Positions 1 to 40,691 of a stretch of 40,691 bases of DNA are shown here, piece after piece (position 1 is the stretch's first letter; each line of letters opens with the position of its first letter). Below the pieces are notes generated by a model that was not told where the DNA came from, did not search any database, and worked only from the letters and a program-made list of their open reading frames with translations. The position numbers were made by a program, and so were the translations under genes. The DNA lies in the NCBI GenBank assembly GCA_028718245.1, contig JAQUME010000005.1, forward strand, positions 1 through 40,691, given 5' to 3'. This DNA comes from Candidatus Omnitrophota bacterium (GTDB lineage: Bacteria > Omnitrophota > Gorgyraeia > Gygaellales > Profunditerraquicolaceae).

Positions 1-319
1 TAACCAGCTCCAGGACTTTACGCAAAGCCACTAATCCTGCGTGGCAGTTTATCTCTACCACATCCTCCCTGGTATATGATCTCGGAGAGCGCATCAGGGT
101 AAGGATCGCCTCGTCGATGACTTGAGCTCCATCCATTATCCTGCCGTAATGCATGGTATAGGTTTTAAATTGCGCGGGGCTCTTTTTATCTTTGGGAACA
201 AATACCCTTGCGGCAATCTTTATGGCATCTTTGCCGCTGATCCGGACAATACCGATCCCTCCCTGGCCTATGGGAGTAGATATGGCTGCGATCGTATCAT
301 TAAGGCTGGTTTTAAGCAT
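1..319 (-). CDS. mnmE: tRNA modification GTPase MnmE, N-terminal part (runs off the window)
   Basis: This partial gene is absent from the ORF track because it leaves the window. Reading the minus strand from an ATG at 319 gives [20 protein letters not shown] followed by GIGIVRISG, and later [15 protein letters not shown]. These are the hallmark N-terminal motifs of MnmE/TrmE, the GTPase that works with MnmG to install the carboxymethylaminomethyl-type modification on wobble U34 of some tRNAs. About 106 codons are visible. They correspond to the tetrahydrofolate-binding N-terminal domain; the helical and G domains lie outside. The start overlaps the folC stop by 8 nt (ATGCTTAA), so the two are probably translationally coupled. 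A folate-dependent tRNA enzyme directly after folC is functionally coherent. Confidence 0.93.
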
Positions 320-1640
320 AACGGTATTCACCCACGACGAATAAAGAACCGGTAACCAGGATCAGGTCATCTTTATGCGCGATTTTCTCCGCCAAAAGTT
401 TAGCTTCTTTTACGCTTTGAGTCAAATATGGGCTCCTTTTAAAATAAGATAATAATTTTTGCACCCCGGCTGCGCGCGGAGTATTTGCCCGGGTAAGGAT
501 AACCTTATCCGCTAAAGGGTTAAGCATCCTGCAAATCCCGGCGATATCCTTGTCGTCCGATATCCCCAGGACTAGAATAAGCTTGCGGTACCTGAAGCTG
601 CTTTTCACCGCCGATCTCAAGGCAGTTGCCGAGGCCAGGTTCTGGCAGCCATCCAAAACAACCAAAGGATCCTTTGAAATAACTTCGCATCTACCCGGCC
701 AGGATGCATTATAAAGCCCCCGGCGGATCGCGGGGGATGCGACATTAAAGCCGCGGGAACTTAAACACTCCACCAGGCCTACAGCTAAAGCGGCATTGGC
801 TATCTGATGAGTTCCCGGCAGGTTTATGCGCAGGTTTTTATAAACTCCGCGCAATCCTCCGACTGTAAAATTTATCCCGGGCCCGGAATAATTTATCTGC
901 CTGCCCACTTCATAAAGCTTTGCCTGAAATCTTTTGCATCTTTTATGAATTATCTGCCTGGCTTCTTTACCCTGCCTGGCGGAAATTACGACTGTACCTT
1001 TTTTCTTTATGATCCCTGACTTCTCCCTGGAAATTTTGGCCAGAGTCTTGCCTAACTTCTGCGTGTGCTCGTAACTTATGGGGGTAATTCCGCAAACCAA
1101 AGAATCGGCGGCATTGGTTGCATCCAACTTCCCTCCCATTCCGGTTTCCAGGACCGCAAAATCAACATTCATCCGCTTAAAATATAAGAAAGCTACCGCG
1201 GTATAAACCTCGAAAAATGAAAGCTCTCCATATTTTGAATTGCGGTTATATTTTTCTATCGCCGGCTTTAATTCTTTGACTAAAGAGGTTAGGCCGGACT
1301 GAGAGATCATCCCTTCAAAATCTCCGGCTTGTCTTTTACGAGCAGGGAGAAGGGGCTTAAGGATCCTGATCCTTTCCCGGAAATCATGCAGGTGGGGTGA
1401 AGTATAAAGCCCGACGCGAAAACCCGCCTCTCTGAGAATATAAGCGGTAAAGGCACAGGTCGAACCCTTGCCTTTTGTCCCGGCAACATGAATAACCCGC
1501 AGGAAATCCTGGGGGTTTCCTATGGCCGAAAGGAATCCCTCGATACGCGCTAACTTCAACGTTTCTTTATAGGAATAGTTTAGGTTTTTTTCGTAGTCAG
1601 CGAAGGAATTCAGGTATTCTAAAACTTTGCGGTAGGCCAT
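312..1640 (-). CDS. folC: Folylpolyglutamate / dihydrofolate synthase FolC
   Basis: This Mur-ligase-type ATP-dependent enzyme adds glutamate to dihydropteroate or tetrahydrofolates, giving the polyglutamylated cofactors used by one-carbon enzymes such as the neighbouring PurH. The 442-aa length is normal for the family. The P-loop [11 protein letters not shown] sits at residues 51-61, followed by the family stretch [15 protein letters not shown]. The central domain has [16 protein letters not shown] and the C-terminal Mur domain has [11 protein letters not shown] and VLGISDDKD. The start lies 3 nt after the purH stop (TAAGGCATG). Bifunctionality (FPGS plus DHFS) cannot be decided from motifs alone. 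Confidence 0.94.
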
Positions 1641-1643
1641 GCC

Positions 1644-3200
1644 TTAATGCCTGAAATGCCTTATGCCTGTGGTGACCATGGCGATCTTGTATTTATCGCA
1701 GGCAGCGATGATCTCCTTATCGGCAATAGAGCCTCCGGGCTGGATTATCGCCCTGGCCCCTGCTTTATGCGCCCAGGATATGGCATCCGGCTTGGGAAAG
1801 AAAGCATCCGAAGCCAGGCAGCAATCTTTGCTCAAATTGCCGGATTTCTTTTTAGCGATCATTACCGAATCTACGCGGGACATTTGGCCTGCGCCGATAC
1901 CCACGGTCCTGGTGCCTTTGGTAAAAATGATGGCGTTGGATTTTACGTGCTTGGCCACCTTCCAGCCGAAGATCAGGCTTTCCATTTGAGCTTTGGTCGG
2001 TTTTTTCTTAGTCACGACTTTGAGGTTATTCATATCCAGCGTCTCTAAATCCTTGCTCTGTAAAAGCATGCCTCCGGCGATCCGCTTAAACTCCGGCTCA
2101 TCAATAGGATTTAGATCCGGCAGCTCAAGCAGGCGCAGATTCTTTTTATCTTTGAATAGGACAAGGGCTTCTTTATCGAATCCCGGGGCAATGATGCACT
2201 CCAAGAAACCGCTCTTAGCCACAACCTTGGCGGTACTTAGATCAAGCTTGCGGTTTAAAGCGACGATGCCGCCGAATGCCGAGAGTTGGTCGCATTTCCA
2301 GGCATTTAAGTAGGCACTTTTTAGATCCTTATCTTCGGCAGCTCCGCAGGGATTGTTATGCTTCACAATAACCGCGGCAGGATTTTGGAATTCTTTTGCT
2401 AATTCAAGGGCGGCATTAAGGTCAAGGATATTATTGAAAGAGAGCTCCTTGCCCTGCAATTGTTTCAGGTTGATCAGGCCCGCGGTTTTACCTTTCTCTC
2501 TGTAGAAAGCTGCTTTTTGATGCGGGTTCTCTCCGTAACGCAGCTCCTGGATCTTTTCAAAGGCCAGGAGAAGCTCTTTGGGAAAACCCCCTGCTTCTTT
2601 TTTTGCCTTAAAATACCCGCTCAAATAATTATATATTGCGGCATCGTATTTACTGGTATGCCCATAAACTTCAATGCCCAATTCCCGCATTAACTCCTCG
2701 GAAAGTGAACCGTTGTTCTTTTTTAACTCGGAAATTACCTGGCCGTAGCGGCCGGGATTACAGATCACCGCGACAGACTGGTGGTTCTTGGCAGCCGAGC
2801 GCAGCATAGAAGGCCCGCCGATATCAATATTCTCGATCACCTCTTCAATGGCCACCCCGGGTTTTTGGGTTGTCTTTTCAAAAGGGTATAAATTTACCAC
2901 CACCATATCGATGAGGCCGATATTATGTTCCTTTAAAGTACTCATATGCCCGGGGTTATTGCGCAAGGCAAGCAAGCCGCCGTGGATCTTGGGATGGAGG
3001 GTCTTTACCCTTCCGTCGAGCATCTCGGGAAAACCGGTGTATTCGGATACGTCCTTAACCGCAATATTATTCTCCCGCAGGAGTTTGGCCGTTCCGCCGG
3101 TTGAGAGTATCTCTACGCCGAAGTTACTTAATTCTTTGGCCAGCTCGACTATCCCGCTTTTGTCCGATAAGCTGATCAGGGCCCGTTTAATCTTAACCAT
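1644..3200 (-). CDS. purH: Bifunctional AICAR transformylase / IMP cyclohydrolase PurH
   Basis: PurH catalyses the last two steps of de novo IMP synthesis: formylation of AICAR with 10-formyl-tetrahydrofolate, then ring closure. The 518-aa length is standard. The N-terminal MGS-like cyclohydrolase domain (about 1-145) shows SLSDKSGI, ILSTGGTAKLL, DGRVKTLHPKIHGG and VVNLYPF. The transformylase domain carries the catalytic KHNNPCGAA (Lys280, His281) and ends with IIQPGGSIADKE and the terminal family motif MVTTGIRHFRH. A very strong Shine-Dalgarno (AAGGAGG) precedes the ATG. It lies in the EF-G-like / YchF-like / purH / folC / mnmE operon next to the folate gene. Confidence 0.97.
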   Translation of the reverse strand: MVKIKRALISLSDKSGIVELAKELSNFGVEILSTGGTAKLLRENNIAVKDVSEYTGFPEMLDGRVKTLHPKIHGGLLALRNNPGHMSTLKEHNIGLIDMVVVNLYPFEKTTQKPGVAIEEVIENIDIGGPSMLRSAAKNHQSVAVICNPGRYGQVISELKKNNGSLSEELMRELGIEVYGHTSKYDAAIYNYLSGYFKAKKEAGGFPKELLLAFEKIQELRYGENPHQKAAFYREKGKTAGLINLKQLQGKELSFNNILDLNAALELAKEFQNPAAVIVKHNNPCGAAEDKDLKSAYLNAWKCDQLSAFGGIVALNRKLDLSTAKVVAKSGFLECIIAPGFDKEALVLFKDKKNLRLLELPDLNPIDEPEFKRIAGGMLLQSKDLETLDMNNLKVVTKKKPTKAQMESLIFGWKVAKHVKSNAIIFTKGTRTVGIGAGQMSRVDSVMIAKKKSGNLSKDCCLASDAFFPKPDAISWAHKAGARAIIQPGGSIADKEIIAACDKYKIAMVTTGIRHFRH

Positions 3201-3223
3201 TATTCTATTCCTCCTTATTATAC

Positions 3224-3925
3224 CTATTTATTGAACCGAAAACTTGCCAGATCCGCGTCCTGCATCACGTACTCTTTGGGCTCAAGGCGCATCTTCCCTG
3301 CCTGCTTGGCCTGGGTTTCCCCTCCTGCCTGAATAAAATCAGAAAAGCTGATGATCTCGGCGCGGATAAAGCCTTTTTGGATATCCGAATGGATCGCTCC
3401 GCTTGCTTCCCAGGCAGTAGTGCCTTTCTTGATCAGCCAGGCGCGGTTTTCTTTGTCCCCCACGGTAAGAAATGAAATAAAACCGCTTAGGCCCATGACC
3501 TTGAATAATAGGGCCCCCAAATCTTCCAGCTCATTATTTTCCACGACCACTACGGGCTTAAGGGTAAGCAATCCGTATCCCGAAATTAATTCCTTTTCCT
3601 CCGGGGACAACTCCAGGCCTGAGATAAACTCCTCCTTCTCAAGAGCGCTTTTGAATTTCTGCAGCAATGCACTTTCCCCGGCTTCAGGAGCGCGGCTTAA
3701 GCGCGTTTCCACAAAATCCAGATCTCTTAGGATCAGGTCCAGCCGGCTCTCCTTCAGTGTCATAATAACATCCGCATCAAGCGCCGCCTCCTCACCCACA
3801 AGCTCTACCTGCACATAGGTCTTTTTCTTGGCGCTGACCAATTTATCCGCCTGATCCAGGCGGGGGTCTTTTACATTTTGTTTTCCCAAAGGAATACCGG
3901 GGACGGAAAATACGCTTATCTTCAT
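3224..3925 (-). CDS. YchF/OLA1-like protein lacking the GTPase domain (DUF933/TGS only)
   Basis: The 233-aa product aligns to the ends of the YchF/OLA1 GTPase but not its middle. The N-terminus keeps the piece around DPRLDQADKLVSAKKKTYVQ, which follows switch I in YchF. The helical region LILRDLDFVETRL corresponds to the YchF coiled-coil arm. The C-terminus (about 150-233) is a clear DUF933/TGS domain: AWLIKKGTTAWEASGAIHSD, KGFIRAEIISFSDFIQAGG, and the terminal YVMQDADLASFRFNK. Normal YchF is about 360 aa with a GxxNxGKS P-loop and an NKxE-type specificity motif; neither is visible. It is therefore unlikely to hydrolyse nucleotides and may keep only the ribosome/RNA-binding role, which is inference. 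It sits 19 nt after an EF-G-like gene. Confidence 0.82.
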   Translation of the reverse strand: MKISVFSVPGIPLGKQNVKDPRLDQADKLVSAKKKTYVQVELVGEEAALDADVIMTLKESRLDLILRDLDFVETRLSRAPEAGESALLQKFKSALEKEEFISGLELSPEEKELISGYGLLTLKPVVVVENNELEDLGALLFKVMGLSGFISFLTVGDKENRAWLIKKGTTAWEASGAIHSDIQKGFIRAEIISFSDFIQAGGETQAKQAGKMRLEPKEYVMQDADLASFRFNK

Positions 3926-3944
3926 ATGATTTTAAAGTTTAGGG

Positions 3945-5900
3945 CTAAACTTCCTCGTGTTTTTTGGCGGCTTGATATTGGCTGATAATGGAGGAGGCGA
4001 TCTTATGCGGGACTCCTTCATAATGCGAAAAGTGCATAGTATATGAACCGCGTCCGGCGGTAATTGAACGCAGGTCATTGGCATATTTGAACATCTCTGA
4101 TAAAGGCGCCTGTGCCTTGACCACCTGGGCTTTACCTTTGATCTCCATACCCATGATCCTTCCGCGCCGGGAGTTGATATCCCCCGAGATCCCTCCCAGG
4201 GATTCTTCCGGTATTGTCACTTCCACATCCATGATCGGCTCCAATAATACCGGTCCTGCTTCGCTTACTGCCTTTCTTAGGGCCATGGCGCCAGCGATCT
4301 GAAAGGCCATGTCCGAGGAGTCGACTTCATGATAGGAGCCGTCAACCAGGGTAACCCGGATATCTTCAATAGGATACCCCGCTACCGCACCCTCTGTGGC
4401 TGCCTGGCGTACGCCTTTTTCAACCGAGGGGATAAAATTCCTGGGGATCGCCCCTCCGAATATTTTATCCACGAACTCCAGACCCTTGCCCCTCTCTAAC
4501 GGCTCAACGGTGATCCAGCAGTCGCCGTACTGGCCGCGGCCTCCGGATTGCCGCTTGAATTTTCCCTGGACCTTAGCGCTCTTTGAAATGGTTTCTTTGT
4601 AGGAAACTTTGGGAGTGCCTAAATCCACCGCCACATTGAATCTTTTTTTCATCCGGCCTACCATAATATCAAGATGCAGGTCGCCTAAGCCGGAAACGAT
4701 CAATTCTTTGGTCTGGGGGTCATGGGTTACTTTAAATGTGGGGTCCTCGGCGCAAAGTTTATGCAGGGCGCTTGAGATCTTTTCTTCATCTTCGCGGGAT
4801 TTAGGTTTTACCGAGGCTGATATCGCAGGTTCCGGAAAAACCATTCCCTCAAATAAGAATTGCTGCTTATCCGAGCTTAAAGAATCGGCAACCCCGGTTT
4901 CCTTTAATTTAGCGATGGCCACGATATCCCCGCAGGATGCCTCCTCCTGCTGCCGCTGCTCTTTACCCTGCAGCATATAAATTTGCCCGATCCTCTCCTT
5001 GGCCCTTTTAGTTACATTATAAAAACCGGTGTTGGAGGCAAGCCTGCCGGAGAAAACACGCAGCAGGCTAAGCTGGCCCACATAAGGGTCTGATATGTTC
5101 TTAAACACAAAGGCTGAGAATGGCGCTTCAGGGCTAAGGAGTATCTCTTTCTTTTCTTCGGGTTTCACTGGATCAGCCGCCAACACAGGAGCTCTCTCTA
5201 AAGGGCTGGGCAGATATTGTATTATATCATCCAACAAGTCCTTTGCCCCTTTATCCGTAAGGCCGGAGCCGGCAACTACCGGAAAGAGCTTACGCTTATG
5301 CACTGCTTCGGCTAGACCCGCTTTTATCTCATCTATTGATAATCGCAGCACCGAAAGGTATTTCTCAAGAAGCTTATCATCGCTTTCGGCAATGGCCTCC
5401 ATTAAGAGCGGATCCTCCAATGATTCGATTATCACGCAGTTCTTGGAGAGCCTGCTCTTTATGTCGGCAAGGGCTTTGTTGACCTCCGAGCCTTCTTTAT
5501 CCGTCTTGTTTATAAAGATCATGCAGGGCAGGCCTGCCTCTTCCAGCGCCTCCCAGGCACGTTCTGTGCCCACCTGGACACCGCTTGAGGCGTCAACCAC
5601 GATGACCGCGGCATCTACGGCACGTAAACCGGAGATAACCTCGCCGAAGAAATCAGCATAACCCGGGGCATCAATGATCTGAATGCGGAAACCTTGATAG
5701 CCGCAGAACAGGAAGCTTGAATTGATGGAGTTTTTTCTCTCGATCTCATCAAAGCCGTAATCGCTTACGGTCGAGCCTTCCTCTACCCTGCCTTTGCGGT
5801 TGGTGGCCTTACAGAAATAAAGCAGGCTTTCGGCGAGGGTGGTTTTTCCGGACTGGGCATGGCCTAATAAAATAAAATTTCTTTTATTCTTGGCATCCAT
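3945..5900 (-). CDS. Elongation factor G-like translational GTPase (EF-G paralogue)
   Basis: The protein is 651 aa, shorter than canonical EF-G (about 690-700). The G domain has P-loop GHAQSGKTT (13-21), DAPGYADF (77-84) and NKTD (131-134). It continues through domain II and domains III-V, with GLGDLHLDIMVGRMKKRF and GRGQYGDCWITVEP in order. The His of the usual DTPGHVDF, which helps catalyse ribosome-triggered GTP hydrolysis, is Tyr81. The usual RGITI of switch I reads KNSIN. Both belong to the EF-G-like (FusA2-type) subgroup rather than the main EF-G. A strong SD (AAGGAG, 6 nt from the ATG) and a near-consensus promoter precede it. It is the first gene of the operon; its role in translocation, recycling or stress is unknown. 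Confidence 0.85.
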   Translation of the reverse strand: MDAKNKRNFILLGHAQSGKTTLAESLLYFCKATNRKGRVEEGSTVSDYGFDEIERKNSINSSFLFCGYQGFRIQIIDAPGYADFFGEVISGLRAVDAAVIVVDASSGVQVGTERAWEALEEAGLPCMIFINKTDKEGSEVNKALADIKSRLSKNCVIIESLEDPLLMEAIAESDDKLLEKYLSVLRLSIDEIKAGLAEAVHKRKLFPVVAGSGLTDKGAKDLLDDIIQYLPSPLERAPVLAADPVKPEEKKEILLSPEAPFSAFVFKNISDPYVGQLSLLRVFSGRLASNTGFYNVTKRAKERIGQIYMLQGKEQRQQEEASCGDIVAIAKLKETGVADSLSSDKQQFLFEGMVFPEPAISASVKPKSREDEEKISSALHKLCAEDPTFKVTHDPQTKELIVSGLGDLHLDIMVGRMKKRFNVAVDLGTPKVSYKETISKSAKVQGKFKRQSGGRGQYGDCWITVEPLERGKGLEFVDKIFGGAIPRNFIPSVEKGVRQAATEGAVAGYPIEDIRVTLVDGSYHEVDSSDMAFQIAGAMALRKAVSEAGPVLLEPIMDVEVTIPEESLGGISGDINSRRGRIMGMEIKGKAQVVKAQAPLSEMFKYANDLRSITAGRGSYTMHFSHYEGVPHKIASSIISQYQAAKKHEEV

Positions 5901-5947
5901 ATCGCGCTCCTTTTACAAAGCACAAACATCCCAGATTATTAAAAGAA

Positions 5948-5976
5948 ATTATATACCAGCCGGGCTATGGGGTCAA
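5948..5976 (-). promoter_or_regulatory. Sigma70-type promoter for the EF-G-like/purH/folC/mnmE operon
   Basis: On the minus strand TTGACC (5976-5971), a 17-nt spacer and a perfect TATAAT (5953-5948) are followed by a roughly 45-nt leader and AAGGAG before the ATG at 5900. The spacing and 11 of 12 consensus matches make this a convincing housekeeping promoter. Confidence 0.8.
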
Positions 5977-6111
5977 GGATAAAAAACCGGCGCCAGCGGG
6001 TCCTGCCACTGCGGCACCCTGCCGTCCTCAACTTGCGTTTGCGGGCGGCAAGGGAAGCGCCTCCGTGTCACCCGCGCTAACCCATTTCAAATATTCTTCG
6101 GCAAGAACAAT
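5977..6111. other. GC-rich intergenic segment with hairpin potential, no gene recognised
   Basis: This is part of the 291-nt gap between the EF-G-like gene and the tail-fibre-like gene. It is visibly richer in GC than its surroundings. It can form at least one hairpin around 6018-6040, where TGCC pairs with GGCA inside flanking GGG and CCC. I found no ORF, tRNA or recognisable ncRNA motif in it. It could be a REP-type structure or an unrecognised small RNA. Confidence 0.35.
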
Positions 6112-6153
6112 AAAAAACCCCTCATCCACTTATAGTAATAATAGAGAGAGGGA
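6112..6153 (-). terminator. Candidate intrinsic terminator of the tail-fibre-like gene
   Basis: About 39 nt after the stop at 6192, the minus strand reads TCCCTC, then a 24-nt loop, then GAGGGG followed directly by six Ts. The 6-bp stem includes one T-G wobble and the loop is long, so it is a modest terminator, but its position fits. Confidence 0.45.
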
Positions 6154-6191
6154 AATAATGAAAATGGGCCAGAAGCCGTTTTTCTTCTTTG

Positions 6192-7292
6192 TTATTTTAC
6201 GCTGGTTTCTAGTCTACTCAACCGGGTTTTCAGGTTTTCCAGCTCTCGCTTCAGTCCGTGGTTTTCCTGGCCAAGCTTAGTAATGTTGGAATCGAGCTCT
6301 TTCACCGCGTTGATCAGGTCAAAGGTCAAGGCGTGGGAGTTAAAGTTGAGGAGTTCGGTTTCTTTCTTGTCGGTGGGGTTTAATTTGGCCCTAAAGGTGT
6401 TAACAGTGTATGGGGCTACTTTAACTACCTCCTGGGCGATTACACCGATGTGCTCCTGGTTATCAGCTAGGAAGCCTCCTTTACCGTTGTATTTGAACCA
6501 GACAGGATTTATCTGCTTGATTACCTTTAGGCCGTTAGTGTAGGGGTGGATATCCTTCTTTACCCTTCTATCTGAAACAATAGTCCAGGCACTGGTTGAG
6601 GGTTTGGCTGCGGAGTCGGTGGAGAGCTGTAATTTATAGGTAGGATTCGTCATCCCGATGCCGACGTTGCCATTAGATTTCAAATATAATTGTGTTGCAG
6701 AACCAGTGCCAAATCCTATACTTTTGTATGCGCTTTCATCTCTGCTATAGGCCATAATGTAGGCTGTTGAAGTGTCAGGGCTGTATCCCATCTCCAGGCC
6801 GGTTCCCGAGGTTGGAGTACTCCATCCTGTAAATTGAGCAGTCCCTTTTACACTTAGTTTCGTCCCTGGGGCTGTCACCCCGATGCCGACGTTGCAGTCT
6901 TTTGTAAATATCATGACTAGTTCGGCAGCCGGCACTGGATCATCAAAAAAACTCCTCTGATAAATCCTAAAATCATCACTATATTGAATCTGAGCCTCTT
7001 TTCTATTGTTGGAAGTTACTGCGCCCATAAGCAACATAGATTTATATATACCCGTTGATTCAAAAGCTATGAATGGATTTAAATTAGATAAGTGTAACGT
7101 ATAATATGGGTTATTTGTCCCGATGCCGAGTTTATTTGCTACATAAAGGTCCTGATAACTTCCGACGGGTGAAGGATAATAGGTGGTTATGGTGAGGGTT
7201 TCATCGGCAAAACATACTACATACAAAAAGCTAAGGATTAATCCCACAACCAGGGACAAAACCATGTTTCCCGAAACGTTCCTCTTATACAT
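6192..7292 (-). CDS. Secreted tail-fibre-like protein with C-terminal S74 intramolecular-chaperone domain
   Basis: I place the start at 7292 rather than the track's 7325. The downstream ATG has a strong SD (GGGAGGGA, about 9 nt away); the upstream one has only a GGAG touching it. The 366-aa product then begins MYKRN, has a signal peptide hydrophobic core and a likely cleavage after VCFA. It is followed by ETLTITTYYPSPVG, a motif I associate with Omnitrophota secreted proteins. The body has GIGxxxPxxxL repeats (GIGTNNPYYTLHL, GIGVTAPGTKLSV, GIGMTNPTYKLQL). The last roughly 130 residues match the endosialidase chaperone (peptidase S74) domain: SDRRVKKDI, where auto-cleavage would occur at Ser-Asp, then HIGVIAQEVVKVAPY and a terminal coiled coil. 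It is probably a trimeric surface or exported fibre. The signal peptide argues against an ordinary phage tail fibre. Confidence 0.8.
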   Translation of the reverse strand: MYKRNVSGNMVLSLVVGLILSFLYVVCFADETLTITTYYPSPVGSYQDLYVANKLGIGTNNPYYTLHLSNLNPFIAFESTGIYKSMLLMGAVTSNNRKEAQIQYSDDFRIYQRSFFDDPVPAAELVMIFTKDCNVGIGVTAPGTKLSVKGTAQFTGWSTPTSGTGLEMGYSPDTSTAYIMAYSRDESAYKSIGFGTGSATQLYLKSNGNVGIGMTNPTYKLQLSTDSAAKPSTSAWTIVSDRRVKKDIHPYTNGLKVIKQINPVWFKYNGKGGFLADNQEHIGVIAQEVVKVAPYTVNTFRAKLNPTDKKETELLNFNSHALTFDLINAVKELDSNITKLGQENHGLKRELENLKTRLSRLETSVK

Positions 7293-7330
7293 TAAAACAT
7301 CCCTCCCTCTCGCGGCGGATTTCATCTCCG

Positions 7331-7436
7331 AAACTTCTTAAAAGATGTATTTTAGCATATTATACTCCTAACAGGTTATCTGTCAAGTAAAAGACTTCTT
7401 TTAAGAGGTTTATGCTGGTAAAAACATCTGTTAGGA
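7331..7436. promoter_or_regulatory. Two interleaved inverted-repeat pairs, candidate operators between divergent genes
   Basis: Pair A consists of two 18-bp sites in opposite orientation: 7331-7348 and the complement of 7394-7411, identical at 16 of 18 positions around a CTCTTAAAAGA-like core. Pair B is TCCTAACAG (7366-7374) and its exact complement CTGTTAGGA (7428-7436). The site centres run A, B, A', B' at about 30.5, 32.5 and 29.5 bp, close to three helical turns each. They surround and enter the tail-fibre promoter. Binding by the adjacent XRE protein is inferred from position only. Confidence 0.55.
7359..7386 (-). promoter_or_regulatory. Consensus sigma70 promoter of the tail-fibre-like gene
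   Basis: The minus strand has TTGACA (7386-7381), a 16-nt spacer and TATAAT (7364-7359), a perfect match in both boxes. The expected start of transcription near 7352 gives a leader of about 60 nt to the ATG at 7292. The spacer contains one arm (TCCTAACAG) of a repeated motif shared with the divergent XRE gene's upstream region, so a repressor bound there could block polymerase. Confidence 0.85.
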
Positions 7437-7446
7437 TATTATTATA

Positions 7447-7459
7447 TTAACCTGGTTAA
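7447..7459. promoter_or_regulatory. Perfect 13-nt palindrome upstream of the XRE gene, candidate autoregulatory operator
   Basis: TTAACC, one central T, then GGTTAA lies 12 nt before the XRE start codon and just upstream of its GGCGGG ribosome site. Small XRE regulators often repress their own genes through such sites, but binding here is a guess from position and symmetry. Confidence 0.45.
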
Positions 7460-7471
7460 AAAGGCGGGATC

Positions 7472-7807
7472 ATGATTAGTCTGATCAAGGAATTGGGGAC
7501 TAGAATAAGACAGTTGAGAAAAATAAAAGGCTGGACGCAAGAAGTACTGGCTGAAAAAGCAGGTATGGATTATAAATACTTGGGTGCCATTGAGCGGGGT
7601 GAGAAGAACCTAACCTTAGCCAACGTTGAGAAGATTGCTAAAGGCCTGGATATAGAGGTTTATCAGCTATTCCTATTCTCTTTAAAAGGTTTACAACCGG
7701 AAAAAAGAATTACGGGAATTAAAATCCAGGATCTGCTAAATATGTGCGATGACAAAGAAAAGAAATATCTGTTGCACATCATGCAGGGTTTTGTGGAATT
7801 AAAGTAG
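7472..7807 (+). CDS. XRE-family helix-turn-helix transcriptional regulator
   Basis: This is the only convincing plus-strand gene. The 111-aa protein has an N-terminal HTH_3/Cro-CI fold (about 6-65): LGTRIRQLRKIKGWTQEVLA, then AGMDYKYLGAIERGEKNLTL and IAKGLDIEVYQLF. A short tail (about 80-111) has no recognised domain and no sensor or peptidase motif. It is divergent from the tail-fibre-like gene with a 179-nt shared control region full of symmetric sites, so it may repress both. Its stop lies 21 nt before a displaced kamA 3'-end copy. It may be a chromosomal regulator or a leftover of a mobile element. Confidence 0.88.
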   Translation: MISLIKELGTRIRQLRKIKGWTQEVLAEKAGMDYKYLGAIERGEKNLTLANVEKIAKGLDIEVYQLFLFSLKGLQPEKRITGIKIQDLLNMCDDKEKKYLLHIMQGFVELK

Positions 7808-7828
7808 GCCCACCGGAACAACTTCAAT

Positions 7829-7874
7829 AATTATTCCAGATAGGTATAAATCTTGCCCTTGTAATTACGCAGGA
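7829..7874 (-). pseudogene. Displaced 46-bp copy of the kamA 3' end
   Basis: These 46 bp match 8683-8728, the last codons and stop of kamA, at 42 positions with no gaps. On the coding strand both read RNYKGKIYTYLE then TAA. All four differences are synonymous third positions (ATT/ATC, ACC/ACT, TAT/TAC, GAA/GAG). The fragment therefore comes from a divergent functional kamA allele rather than a freshly copied piece. Homology ends 2 nt into the neighbouring palindrome on one side and just after the stop on the other. Confidence 0.85.
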
Positions 7875-7941
7875 GAAATTGGGTCAGAATTATTTATTTA
7901 GCGAGCTACCTCCGTAATAAATAATTTTGACCCACTTTCTC
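7873..7941. repeat. 69-bp palindromic repeat (REP/MITE-like)
   Basis: Two 26-nt arms (7873-7898 and 7916-7941) pair at 24 positions around a 17-nt loop whose tip contains TAGC-GA-GCTA. The arms run from GAGAAA through TGGGTCA and ATTATTTATT. One end abuts the displaced kamA fragment; the other lies 12 nt from the ORF6N stop codon. There is no T-run, so it is not a typical terminator. It resembles non-autonomous palindromic elements mobilised by Y1/REP-associated transposases, but none is in the window. Confidence 0.75.
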
Positions 7942-7953
7942 AAAAAGGATACC

Positions 7954-8457
7954 CTATTTAGCGGCGAAACCGATTACTTTCTTGTGTTCATCCGGCAGGC
8001 CCATTAACTGCCGGATTGCCGCAAAAATATCCCTGATATCCGCATCGTGCCTCTCAATTTTTTCTTCCAGCTCTTCCAATTTATAGGCCAACCCTTTATG
8101 TGCAGCTAAGATCCGTCTAAGCCTCACAAATGCCCGCATAATTGCGATATTGACCTGAATGGCCCTTTTGCTGCGTAAAACACTGGAAAGCATTGCAACA
8201 CCCTGCTCGGTAAAAACATTCACATTCTTATAGAACTTTAAGGAAGTCACAATTTGTGACATCCTTCTTATTTCTTCCCTTGTTAAAGTAAACATAAAAT
8301 CATCTGGAAAACGCTGCCGGTTTCTCTTGACAGCTTGGTTCAGAACTTTTGTCCCGACACCATAAAGTTTAGCCAAATCGCTATCAAGCATAACCTTCTG
8401 CCCTCGTATGAAAAATATTTTATTTTCAACCATCTTCTCTGAAGTAAGCTCTTTCAT
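7954..8457 (-). CDS. ORF6N domain protein (phage antirepressor-like DNA-binding protein)
   Basis: The 167-aa protein has the ORF6N domain (about 8-95): IFFIRGQKVMLDSDLAKLYG, then GVGTKVLNQAVKRNRQRFPD, DFMFTLTREE and VFTEQGVAMLSSVLRSKRA. A C-terminal coiled coil (about 118-145, rich in KLEELEEKIERHDADI) follows. ORF6N/KilA-N proteins occur in phages as antirepressors and are widespread in bacterial accessory regions. A good SD (AGGAG) precedes the ATG. Upstream are a 12-bp palindrome and a CTAACAGGTT sequence also found in the tail-fibre promoter. It lies alone between the two kamA 3' ends, so it is the only cargo gene of a possible inserted segment. Confidence 0.88.
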   Translation of the reverse strand: MKELTSEKMVENKIFFIRGQKVMLDSDLAKLYGVGTKVLNQAVKRNRQRFPDDFMFTLTREEIRRMSQIVTSLKFYKNVNVFTEQGVAMLSSVLRSKRAIQVNIAIMRAFVRLRRILAAHKGLAYKLEELEEKIERHDADIRDIFAAIRQLMGLPDEHKKVIGFAAK

Positions 8458-8487
8458 GGCTTCACTCCTTTCTTAAGCCGACGCCAA

Positions 8488-8499
8488 ACCGATATCGGT
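8488..8499. promoter_or_regulatory. Perfect 12-bp palindrome upstream of ORF6N gene
   Basis: ACCGATATCGGT lies 31-42 nt upstream of the ORF6N start codon and is perfectly self-complementary. Position suggests an operator; no regulator is assigned. Confidence 0.35.
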
Positions 8500-8635
8500 C
8501 GACTTTCCAACTCTACATCAATAGACGCAGAAGAAGCCAAAATCTAACAGGTTTATTGACAAAAACGGTTGGTGTTGTTGTAACTAAAGTCTGAAGTGTA
8601 GATAATCTGTAGCAGGAGGTTTGGCTGTGATTGAG

Positions 8636-8673
8636 CGGGCGGACTGCGAGAGGCAAGTCTCGGCAGCCCGCCG
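8636..8673. repeat. GC-rich hairpin immediately downstream of kamA
   Basis: Two 16-nt arms form about 14 base pairs with one mismatch and two bulges around a GGCAAG loop, starting 12 nt after the kamA stop. No U-tract follows on either strand, so it is not a classical intrinsic terminator. It may protect or pause the kamA transcript 3' end, or be a REP-type element. Confidence 0.5.
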
Positions 8674-8682
8674 ATAGACTAG

Positions 8683-8728
8683 AATTACTCCAGGTAAGTA
8701 TAGATCTTGCCCTTGTAATTACGCAGGA
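8683..8728 (-). repeat. kamA 3' end, intact partner of the displaced 46-bp copy
   Basis: This is the functional end of kamA. It pairs with 7829-7874 as direct repeats whose starts are 854 bp apart, flanking the ORF6N gene and the palindrome. A direct repeat that recreates the gene's 3' end is the geometry left by integrative elements that insert into gene ends, or by a partial tandem duplication. Confidence 0.8.
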
Positions 8729-9872
8729 CGTATTTACCTTTGGCCTGGGAAAGGATATAGTTTGGCCCGATAGGGATCTTTCCGCCGCCTCCGGGACCGT
8801 CGATGACGTAGGTGGGCACGGCATAGCCGGAAGTATGGCCGCGCAGCTTTTCAATGATATTGATCCCGGCTGCTACCGGCGTGCGGAAATGCTGCGTGCC
8901 TCTTACCGGATCGCATTGATAAATATAATAGGGCCTAACCCTTATCTGCAGCAGGTCGTGCACCAGGCGCTTCATCACGTATGGCCGGTCATTGACGCCC
9001 TTTAATAGCACGCTCTGGCTGCCTAACGGAATCCCGCTCTCTGAAAGCATATCGCAGGCAAGCTTGCAGCGCTTGGTGATCTCCTTGGGATGGTTGAAAT
9101 GGATGCTCATCCAGATAGGAGAATATTTCTTAAGCATATTGGCCAGCTTCTCGGTAATCCTCTGCGGCAGGGTAACCGGGATACGCGTGCCTATTCTCAA
9201 AAATTCAACGTGCGATATGTCGCGGATCCTTTGCACAAGGCTCTCCAGCTCTTCATCTTCTAAGATCAGCGGGTCGCCGCCGGAAATAAGCACATCCCTT
9301 ACTTTACGGTTAGACTTTATATATTCGATAGCCGCATCAAATCTGGTTAAAGGATTCTCCTCTTTTGCCTCATGCTCTCCGACCAGGCGGCGCCTGGTGC
9401 AATGGCGGCAATACATCGCGCAATGCTCGGTAGCTAAAAGCAGCACCCTGTCAGGATACCTGTGCACAAGGTGCGGGGCAGGAGAATCCCTGTCCTCTGC
9501 GCAAGGATCAGCCATTTCATGAGGAGAGACAGAAAACTCCGCGCCTACCGGAACAGATTGCCTTCTTATGGGGCAATTGGGGTCATCGGCGTCGATCAAA
9601 TTGGCCCAGTAGGGGGTAATGGCCATGGCAAGCCTTCCCCTGGCTTTATCAATTCCCTTTTCCTCCTCAGGGGTAAGCTTGATGATCTGGGAAAGCTCCT
9701 CTTTGGCGCGGATCCTGTGCTTTAACTGCCAGTGCCAATCTTCCCAATCGAGGGGATTCACATCTTTATATATGGATATCTGCTGATAATCGCGCGAGCG
9801 TTTTGGCGGCTTCGGAATAGCCGAAGTTTCGATCTGGAGCTTCTGGTTCTCCAATCCTACAGGATTGCTCAA
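8685..9872 (-). CDS. kamA: L-lysine 2,3-aminomutase (radical SAM, PLP)
   Basis: This enzyme converts L-lysine to L-beta-lysine using SAM, a [4Fe-4S] cluster and PLP. The 395-aa protein follows the Clostridium enzyme along its length. The cluster motif is C151-MYC-RHC158 within EHCAMYCRHCTRRR. LISGGDPL is the SAM-binding GGE-like motif. The PLP lysine is K365 in GPGGGGKIPIGPNY. Both Asp residues known to hold the substrate epsilon-amine are kept (D321 in YQCDPVRG, D358 in VIDGPGG), so lysine rather than glutamate is the predicted substrate. Its N-terminal DWEDWHWQLKHRI and PLP region argue for KamA over EpmB. It overlaps the upstream ATP-grasp gene by 4 nt (ATGA). No ablB acetyltransferase is nearby, so N-acetyl-beta-lysine osmolyte synthesis is not supported here. 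Confidence 0.93.
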   Translation of the reverse strand: MSNPVGLENQKLQIETSAIPKPPKRSRDYQQISIYKDVNPLDWEDWHWQLKHRIRAKEELSQIIKLTPEEEKGIDKARGRLAMAITPYWANLIDADDPNCPIRRQSVPVGAEFSVSPHEMADPCAEDRDSPAPHLVHRYPDRVLLLATEHCAMYCRHCTRRRLVGEHEAKEENPLTRFDAAIEYIKSNRKVRDVLISGGDPLILEDEELESLVQRIRDISHVEFLRIGTRIPVTLPQRITEKLANMLKKYSPIWMSIHFNHPKEITKRCKLACDMLSESGIPLGSQSVLLKGVNDRPYVMKRLVHDLLQIRVRPYYIYQCDPVRGTQHFRTPVAAGINIIEKLRGHTSGYAVPTYVIDGPGGGGKIPIGPNYILSQAKGKYVLRNYKGKIYTYLE

Positions 9873-10870
9873 TTTAGCCTTTTCCTTTCTGAGGCGCTTA
9901 TTAATATGGCCTCGATGAGATCATCATATCCCATTCCGGCAGCATATGCCATAATGGGAAAATTTGATTCTTTGGGATCCAACCCGGGCAAAGGGTTGAT
10001 CTCTAACACATAAGGCACATTGAATTTATCCAGGCGTATATCGGTGCGCGAGATATCCATGCAGCCTACCGCGCGATGGGTCCTTAAGGCAACATCCCTT
10101 ACTTTCTCTTCGGTTGCTTTATCCAATCTGGCCGGGCAATGAAAGGTAGGCACCAGCCCCAGGTCTGTGTTACCCTGATACTCCTTCATCCTCCAGGAAT
10201 AAAAATACTCTCCGCTTCCTTCGCAGGATGAAAAATCGATCTCCAGAATAGGCAGTATGGAGGTTTTGCCGTTCTCAAGTATTCCCACGGTCAGCTCCTT
10301 GCCTTCGATAAATTCTTCGACCAGCACCTCCTGCCTGTAGGCGCCGATGCATTCTTTTATTTTTGCCAGAAGATCATCTTTATTAGCTACCACATTGGCT
10401 TTGTTGATCCCTTTAGCCGACCCTTCGCAATTCGGTTTGACGATCAAAGGAAAATTCAGGTCGCTTGATAACTCTTCATCCCCTCTTACAAAAAGCTGAA
10501 AATTCGGGGTAGGGATATTCTCGGCCTTTAATATTTTCTTGGTCAGGGCCTTATTCAATGCCAGGGCAAGGGAAAAAGTATCGGAGCCGGTGTAAGGGAT
10601 ATTTAAATAATCCAGGACCGCGGGGACCTCGGATTCGCGGAAACGGCCGTGTTTGCCTTCGGCGATATTGAATACCATATCCACGCGGTTCTTCTTAAAG
10701 TAAGAAAAGAGAGATGGATATTCTACGTCGACGGCCTCTACAGAGTGGCCTTTATTCCTGAGCGCCGAGAGGATGGAATTGACCGTCTCCTCGGAATCGC
10801 ACTCGGAAAAATAATCCGCCGGCTTGGTGGGGTCTTTTTTCTTTAAATTATAGGTAAGCGCTACCTTCAT
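9869..10870 (-). CDS. D-Ala-D-Ala ligase-like ATP-grasp enzyme, second gene of kamA operon
   Basis: The 333-aa protein has the Ddl-type pre-ATP-grasp N-terminus (MKVALTYNLKKK, then DMVFNIAEG) and an ATP-grasp core. Visible motifs are FPLIVKPNCEGSAKGI (ATP-binding lysine and small loop), VLVEEFIEGKELTVGIL, and a metal-binding end CMDISRTDIRLD and VLEINPLPGLD. Family members form an acyl-phosphate and couple it to an amine, usually making a dipeptide. It follows its paralogue directly and overlaps kamA by 4 nt. An amino acid ligase acting on beta-lysine is the best inference. It is unlikely to be the cell-wall Ddl, because two copies sit with kamA and no mur genes are near. Confidence 0.82.
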   Translation of the reverse strand: MKVALTYNLKKKDPTKPADYFSECDSEETVNSILSALRNKGHSVEAVDVEYPSLFSYFKKNRVDMVFNIAEGKHGRFRESEVPAVLDYLNIPYTGSDTFSLALALNKALTKKILKAENIPTPNFQLFVRGDEELSSDLNFPLIVKPNCEGSAKGINKANVVANKDDLLAKIKECIGAYRQEVLVEEFIEGKELTVGILENGKTSILPILEIDFSSCEGSGEYFYSWRMKEYQGNTDLGLVPTFHCPARLDKATEEKVRDVALRTHRAVGCMDISRTDIRLDKFNVPYVLEINPLPGLDPKESNFPIMAYAAGMGYDDLIEAILISASERKRLN

Positions 10871-11860
10871 TTAAATGAGCCCGTGCCTTTTTAAGGCGCT
10901 GTTTAATATCTTGCCGATCATATTTTCATAAGTGATCCCGATATTTTTGGCTACAAGCATAAAGACATCTTCGGTAGACAGGGATGGAAGAGGATTGATC
11001 TCTAAAACGTAAGGGGCGCCATCATTATCCACCCTGAAGTCCACCCTGCCGAAATCCCGGCAATCCACGCTGCGGTAAACCTTTAACGCCAGGTCATCCA
11101 GCTTCTTTTTTAGCTCCTGGGATATCTTTGCCGGACAAATATATTCCAATCTGTCGGAGGTTATCCGCGCAAAGGTATAAAATTTATCGTTCAATTTAAG
11201 TTTTCCGTCGATCTTTATCTGCACTACGGGCATAACCTCAGGGGCATCATTCCCCACGATAGCTACGGTAAATTCCTGTCCGGAGATGAACTCCTCCACC
11301 AGTGCCGGCTGCTTATAAGTTTTGGTAATAAATTCTACCTGCTCTTTGAGCCCATCCATGTTCTCAACGCGGGAATTCTCGCTCAAACCTTTAGAGGAGC
11401 CCTCAAAGCGCGGCTTGACGATCATGGGGAATCTGCAGTGGTCGACATCGGCCAGGGCCTCCGGAGAGCTGACCTCAAAGAATCTCGGGGTGGGAATATG
11501 CTCGGCGATAAAGATCTTTTTGGCCATTACCTTATCCAGGGTAAGGCCCAGGGTAAGGGCATCAGCCCCTACAAAAGGGACCCCGGCCATCTCAAGCAGG
11601 ATCGGCACCTGGGATTCCCGGTTCCTTCCGGTTAGCCCCTCTGAGATATTAAAAACAATATCTACGCCAAGATTGTCGATCTTTTCCAGGAGGTTTGCGG
11701 CATTGCCGATCTTTTTCACCTTGAAGCCGTTTGCGGCAATGGCCTTGGCGATGACGTCGATGGTAGAAGGGTGATCGAACTCCGCGTTGGCATCAACGGG
11801 GTCGCCTTCCTTGAATTTATAATCGCTTTTTAGATCGTATGTTAATCCTACGGTTTTCAT
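10871..11860 (-). CDS. D-Ala-D-Ala ligase-like ATP-grasp enzyme, first gene of kamA operon
   Basis: This is a 329-aa paralogue of the next gene. It has the same layout: MKTVGLTYDLKSDYKF, DIVFNISEG, FPMIVKPRFEGSSKGL, ALVEEFISGQEFTVAIV, DFGRVDFRVD and VLEINPLPSLS. The two are divergent enough to have different substrates or to act in sequence. The start is fixed by the MKTVGL alignment and an upstream in-frame TGA, yet there is no Shine-Dalgarno. The ATG follows directly on the T-run of a strong terminator-like hairpin, so expression is probably controlled by attenuation. Confidence 0.82.
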   Translation of the reverse strand: MKTVGLTYDLKSDYKFKEGDPVDANAEFDHPSTIDVIAKAIAANGFKVKKIGNAANLLEKIDNLGVDIVFNISEGLTGRNRESQVPILLEMAGVPFVGADALTLGLTLDKVMAKKIFIAEHIPTPRFFEVSSPEALADVDHCRFPMIVKPRFEGSSKGLSENSRVENMDGLKEQVEFITKTYKQPALVEEFISGQEFTVAIVGNDAPEVMPVVQIKIDGKLKLNDKFYTFARITSDRLEYICPAKISQELKKKLDDLALKVYRSVDCRDFGRVDFRVDNDGAPYVLEINPLPSLSTEDVFMLVAKNIGITYENMIGKILNSALKRHGLI

Positions 11861-11903
11861 AAAAAAATAAGGGCCCGGTTTTGCTGCTTTGCTTCGAGCC
11901 CTT
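11861..11903 (-). terminator. Attenuator-like intrinsic terminator touching the start codon of the first ATP-grasp gene
   Basis: The minus strand has AAGGGCTCG (11903-11895), a 17-nt loop, CGGGCCCTT (11877-11869), one A, then seven Ts (11867-11861) and immediately the ATG at 11860. The 9-bp stem has one T-G wobble. In the other orientation no U-run follows. As it stands it would stop most transcripts from the upstream promoter just before the coding region, unless an alternative fold or a factor prevents it. Confidence 0.7.
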
Positions 11904-11983
11904 CATGATCTATCCAATTTTTTCCAACTTAGTTTATCCAACCTCCCAGAAAATTTTAGCCCAAAATATTGTATCTATGTTAA

Positions 11984-12012
11984 TTTTTATCACAATATGT
12001 CGGTATTGTCAA
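11984..12012 (-). promoter_or_regulatory. Promoter of the ATP-grasp/kamA operon
   Basis: The minus strand has TTGACA (12012-12007), a 17-nt spacer and TAAAAA (11989-11984). An overlapping alternative is TTGTGA (11995-11990), 16 nt, TACAAT (11973-11968). Either gives a leader of about 100-120 nt that contains three TTGG repeats and then the terminator hairpin. I do not recognise the leader as a known riboswitch class. Confidence 0.55.
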
Positions 12013-12071
12013 GGAAATTCTGATTCCGGGCATAAATGTCGTCTTCGATTTGCCGACGGAGAAATAAAAAA

Positions 12072-12995
12072 TCATAAGTCCGGCTGGAAAATATTCCGGC
12101 GGTTAAGGAATATCTTTATAACATTCCTTCGGAAGAGAAAAACATAGGCCCAGGCGCATAGATCATAGAGCGCGATGGGAAGAAGATGGGCAAGGAGGCC
12201 GAAGAAACTTTCATTCTTCAGTATGCTAAGATAGCGGTTTTTGATCAACTCGCTGTGCAGCCGGTCATCCAGATACCTGCGGCAGATAGGTTTGCCTAAA
12301 CCGGAATCGGGCCGCCATGACCCGCCGCGCACATGGAAGGCCTTTGCCTGCGGGATATAATATGCCTGCCAGGCGCGCTTATGCGCCCTCCAGGAAATAT
12401 CCAGGTCTTCGTAAAACATGCGAAAGCGGGGATCAAAGTAATTTCCGTCCCTCCTGATATCCTCCAGCATGCTCTTACGGTAAAAAGCTAGTGAGCCGCT
12501 TACGCCGAAGATAAAGCCCGCGTCTTCAAACTGCCCTCTGTCCGGCTTTCCATACCCTCTTTCTTTGGCTGTACGCCAAACGGTTAAAAATAACCCTGTA
12601 GAGTCTAAAGTCGATCCATCCGGACGCAGGATCTTGCCGCTTACCATTCCTATCGAATCTTTTATTGAAAAGCCTCTAATCGCTTCTCCGATAAATTCCT
12701 TGTCCAGAGATACGTCATCATTGAGACAAAGGATGTATTCACCGGAGCTTAGTTGTATACCCTTGTTCAACGAGGGGCCGTAGTATAAATTCCGGGGGCT
12801 GGTGTATAATTTTATGAAAGGAAAAAGTCCGCTCATCCCGGCGGAAAAATCCGCATCAAGAGAATTGTCAATTACGATCACCTCCGTAAGAGGATAACTT
12901 TGCCGCTTAACGGAATCAAGACAGCCCCGCAAATAATCCTTTGAGCCGAAGGTTACGATGATAATACTGACAAGCTTATCAGAGTTGGCCATCAC
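12072..12995 (-). CDS. GT2-family glycosyltransferase (rhamnosyltransferase-like)
   Basis: The 307-aa protein is a GT-A fold family 2 enzyme that transfers a sugar from a nucleotide donor to a surface glycan. It starts SIIIVTFGSKDYL and has EVIVIDNSLD. Its DxD-type metal site is YILCLNDDVSLD, and the acceptor-side ED motif is FRMFYEDLDISWRAHK. A C-terminal hydrophobic stretch (about 264-292, LLAHLLPIALYDLC) probably anchors it in the membrane. It is the last gene of the 20.6 kb glycan locus, overlapping the B12 radical SAM gene by 4 nt. The donor sugar cannot be told. Confidence 0.88.
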   Translation of the reverse strand: MMANSDKLVSIIIVTFGSKDYLRGCLDSVKRQSYPLTEVIVIDNSLDADFSAGMSGLFPFIKLYTSPRNLYYGPSLNKGIQLSSGEYILCLNDDVSLDKEFIGEAIRGFSIKDSIGMVSGKILRPDGSTLDSTGLFLTVWRTAKERGYGKPDRGQFEDAGFIFGVSGSLAFYRKSMLEDIRRDGNYFDPRFRMFYEDLDISWRAHKRAWQAYYIPQAKAFHVRGGSWRPDSGLGKPICRRYLDDRLHSELIKNRYLSILKNESFFGLLAHLLPIALYDLCAWAYVFLFRRNVIKIFLNRRNIFQPDL

Positions 12996-14350
12996 AGCCC
13001 TCTTCCCCCGGAAGAAAAGAAGCTCTTGACCTTCTCCAAATCCAGGGCATCCAGTTCTTCCGTGCGGCAGATATATTTATTATTGCCGTCGTAATCAGGC
13101 CAGTTTGCGGATAGCAGGCTGCCCTTTCCCTCCAAATCTCTGAAGAATTCGGTGCCCGGGAATGGGGTGGCCAGGGAAAACTGCAGGGAGTCAGGCTTTG
13201 TCCGGCCGATAAAATCAATACTCTCCTGAATTGACTGTTTTGTTTCCCCGGGCAGGCCCAGGCAGAATGTCAAATGCACCTTGATACCCAAATCTTTCGT
13301 ATATTTGATCATTTTCTCGGCATGGAGCAGGTCCATTTCCTTTTTACAGAGTTTTAAAACTTTGCTATCCGCCGATTCAATCCCGTATTTAAGCGCGTAT
13401 AAACCTGCGCCCGCCATGGAGCGCAGCAGTTCTTCTTCCATAAGATCGGCCCTGGCCATCGCTGCCCAGGGGATTTTTATCCCTCTTCTCTTGATCCCGT
13501 CGCAAATTCCTAAAACATGGGCTTTATCAATATTAAAGGTGTCGTCGTCAAAATATACGGCTTTAAAATTGAATTCCCTGATGAGCCGTTCCATCTCCTT
13601 AACGACATCTTCCGGATTTCTCTTCCTGTATTTACGCTCCCCGTACATTACCTGCGGCCAAAGACAGAAGATGCACTGATAGGGGCAGCCCCGGCTTGAC
13701 CACATTTGGACGTTAGGAACGGGCAGGCCGGCGAAACCATCGTTATACCTGTAAATATCGGGGAGCTGCCTCTCTGGATAAGGCAGGTCATCCAGGTTTT
13801 CTATCGTCGGCCTTGGCTTATTAACCAGGATATCTTCATTGTCCCTGTAGGCCAGACCTAGAACAGGCCTTAGGTTGCCGGAACCACCCAATTCCTTTGC
13901 CAAGCTTAATAAGGTATATTCATACTCCCCCATCAAAATAAAATCTATATAATCATGTCTGCCCAAAATATCTTTTGCGTAGGTAGTGGCATGCGGTCCG
14001 CATAGGGCTGTCCTGGAATATGGATTTTTTCGCTTTATTTCATAAGCAAGCCTGATATCGTTATCAAAAGAGGGGGTTGAGGTTTCTATAACTATGAGAC
14101 CCGGGCCGGCTGCCTTAATTTCATCCATGACTCTTTGTTCATCCAGGCGCCCGGCTATGGCATCAATTAATTTTACATCTTTATTATTACTCTTCAAAAG
14201 GGAGGCCGAGTAGGCAAGAAAAAAAGGGAAGGGTATGTACTTTATATAATTGTTTTCTTCTGCTTCAGATGTGAATGGCCAGCGCGAACCGGCCCTTACC
14301 CCCCAGCGGTTATTTGCGCGCCAGGGAAGATTTAACAATATTGTGCGCAT
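12992..14350 (-). CDS. B12-binding-type radical SAM protein
   Basis: The 452-aa protein combines an N-terminal Rossmann-like B12-binding-type domain (about 1-160; VKLIDAIAG, LIVIETSTPSFDND, TALCGPHATTYA, FILMGEYEYTL) with a radical SAM barrel. The cluster motif is C222-PYQC-IFC229 after WSSRG. Other core motifs are YFDDDTFNID and LKYGIESADSKVL, then FCLGLPGET. The DxHxxG cobalamin-ligand motif is absent, as in many members of this family, so cobalamin may bind without a protein His ligand. Such proteins perform methylations and ring rearrangements; the substrate is unknown. It overlaps the upstream gene by one base (TAATG) and the GT2 gene by four. Confidence 0.85.
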   Translation of the reverse strand: MRTILLNLPWRANNRWGVRAGSRWPFTSEAEENNYIKYIPFPFFLAYSASLLKSNNKDVKLIDAIAGRLDEQRVMDEIKAAGPGLIVIETSTPSFDNDIRLAYEIKRKNPYSRTALCGPHATTYAKDILGRHDYIDFILMGEYEYTLLSLAKELGGSGNLRPVLGLAYRDNEDILVNKPRPTIENLDDLPYPERQLPDIYRYNDGFAGLPVPNVQMWSSRGCPYQCIFCLWPQVMYGERKYRKRNPEDVVKEMERLIREFNFKAVYFDDDTFNIDKAHVLGICDGIKRRGIKIPWAAMARADLMEEELLRSMAGAGLYALKYGIESADSKVLKLCKKEMDLLHAEKMIKYTKDLGIKVHLTFCLGLPGETKQSIQESIDFIGRTKPDSLQFSLATPFPGTEFFRDLEGKGSLLSANWPDYDGNNKYICRTEELDALDLEKVKSFFSSGGRGL

Positions 14351-14826
14351 TATTTCTTTAAATCCAGGTGCCTCTCGATCTTCTCAAAGAAATCCCTGAT
14401 CTGGTGGATATTCTGGTTCATATCCCTGGAATCGCAGTTCATCTGGTTAAAGTTATCTCTTACGGCTCGCAGCTCCTCAACTATAGACTGAAGATTCCGG
14501 ATAAGGGCTTCATTGCGGGCATCTGCTGATTCTCTTGCTTGTCTGAATGAATCCTGTATATCCTTCAATGAATTCTGTGTAGCCCTTAATGAATTCTGCA
14601 TATCTCCCCTTATATCAAATATCATCTGCCCGATATTGGCAAACATCCTTATTAAAGCTGCCAGGAACAGACTGCCTGCCAAGATCAGGAATCCATAAAT
14701 AAGGGAGGCAGGATCCCTGTATCTGAACATGAACCATGCGCTTGCGGCAATGCCGCAGACCGGGGCCAGGTAAGAAAAACCCAGCAGGATTATTGTAATC
14801 GGCATTTTGTCGGCGATCTTTATCAT
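14350..14826 (-). CDS. Small two-helix membrane protein with long cytoplasmic coiled coil
   Basis: I do not recognise this family. The 158-aa product has two predicted membrane helices (about 10-32, ITIILLGFSYLAPVCG; and 42-62, LIYGFLILAGSLFLAALI). A long Gln/Asn/Arg-rich helical region follows (about 70-158) with loosely repeating units such as MQNSLRATQNSLKDIQDSFR. It sits in the middle of the glycan/radical SAM operon between a GT2 and a B12 radical SAM gene and overlaps the latter by one base. A scaffold or chain-length/export accessory role is possible but is only guessed from topology and position. Confidence 0.7.
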   Translation of the reverse strand: MIKIADKMPITIILLGFSYLAPVCGIAASAWFMFRYRDPASLIYGFLILAGSLFLAALIRMFANIGQMIFDIRGDMQNSLRATQNSLKDIQDSFRQARESADARNEALIRNLQSIVEELRAVRDNFNQMNCDSRDMNQNIHQIRDFFEKIERHLDLKK

Positions 14827-14841
14827 TTAGTCCTCCTTAAG

Positions 14842-16149
14842 TTACGAAATAGCCCGGTCAGTTCCCCTGGCTGAGTTTTCAATTAACTTGATTACCCCCG
14901 GGAAGCGGCTTACCAGGCTTTCTACGTAAGATCTGAAAGTGACCGATAAAATCTCCAGAAACTCGCCATTGAGATGGACCTGTTTTTTCTTGATCAGCCC
15001 GCTCCAATCCCGGTGCAACTGAGAAAGATTAAATAACCTGCCCAGCAGCCGGTCATCCTGTATTTTATAAACGGAAAAAAGTAAATGCCTGTGCAAGGTT
15101 TTATTAAATTCCTTATCGCTGAATCTTGCCTCCAAGAAAACGGATAAAAGCAAACCCAGGGCAAAGAGATTCTGCTGAAGGATATTTTCCTTCGGAGAGA
15201 AACTGGAGATATCTTTTTTTGAGCGATCGAAGTGGTAAAAAAAGGTTATGTCCAACAGGGATATCCAAAAGGATGCCCTGGGAAATTCAGGCCTGCCAAA
15301 ATCCTCCTGCCTGCCAATAGAACTAAAATAATCAAGATCCCTCAAAGAGTGGTGCAGGGCCAGCAAAAGATCCAGATAGATCAATTCATATTTCTTGTTT
15401 TCCAGGTCTTCTTCCAAAAAACGGTTAGCCAATCCGATATTATCCTTGATCTTAAGGGCAAAACTTTGGGCATCCCTGTAAAATCCCTCTTTTATATAAA
15501 AGGCATGATTCCATCTCCAGAAATTATTCAGCAAAGAAAATAGGTCATCTTTTTTCAGGTGCCCGGCGGTGGCCTGCGGCTCGTATATCAGATCGTAGCC
15601 AATTTTCCTCAGGCGGCCGGAAATATCCACATCTTCGAAGTTGCTCCTGTATTTCTCATCGAACAACCCCGCCGAAACCAGCGCTTCCCTGCGGAATAAA
15701 GTATTGGAGCCGAACAAAAATGGAGGGTTGGTCTTCCCGGCCTCTCCCCAGTGCTGCCCCATGTGCAGCGAGCGCCAGATGTCAAAGACGCTGGAGGCAC
15801 CGGATTCCAGAACCTTTCCGCCCGCTGCGGCCACATTCGATGAATCAATTCTTTCAGCCAGATTCTTCAACCAATCCTTATCCGGCAGGCAGTCAGAGTC
15901 CAGAAAAGCAATGAGCTCGGAGCCGGTATTTTTGATGGCGGTATTCCTTGCCGCCGCCAACCCCATATTTCCGGCATGCCTGATTATCCTTACCGGGAAC
16001 CTCCCGGCGATCTGAACGGTCATATCGGTTGAGCCGTCGTCGATAACCAGTATATCATCCGGCCGGGTACTCTGATGAAATACCCCACCCAAGCAAGCAG
16101 CCAGGGTATTCTCTGAATTAAAACAGGGGATACAGAGGGAGATTCTCAT
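14842..16149 (-). CDS. GT2-family glycosyltransferase with helical C-terminal extension
   Basis: The N-terminal roughly 230 residues form a family 2 glycosyltransferase: RISLCIPCFNSENTLAACL, DILVIDDGSTDMT, LAAARNTAIKN, the DxD site LIAFLDSDCLPD and the ED motif RSNFEDVDISGRLRKIG. About 200 further residues are mostly helical and resemble no domain I know. They have aromatic clusters such as WISLLDITFFYHFD and may form an acceptor-binding or oligomerisation region. The start overlaps the upstream SPASM-type gene by 4 nt (ATGA). A tract of charged and hydrophobic residues at 330-360 may be a membrane-associated helix. Confidence 0.86.
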   Translation of the reverse strand: MRISLCIPCFNSENTLAACLGGVFHQSTRPDDILVIDDGSTDMTVQIAGRFPVRIIRHAGNMGLAAARNTAIKNTGSELIAFLDSDCLPDKDWLKNLAERIDSSNVAAAGGKVLESGASSVFDIWRSLHMGQHWGEAGKTNPPFLFGSNTLFRREALVSAGLFDEKYRSNFEDVDISGRLRKIGYDLIYEPQATAGHLKKDDLFSLLNNFWRWNHAFYIKEGFYRDAQSFALKIKDNIGLANRFLEEDLENKKYELIYLDLLLALHHSLRDLDYFSSIGRQEDFGRPEFPRASFWISLLDITFFYHFDRSKKDISSFSPKENILQQNLFALGLLLSVFLEARFSDKEFNKTLHRHLLFSVYKIQDDRLLGRLFNLSQLHRDWSGLIKKKQVHLNGEFLEILSVTFRSYVESLVSRFPGVIKLIENSARGTDRAIS

Positions 16150-17378
16150 AGCGAGCGGATCTCTTTTTCTAATTTTGTTTTTAACCTGCTGATCTCTAAA
16201 AGGGCCATTTCTTTCTCGTCGCCGCCGGTTTTTTCCGGCCCCTGGAGTTTATTTAAAATACGGGAAAGCCTTCTTTTTAGCAGGTTGGTCACCGAGCCCC
16301 TGTAAGAAGCGTAGAACCTGTACCTTAATTTCATTGTTGTCGCCTGGCTTTTCAAAAGCTGCCCGGCCTTATTGGCCAGCCTTTGGTAACTGGCGATCTT
16401 TTTTACCTTTTTAGCTTTATCCAATAGGTAGGCTTTTGAGAGACGGCTGCCAAAAACCTCATCATAGCAGCTCATTAGGCAGCCGCTGCATCCGTTATTG
16501 ACAATAGAGTTGACCATCTTCATTCTCTTTCCAGAGAGCCATAATTCATACAAGCCTTCTTCCCTGATATTGCCGATCAGCTTGTTATTTGCCGCTTCTA
16601 TCCAGCAGGGGAATACATCACCGTTTGAAGCAATGGGGCAGGAGTACCAAAGGGCAGCGCAATTACGGGGATGGGATCTCCGTCCGGCTAAATACGCGGG
16701 TATCTTGCGCAGATAACTTTCCGGATTAACGGAAATTTTGTATTCTTTGGAGACGCTGATAAACCTCCCGATCAGGCCCTCCATCTTCTGGATATCCGCT
16801 TCATCTATGAAAAATCCTGCGCCGGAAGCGCGATCCTTCAGGAAGATCAGGTTAAAAGGCTGCAATCTTACGGTGGTGGACCCGTAATTCTTAGCTACTT
16901 CTAAAATATAAGGCAGCTCTTTATAATTATACCTTGATACGGTTGAAGCCACGGTAGATTCTATTCTTTGGCTCCTGAGGTTCTCCAGGGCAGAAAGCGC
17001 CTTCTCAAAACTGCCCTCACCTCTCAAATGATCATGCGTCCCTTTGCTTCCCTCTATAGAAATATTCACCACATTGACGCCGGATGCGCTTAGCCGGGAT
17101 GCAGCCTGGCTATCGATCAAACAGCCGTTTGAAGTAAGGCAGGCATTCAGCTTATTCTTCCTCGTGAAATAAATGAGCTCAAAGATATCCTCTCTTAAAA
17201 GCGGCTCCCCACCGCTGAAAACTATGGTTTGGCTGCCTAATCTGGAGGCGTCACTGATCACTTTCTTCCATTGATCGGTGGGCAATTCCTCGGATTTTCC
17301 GCCGGGGATATCGCACATCCTGCAGCGTAAATTGCACCTGTTGGTAATGGAGATAATGACTTCCTTAAGGTTTGGCAT
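16146..17378 (-). CDS. Radical SAM protein with SPASM-like C-terminal cysteine cluster
   Basis: The 410-aa protein has the cluster motif C15-NLRC-RMC22 (ITNRCNLRCRMCDIPGG) and SAM-binding VFSGGEPLLREDI. Typical beta-strand motifs LTSNGCLI and VNISIEGS follow. The C-terminal Cys residues (SCPIASNGDVFPC, then NGCSGCLMSC) are a SPASM/twitch-type auxiliary-cluster region. The last about 100 residues are very basic and helical (SYRGSVTNLLKRRLSRI), then end in a short coiled coil. SPASM proteins mature peptides, dehydrogenate alcohols or modify sugars and cofactors; no precursor peptide gene is present here. The start overlaps the upstream radical SAM gene by 14 nt. Confidence 0.88.
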   Translation of the reverse strand: MPNLKEVIISITNRCNLRCRMCDIPGGKSEELPTDQWKKVISDASRLGSQTIVFSGGEPLLREDIFELIYFTRKNKLNACLTSNGCLIDSQAASRLSASGVNVVNISIEGSKGTHDHLRGEGSFEKALSALENLRSQRIESTVASTVSRYNYKELPYILEVAKNYGSTTVRLQPFNLIFLKDRASGAGFFIDEADIQKMEGLIGRFISVSKEYKISVNPESYLRKIPAYLAGRRSHPRNCAALWYSCPIASNGDVFPCWIEAANNKLIGNIREEGLYELWLSGKRMKMVNSIVNNGCSGCLMSCYDEVFGSRLSKAYLLDKAKKVKKIASYQRLANKAGQLLKSQATTMKLRYRFYASYRGSVTNLLKRRLSRILNKLQGPEKTGGDEKEMALLEISRLKTKLEKEIRSL

Positions 17379-18516
17379 TTTTCAGCAAACTTTCATAATC
17401 CGTCAGCCTGGACAAAGCGGCATCCAGTAGTTCCTTTTTTTCTTGCCGGCCGGAGCTGTATTTTCTTACTTCATAAATAAAAGTATCTACGATACCGGAT
17501 AATGAATCCGCCTCAGGATGGGACCAGCAGGTCTGCAGGCAGGGCTTGCGGCAGTTTTTCATCAGGCCCCTTGCCCGGTCAGCCTCCGGGGTATCAAGGC
17601 AGGCTTCAAGATCCATATTTCTTATATTGCCAAAAGCCGCTCCGCAGCTCCTTACCTCCCCATCCGGGCCGATGTTTATAAAAACAAACGGGTTGCATGA
17701 CCACTCCTGGCTGGTCAACTGGCCGTTAAAATGCCTGAGCCATAAATAAGGGTCATGTAAAAATGCCACTAAACCGTTTTTCTTCTGGTAATCCACGATC
17801 CTGTCTATCTGTCCTTTAAGTATCTTGACCTCCTCCTCTTGCAGCCAGAAGCGCGCGCTGGAGGAGGTATTCTGCATATCCTCCTGAGCCACGATCACCG
17901 GGTGATAAACCAGGCATTCAACCCCCAACTCCCTGGCCACAGAGATGATATCAAACAGTTCTCCCACATTTTCCTTCATAATGGTAGTCCATACCGATAT
18001 CTGGGGGCCGCCGCGGTTATCCCGCTTTGCGGCCACAAGATGCTTCAACGCTTCTGTCGCTTTCCTGAACGCGCCTTTTTCTCTTATGTAATCATGGGTC
18101 TGTTCCCCGGCTCCGTCCAAAGAGACGGCTATGTTCTTCAGCCCTGAAGCCATTATTTTTCCTGCTACGGCCCGGTCGATCAATGAGCCGTTGGTAACCG
18201 CCTCGATATTCAGGTTTGCCTCCCGCGCGTATCGGAATATTTCAAAAATGTCCTTCCTTAAAAACGGCTCTCCTCCGGTGATAACCACTGTGAAATCCCG
18301 CTGCCAGCCGGATATTTCATTAAAAGCCTTCTTAACGTCTTCGGTGTTCAGCTCGTATCCTTTGAGTATTTTCACTACCCCGCACATCTGGCAATTATAG
18401 GTGCATTGGTGGCTTAAGCTGATGAATATCCATAGAGGTTTAGCCAGCCTCTTGTTTAAAACCCGGGAAAAATAATAACTTAAGTTTGTTTCAAATTTTT
18501 TAAATGCTTCCGTCAT
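17365..18516 (-). CDS. Radical SAM protein with SPASM/twitch-like C-terminus
   Basis: The 383-aa protein begins with about 30 residues before the barrel. It then has the cluster motif C38-TYNC-QMC45 (SLSHQCTYNCQMCG), VVITGGEPFLRKDI, EAVTNGSLID and NIAVSLDGAGEQTHDYI. The C-terminus carries WSCNPFVFINIGPDGEVRSC and then KNCRKPCLQTCW, a Cys arrangement for an auxiliary iron-sulphur cluster. It resembles the 377-aa and GT2-fused radical SAM proteins of this locus, which share the RKCRFPCLQWC / AACAKPCLLPC ending, so they appear to be paralogues from local duplication. The start overlaps the upstream gene by 17 nt. Confidence 0.88.
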   Translation of the reverse strand: MTEAFKKFETNLSYYFSRVLNKRLAKPLWIFISLSHQCTYNCQMCGVVKILKGYELNTEDVKKAFNEISGWQRDFTVVITGGEPFLRKDIFEIFRYAREANLNIEAVTNGSLIDRAVAGKIMASGLKNIAVSLDGAGEQTHDYIREKGAFRKATEALKHLVAAKRDNRGGPQISVWTTIMKENVGELFDIISVARELGVECLVYHPVIVAQEDMQNTSSSARFWLQEEEVKILKGQIDRIVDYQKKNGLVAFLHDPYLWLRHFNGQLTSQEWSCNPFVFINIGPDGEVRSCGAAFGNIRNMDLEACLDTPEADRARGLMKNCRKPCLQTCWSHPEADSLSGIVDTFIYEVRKYSSGRQEKKELLDAALSRLTDYESLLKNAKP

Positions 18517-19921
18517 CGCCTACCTGCCTTACTATTCCGTAATCCCTGCTTATTTTATTCTCTATTTTTTCCAGATACCGCAGCCGGGAATTCCTAAGCT
18601 CAAAGTTATTGCAACCGTCCTGCGAATTCCACAGCCCCAGATGCGGACCGTCCAGGACAATCCCGAATTCATCCTTATGCTTCTGCAGGTAAGAAAACTG
18701 GTTGATAGTCAGGGTGCTGAAGGTATTCTTTTTTATTAATTTGCGGTGCCCGGAGATAAAATCCGCGGTTCTCTTGAAGTCTTCATCGGTTTCCCCCGGG
18801 AAGCCCACGATCCAGTTTGCCACTATCTCTATCCCGGCGCGGCTGCATTCCCAGATAAAAATGCTTGCCTCCTCCCTGCTAAAACCCTTATGCATCATCT
18901 TCAGGATCTTATTCGAGGCGCTCTCCAGGCCCAAGATCAGATATTCACAGCCTGACCTGCGCATTTTCTTCAACAGCTGCCGGTCGAACCGCTTATCAAC
19001 CCGGCAATTCCCTCCCCAGTTGATACCGACCCTCTTGGCGATAAGCAGCTCGCATAACCTCACAAAATTATCGTAATTACCGTTGACCAACGAGTCGTTA
19101 AAGCTAACGAACCTGTTGCGGTATTCCTGGCGCAGACGCATGATCTCGGCGACGACATTTTGGGCGCTGCGGCAGCGGTAATTTATCCAGAAATAGGTAT
19201 CGGTGCAAAAGACGCAGCGCATTACGCATCCCCGGCTGGTAATTACCGGCAGCGATGACCTGTCCGTGTAGGCGCTCAAATCATAGGCCGCGAAGTCAGG
19301 ATCCGGCAATTCATCCAGGTTGGTTATGGAGCTGGCAAGGCCGTTAAATACCCATCTTCCCTCTTTGGGGGTTACTGTGCCGGGCAAGCCATCCAGGGTA
19401 ATCCCGGCTTCAATCCGCCTGAGGATATCCAGCAGGGTATTTTCCCCTTCCCCGATCACGATAATATCGGCATATTCTTCCAGCCCGTGATGAAGCTTAA
19501 AATCCGTATCCTCTCCGGAAATGTTATAACAGTTCGGACCGCCCAGGATTATCCTCTGAGAGGGTTTTCTTAGTTTTATCCTCTTGATGATCTCCAGGGT
19601 GAACAGGACGGATGTGTTCTGGACGGAAAAACCCAGGATATCGCTGTTACAGGACAGTATCCTGTTAACGCAATCTTCATAATATTGCTCATCGATAAAG
19701 GGGAGTTTCTTGAAAGGCTCAATCAAATACCAGTGATAGCCGCTGGAACTATCCCAATACAGCCTGTCTTTTTCATTCCTCTTGCCATAGAGGACAATAT
19801 TCAAATCCAAAAGCTCGACGCTATGGCCGTTCTTTTTCAGACATGAGCTTAAATACGCCAGGCCCAGACCGGGCATGGCTGTCCCGAAGGCGCAGGGGCA
19901 TTGGACGAGTGCGATCTTCAT
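18500..19921 (-). CDS. B12-binding-type radical SAM protein
   Basis: I use the ATG at 19921, giving 473 aa, rather than the track start at 19939. It forms TGATG with the previous stop, and GAGG lies 9 nt upstream. The N-terminal domain (MKIALVQCPCAFGTAMPGLG, then VELLDLNI, ILGFSVQNTS, IILGGPNCY, IIVIGEGENTLL) is the B12-binding type, with no DxHxxG motif. The barrel has SRGCVMRCVFCTDTYF (C232, C236, C239), FVSFNDSLVNG, YLILGLESASNKIL and WIVGFPGETDEDF. It is a close structural paralogue of the next gene upstream. Substrate is unknown; the context suggests a glycan or lipid carrier. Confidence 0.86.
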   Translation of the reverse strand: MKIALVQCPCAFGTAMPGLGLAYLSSCLKKNGHSVELLDLNIVLYGKRNEKDRLYWDSSSGYHWYLIEPFKKLPFIDEQYYEDCVNRILSCNSDILGFSVQNTSVLFTLEIIKRIKLRKPSQRIILGGPNCYNISGEDTDFKLHHGLEEYADIIVIGEGENTLLDILRRIEAGITLDGLPGTVTPKEGRWVFNGLASSITNLDELPDPDFAAYDLSAYTDRSSLPVITSRGCVMRCVFCTDTYFWINYRCRSAQNVVAEIMRLRQEYRNRFVSFNDSLVNGNYDNFVRLCELLIAKRVGINWGGNCRVDKRFDRQLLKKMRRSGCEYLILGLESASNKILKMMHKGFSREEASIFIWECSRAGIEIVANWIVGFPGETDEDFKRTADFISGHRKLIKKNTFSTLTINQFSYLQKHKDEFGIVLDGPHLGLWNSQDGCNNFELRNSRLRYLEKIENKISRDYGIVRQVGDDGSI

Positions 19922-21360
19922 CAGTATTGCACCTCGCATTGATAGTGCTTATGCAGTTCTCTTGCCAGGCTGCGGAAACGCTGGAGCCTACTTTTCCTTA
20001 TCTCCGGAGTGCTCTGCCGGTTATGCCAGCCGTCTTCCTTGAAAATAATCCCGTATTTATCCACATTAAGACCGAGGTAAGAATCCTCTTCAATGTGGCA
20101 GCCGGTTACCTGGTCAAAACAATATATGAACCTGGCGTTTTCTCTGATAAAATCAAGTGTGCGCTGAAAATCATCCTCGGTCTCCGTAGGATAACCTATG
20201 AGAAAGAAGCAGTTCGCCTGGATACCCGCCCTCCAGGTATCCCGGATTATCTTTTTGGCTTCCTCGATATCATTGTTCTTATGCATTTCCTTTAAGACGG
20301 CCGCTGAGCCGCTCTCAACCCCATAGGCAAGGCTGGTGCAGCCTGCTTTTTTCATTTTTTCAAGCAACCTATAATCCATGCCTTTGCTCAAAGTCGCCTT
20401 GGCAGACCACCTGATATCAAGTTTAGAGCCTATGATCAGGTCGCATATGGCAGCCACCCGCTTGATATCGCCGTTAAAAGTTGAATCCATGATCTCAAAT
20501 TCATTCTTATGGTATTTCTCAACAATATGCCTGATCTCTTTGATCACCCTCTCGGCAGAGCAATAACGGTATATCTTCCATAGAGGGCTGTCGGCGCAAA
20601 AGGCGCAACGGTTGATGCATCCTCTGCTGGTTACCAGCGGCATTGAAGCTCGCTTATAGCCGGCAAGCTGATAATCGTCATAATCGGCGCAGGGGAGCAT
20701 ATCCAGGTCTTTCAATAAACCTCTGGGCTTATTCGCTGTCACTTTCCCATTCTCCGCGTATAGGGCCCCGTCAATAGAATGAAAATCTTTACCCTGGCCC
20801 AGAAGAGAATGGAGCTCCACTAATGCCTCCTCGCCTTCCCCGTCAAGCAGGATATCAAAATAACCGCCGGTAATAATATTCCGGTCAAGAGCGGCAAATC
20901 TCCTTATGCCGTCGGCCATTACCCTTTTGATCCTGGTTGCCTCCGGCCCGCCGCCGATAATTATCAACTCCGGATCTTTCTTTTTCAGCTCTTTAGTCAA
21001 AAGCAGGCTTACCATATAACTGGACATGAAGAGGGAAAATCCCACTACCCTCGGCTTTTGGCTGAGGATCTGACCGGCCCACTTGTCGATAAAAGGACTT
21101 AAAAATAACAGGACATGTTTCTCAAAAAGCACGGGGTCGGTAAAATATTCGGGATAATTCAAATCCCAGTAATTCTTATCGGAAAAATCTTTATACAGGT
21201 CAAAACTGAAATCAAAACACTTAACCCTTATTCCCTTCTGTTTCAAATATCCCTTCAAATAACTTATACCTACCGGCGGTTGGTCTATCCCCCAGGCCGG
21301 GCACATTATCAGGGCGATATCCAGATCATAATCAGCGTTTTGTGGTGAATCGGCGTTCAT
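19921..21360 (-). CDS. B12-binding-type radical SAM protein
   Basis: The track gives 500 aa from 21423, but that start overlaps the preceding gene by 62 nt. I prefer the internal ATG at 21360, one base after the upstream TAA, giving 479 aa; neither has a clear SD. The N-terminal domain (DIALIMCPAWGIDQPPVG, VVGFSLFMSSYM, LIIIGGGPEATR, ILLDGEGEEALV) is B12-binding-type and the barrel has TSRGCINRCAFCADSP (C248, C252, C255), FEIMDSTFNGD, LAYGVESGSAAVL and FLIGYPTETEDDF. With 18500-19921 it forms a tandem pair with identical layout, which suggests duplication and perhaps successive modifications on one substrate. Confidence 0.85.
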   Translation of the reverse strand: MNADSPQNADYDLDIALIMCPAWGIDQPPVGISYLKGYLKQKGIRVKCFDFSFDLYKDFSDKNYWDLNYPEYFTDPVLFEKHVLLFLSPFIDKWAGQILSQKPRVVGFSLFMSSYMVSLLLTKELKKKDPELIIIGGGPEATRIKRVMADGIRRFAALDRNIITGGYFDILLDGEGEEALVELHSLLGQGKDFHSIDGALYAENGKVTANKPRGLLKDLDMLPCADYDDYQLAGYKRASMPLVTSRGCINRCAFCADSPLWKIYRYCSAERVIKEIRHIVEKYHKNEFEIMDSTFNGDIKRVAAICDLIIGSKLDIRWSAKATLSKGMDYRLLEKMKKAGCTSLAYGVESGSAAVLKEMHKNNDIEEAKKIIRDTWRAGIQANCFFLIGYPTETEDDFQRTLDFIRENARFIYCFDQVTGCHIEEDSYLGLNVDKYGIIFKEDGWHNRQSTPEIRKSRLQRFRSLARELHKHYQCEVQY

Positions 21361-21361
21361 C

Positions 21362-22495
21362 TTATCGGCGTTTTTTAAATAAGCGTTCTTTTTCAAATAT
21401 ACCCGCAAACTCAATAAACTCATCCCGGTAAGAGCACCATTGGAGGCAGGGAAAGCGGCATTTTCTGATCAAACCCCTGTAATCCCTTGCTTTCTTTGAG
21501 AACCACAGCGATTTCAAGCTGTCTTTTGAGACATCCCCGAATGTCGCCTCGCTGTTTTCCTGTTCCACGCAAAAATAAACCTTCCCCTCCTGAACAACCT
21601 GCAGGCGGTTATACCCCGCGTAACATGGCATTTTCCAGCCCCTCATCTTCCCCCGGAAATAACTTTTCATTAATTCAAGATTGCCGGCGCTATTGGCGAT
21701 GAAATCAAAATTTGCTTCGCTTGATCGCTTGAATTTCACCAGGCTGTCTATCGCACTATCTAAAATCTTGTATCTTTCTTCCGGGATAAAAGTCGGGCGG
21801 CTGGAGTCCCTGATCCTTTGATCGGTGTTATTGGCGACTACCGGCTGTAATATTATCCTGGATATCTTTATTTTTCTGCACAAAGTTACTATATCCATTA
21901 ATTCTTCTATGTTCTGGTCCATAATCGTGCAAACAGAGCATATGTTGGGATAAGGTTTATTTTCTTTGGTTTTCATGGCATTAATCAGGTCGATATTACC
22001 TATTATCTTCTGCAATACATTCTCGCCCCTTATTTTAGCAAAGCTGCCTTCAGAAGCGGCATCGATAGATACGCTGAAGTTTAGATTATCTAATTTATAG
22101 TCAAATATCTTCTGTATCAGTTCCCTGGTAAAGAGAGTGCCGTTGGTCACTATAGTAATACCCTGCATGCCGCACTCCTTGCCGAAAGCCGCTAATTCCA
22201 ATATCTTCGGTTCCAGGAAGGGCTCCCCGCCGATCAAAATTAACGACTTGATCCCCATTTCACCGGCTTCCCTTATTAAGTTTTCCATGACCGCAATGTT
22301 CAATTCATAGGGCTTATTCCGGGACTTAAAAGACCGGGATAAATCATGCATGCTGCACATCTTGCATCTTAAATTACACCGAAAGGTAAAATTAATTTGT
22401 ATGCAATCGGGGGGGATCAATGGGTAGTCGATCTTACGTGAAAGCCAGAAAAGCAATCCCTTTTTTATAAGTTGGATTTTTCTCTTGTTATTCAT
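21362..22495 (-). CDS. Radical SAM protein with SPASM-like C-terminus
   Basis: The 377-aa protein has NFTFRCNLRCKMCSM (C40, C44, C47), ILIGGEPFLEPKIL, ITIVTNGTL and FSVSIDAASEGSFAKIRGEN. The C-terminal cysteines are MPCYAGYNRLQVVQEGKVYFC and RKCRFPCLQWC. It is similar along its length to the radical SAM half of the neighbouring GT2 fusion; both share the phrases SLVKFKRSSEANF / ELIGFKRDNFSLL and LMKSYFRGKM / LVKKYFRGTL. Gene duplication followed by fusion or fission is therefore likely. A 9-nt gap separates it from that gene. The substrate is unknown. Confidence 0.88.
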   Translation of the reverse strand: MNNKRKIQLIKKGLLFWLSRKIDYPLIPPDCIQINFTFRCNLRCKMCSMHDLSRSFKSRNKPYELNIAVMENLIREAGEMGIKSLILIGGEPFLEPKILELAAFGKECGMQGITIVTNGTLFTRELIQKIFDYKLDNLNFSVSIDAASEGSFAKIRGENVLQKIIGNIDLINAMKTKENKPYPNICSVCTIMDQNIEELMDIVTLCRKIKISRIILQPVVANNTDQRIRDSSRPTFIPEERYKILDSAIDSLVKFKRSSEANFDFIANSAGNLELMKSYFRGKMRGWKMPCYAGYNRLQVVQEGKVYFCVEQENSEATFGDVSKDSLKSLWFSKKARDYRGLIRKCRFPCLQWCSYRDEFIEFAGIFEKERLFKKRR

Positions 22496-22504
22496 AACTT
22501 CCCC

Positions 22505-24418
22505 TTAATCGCAAAAACAAGGCAAAAGGCAGGGTTTAGCGCATGCCGCAACCCTCTTTCTTGCCCGCTGGCTGGCCTTTGATTCAAATATTTTCCTTAA
22601 TCCGTTTTTACGGATATTACCGTAACTCTCAAAACAGGTGGTCACCTCGCCATTATTAGCGATAAGCATGGTCTTGGTTATATAATGGCACTTCACATCG
22701 TCACTGGAAAGGGTGCCGCGGAAATATTTCTTTACGAGATTCAGGTTCTGCTCCGAATTACGCAACAGACTGAAATTGTCCCTTTTAAACCCGATTAATT
22801 CATCCACCACTTTATCCAAAACAGCCAGCCTGTTTTGCGGTACCCAGTATTTAACCCCCGTTTCCCTTTCCCTCATGACCAAATTATTGGAAAGCAGCGG
22901 CTGAAGCTGAATGGAATTAACGTTCAGGGATTTTAAAAAATTAACCAGGTCAATTAGCTCTTCCAGGTTTTCATTCAAGATTATAGATATTACATTAAAA
23001 TTTATATTTGGGTAGCTCTTTTTTAACGCGGAAAGCGATTTTAATCCGCCGCGGGTTTTTTCAAAACATCCCCGGGAACCCCGGATATCATCGTGGAGGC
23101 CGGGGGTCATCGCGTCAAGGGATATGCTTAATGACAACGACTTAGCCGCGAAATAGGGCAATAATCTTTTAATCAGCGTTTCATCCAGCTTAATGCCGTT
23201 AGTCAGTATCCCGACAGAGTAATTCCTGGCTTTCACAAAATCCAGTATGTCAAATATATCCTCCCTCAAGAGCGGCTCTCCTCCGGATAGAACAAACTCC
23301 TTTACGCCCCATTCTATAGCCTGATCAATAATGCCCTTTACCTCATCCAGGGTATATTCCTCTATCTTCCTGTCTTTTCTGATCTCGCAAATATTGCACC
23401 TGAGATTGCACCTATGGGTAATATCTAAAATTATGTATTCGGGTTTAAGGCCGGTTTCTTTTGTATCCTCCCCCCGGATTAAATCAGACATTTTTAGCGC
23501 GCGCATATGCTCCGCTATGTTGCCCGCTAAATACATTATTTTATGCAATGCAAAATAAACATACACCTGGAATTTTTGAAAAGGTTTAAGGCCGGCGTAA
23601 AATTTAATAAGCCGCCTGCCTGAAATAAAGGAGAACCTTGGGGCCTTAATAAGATTTACGATAAGCCCGAAGGCAAAAATGGCGCTGTTTGCGGTCTTTA
23701 TTTCCTGCAACAAAGGATGGTCTTGATGCATATGCTGGACCAGATAATTCCCTCTCCCGTACATATATGCCTGCCTTAAGAAAGAAATAAAATCCGTGTG
23801 GCAATCATGGCGTACTTTTATATCTTGCCTGTGGATGAACCTGTCCCCCTTCTTAAATAGACGCCAAAAGAAATCCAGGTCTTCTCCAGCTGGCAAAGGG
23901 AATAATTCGTTAAAGCCTTTAGCAAGATAATCCCGTTTAAAAGACACATTGCAGGTAGGAAAGAATATAGTATTGTCTTCTCCCTTTATCCGGACATTTA
24001 TCGCTCCGTCGCTTAATGATTGGCTGACCATCGCCTTGATATTACGCCTGTCAACATAAGTTTCTCCTCCGATCGCCGCGATATGCTGCTCTGCCCTATG
24101 CGCCGTGACCATCCCCTTAACCCACCCCCTATCCAGGAGGCAATCAGAGTCCGTGAAACCGATTATCCGCCCTTGCGCGTGTTTTATGCCTAAATTCCTG
24201 GCCGCTGCCGGCCCTTTATGAGCCTGGATAAAATATTTTAAATTGGGATTTGTTTTAGAAAGCTCCACGAGCATATCTCCGGTGCCGTCGCTGGACCCAT
24301 CATCTATTACAATGATCTCAAAAGAATTTTTGGCGTAATCCTGACCGGATAAGGAATCCAGGCAGGCCTTAAGTTTGGACTTTCGGTTGTATGCGGGAAT
24401 TATTATAGATATATCCAT
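22505..24418 (-). CDS. Fusion of GT2 glycosyltransferase and radical SAM/SPASM-like domain
   Basis: The 637-aa protein has two complete enzyme modules. Residues 1-230 are a GT2 glycosyltransferase: MDISIIIPAYNRKSKLKACL, IIVIDDGSSDGTGDML, AAARNLGIKHA, the DxD site GFTDSDC (D90, D92) and GEDLDFFWRL. Residues 240-310 are a linker with a hydrophobic patch. From about 326 a radical SAM barrel follows: DITHRCNLRCNICEI (C337, C341, C344), FVLSGGEPLLRED, GILTNGIKLD and LSISLDAMTPGLHDDI. The end carries VKCHYITKTMLIANNGEVTTC and AACAKPCLLPCFCD. No stop or frameshift signal lies between the halves. The ATG follows the ABC ATPase stop with no gap (TAAATG). The two activities probably act on the same carrier-linked sugar. 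Confidence 0.9.
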   Translation of the reverse strand: MDISIIIPAYNRKSKLKACLDSLSGQDYAKNSFEIIVIDDGSSDGTGDMLVELSKTNPNLKYFIQAHKGPAAARNLGIKHAQGRIIGFTDSDCLLDRGWVKGMVTAHRAEQHIAAIGGETYVDRRNIKAMVSQSLSDGAINVRIKGEDNTIFFPTCNVSFKRDYLAKGFNELFPLPAGEDLDFFWRLFKKGDRFIHRQDIKVRHDCHTDFISFLRQAYMYGRGNYLVQHMHQDHPLLQEIKTANSAIFAFGLIVNLIKAPRFSFISGRRLIKFYAGLKPFQKFQVYVYFALHKIMYLAGNIAEHMRALKMSDLIRGEDTKETGLKPEYIILDITHRCNLRCNICEIRKDRKIEEYTLDEVKGIIDQAIEWGVKEFVLSGGEPLLREDIFDILDFVKARNYSVGILTNGIKLDETLIKRLLPYFAAKSLSLSISLDAMTPGLHDDIRGSRGCFEKTRGGLKSLSALKKSYPNINFNVISIILNENLEELIDLVNFLKSLNVNSIQLQPLLSNNLVMRERETGVKYWVPQNRLAVLDKVVDELIGFKRDNFSLLRNSEQNLNLVKKYFRGTLSSDDVKCHYITKTMLIANNGEVTTCFESYGNIRKNGLRKIFESKASQRARKRVAACAKPCLLPCFCD

Positions 24419-27133
24419 TTATGTGTCTTGTATAGCCAGGATACCGGAAAAATAAGGGTATTTGCCCGGCAAGAAATTTATTTTTGAAGAAGACGCGTAT
24501 TGCAGTATCCTGCCGCGGTGATAAATGTCTGAATTCATTATTTTAAGACGCCATTGCGGATTTGATTCCTGGAGGCGCAAAGAGAGCCCCGGCAAATTAC
24601 GCGCGGGATCCTCCCTCAAACCGATAACCCGGTCATCTTCCTTCCCTCTCCACAAACAATCCCAGCTATCGTCGGTTTCGCCTGAAAATTCAGGGAAGGC
24701 CCCCTCCTCCCGGCCCCCTATCCAGCGGGAAAATCTCTCGGAAGACATAATGTTTGCCTGAAGACAATCTAATGTGATCTCCTTTTCTACGCCCAGAACC
24801 ACCTGCCAGGAAAAGATCCCGTTGTCCCTAAGGAGGATCTCCCACTCTTGAGATAAAGGCAGATCCAGCCATCTGCCAAAAATCCTCAGTTTCTTCCCGT
24901 CATTATAGACGACCTTCCAAATGGCAGCGGAGAAGGAATCATGCCAGCGCTTCTGTGAGCGTATTGAAGTGTAAAGCGCGATATTCTTGGTAAGCTCGCT
25001 CCCGTTTTTATAAAACCGCCCGCTTCCTTTATCAAATACCAATTTGATATCCTTATTTTCAATGGTGTTATCAAAGATATCCGCGCGCACCGTATTATTT
25101 TTACCAAAAACAAACCTTGCCTTGAAACATTCGTGCCTGCCGGGAGAAAACACCATATTCTCCTCCGGCTCAACCTTCTCCACGTGTAAAAGCCTTGCCT
25201 TGCTATAAAAATCGGAATTAAAAACTTTCACGAAATTATCCAATTTTTCTGAAAAGAACAAAGATACTCTGGGCAGCTTACCTGCGCGGTCGCTCAGCTC
25301 TGCCGGGCCCAGCCAAACGCATCTTTGCAGGAGGTCAACTTCTCGGTCGGTAAATTTGTCGCTGAATTCTCCAGAAGCGAACTCGCTGAAAAAAAGCTTA
25401 AAATCCCCGGGGAAAAAACACCGCAGGCGCTGCTGCTGGATAGCCGTATCCCGATCTACCTCCAGGTCAACATCCCAAGTAAAAGAAGAATCATCGCATA
25501 TATTGATCTGCCATATTTGACGGATCCCGAAATTATCCCAGCTTCCGCGGGCAGTCATTTTACTCTCGGACTCTTTTTCCAATTTCCAACGGCCTGAATC
25601 CGAAGAATGCCATCTCTGTTGCGCAAAGAACGCCGAATGCATGTGCTCCGCTTTGGTCAGGGGGATATTATCGAAAAAGAGCCTAATCCTGCCCTTATCA
25701 AATGCCAGTTTCAGCCTGCCGTTTGATATGGCGGATTCATTTTGCATTCTGGAGATGTGGCCGTTTATATCCCCTATACCAACTATTATTTTGCCGGAAA
25801 AACAGCTGATCCTGCCGGTTTGATCCGGGACTGCGGCGATGAGGGGAACGGCTTTGAACTGCAATATGCGCCCCGGGTTAAAATAATCGGAATTGGATAT
25901 GGAGCCCTGGACCGGATATTTCAAGGGCGGGTTTTCAAACAGCAAAACAGGCAGTTCTCCTGAAGCCGAATCCTGCTGATATACCCCGATGCAGACAGCT
26001 GTTCCGTTTTTGGAAAATACGGGCATCCAGCTCTTATCCTCTTCTTTTATATCCGGGAAGTCTCCGGCATCCTGATCAAGAACCCACTTATTATACCCCT
26101 TATCAAGGAAAGCATTAAAGTATACTTCCGGCAGCGGGGCTTCTTTTTCCGGCTCGATTTCCATATCCCAGCTGATCTCATTATCATCGCTTACCCGGAG
26201 GCTCCATATCTGAGTAAGCCCCAGATGGGGAAATTTACCTGTCGCCATAAGCATTCCTGCGGTATCCCGCAGTTCCCATTCTGCCTGGCTGGAATTATAC
26301 CACCTGCCGGAGAGCCCAAATGCGGTATAAATCCCCGAAGGAGCGGTGATTTGGTTTCCTTTCCAGTTCAATAATACCCGGCCGTTATTGAATACCAGGC
26401 TTAGATCTTTTTTCCTGATAATAGCGCTTCCCTTTGGGCTGCCCAGCGCCTGCGAATAAAAAGATGTGGTCTTGGAAGCATTCCCGTCGCTGACCATCAT
26501 CCCGTTTTTCAGGAATATCGCTCTTTTGCACAATTTCTGCAGCAAAGCCAAGTCGTGGGTAACAATGACCACCGTCTTGCCGCTCTCCTTTAGCTTGAAT
26601 ATTTCTTTGATGCACTTTTTCTGGAAATATTCATCCCCCACCGACAGCGTGTCATCGATAAGAAAAATGTCGGGGTCCATGTGTATTGCTATGGCGAAAG
26701 CCAAGCGCACGAACATGCCCTGCGAATAGCACTTTACCGGTGCGTCTATGAACTTGCCGATCTCGGCAAAATCAACGATCTTCCGGTGCCCCTTATCGAT
26801 CTCTTCGCGGCTTAAGCCGAAAAGCTCCGACTGCAGGAAAATATTCTCCCTTCCGGTAAGCTCGGGCTGAAAGCCCGCGCCCAATTCCAGAAGCCCGGCT
26901 ACCCTTCCGGAGACATTTACCTGCCCCCGGTCCGGGTTTAACATCCCGGCGATCAATTTCAAGACAGTAGACTTTCCCGCGCCATTCTCTCCGATTATCC
27001 CCAGCGTTTCCCCTTTTTCCATGGAGAAGCTGACTCCCCGCAGGGCCCAGAAATTCTGCCAGGAGGCCTTACCTTCAATAATAAACTTGATACGGTACAT
27101 CTCCCAGGCATCCTGAAATTTGATTATAGGCAT
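24419..27133 (-). CDS. Wzt-like polysaccharide ABC exporter ATPase with triplicated C-terminal domain
   Basis: The first about 235 residues are the nucleotide-binding domain of an ABC-2 glycan exporter: Walker A GENGAGKST (48-56), Q-loop LELGAGFQPELTGREN, signature CYSQGMFVRLA, Walker B IFLIDD (156-161) and H-loop VTHD. The usual catalytic Glu after Walker B is Asp161. The remaining 670 residues are unlike the usual 150-residue Wzt carbohydrate-binding tail. They form three repeats of about 205 aa (about 244-452, 474-677, 696-902). Each has an RW-x3-S-x5-W motif, then QIW/QEW, SWD or its variant, and NSD-x-Y-x3-R-x-L near the end. These are probably three beta-sandwich ligand-binding domains that select the glycan. 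The start is one base after the permease stop. Confidence 0.88.
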   Translation of the reverse strand: MPIIKFQDAWEMYRIKFIIEGKASWQNFWALRGVSFSMEKGETLGIIGENGAGKSTVLKLIAGMLNPDRGQVNVSGRVAGLLELGAGFQPELTGRENIFLQSELFGLSREEIDKGHRKIVDFAEIGKFIDAPVKCYSQGMFVRLAFAIAIHMDPDIFLIDDTLSVGDEYFQKKCIKEIFKLKESGKTVVIVTHDLALLQKLCKRAIFLKNGMMVSDGNASKTTSFYSQALGSPKGSAIIRKKDLSLVFNNGRVLLNWKGNQITAPSGIYTAFGLSGRWYNSSQAEWELRDTAGMLMATGKFPHLGLTQIWSLRVSDDNEISWDMEIEPEKEAPLPEVYFNAFLDKGYNKWVLDQDAGDFPDIKEEDKSWMPVFSKNGTAVCIGVYQQDSASGELPVLLFENPPLKYPVQGSISNSDYFNPGRILQFKAVPLIAAVPDQTGRISCFSGKIIVGIGDINGHISRMQNESAISNGRLKLAFDKGRIRLFFDNIPLTKAEHMHSAFFAQQRWHSSDSGRWKLEKESESKMTARGSWDNFGIRQIWQINICDDSSFTWDVDLEVDRDTAIQQQRLRCFFPGDFKLFFSEFASGEFSDKFTDREVDLLQRCVWLGPAELSDRAGKLPRVSLFFSEKLDNFVKVFNSDFYSKARLLHVEKVEPEENMVFSPGRHECFKARFVFGKNNTVRADIFDNTIENKDIKLVFDKGSGRFYKNGSELTKNIALYTSIRSQKRWHDSFSAAIWKVVYNDGKKLRIFGRWLDLPLSQEWEILLRDNGIFSWQVVLGVEKEITLDCLQANIMSSERFSRWIGGREEGAFPEFSGETDDSWDCLWRGKEDDRVIGLREDPARNLPGLSLRLQESNPQWRLKIMNSDIYHRGRILQYASSSKINFLPGKYPYFSGILAIQDT

Positions 27134-27134
27134 A

Positions 27135-27926
27135 TTAAATACGTTTTAAAACCATAGACTCGAGGCGGACCGACACCGCCAGACCGATAAACAAACTCGC
27201 GAAAGCCAGGCAGGTAACCCATAAGAATACCGCTGGCCCGGGCATCCTGCCGTAAAAGACAATCTCCCGGTAACAGAAAATAAACGGGGAAACCGGGTTT
27301 AAATTGAATACCCAGCGGAATTGTTCCGGGACCATCTCCACGGAATAAAAAACAGGGGTCACCCAAAACCAAAACATAAGCAGGATGCCCAGCAGATGCT
27401 CCAGGTCGCGCAAGATTATGTTGACTACGCTGAACAATAAGCCGACCCCGCAGGTAAAGAAATAGGTCAACAAAAAAAGGGGCGGCAGCAAAAAAGCCGC
27501 CGGGAGGATCCCGGGGTTACGTAAAAAGAATACCGGCAATACTATGCACCAACTTATAAGAAAATTCATAAAATAAGACAGCATAGAACTCAAAGGCAGT
27601 ATCTCTTTCGGCAGGCTGAACTGGTGGAGGACGCTTTTCTGGGCCAATAAAGAAGGGTTGGCTTCGGATACGGCCGAGGAAAAGAACATCCACGGTAAAA
27701 TACCGGAGAGGATAAATAAAGCAAAATCCTTTACCTCTGTCCTGAAAACAGCGGTGAATACAAAGGTGATCACCAATACCATCAAAAGTGGATTTATTAT
27801 CACCCAGAAAAGCCCTAAAACAGACCCGGCATACTTAGCCCTGAATTGCTTCCATGACATTCCCCATAAAGAGCGGCGGTAGGAATATATTTTCTGGAGT
27901 CTTATTATAATTGATCTCATGAACAT
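27135..27926 (-). CDS. ABC-2 type polysaccharide exporter permease (Wzm/TagG-like)
   Basis: The 263-aa membrane protein has six predicted helices. The N-terminal amphipathic interface helix YSYRRSLWGMSWKQFRAKYA and GLFWVIINPLLMVLVI are typical of ABC-2 permeases that export lipid-linked O-antigen, teichoic acid or capsule. Also visible are FILSGILPWMFFSSAV and FWFWVTPVFYSVEMVP. It would pair with the adjacent ATPase to flip a finished glycan across the inner membrane. The start ATG has a CCGGGGATACGG context; a second in-frame ATG lies two codons on. Confidence 0.92.
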   Translation of the reverse strand: MFMRSIIIRLQKIYSYRRSLWGMSWKQFRAKYAGSVLGLFWVIINPLLMVLVITFVFTAVFRTEVKDFALFILSGILPWMFFSSAVSEANPSLLAQKSVLHQFSLPKEILPLSSMLSYFMNFLISWCIVLPVFFLRNPGILPAAFLLPPLFLLTYFFTCGVGLLFSVVNIILRDLEHLLGILLMFWFWVTPVFYSVEMVPEQFRWVFNLNPVSPFIFCYREIVFYGRMPGPAVFLWVTCLAFASLFIGLAVSVRLESMVLKRI

Positions 27927-27941
27927 CCGTATCCCCGGAGC

Positions 27942-29267
27942 TTAGGGCCTTTTTGTTTTAAACCTGGATATCTCATCATCTATAAAACTTTCCCCTGAGG
28001 AAAGCTGTTTTGCTTTTTCCAGGCTCTTTAATGCCAGGTCATTTTTATTCATTTTTTCATATATCTTAGAGAGAGTAAGATACGCCTGCCTGTAGCGCGG
28101 ATACGCTAAAACCAGTCCTTCTACGATCTGCTGCGCCTTAACTGATCCCCCAATGCCGTTCAGCGCGTAGGCATAATTATTCAACAAGACGGGGTCAGCG
28201 GGAAATTTTTCTAATTTTTCCCCGCTATATTTTATTTCCTGCCGGTATTCACTAAGGGCCTGATCAGGCTTTCCTAAAACAATGTAAATATCGGCGATAT
28301 CATTGTGCATATTGGGATAATCATTTTTTAGCGCGCCCAGCTTTCTATATCCCTCAAGCGCCTGAGCGGACATTTTATTATCCCGGTAAACGCTGGCCAG
28401 GCTGTATACATAATCGGCGTTCTCCGGAGCAAGGCTGACTGCCCTCTCTAAATAAGGGATGGCTTCTGAATAGCGTTCAAGCCGCATCAATAATAACCCA
28501 AGGTCATTTAAGGCGGCTGGATCGCTGGCATCCAAAGAGACTGTCTTTTGCGCATAAAACAGGGACTTATCCATATCTCTTTTATACAGATAAATATCGG
28601 AAAGCAATTTATAGGCCTGGTTGAACTGCGGATCTATCCCGAGAGATTTGTTCAGGTAAATTTCCGCTTTATCGTAATCCCCGTCGGCAAGATAATAATA
28701 GCCCAGCGTATAATACGCCAGGGCGTTTCCCGGACACGAGACAAAGAGATTCTCCAAGAGGAGGATCGCTTCCCCGCTCTTCTTCGCCAGGAACAATTCC
28801 GTGCTCTTATTTAAGGCGTCGGCAAGGTAGGCATAGCAGCAGCTTTTGAATGACTCTATTAATTTCTGGTCCGAAGGGATCCCCTTCTGCCCCTGGAGTA
28901 AAACCTTCAGGGCCTCCTCATAATTTGCCTCCTCATAATATACATGGGCTAAAGAATCGTATGCCCTGGCATAAAGAGGATTTATCGAGAGCACTTTTTT
29001 GTATTCCCGGGCCGCTCCCTGATAATCCCCGCTTTCCCTGTAGACATCCGCCAATCCCAGATGCGCCATCCAGGACCCGGGATCCATCCTTATAGAGTTC
29101 TTATAAGAGGCGGCTGCTTTCTGGTAATCCATCTGTTCAAAATAATAATTACCCCGGTTGCAGAAGAATGCCGCCAGCTTCCCCCATGCCAGGAATGCGA
29201 AAGCCCCCAACAAAACTACAAGCAGTAAATATCCGATCACCTTTCTCGCCGCCGGTTTCTTCACCAT
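27942..29267 (-). CDS. Membrane-anchored TPR-repeat protein
   Basis: The 441-aa protein has one N-terminal membrane helix (about 11-28, VIGYLLLVVLLGAFAFLAW). About ten tetratricopeptide repeats cover roughly 38-430, for example YYFEQMDYQKAAASYKNSIR, YRESGDYQGAAREYKKVLSI, YLADGDYDKAEIYLNKSLGI and LMRLERYSEAIPYLERAVSL. TPR superhelices bind proteins or peptides. It sits between the flavoprotein and exporter genes and is probably an assembly factor for glycan synthesis or export in the periplasm, since the domain follows a single anchor with positive residues before it. No catalytic domain is seen. It overlaps the flavoprotein gene by 7 nt. Confidence 0.85.
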   Translation of the reverse strand: MVKKPAARKVIGYLLLVVLLGAFAFLAWGKLAAFFCNRGNYYFEQMDYQKAAASYKNSIRMDPGSWMAHLGLADVYRESGDYQGAAREYKKVLSINPLYARAYDSLAHVYYEEANYEEALKVLLQGQKGIPSDQKLIESFKSCCYAYLADALNKSTELFLAKKSGEAILLLENLFVSCPGNALAYYTLGYYYLADGDYDKAEIYLNKSLGIDPQFNQAYKLLSDIYLYKRDMDKSLFYAQKTVSLDASDPAALNDLGLLLMRLERYSEAIPYLERAVSLAPENADYVYSLASVYRDNKMSAQALEGYRKLGALKNDYPNMHNDIADIYIVLGKPDQALSEYRQEIKYSGEKLEKFPADPVLLNNYAYALNGIGGSVKAQQIVEGLVLAYPRYRQAYLTLSKIYEKMNKNDLALKSLEKAKQLSSGESFIDDEISRFKTKRP

Positions 29268-30565
29268 AATTTTATCTCCCCTGCCGCCCTCCTGCCGTCA
29301 AGTATCGCCTCTTCCATAGACAAATACTGCCAGCTTCCGTAACGGCCGCAGGCAATTATATTGCTGGCTGATAAGAATTCTTTTATTGCCGTAGTTGCCC
29401 GGAAATAATTCCGGTCGTAAATAGGATAGCCGTATTTAATATCATTTACATCCAGGACCGATACCCTGTTTTTTTTGGTCAAGGTACCGGAGCGGTACAG
29501 GTCCGCTAAAACCTGCTTAACGATCTTTTTCCTGTCAATCGGCCTGTTTTCTGAATAGGAAACTTCGGTGTATAAAGAGCTTCTGCCGCCGGGTGCGTTA
29601 TTATTGGAAAAGTTGTGGAAGAACCCGACCCTGAAAAAAATGGTTTCTTTTTGCGGGAAATATGTCCAGTGCTTTCTATCCTGGCAGCTCCCCTCTACGC
29701 CGAGATTCAGGTTAAAGATCGAATTCCAGCGCAGCTTCTTAAGGCTCTTAAGGATCTTTCCGGGCAAGGGGTTAGCTATCTTCATCAATTCGGGCAAAGG
29801 TATTGTCAACACCAGGGTATCAAACCTTTCCTTGCCGCGGCCTTTGATGGTTATTTCCTTCTTTTTAAGATCGATCGAACTAACATAACAACCCTTGGAA
29901 ATCCCGCCTACCTCTTTTTCAAATGCCCGGGAGAGCCGGTCAATCCCCCCTTTCACGGGATACCAGAAATTTGCATTATAACCAAAATGATTCCGGCTTC
30001 CCGCCAGGAATCCGTCAATTATATCGGACAGGCTTGGCTGAGGGATAAATTTATCCGACCATGGACAACCTATCCGGTTTAAAGAGGTTGCCCAGAATTT
30101 TCTGTTATAAGGGACCATAAAATGCCTGGCTATACCTTTGCCAAAAGTAGTATTTATCCATTTCAGAAAATTTTCCTGGATATTGACCGGCCGGGGTAAT
30201 TTAGCGGCATAAATGAATTCCAGCAGGCATTCCATGGCTATCTGCCTGGGTAAAGCCCCCAGGTTGGCCTGAAAGGGATAACGGATAAAGATACCGGAAT
30301 TATTGATCCAGGCATTTCTTTCATGCTGCGCCAGATTTCCCTTTAATAACCTTGCGGCCAATTTCAGCGTATAGTTATTCCGGAAATGTAGGAGGTGGCC
30401 GCAATAATCAAAAACAAAATCCCCTGCCTGTTTAGAACGGCATAATCCCCCTACTGTATTTTCCTTTTCAAATACAGCGCCTCCCAGCCCCCTTTTTTTA
30501 AGATGCCAGGCGGCGCTTAAACCGGCCAATCCCGCCCCCAAAATAATGATCTTTTTCTCAGGCAT
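29261..30565 (-). CDS. FAD-dependent UDP-galactopyranose mutase-like / amine oxidase-fold protein
   Basis: The 434-aa protein starts with a dinucleotide-binding motif, KIIILGAGLAGLSAAWHLKK, then VFEKENTVGGLC and FDYCGHLLHF. These are shared by UDP-galactopyranose mutases and protoporphyrinogen-oxidase-like flavoproteins. The C-terminus has NIIACGRYGSWQYLSMEEAIL, the FAD-closing motif. In a glycan locus, formation of a furanose sugar or a sugar oxidation is plausible, but the protein also resembles flavoproteins annotated only as NAD(P)-binding. I did not see a diagnostic UGM arginine pair with confidence, so the substrate is left open. It overlaps the WecA-like gene by 8 nt. Confidence 0.8.
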   Translation of the reverse strand: MPEKKIIILGAGLAGLSAAWHLKKRGLGGAVFEKENTVGGLCRSKQAGDFVFDYCGHLLHFRNNYTLKLAARLLKGNLAQHERNAWINNSGIFIRYPFQANLGALPRQIAMECLLEFIYAAKLPRPVNIQENFLKWINTTFGKGIARHFMVPYNRKFWATSLNRIGCPWSDKFIPQPSLSDIIDGFLAGSRNHFGYNANFWYPVKGGIDRLSRAFEKEVGGISKGCYVSSIDLKKKEITIKGRGKERFDTLVLTIPLPELMKIANPLPGKILKSLKKLRWNSIFNLNLGVEGSCQDRKHWTYFPQKETIFFRVGFFHNFSNNNAPGGRSSLYTEVSYSENRPIDRKKIVKQVLADLYRSGTLTKKNRVSVLDVNDIKYGYPIYDRNYFRATTAIKEFLSASNIIACGRYGSWQYLSMEEAILDGRRAAGEIKLW

Positions 30566-31541
30566 TTGATTCTATCTTAACCAATCCCAGGAATATACCG
30601 GTGCTGAACAGAAAAACAGCTATAATGATGCCCGCTGCGGAGAGGTCGCTTACCCTTGTCAGAAGGATACCGCAGCCGGCAAAGACAGAGGATAATAAAT
30701 ACATGGCCGAGATCGTTTGCGCCTTTGAAAAACCCAGAGCGCCCATCTTTAAGGCGATATGGTCATTGCTTTTCTTAAAAGGGGGCCTCCTCTTGATTAT
30801 CCTGAATATAATAAGCAACAGTGTATCCATGATGGGCAGACCGAGGATGACCACCGGGCTAAGCAGCGCGAAGGCATTGCTGCTTGAAGCATAATGGGTG
30901 ATTAAGGCGATACAGGAGATGAGCATTCCCAGAAAATGACTGCCGGAATTGCCCAGATAAGCCCTTGCCGGAGGGAGGTTAAAGATCAGGAAACCCGCAC
31001 TTGAGGCGCAGAGTACCAGGCTTAAGATCTGTACGTTTAGATCCGCGCTTAAAAAACCTATCCACAGAAATGCGCTGCCGACGATAAGCGCAGTTCCGGC
31101 AGCCAGGCCATCCATAATATCCAGCAGATTAAAGGCGTTGGTCAGGCCCAGGATCCAGAAAAAAGTAATTACGGCATTACCCCAAAACCCGAAATAAACA
31201 ATATCGGTCCTTATGCCGGATAAGATCAATAGAGCGGCGCAAAATGACTGGACCAGGAATTTCTGTGTTATAGACAATTCTCTTAAATCATCCACTACCC
31301 CGAAGAATAATACCAGGCCGCAGGCAAAGATTACCGTTAATATCTTAAGCGGAGAAAGGCCGAACATAAAAACAGCCAAAGCTGAAGAAAAAACAAAAGC
31401 CAGCCCTATCCCCGCTCCTCCCACCAAAGGGATATTCCCTGTTATAAGTATTTTACGCCTCAAGGAAAACCTTGTCAGTAAAAATGTACAAAGCATGCTG
31501 GAGATCAGGGCGGCGGTAAGGATGATCAGGTATTTAAGCAT
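30558..31541 (-). CDS. WecA/MraY-family polyprenyl-phosphate sugar-1-phosphate transferase
   Basis: The 327-aa, about ten-helix protein would start glycan synthesis by moving a sugar-1-phosphate from UDP-sugar to polyprenyl phosphate. Family motifs are visible: VVDDLRELSITQKF (DD84-85 and the K), NAFNLLDIMDGLAAG (N135, D141, D144), and a His in SNDHIALK (H261). The usual Mg-binding GDSGS reads LGNSGSHFLG, so Asn198 stands where Asp is expected. The HxHH loop is reduced to a single His. Activity may be altered, or this may be a subgroup trait. It lies second in the locus, right for an initiating enzyme. Confidence 0.88.
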   Translation of the reverse strand: MLKYLIILTAALISSMLCTFLLTRFSLRRKILITGNIPLVGGAGIGLAFVFSSALAVFMFGLSPLKILTVIFACGLVLFFGVVDDLRELSITQKFLVQSFCAALLILSGIRTDIVYFGFWGNAVITFFWILGLTNAFNLLDIMDGLAAGTALIVGSAFLWIGFLSADLNVQILSLVLCASSAGFLIFNLPPARAYLGNSGSHFLGMLISCIALITHYASSSNAFALLSPVVILGLPIMDTLLLIIFRIIKRRPPFKKSNDHIALKMGALGFSKAQTISAMYLLSSVFAGCGILLTRVSDLSAAGIIIAVFLFSTGIFLGLVKIESNA

Positions 31542-32703
31542 TTCTCCCTCCCCCCAATAAACCGGAATATATTCCTTCGGTATCTCTCAGCATATTACCT
31601 AATGAGAACTCCCCGGAACCGATACTCTCCCTGGAAAGCCTGACAAATTCATTTCTCCGCGGGGTATTTTTCAATAATTCAACGACCCGGTTGCGCATGG
31701 ATTGAATATCCCCCGGTTTAACCAAATAGCCTGTTTTGCCATCTGTGATCACCTCCCTGATGCCGCCGGTATCAGTAGCTACCAGGGGAACTCCCGCAGC
31801 CATTGCCTCCAAGGCAGCTATCGGAAGTCCTTCCCATCGCGAGGTAAGCACAAAGATATCCAGGCAGGATAAAATTAGGGGTATATCATTGCGCCAGCTG
31901 AGCAGAATAACCACCTCCTCCAGCTTAAGCTTCTTTATCAGGGAGCAGGCCTTTCGGCGCAATATCCCATCTCCTGCGAGGATAAATTTAGTATCGGGAA
32001 AATCTTTTTTAATGGCAGCGGCTAATTTTATAAAATCCAGCGGGGATTTCTGCTTCTTAAGGCAGGCAACCGTACCTATGACCGGCCCATCCCCGGACAG
32101 CCCCAAATTTTCCCTTGCTGCAGGCGGCGTGGCGCTGTTCTTGAACTCCTGGTTATTTACGGCATATCTTATCAGCTCATATTGGTCCCTTCTTCCGACC
32201 GCATGGGCTAATCCTTTGTTCAGGTCAGAACGGGAAACAACGATTATTTTGCTGGTAAAAGCCGCGCAGGCCTTTTCCAAAAACATATACAAATGATACG
32301 GGATTTTATGTTGATAATCGTGGAAACTCCAACCGTGAACGGTGTGGACAATAACCCTGATGCCGGAGAGCCTGGCTGCACACCTGCCTAAAATCCCTGC
32401 CTTTGAGCTATGCGTATGCACTACATCTATATTATTATTTTTTATAAAAAAATACAGGAAAAATAAGGCAAGGATATCTTTGGCCGGATGGATGGGGCGC
32501 TCAAGGAATTTACAGCGGATCAGCCTTAAATCCGGGATCATCGCCGCCTCATCTACCAGCAAACCATCTTGGCCGGTTAGAAGATAGGGCTTGAATTTTT
32601 CCTTATTTAACCCCCGGATAAGGCTTAAAAGCTGCTTCTGGGCCCCGCCTAATTCCAGCTTGGTGATCACATAAAGTATATTGATTTTCCGCTCAAAACT
32701 CAT
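31534..32703 (-). CDS. GT4-family glycosyltransferase
   Basis: The 389-aa GT-B enzyme shows the family 4 pattern. The N-terminal domain has ILYVITKLELGGAQKQLLSL and VVHTHSSKAGILGR; the C-terminal domain has GTVACLKKQKSPLDFI, FILAGDGILRR and the donor-site EX7E, SRWEGLPIAALEAMAAGVPLV. It resembles the RfaB/EpsD group. It is the first gene of the locus, with a -10 box 6 nt from the ATG and no Shine-Dalgarno, so the mRNA may be leaderless. The start aligns with the family (FERKINILYVI). It overlaps the next gene by 8 nt. Confidence 0.9.
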   Translation of the reverse strand: MSFERKINILYVITKLELGGAQKQLLSLIRGLNKEKFKPYLLTGQDGLLVDEAAMIPDLRLIRCKFLERPIHPAKDILALFFLYFFIKNNNIDVVHTHSSKAGILGRCAARLSGIRVIVHTVHGWSFHDYQHKIPYHLYMFLEKACAAFTSKIIVVSRSDLNKGLAHAVGRRDQYELIRYAVNNQEFKNSATPPAARENLGLSGDGPVIGTVACLKKQKSPLDFIKLAAAIKKDFPDTKFILAGDGILRRKACSLIKKLKLEEVVILLSWRNDIPLILSCLDIFVLTSRWEGLPIAALEAMAAGVPLVATDTGGIREVITDGKTGYLVKPGDIQSMRNRVVELLKNTPRRNEFVRLSRESIGSGEFSLGNMLRDTEGIYSGLLGGGRNA

Positions 32704-32709
32704 CGTATT

Positions 32710-32738
32710 ATTATATTACTTTAGAGACTAAACAGCAA
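32710..32738 (-). promoter_or_regulatory. Candidate promoter giving a leaderless glycan-locus transcript
   Basis: The minus strand has TTGCTG (32738-32733), a 17-nt spacer and a perfect TATAAT (32715-32710), then AATACG and the ATG at 32703. Normal spacing puts the transcription start on the A of the start codon. The -35 box is poor (3 of 6), so strength is uncertain. It is the only promoter-like sequence I see ahead of the 16-gene locus. Confidence 0.5.
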
Positions 32739-32775
32739 GTTTATTAAGCAGTTACAAAGGCGGGAAGGTTGATTT

Positions 32776-33414
32776 TCAAGCCCTGGCGGGAATAATATCA
32801 AGGCCGGCCAGGTCTTTAAGCAGGCCCGGAACATCCCTGAAAACAAAGCTCCTGATCCCCAGGCTGGATGCGCTCTCGACCAGTTCCGGCCGGTCGTCGC
32901 AGTAGAATACCTCTTCAGCAGATACACCAAGGATTGAGATCACTTTATGGTAGATCGATTTATCCGGTTTAGCCAGGCCCAATTCATAAGAAAGGAAAAG
33001 CTGGTGAAAAACGTCAAATACCGGGAAACTCCTTTTCAAATATTCATAATGCAGGATGTTGATATTGGAAAGCATCGCGGTCCGGTAATCCGCTTTTAAC
33101 CTGTTAAGCAGGGAATATACCTTCCGGTTCCCTGCGCTCAAGAAGAATATATCGTTCCAGATAGGGACAAAGGAATCATAGCTGAGTTTTAAGGCCAGCA
33201 TCTCTTTAACCCTGGAATAAAATTCCTGCGGGCCGATCTTTCCTTCTTCAAAGGCCACGGTGACCTGCGAATCAAAAAAGAGGTTATATATTTCAAGAGG
33301 GTTTTTCGCGCAGAAACCCGATATCCTTTGGGCTGAGCGCTTATGGTCAAAATCAACCAGGACCTTCCCCAGGTCGCATAAAACCACCTTTATCCGGCTA
33401 TCGCTCATTATCAA
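32776..33414 (-). CDS. HAD-superfamily hydrolase, YihX-like phosphatase
   Basis: The 212-aa protein has HAD motif I VVLCDLGKVLVDFD, in which the usual DxD is DLG, as in the YihX (alpha-glucose-1-phosphatase) subgroup. Motif II is TAMLSNINILHYEYL, motif III lysine is LAKPDKSIY and motif IV is VFYCDDRPELVESA. The cap is a small helical insert after motif I. It is a phosphatase of unknown metabolite substrate; a sugar phosphate is likely. It overlaps the PAC2 gene by 4 nt (ATGA) and ends 72 nt before the glycan locus. Confidence 0.87.
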   Translation of the reverse strand: MIMSDSRIKVVLCDLGKVLVDFDHKRSAQRISGFCAKNPLEIYNLFFDSQVTVAFEEGKIGPQEFYSRVKEMLALKLSYDSFVPIWNDIFFLSAGNRKVYSLLNRLKADYRTAMLSNINILHYEYLKRSFPVFDVFHQLFLSYELGLAKPDKSIYHKVISILGVSAEEVFYCDDRPELVESASSLGIRSFVFRDVPGLLKDLAGLDIIPARA

Positions 33415-34382
33415 TTCCCTTTATCCTGGTTCTTATGGAAAAGGTCCAGGAACCTGTCCTCATACTCCTTATAGACATTCCATTTATCCAGCTGGGCCTT
33501 TAATTCATTGGCCTTGGCGATGTTTGATTTGCTTTCCTCAAAGAGCTTCTCGATCTTTTCTTTTATGGAGGCCGGCAGCTTGGTAAGCTGGCTTAAGGTT
33601 TTCTTGATCAGTTCCACCTCATCCTCGCCGATCGGGCCGGACTGGCCCGGAGTCCCCAACTTAAGAAAATCCAAAAGCTTATTGATCTCATTCTCCATGA
33701 CATGGGCCTGTTCTTTCAGCGGCCGCACGTCTATAACTATATTCAATATCTTTCCCAGGGCTTCCAGCACCGCGGCAGAGGCCTTGGGGTTTTCGATCTG
33801 AATGGTATAAAGCGGGATATCCCCGAGCAGGCAAAAACCTTTAAATCCGGCTTTCTTGGCCATAGCCAGAAAGAGGCCGTTCATTCCGCTGATCTGGCCG
33901 TTCTCCAGCGCCCGGAAATTATATTTCCCCAGGATCTCCTTGATCTTGCGGTCTGTAGCCGCGAACCATACGGCTGAATCCTGCATGTGGTCGGTTGGCT
34001 GCGGCATAGAGGCAAAACTTACCACCGCCTCAACCTGGAATTTCCTGGCAAGCCCCAGGATCTCCTGAGAATACTTATCCGCCTTAGAGAGATCGGGCTG
34101 GGCATTGCTTAAAAATATGATCAGGTCATTTTTGCCCCCCTTGTTCTTCCAGAAATAGAATTTGCTTTCCGGCAATTGCGGACTTTCCAATATCCCGGAG
34201 GCGATCACGCTTCCGGTGAGATAAAAAAATCCCTCTGCTTCGATACTGGCCAACTCCTCGGCTTTCAGGTATTCCACCAGATAGTTTGCCGCCTTAAACG
34301 CCACATCCCCCATCCCCGGCCAGGCCACCACCAGGTAAGGTTTCTTAAGGCGCACCCTGCGCTTGATCTTTAATATCTCCAT
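33411..34382 (-). CDS. PAC2-family protein
   Basis: The 323-aa protein shows PAC2 (proteasome-assembly-chaperone-like) features: KPYLVVAWPGMGDVAFKAAN, FYLTGSVIASGIL, DLIIFLSNAQPDLS, and ISGMNGLFLAMAKKAGFKG, followed by CLLGDIPLYTIQIENPKAS. Bacterial members are ATP-grasp-neighbour proteins of uncertain function; this window has no proteasome genes. A coiled coil (about 225-310) makes up the C-terminus. The ribosome site AAGGAG precedes the ATG, 25 nt after the M20 peptidase gene. It is translationally coupled to the HAD phosphatase gene. Confidence 0.8.
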   Translation of the reverse strand: MEILKIKRRVRLKKPYLVVAWPGMGDVAFKAANYLVEYLKAEELASIEAEGFFYLTGSVIASGILESPQLPESKFYFWKNKGGKNDLIIFLSNAQPDLSKADKYSQEILGLARKFQVEAVVSFASMPQPTDHMQDSAVWFAATDRKIKEILGKYNFRALENGQISGMNGLFLAMAKKAGFKGFCLLGDIPLYTIQIENPKASAAVLEALGKILNIVIDVRPLKEQAHVMENEINKLLDFLKLGTPGQSGPIGEDEVELIKKTLSQLTKLPASIKEKIEKLFEESKSNIAKANELKAQLDKWNVYKEYEDRFLDLFHKNQDKGN

Positions 34383-34407
34383 TTCATCTCCTTGTGAATT
34401 TCCCTAT

Positions 34408-35532
34408 TTATGAAAATTTATAATTCTTGAGGAACCCGGCCAACAGCTTGGCCCCTTTATACAAATTGCTCACCCTTGCATATTCATCCGCGACATGCGC
34501 GCAGCCTTCGCTGCCGAAACCGGTGGCAAGGGCCGGGATATTCCTGGATTTAAAAAATGTGATCACGGTTGCCCCCTCCGAACCGCTGAGGCGCGGCTTT
34601 ACCTTAGCGCTGCGCATCGCCGAAATCAAACCCTTAACCAGCGGATGTTCGGGACTAATATAATACGGCTCCTGGATGCCCTGGATATCGATCTTAAAAT
34701 TACTGCTGTAGCGGGAAATGATTGCCTTTAAGTTCCGTAAAATCCGCTTGTGGCTTGTCCCGGGAAGAAAGCGGAAATCCAGCTCGAATTCACACCAGTC
34801 GCTGACCACATTCACCTTATCCCCGCCTTTTATGGTGCCGACATTAACGGTGGGCTCCCGCAAATACCTGTTCTTTTTATAATTTATTTTTTGATCTTTA
34901 AGGTCGGTAATTACCCTGGCCGCTATATCTATGGCATTAACGCCCAGCCAGGGATAGGCCCCGTGGGCTTTTTTGCCTTTAATAGATACTTTAAGATGCA
35001 TCAGCCCTTTCTGTGTGATCACGATCTCAAAATCATCGGCATCCAGGACCACTGCCGCCTCAACTTTCAATATCGAGCGCTCCAGTAAAGGTATCAGCCC
35101 CAGGGATGAACCGCTCTCTTCGTCGCTAGTTGCGGCAAATACCAGGTTATAATTAAGCTCTGTACCCTCCTCAACCAGGCTGTGGATAGCTTCCATGGCG
35201 CACGCCACATTACCCTTACAATCCGTTGCCCCTAACCCGTATATTTTGTCCCCGGTAATTTTAGCGGTAAAAGGATCATGCCTCCAGCTTTTTCCTGCAG
35301 GCACGGTATCAAGATGCGGGGTGATCAGAAGGGATCTACCGGACCTACCTTTAAGGGTAGCGATTACATTTGTCCTTTTGCTTTTAAAGCTGTAGGTTTT
35401 GACATCCAGGCCGAGAGCGCGTAAATATTTGGCTACAAAACCAGCTGCCCTGGATTCATCGCCGGGCGGATTCTGGGAATCCAGGCTGATCAATTTCCGG
35501 ATAGTATTGAGCAGGCGTTTTTTATTGACCAT
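34408..35532 (-). CDS. M20-family metallopeptidase/deacylase (ArgE/DapE-like)
   Basis: The 374-aa two-zinc enzyme would hydrolyse an N-acyl amino acid or small peptide. The metal ligands and catalytic residues are visible: TPHLDTVPAG (His, Asp), GATDCKGN (bridging Asp), SDEESGSS (catalytic Glu pair), VVLDADDF (Asp) and a final His in GCAHVADEYARV. The dimerisation-domain His is in KKAHGAYPWLGVNA. Substrate selection among ArgE, DapE and related enzymes is not possible from motifs. The start overlaps the glycosylase gene by 11 nt. Confidence 0.88.
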   Translation of the reverse strand: MVNKKRLLNTIRKLISLDSQNPPGDESRAAGFVAKYLRALGLDVKTYSFKSKRTNVIATLKGRSGRSLLITPHLDTVPAGKSWRHDPFTAKITGDKIYGLGATDCKGNVACAMEAIHSLVEEGTELNYNLVFAATSDEESGSSLGLIPLLERSILKVEAAVVLDADDFEIVITQKGLMHLKVSIKGKKAHGAYPWLGVNAIDIAARVITDLKDQKINYKKNRYLREPTVNVGTIKGGDKVNVVSDWCEFELDFRFLPGTSHKRILRNLKAIISRYSSNFKIDIQGIQEPYYISPEHPLVKGLISAMRSAKVKPRLSGSEGATVITFFKSRNIPALATGFGSEGCAHVADEYARVSNLYKGAKLLAGFLKNYKFS

Positions 35533-36160
35533 GGAGAGGACAGATCCCGCATTTAGGATCGAGTTTACGGCAGTAATCCTTAGCCAGCCTTACTAAAAGG
35601 GCATGGTATTCATTAAACATCTTCGCGTTGTTTTTGAGATTACGCATAAAAATATCCTGAACATGCGCGTAGCCGGCATCATCGTTAATTAAGCCGTGCC
35701 GGGAAAATACCCTTTTGGTGTAGGCATCCACCACGAATACCGGTTTATTCAAAGCATAGAGCAGGATGGAATCCGCTGTTTCCGGGCCTATTCCTTTTAC
35801 CGAAAGCAGGAGCTTACGCAATTTCCGCATCTTCTCTTTCGACATCTTCCCAAGGTCACCCTGATAAATCTCAAAAAAGAACTTCAGGAATTCCTTGATC
35901 CTGGCTGCCTTGATATTATGGTAACCGCTGCTTTTGATCAAGGAGGATATCTTAGCGGAGCTCATCCGAAAAAGTTTTCCGGGCTCAAGCGCCTTTTTCT
36001 CCTTAAGCCTGGCTATGGCCTTTTCCACATTCAGCCAGTTAGTCCCCTGGGTAAGGAAAGCACCGATGATAACCTCAAAACTATCCTCCGCCGGCCACCA
36101 ATGCTGCGGCCCGAATTCAGAATAAAGCCTGCGAAAAATATCCTGTAATTTCCTGCGCAT
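35522..36160 (-). CDS. Endonuclease III-like HhH-GPD DNA glycosylase (MagIII-type, incomplete Fe-S motif)
   Basis: The 212-aa protein has the HhH-GPD fold of base-excision repair glycosylases: SFEVIIGAFLTQGTNW, then the hairpin LLSVKGIGPETADSILLYAL and the catalytic-Asp motif VFVVDAYTKR (D145). The Lys used for AP-lyase action by Nth is Glu127, suggesting a monofunctional glycosylase. The iron-sulphur loop is partial: C197-x6-C204-x2-C207, then PLHGQ and the stop where a fourth Cys would be. The sequence resembles the alkyl-base MagIII group, which can lack the cluster. The last bases also encode the start of the M20 gene. Confidence 0.82.
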   Translation of the reverse strand: MRRKLQDIFRRLYSEFGPQHWWPAEDSFEVIIGAFLTQGTNWLNVEKAIARLKEKKALEPGKLFRMSSAKISSLIKSSGYHNIKAARIKEFLKFFFEIYQGDLGKMSKEKMRKLRKLLLSVKGIGPETADSILLYALNKPVFVVDAYTKRVFSRHGLINDDAGYAHVQDIFMRNLKNNAKMFNEYHALLVRLAKDYCRKLDPKCGICPLHGQ

Positions 36161-38094
36161 CAGTCAAGTTCCAGGGGATTATAACCGTAATAGGCAAAAA
36201 TGGCATAAGCAGTCCCGGATACTGAACCGGTATGCTTGCCTTTTGGGGTCATCCAGCCGTGCCCGGTATCCACAAAATCCTGCGTAGCGTAAGGAAGACA
36301 GCCTTCCCCCTGTCCCGAGGGAGAGGGACTGGAAATGATCATATTGCCTAACTGCGCCAGGTAATTATCCGCTTTATTCCGGTAAACAGCGGCTTTATCT
36401 TCCTGGCCCGCTTTAGAATAATAATCCGCCATTATCTTGTATGAGACGACCATCTGTGCGGTCCATTCGCTTGAAACCACCCCTCCGCGGGCAACGTGGC
36501 GCTGGGGAGCAAAATCAAAACCCTGGATCTTGACGACCCGGCCAGAGGGACGGACAAAATCAACCTCCGCTTTACAATTATCCTCGACGAACTCCATTAT
36601 TTTATCCGGGTCCATGCCCAGCTCTTTTAATCTTTCCGGGCCGATAGCGGCAATGGACCAGGCATAGGTGTCGGTGGCGATCGTAGAGTCGCCTTTGCCG
36701 CGCTTGACCGGCAGATCATCCCTGCCATAAGTATTGCGCACCAGCCAGCTTAATGTATCTTCGGCTGCCCGGCCATATTTTTCTTTGCCTGTAACTTCGG
36801 AGAGCATCTTGAAAAAGGCGTAAGCATCCAGGTTATGCTCCGTAGAATACCAGCTCATCTGCGGCCCGCCGCGGATACCGCAGTCGCTGTCGGCCTGCTG
36901 CAGCTTGATAATATTGCCGGCGATCTCTTCGGCTATTGGCATATAATGCCTGTCCCCGGTTTTGCGGCTATGCTGAATAATGGCAATACCCAGCCAGATA
37001 TTCGGGCCGCAGTGTTCGACAAATTCCGCCGGGCTCCCGGTATCGGCGTAATAAGCATTTAAAAACCAGCCGTCCTCCCTTTGCGCCTGATAGGCAAAAA
37101 AATCCAGCAGTTTTTTTGCCCGGTCATGATCATTAAGGTTGGTAAAAACCTGGATCAGCAGCGCCTGGTCATAAGTAAAGGCCCAGTTGGCAATATCTTT
37201 ATCCCCTTCAAAGCTCATTACCAATCCCGTGCGCGGATTCTGGTGGATCTTAAGCCACTGGTACATCCGGTCCAGGTTTGCCTTGGTCAGGATCGCCTTC
37301 CTGGTATCCAGGCGCGAGGATTCTTCTTTGACCGTCTTTTCACTGACCTGCAGCATAGCCAATTCTGTCTGTAAAAGATCCCTCTCCCTGGTAAGCCCCA
37401 AGATCAGTTCATTTAATTCCTTTGTCTTATCAACGGCAGCGACTGGCTGGATATCTTTTTTTTCCGAGGCGGATTTGATCCGGGAAACCAACGAATTGAT
37501 CTTCTGCTGTAGGACAACCCTCTGCTGGGCTATTTCTTTTATCCTCTGCCTGGCAAGATCGGATTCGTGTAATACTCCGACTAACTCCTCAACGAGCATC
37601 CTGTTTTTATGGGTCAGCTGTATGTTTAAGTAGGCACCGAAAGCCAGGAATAGGGTCAAGCAGGCGATAACCGAGATCGTCACCGGTATAAAAAACTTCT
37701 TTAGCCGGGCATAACGCATAAGGGTATTGTTCTGGGAGGAGTTGATCTGTTCATAGGATAGGCCGATAAGGTAACGGTTAGGATAACCCGGGACTTCTCT
37801 TGTCCAGGCCACGCCGGTAAAGGCGATTATCGGATTCCTGAGTAAGGGGACATCGGTTTCGATGGATAATTTGGCCTTCTTTTCCTGGATCAGCCGGAAC
37901 AGCTCAGCCGAAAGGTTGTTCACTGCCAGGCATATGCCGCCGCGGCCGATACTGTTGGTAAACCCCTGCATCCAGGGGGAAAATATCTGCGACCTGTCCG
38001 GGCTCTCCAGACGGAACTGCACAGGAAGGACAGTATCCAGGCGGATATACTTTCTGCGCTCAACCCCAAAATCGATCTTAGTTTTAAACCACAT
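36160..38094 (-). CDS. PilZ domain / membrane helix / coiled coil / alpha-barrel glycosidase-like fusion
   Basis: The 644-aa protein has an N-terminal PilZ-like domain (about 12-115; RRKYIRLDTVLPVQF supplies RxxxR). The second PilZ motif, normally DxSxxG, reads SIGRGG, so c-di-GMP binding is doubtful. A membrane helix (about 134-158, FFIPVTISVIACLTLF) follows, then a coiled coil (about 165-270). The last 360 residues look like an (alpha/alpha)6-barrel six-hairpin fold: WAFTYDQALLIQVF, YADTGSPAEFVEHCGPNIWLG, STEHNLDAYAFFKML and HTGSVSGTAYAIFAYYG. If secreted as the topology implies, it may degrade or bind a surface glycan; no catalytic pair is proven. A SD (AAGGG) precedes the ATG. Confidence 0.78.
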   Translation of the reverse strand: MWFKTKIDFGVERRKYIRLDTVLPVQFRLESPDRSQIFSPWMQGFTNSIGRGGICLAVNNLSAELFRLIQEKKAKLSIETDVPLLRNPIIAFTGVAWTREVPGYPNRYLIGLSYEQINSSQNNTLMRYARLKKFFIPVTISVIACLTLFLAFGAYLNIQLTHKNRMLVEELVGVLHESDLARQRIKEIAQQRVVLQQKINSLVSRIKSASEKKDIQPVAAVDKTKELNELILGLTRERDLLQTELAMLQVSEKTVKEESSRLDTRKAILTKANLDRMYQWLKIHQNPRTGLVMSFEGDKDIANWAFTYDQALLIQVFTNLNDHDRAKKLLDFFAYQAQREDGWFLNAYYADTGSPAEFVEHCGPNIWLGIAIIQHSRKTGDRHYMPIAEEIAGNIIKLQQADSDCGIRGGPQMSWYSTEHNLDAYAFFKMLSEVTGKEKYGRAAEDTLSWLVRNTYGRDDLPVKRGKGDSTIATDTYAWSIAAIGPERLKELGMDPDKIMEFVEDNCKAEVDFVRPSGRVVKIQGFDFAPQRHVARGGVVSSEWTAQMVVSYKIMADYYSKAGQEDKAAVYRNKADNYLAQLGNMIISSPSPSGQGEGCLPYATQDFVDTGHGWMTPKGKHTGSVSGTAYAIFAYYGYNPLELD

Positions 38095-38171
38095 TTTTTC
38101 TAACCCTTGAAGGTGAATGTTACGGATTATATTTTATAACAAACCAGTTTTTATGCAACCTGAATGTTCCT

Positions 38172-38993
38172 TCAGGCGATCTCCAGGCTCAAAATATTGT
38201 CCAGGCGAAAGACGCGCTCCTCTTTTTTTAAGCAGCAATATCCCACAAGATATTTATGCCCCCTATCCTGTCTTATCTCTTTGGGGATAACCTGGCGCTC
38301 GGTTACCTGGGCATTCTGCGTAGAGATGTAGCGTATTTTTAATGTCGCCTTTAGATCAATGCATTCCATGACCTTAGATGCCTTCTGCTCATTAGAGCTT
38401 TCCAGCAATCCGGGATTAAAAGCAAAGAGCCCGGAGAAGCCGCTAAAATCAGTTATCCCCTTGGCCTGGCAGACTATTTTGAGCCTGTCAAAGACCTCCC
38501 AGGTCATCTGCACGTCGGAAAGAGCGCGATGCTCCTGCTTTGATCTAACCCCCAGCTTCTCCGCTACAAACCAGAGCGCATAGCGGTTCAACCCCGGCAT
38601 AAGCCTTCTTGCCATGGTAAGCACGTCAAAGACAACCATATCGCCGGGCCTGGAAAGAGAAATGAGTTGAAGTTCATTATCCAGAAAACCCAGATCAAAC
38701 TCCGCGTTGTATGAACAAAGGCAGCTGCCCCGGATAAATTCAAGGAATCGCGGGATAACCTCTTTGGGGCTTTCGGCTGTCCGGAGCATCTGGGGAGTGA
38801 TTTTATTTACCGCAAAGGCGGCTTCTGAAACAGGATAACCCGGGTCAACCAGGGAAGAAAATGTGGATATCTTCTCCTGGCCCTTAAATCTTAAGCCGGC
38901 GATCTCAACTATGCGGTCTCCAGCCTGCCAGTTAAGGCCGGTGGTCTCGGTATCAAATATGGTAAATTCCACTTCATCGATATCTTTATGCAT
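38172..38993 (-). CDS. DnaQ-like 3'-5' exonuclease fused to WYL-like domain
   Basis: The N-terminal about 180 residues are a DEDDh exonuclease: TIFDTETTGLNW (D, E), SYNAEFDLGFLDNEL (D), and EHRALSDVQMTWEV (H, D). All five catalytic residues are present. The last about 70 residues (CIDLKATLKIRYISTQNAQV, then RQVIPKEIRQDRGHKYLVGYC and ERVFRLDNILSLEI) match a WYL domain, a small ligand-sensing fold common in DNA-damage and defence regulators. The pairing suggests a ligand-regulated nuclease. It overlaps the DUF2156 gene by 8 nt. Confidence 0.82.
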   Translation of the reverse strand: MHKDIDEVEFTIFDTETTGLNWQAGDRIVEIAGLRFKGQEKISTFSSLVDPGYPVSEAAFAVNKITPQMLRTAESPKEVIPRFLEFIRGSCLCSYNAEFDLGFLDNELQLISLSRPGDMVVFDVLTMARRLMPGLNRYALWFVAEKLGVRSKQEHRALSDVQMTWEVFDRLKIVCQAKGITDFSGFSGLFAFNPGLLESSNEQKASKVMECIDLKATLKIRYISTQNAQVTERQVIPKEIRQDRGHKYLVGYCCLKKEERVFRLDNILSLEIA

Positions 38994-39882
38994 GCCTGGT
39001 TATAATATAGGCCGGGACCATCCGCAACGGCTTATAAGAAAGTTTTACCTTGCGCAGATTATCCAAACCCGAATCATCCATAATATTAATGTATTTATAG
39101 ATCTTTAGCTGTTGGCAGAAACTCCTGAAGATGAATTGCGCCAGGCCCTTCACGGAAAGATCGGTTATCTCATAAAGCACGCAGAATGTATCGGCATTCA
39201 ACCTGTATCCGAATGTAAATCCCCTGATCTGTTTATCCACTTTAACCACGATCCCCTCAAAACTTAAGCGCCTGTAATCAGCCAAAGCTGCGTTGATCAC
39301 CCTGCGGTTATCCTCAAGCATCCCGCGATAGATATCGTCGCTATTCTGTTTTTTACGGCCATCCAGCCAGGAATTGAATAGGTCCAAACACTCTGCCTTA
39401 TCAGCCGGGGAGAGCGGCCTTACCTTAAAATCATGATGCTTGATAAAATAATTATAAGAAGCGCGCTGGGATTTGAACTTATTCCCCCTGAACAGCGCCA
39501 GATCCCTGCGCGAACAAAGATAATCCGGGTATTTATCGCTAGAGCGGTAGCCCGAAGACCGGTAATACTCCAGCTCCGGTTCTTCAATATTCTCAATGCG
39601 GGAGATATCCTTATTCTCGTTGATATCATCCATGATCTCAAAAGATCGCTTTACAGCCGGGAGGTTTGGTTCTTTTCCCAACGGAGGAAGGTACATAAAA
39701 CAGCCGATCTTATCAGAAAAAAATACGCAAAGGCTCCTCCGGATCAAAACCCAGCGTATATCAAAGAGGGGCTTCCAGATATATATATTGGAAAAGGAGA
39801 ATGCCGCCAGTTCATGCCTGGCCAGGCTAAGGTATTTATTGAACAGCTTTTGGTCCTTTAAAACCAGATTATTCAGGGTCAC
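38986..39882 (-). CDS. DUF2156-family protein (GNAT-like fold)
   Basis: The 298-aa protein resembles DUF2156, the C-terminal fold of lysyl-phosphatidylglycerol synthases, but it lacks the integral membrane part. Visible features are FSFSNIYIWKPLFDIRW, YYRSSGYRSSDKYPDYLCSR, LALFRGNKFKSQRASYNYFI and FNSWLDGRKKQ. The second half, FEGIVVKVDKQIRGFTFGYR and ITDLSVKGLAQFIFR, looks like an acetyltransferase fold. It may transfer an aminoacyl or acyl group, but the substrate is unknown. The start overlaps the Cys-cluster gene by 14 nt. Confidence 0.82.
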   Translation of the reverse strand: MTLNNLVLKDQKLFNKYLSLARHELAAFSFSNIYIWKPLFDIRWVLIRRSLCVFFSDKIGCFMYLPPLGKEPNLPAVKRSFEIMDDINENKDISRIENIEEPELEYYRSSGYRSSDKYPDYLCSRRDLALFRGNKFKSQRASYNYFIKHHDFKVRPLSPADKAECLDLFNSWLDGRKKQNSDDIYRGMLEDNRRVINAALADYRRLSFEGIVVKVDKQIRGFTFGYRLNADTFCVLYEITDLSVKGLAQFIFRSFCQQLKIYKYINIMDDSGLDNLRKVKLSYKPLRMVPAYIITRHA

Positions 39883-40375
39883 GGGATAGTCGTAATTCAG
39901 CGACCTCTCTTACCTCTTCATACGCCTGGATGATCTGCGGGTTATCTTTAAGTATCTTGAGCTGCTTTGGCGAGTTGAGGTAGGAGGAAATATAAACAAT
40001 ATACTCCCGCATCTCCGGGGAATCCATTCTTTCAAGAACATAAGGGCAGTTCAGGTCAACGGTCAGAAGCACCTTACCCTTGCGTAGGTTTATGAGAAAA
40101 GGATAGAGCCGGCATTCAAAGGGCCGTTGATCGTAAATGAGGCATTTATTATCCCCGCTATCAAGGAAGGGGCAAATAAATCCGCCGTCGGGACCAGCTA
40201 TAGGCTGGATGCGCCGGTCTGCCGAGATCGAGGCCGCGGGTATCCCTGCTCTATCCACCAGCCCCTGTATCTCTTCATCCAATAAGCAGGGGCTCCACAC
40301 TGAATTTGCCTCTTTAAAGCGGCAGCAAGAGCGGCACTTAAGGCAAAACTCCTGCGGCACAAATTGCCTGATCAT
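39869..40375 (-). CDS. YkgJ-family cysteine-cluster protein
   Basis: The 168-aa protein has the YkgJ (CxxCxxCC) pattern: FCLKCRSCCRF near the N-terminus, then CPFLDSGDNKCLIYDQRPFECRLYPFLI. Conserved cysteines probably bind a metal or iron-sulphur cluster; proteins of this family are poorly characterised. The start overlaps the MetG-type gene's end by 4 nt (ATGA). Confidence 0.87.
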   Translation of the reverse strand: MIRQFVPQEFCLKCRSCCRFKEANSVWSPCLLDEEIQGLVDRAGIPAASISADRRIQPIAGPDGGFICPFLDSGDNKCLIYDQRPFECRLYPFLINLRKGKVLLTVDLNCPYVLERMDSPEMREYIVYISSYLNSPKQLKILKDNPQIIQAYEEVREVAELRLSRDPE

Positions 40376-40691
40376 TTGACAATACTCCCTAATTTAAGTT
40401 TTTTCTCGGGGCTGATAACCGCTAATATATTTTCATCTGAGCCGGCCAATATCATACCCTGGCTTTCCACACCCCGTAAAACAGCCGGCTCCAGGTTATC
40501 TACCAGGACCACCTGCTTTCCTAAAAGCTCATCTTTGGAGTAAAAACTTTTAATCCCGGCAACCACCTGTTTCTTGCGGTCACCCAGGTCCACGGTCAAA
40601 ACCAGCAATTTATCCGCGTTCGGATGGTCATTGACCTCCTTGATCTCGGCGATCCTTAACTCTATTTTCCTGAAATCATCAATAGTTACCA
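40372..40691 (-). CDS. metG: Methionyl-tRNA synthetase C-terminal tRNA-binding domain (runs off the window)
   Basis: The frame continues past the track's start to the window edge; about 105 residues are visible. VTIDDFRKIELRIAEIKEV, NDHPNADKLLVLTVDLG, KQVVAGIKSFYSKDELLGK and NLEPAVLRGVESQGMIL are the OB-fold tRNA-binding (EMAP/Trbp111-like) domain found at the end of bacterial MetG. It may be the C-terminus of full MetG or a separate subunit; the missing upstream part decides. The track's start at 40608 is an internal alternative codon, not a true start. Confidence 0.88.
   Translation of the reverse strand, partial: VTIDDFRKIELRIAEIKEVNDHPNADKLLVLTVDLGDRKKQVVAGIKSFYSKDELLGKQVVLVDNLEPAVLRGVESQGMILAGSDENILAVISPEKKLKLGSIVK

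Follow-up and report, generated by a model that had tools for sequence, protein, structure and literature searches.

In the O9a systems of ABC-dependent O-antigen export, the ATPase Wzt accepts the glycan chain through its own C-terminal domain. The action of radical SAM enzymes (rSAMs) on peptides, cofactors and small antibiotics has been studied in depth, and for proteins with a SPASM domain peptides are the commonest substrates. Lipid- and sugar-directed rSAMs have been described as well. The route completed by HpnJ has an earlier glycosyltransferase step, which places a sugar on a lipid (PMC12583986), AprD4 acts with AprD3 to deoxygenate paromamine by removing a hydroxyl (PMC5461906), and archaeal tetraether lipids are made by rSAMs (PMC8941075). 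In the literature searched we found nothing relevant on rSAMs in O-antigen or polysaccharide loci and nothing that joined Omnitrophota, radical SAM and glycosyltransferase; the cassette reported here is absent from the papers that mention both Omnitrophota and radical SAM, and no published description of it was found.

We analysed a 40,691-nucleotide stretch of a Candidatus Omnitrophota genome (contig JAQUME010000005.1), the whole of which is referred to as the window. An earlier note on this DNA had singled out positions 12072-24418 as a run of seven radical SAM domains set among glycosyltransferases, downstream of a glycan-start and ABC export module. Our analysis bears out this content and extends the unit beyond the end given for it, to 32703. 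We conclude that 12072-32703 is probably a cassette that makes, radically remodels and exports a polyprenyl-linked glycan, with the rSAMs acting in the cytoplasm and a repeated domain of the export ATPase, here called KC, recognising the chain.

Gene content and extent of the cassette

The cassette consists of the following features:

A, 12072..12995, minus strand: GT2 glycosyltransferase at the end of the block (PF00535, 6.5e-21)
B, 12992..14350, minus strand: B12-binding rSAM, the signature enzyme of the system (PF04055, 2.4e-19; PF02310, 2.8e-9)
C, 14350..14826, minus strand: two TM helices, variable coiled coil and conserved tail
D, 14842..16149, minus strand: GT2 glycosyltransferase (PF00535, 2.4e-33)
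E, 16146..17378, minus strand: radical SAM/SPASM protein (PF04055, 1.5e-24; SPASM, 4e-8)
F, 17365..18516, minus strand: radical SAM protein with a five-Cys SPASM-like C-terminus
G, 18500..19939, minus strand: B12-binding radical SAM protein
H, 19921..21423, minus strand: B12-binding radical SAM protein
I, 21362..22495, minus strand: radical SAM/SPASM protein
J, 22505..24418, minus strand: GT2-rSAM-SPASM fusion (PF00535, 2e-32; PF04055, 2.2e-23; SPASM, 4.8e-6)
K, 24419..27133, minus strand: Wzt/TagH-type export ATPase of 904 aa with three C-terminal KC domains (PF00005, 1.7e-20)
KC copy 1 of K, 25727..26407, minus strand: internal repeat, approximate boundary
KC copy 2 of K, 25049..25726, minus strand: internal repeat, approximate boundary
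KC copy 3 of K, 24422..25048, minus strand: internal repeat, approximate boundary
L, 27135..27926, minus strand: ABC-2 permease, Wzm/TagG-like (PF01061, 4.8e-13)
M, 27942..29267, minus strand: TPR protein
N, 29261..30565, minus strand: UDP-galactopyranose-mutase (UGM) homolog, a flavoprotein (4dsg, 9.3e-76)
O, 30558..31541, minus strand: WecA/MraY-type polyprenyl-phosphate sugar-1-phosphate transferase (PF00953, 7.4e-30)
P, 31534..32703, minus strand: GT4 glycosyltransferase at the insertion's upstream edge (PF00534, 4e-39)

Between 12072 and 24418, Pfam assigns PF04055 Radical_SAM to exactly seven proteins (E 1.5e-24 to 1e-18), and the CxxxCxxC motif is unbroken in all seven domains. Three of the proteins carry a B12-binding domain (B, G and H) and four do not (E, F, I and J), in agreement with the division into B12-type and SPASM-like enzymes made in the earlier note. 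Its three GT2 domains are also recovered (in A, D and the N-terminal half of J, the rSAM domain of J being in the C-terminal half), and its two-helix membrane protein corresponds to C. The glycan and export module (K, L, M, N, O and P, by domain content) lies upstream of the rSAM block in the same direction. Since the genes between 12072 and 24418 overlap or are separated by gaps of ≤16 bp, there is no room for a precursor ORF, as had been claimed.

The genome encodes 28 radical SAM domains in 1.2 Mb, eight of them within the window, and seven in a run of ten genes is therefore far beyond chance expectation (P ~7e-10 per run, assuming ~1000 genes). Chance clustering was rejected on this basis.

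The limits of the unit were taken from related genomes. In three genomes of the same genus (G002, G019 and G020) the site is empty, and the D-Ala-D-Ala-ligase-like gene at 10871 directly adjoins the HAD gene at 32776. In genome G007 the same site retains A, M, O and P, and lacks N and the entire stretch from L-K-J to B; M adjoins A directly on a single contig, and the neighbouring PAC2 gene is 91% identical. G007 is a metagenome-assembled genome (MAG) of 77% completeness, whose absent genes could sit on unassembled contigs. Because of the empty site and the block absence in G007 we regard 12072-32703 as one unit, in which the exporter and rSAM genes are gained or lost together as a single block.

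The radical SAM enzymes and their partners

The best NCBIfam model for B is HpnJ (TIGR03471), with 278.4 bits against an equivalog cutoff of 577.6; the ladderane and HpnR models match as well, and the AprD4 model NF033070 gives 109.7 bits, under its cutoff of 500. Among solved structures the best match of B is AprD4 (6fd2, 7e-35, over residues 215-443). In B, G and H the B12-binding domain and CxxxCxxC are both present, so that cobalamin binding is predicted, and a cobalamin-salvage gene was found in the same genome. For G and H the best NCBIfam models are a RiPP C-methyltransferase and ApyD, below cutoff. The true start of H is probably some 20-33 codons inside the annotated ORF, because its homologs align from residue 34.

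SPASM domains are called by Pfam in E, I and J. F has a similar C-terminal cysteine pattern (C274/C291/C322/C326/C330, invariant in seven homologs), and a cysteine pattern of the SPASM auxiliary-cluster type occurs in 126 of the 158 SPASM-type proteins across the loci examined. The best solved relative of F (6e-15) and of the rSAM domain of J is cytosylglucuronate decarboxylase, which is also among the solved relatives of E. For E and I the best solved matches are SkfB and MoaA, so the kinship to sugar-acting enzymes is not uniform across the rSAMs. E, F, I and J also hit several NCBIfam models of peptide maturases, in every case with scores far short of the cutoff. A predicted structure of J (pLDDT 83) retrieved GT2 enzymes and SuiB in a fold search, which fits its two domains and gave no pointer to a substrate. 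It should be noted that sugar-acting nearest structures could mirror which rSAMs have been solved.

N keeps the flavoprotein fold and the counterparts of arginines R327 and R447 of AfUGM; the arginine equivalent to R182 is replaced in 8/8 homologs. We count R182, R327 and R447 among the substrate-binding arginines of UGM.

Protein C begins with two hydrophobic helices followed by a coiled coil. Its middle is variable and its tail (NCDSKDxNQNIxQIxxFFEQIERHLDLKK) is conserved, and we consider it a probable membrane scaffold.

A repeated domain on the export ATPase

The nucleotide-binding domain (NBD) of K matches Aquifex Wzt (8dku) at 5.5e-84. Solved Wzt chains match K in this NBD only, and a Wzt-type carbohydrate-binding domain was rejected for K, no PDB sequence matching beyond the NBD. 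The C-terminus of K instead holds three copies of the ~225-aa KC domain, 25-32% identical to one another; exporter ATPases of relatives carry 1-11 copies. Comparison of KC with Pfam and with PDB sequences returned no match. Its structural model is all-beta (pLDDT 85) and adopts a beta-supersandwich fold like that of galactose mutarotase and glycosidase beta-domains, a fold that YidC has as well. Of 28 invariant residues, nine are Trp and none is Cys. A role as a glycan binder suits the modelled fold and the Trp content, short of proof, as it is only in fold that KC resembles sugar-binding domains.

In sibling loci KC is also fused to rSAMs, in the arrangements KC-B12, B12-KC and KC-SPASM, and in one locus (L153) an rSAM sits on the exporter ATPase itself (NBD-KC-KC-SPASM). 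KC is thus an undescribed domain common to exporter and rSAM enzymes. Given its presence on a cytoplasmic ATPase and on sibling enzymes, both should recognise the same thing.

Distribution and variation

Near-full-length orthologs of J were found on 24 contigs of an 85,462-species GTDB collection, all titled Candidatus Omnitrophota or Omnitrophica except one, titled 'bacterium' only. F is present in 14 of 384 sampled Omnitrophota genomes, belonging to six families, and the KC profile matches 70 of the 384 (E cutoff 1e-20). Sampling outside Omnitrophota covered two phyla. In the phylum to which a Deltaproteobacteria genome belongs (Desulfobacterota), KC was found in 1/297 genomes, and in that of a Clostridia genome in 0/200. 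Within the three phyla sampled, the cassette is almost confined to Omnitrophota. The Desulfobacterota locus is a minimal version, comprising NBD-KC1, permease, B ortholog, SPASM and GT2.

Around the KC matches, WecA, UGM-like, permease and NBD-KC genes, the last with 2 to 11 KC repeats, adjoin rSAM genes; several sibling loci have a WecA match, and the permease lies close to the ATPase in 41 of 47 KC loci. In each of the 47 KC-exporter loci whose flank extends to ≥4 kb on one side, rSAM genes lie no further than 10 kb away. The same holds for 25 of 26 exporters chosen by KC alone, the sole exception lying on a 4.9-kb contig too short to judge; this is the cleaner figure, because some of the 47 loci had been picked through J. 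Gene maps were made with our own ORF picker and profiles, mostly from fragmented MAGs; several loci are split over contigs, and some were pieced together from different contigs of the same genome.

Relatives of the window's subtype share the gene order P-O-N-(M)-L-K-J-[variable]-F-E-D-C-B-A. In the variable middle the number and kind of rSAMs differ, and GDSL, PMT_2, methyltransferase, GH44-like and TPR genes are gained. B has orthologs (45-58% identity) in 28 further loci, alone or fused. Fusions take several forms: F is joined to a second rSAM (L089), B to SPASM (L052), and in L055 B12, GT2 and SPASM form a single protein of 1170 aa. The maximum per protein is four rSAM motifs, in 1917 aa (L163), and the largest arrays reach ~18 rSAM genes (G010, G077). 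Seven rSAMs are a modest number within the KC-exporter family. The earlier note had missed KC, its fusions to rSAMs, the widespread B ortholog and the full extent of the unit.

A proposed route and its rivals

We propose that the WecA-type O and the glycosyltransferases P, J, D and A would build the chain, with N supplying or isomerising a sugar. Still in the cytoplasm, sugars in the carrier-linked chain may next be altered by the SPASM-type E, F, I and J and the B12-type B, G and H. Possible reactions include epimerisation, dehydration, deoxygenation, ring rearrangement and C-methylation; methylation, deoxygenation or rearrangement would fall to the B12-rSAMs and epimerisation or dehydration to the SPASM enzymes. 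The product would leave through permease L and ATPase K, whose KC domains may read the glycan as a functional counterpart of the carbohydrate-binding domain of Wzt. If KC is the glycan reader of K, the modified chain would be the exported substrate, and KC fused to sibling rSAMs could bring these enzymes to the same polymer.

The glycan substrate, the KC ligand and each of the reactions are what we infer. The nearest solved relatives of B, F, the J rSAM domain and N act on sugars, which speaks for a sugar substrate. Further support comes from the domain content, the kinship of B to the lipid-linked-sugar enzyme HpnJ, the fusions, the conservation in Omnitrophota, the co-occurrence of rSAMs and exporter, the block absence, the KC fold and the cobalamin-salvage gene. 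Against it we count the usual peptide role of SPASM proteins, the matches to peptide maturases, the replaced R182-equivalent arginine of N, the best matches of E and I, the sharing of the KC fold by YidC and the splitting of several loci in fragmented MAGs.

A first rival, which we regard as unlikely, holds that the rSAMs act on membrane lipids of the hopanoid or ether-lipid type and that the transporter moves a glycolipid, not a polymer. The kinship of B to HpnJ and its matches to the ladderane and HpnR models would fit, as would the rSAM-made archaeal tetraether lipids cited above. However, a polymer is indicated by WecA, GT4, several GT2 enzymes and the Wzt-like ATPase, in which a domain of carbohydrate-type fold is repeated, and the target of HpnJ is the sugar and not the hopane skeleton (PMC12583986).

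Slightly less likely still is a peptide natural product, in which the rSAMs would modify a ribosomal peptide (RiPP), the glycosyltransferases would glycosylate it and the ABC transporter would export it. SPASM domains are a usual mark of RiPP maturases, the best-scoring models for G and H are the two RiPP-related ones named above, and large-array sibling loci contain conserved small ORFs of 39-50 aa. We therefore looked for precursors among small ORFs across 60 loci and found three families common to at least three loci, the third of them in three loci. However, the 48-aa ORF matches the KC-B12 N-terminus and the 39-aa membrane ORF a B12-rSAM tail; these two main families thus also occur as segments of larger proteins, neither behaves as a free substrate, and both were rejected as precursors. 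No conserved small peptide gene was found beside the window's subtype, there is no space for one within 12072-24418, and Pfam reported neither a peptidase nor an RRE domain in the cassette. The rSAMs are moreover accompanied by a WecA-type initiator, a UGM-like gene and a Wzt/Wzm exporter. The earlier note had preferred modification of a carrier-linked glycan to a RiPP pathway, and had named two things that would speak against it, a conserved small peptide gene in relatives and rSAMs apart from the exporter; on both points its preference holds.

That the rSAMs modify part of the protein machinery itself, for instance the coiled-coil C or the KC repeats, seems to us very unlikely. The strongly conserved tail of C beside its variable middle and the fusion of KC to rSAMs could be read this way, but C is not recognised in the large-array loci, those with the most rSAMs, the fusions equally fit substrate recruitment, and KC has no invariant cysteine.

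A generic accretion of rSAMs at a polysaccharide locus, with no one shared product, would account for the varying middle but is least likely of all, given the constant association in dozens of loci from many families and one Desulfobacterota genome, the KC domain common to exporter and rSAMs, and their absence as a block.

Meaning of the cassette

The gene content, operon structure, conservation, block gain and loss, and fusions linking GT2, rSAM, KC and exporter are observed features of these genomes. If the carrier-linked glycan is indeed what the rSAMs remodel, the cassette would represent a new bacterial route to unusual surface sugars, and a conserved system of 3 to ~18 rSAMs around one glycan exporter would open new glycan chemistry. 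A bolder view, to which we give somewhat less than an even chance, is that dedicated KC-bearing Wzt exporters and assembly-line-like rSAM arrays, the four-motif protein among them, form an undescribed class of surface-polymer systems, rewriting carrier-linked sugars successively into heavily deoxygenated, C-methylated or carbocyclic residues of a kind not known from bacterial glycans. KC offers a concrete handle, as its ligand is measurable with purified protein, and as a marker of the system it allows further members of the family to be sought in other genomes. The Desulfobacterota homolog may open the way to work in a more tractable organism. Omnitrophota are an uncultured phylum, and the cassette is relevant to their surface biology as well.

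Comparison with known systems

In initiation and export the cassette follows the known ABC-dependent type; no description of the rSAM arrays, of KC or of the KC fusions was found in the literature searched. The SynChlorMet cassette (ScmE/ScmF) and other SPASM peptide maturases resemble it in having multiple SPASM rSAM genes per cassette. They differ in that our cassette has no visible precursor and another exporter and glycosyltransferase context, and scores far below the cutoffs. Cytosylglucuronate decarboxylase (BlsE/MilG type), to which F and the J rSAM domain come closest among solved structures, is remote, the match being limited to the rSAM core. AprD4, the diol dehydratase of apramycin and best solved relative of B, has a pseudodisaccharide as substrate; B, however, lies far under the NF033070 cutoff, and no AprD3-type reductase was recognised. 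The HpnI/HpnK/HpnJ pathway to hopanoid cyclitol ethers is alike in pairing a glycosyltransferase with an HpnJ-type B12-rSAM on a lipid-linked amino sugar. B scores 278 against the HpnJ cutoff of 577.6, however, and the cassette has WecA, an ABC exporter and many more rSAMs.

With Wzm/Wzt O-antigen export (E. coli O9a and the Aquifex Wzt) and TagGH/TarGH, the cassette shares WecA-type initiation, cytoplasmic glycosyltransferases, an ABC-2 permease and an ATPase with a Wzt-like NBD and a C-terminal beta domain. In contrast to Wzm/Wzt, the C-terminal domain of the cassette ATPase is KC, unrelated in sequence and present in 1-11 tandem copies, and the operon has rSAMs instead of, or besides, the chain-capping kinase/methyltransferase.

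Small conserved ORFs and long proteins in related loci

A gene for an amphipathic peptide of 47-49 aa is conserved in loci L096, L097, L099, L101 and L103, and the same sequence forms the N-terminus of the proteins in which KC, a ~225-aa domain without Pfam match, is fused to a B12-binding radical SAM enzyme. A 39-41-aa ORF with one membrane helix is conserved in L095, L098, L136, L140, L145 and L151, mostly with a C-terminal FPGG; the tail of a B12-binding radical SAM enzyme in L143 resembles it by sequence match. Three loci of the cassette's own subtype have a third small conserved membrane ORF (~50-60 aa) in common:

L032 10505-10687
L038 4614-4769
L052 14150-14338

Eleven KC copies were found on one 2743-aa export ATPase (L137, genome G201). 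Other single proteins, of up to 1917 aa, carry three or four radical SAM motifs apiece:

L163 10919-16672
L138 6463-10785
L147 5395-9681

Flanking genes

6192-8457, ORF6N-domain gene and Peptidase_S74 (endosialidase chaperone) gene
8685-11860, tandem pair of ATP-grasp genes resembling D-Ala-D-Ala ligase, plus a lysine-2,3-aminomutase-like radical SAM gene (LAM_C domain)

The second group, immediately downstream of the cassette, was also found at the relatives' empty site and is possibly a beta-lysine ligation system. The first group adjoins a low-GC gap, an arrangement that suggests a phage-related remnant.

Proteins C and N

14350-14826, C, coiled-coil membrane protein
29261-30565, N, UDP-galactopyranose-mutase homolog

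The middle of C differs in length, while its C-terminal tail of ~30 residues is strongly conserved; C is a possible scaffold. Judged from sequence, N may act on a substrate other than ordinary UDP-galactose: the position equivalent to R182 of AfUGM is not arginine in any of the eight homologs checked.
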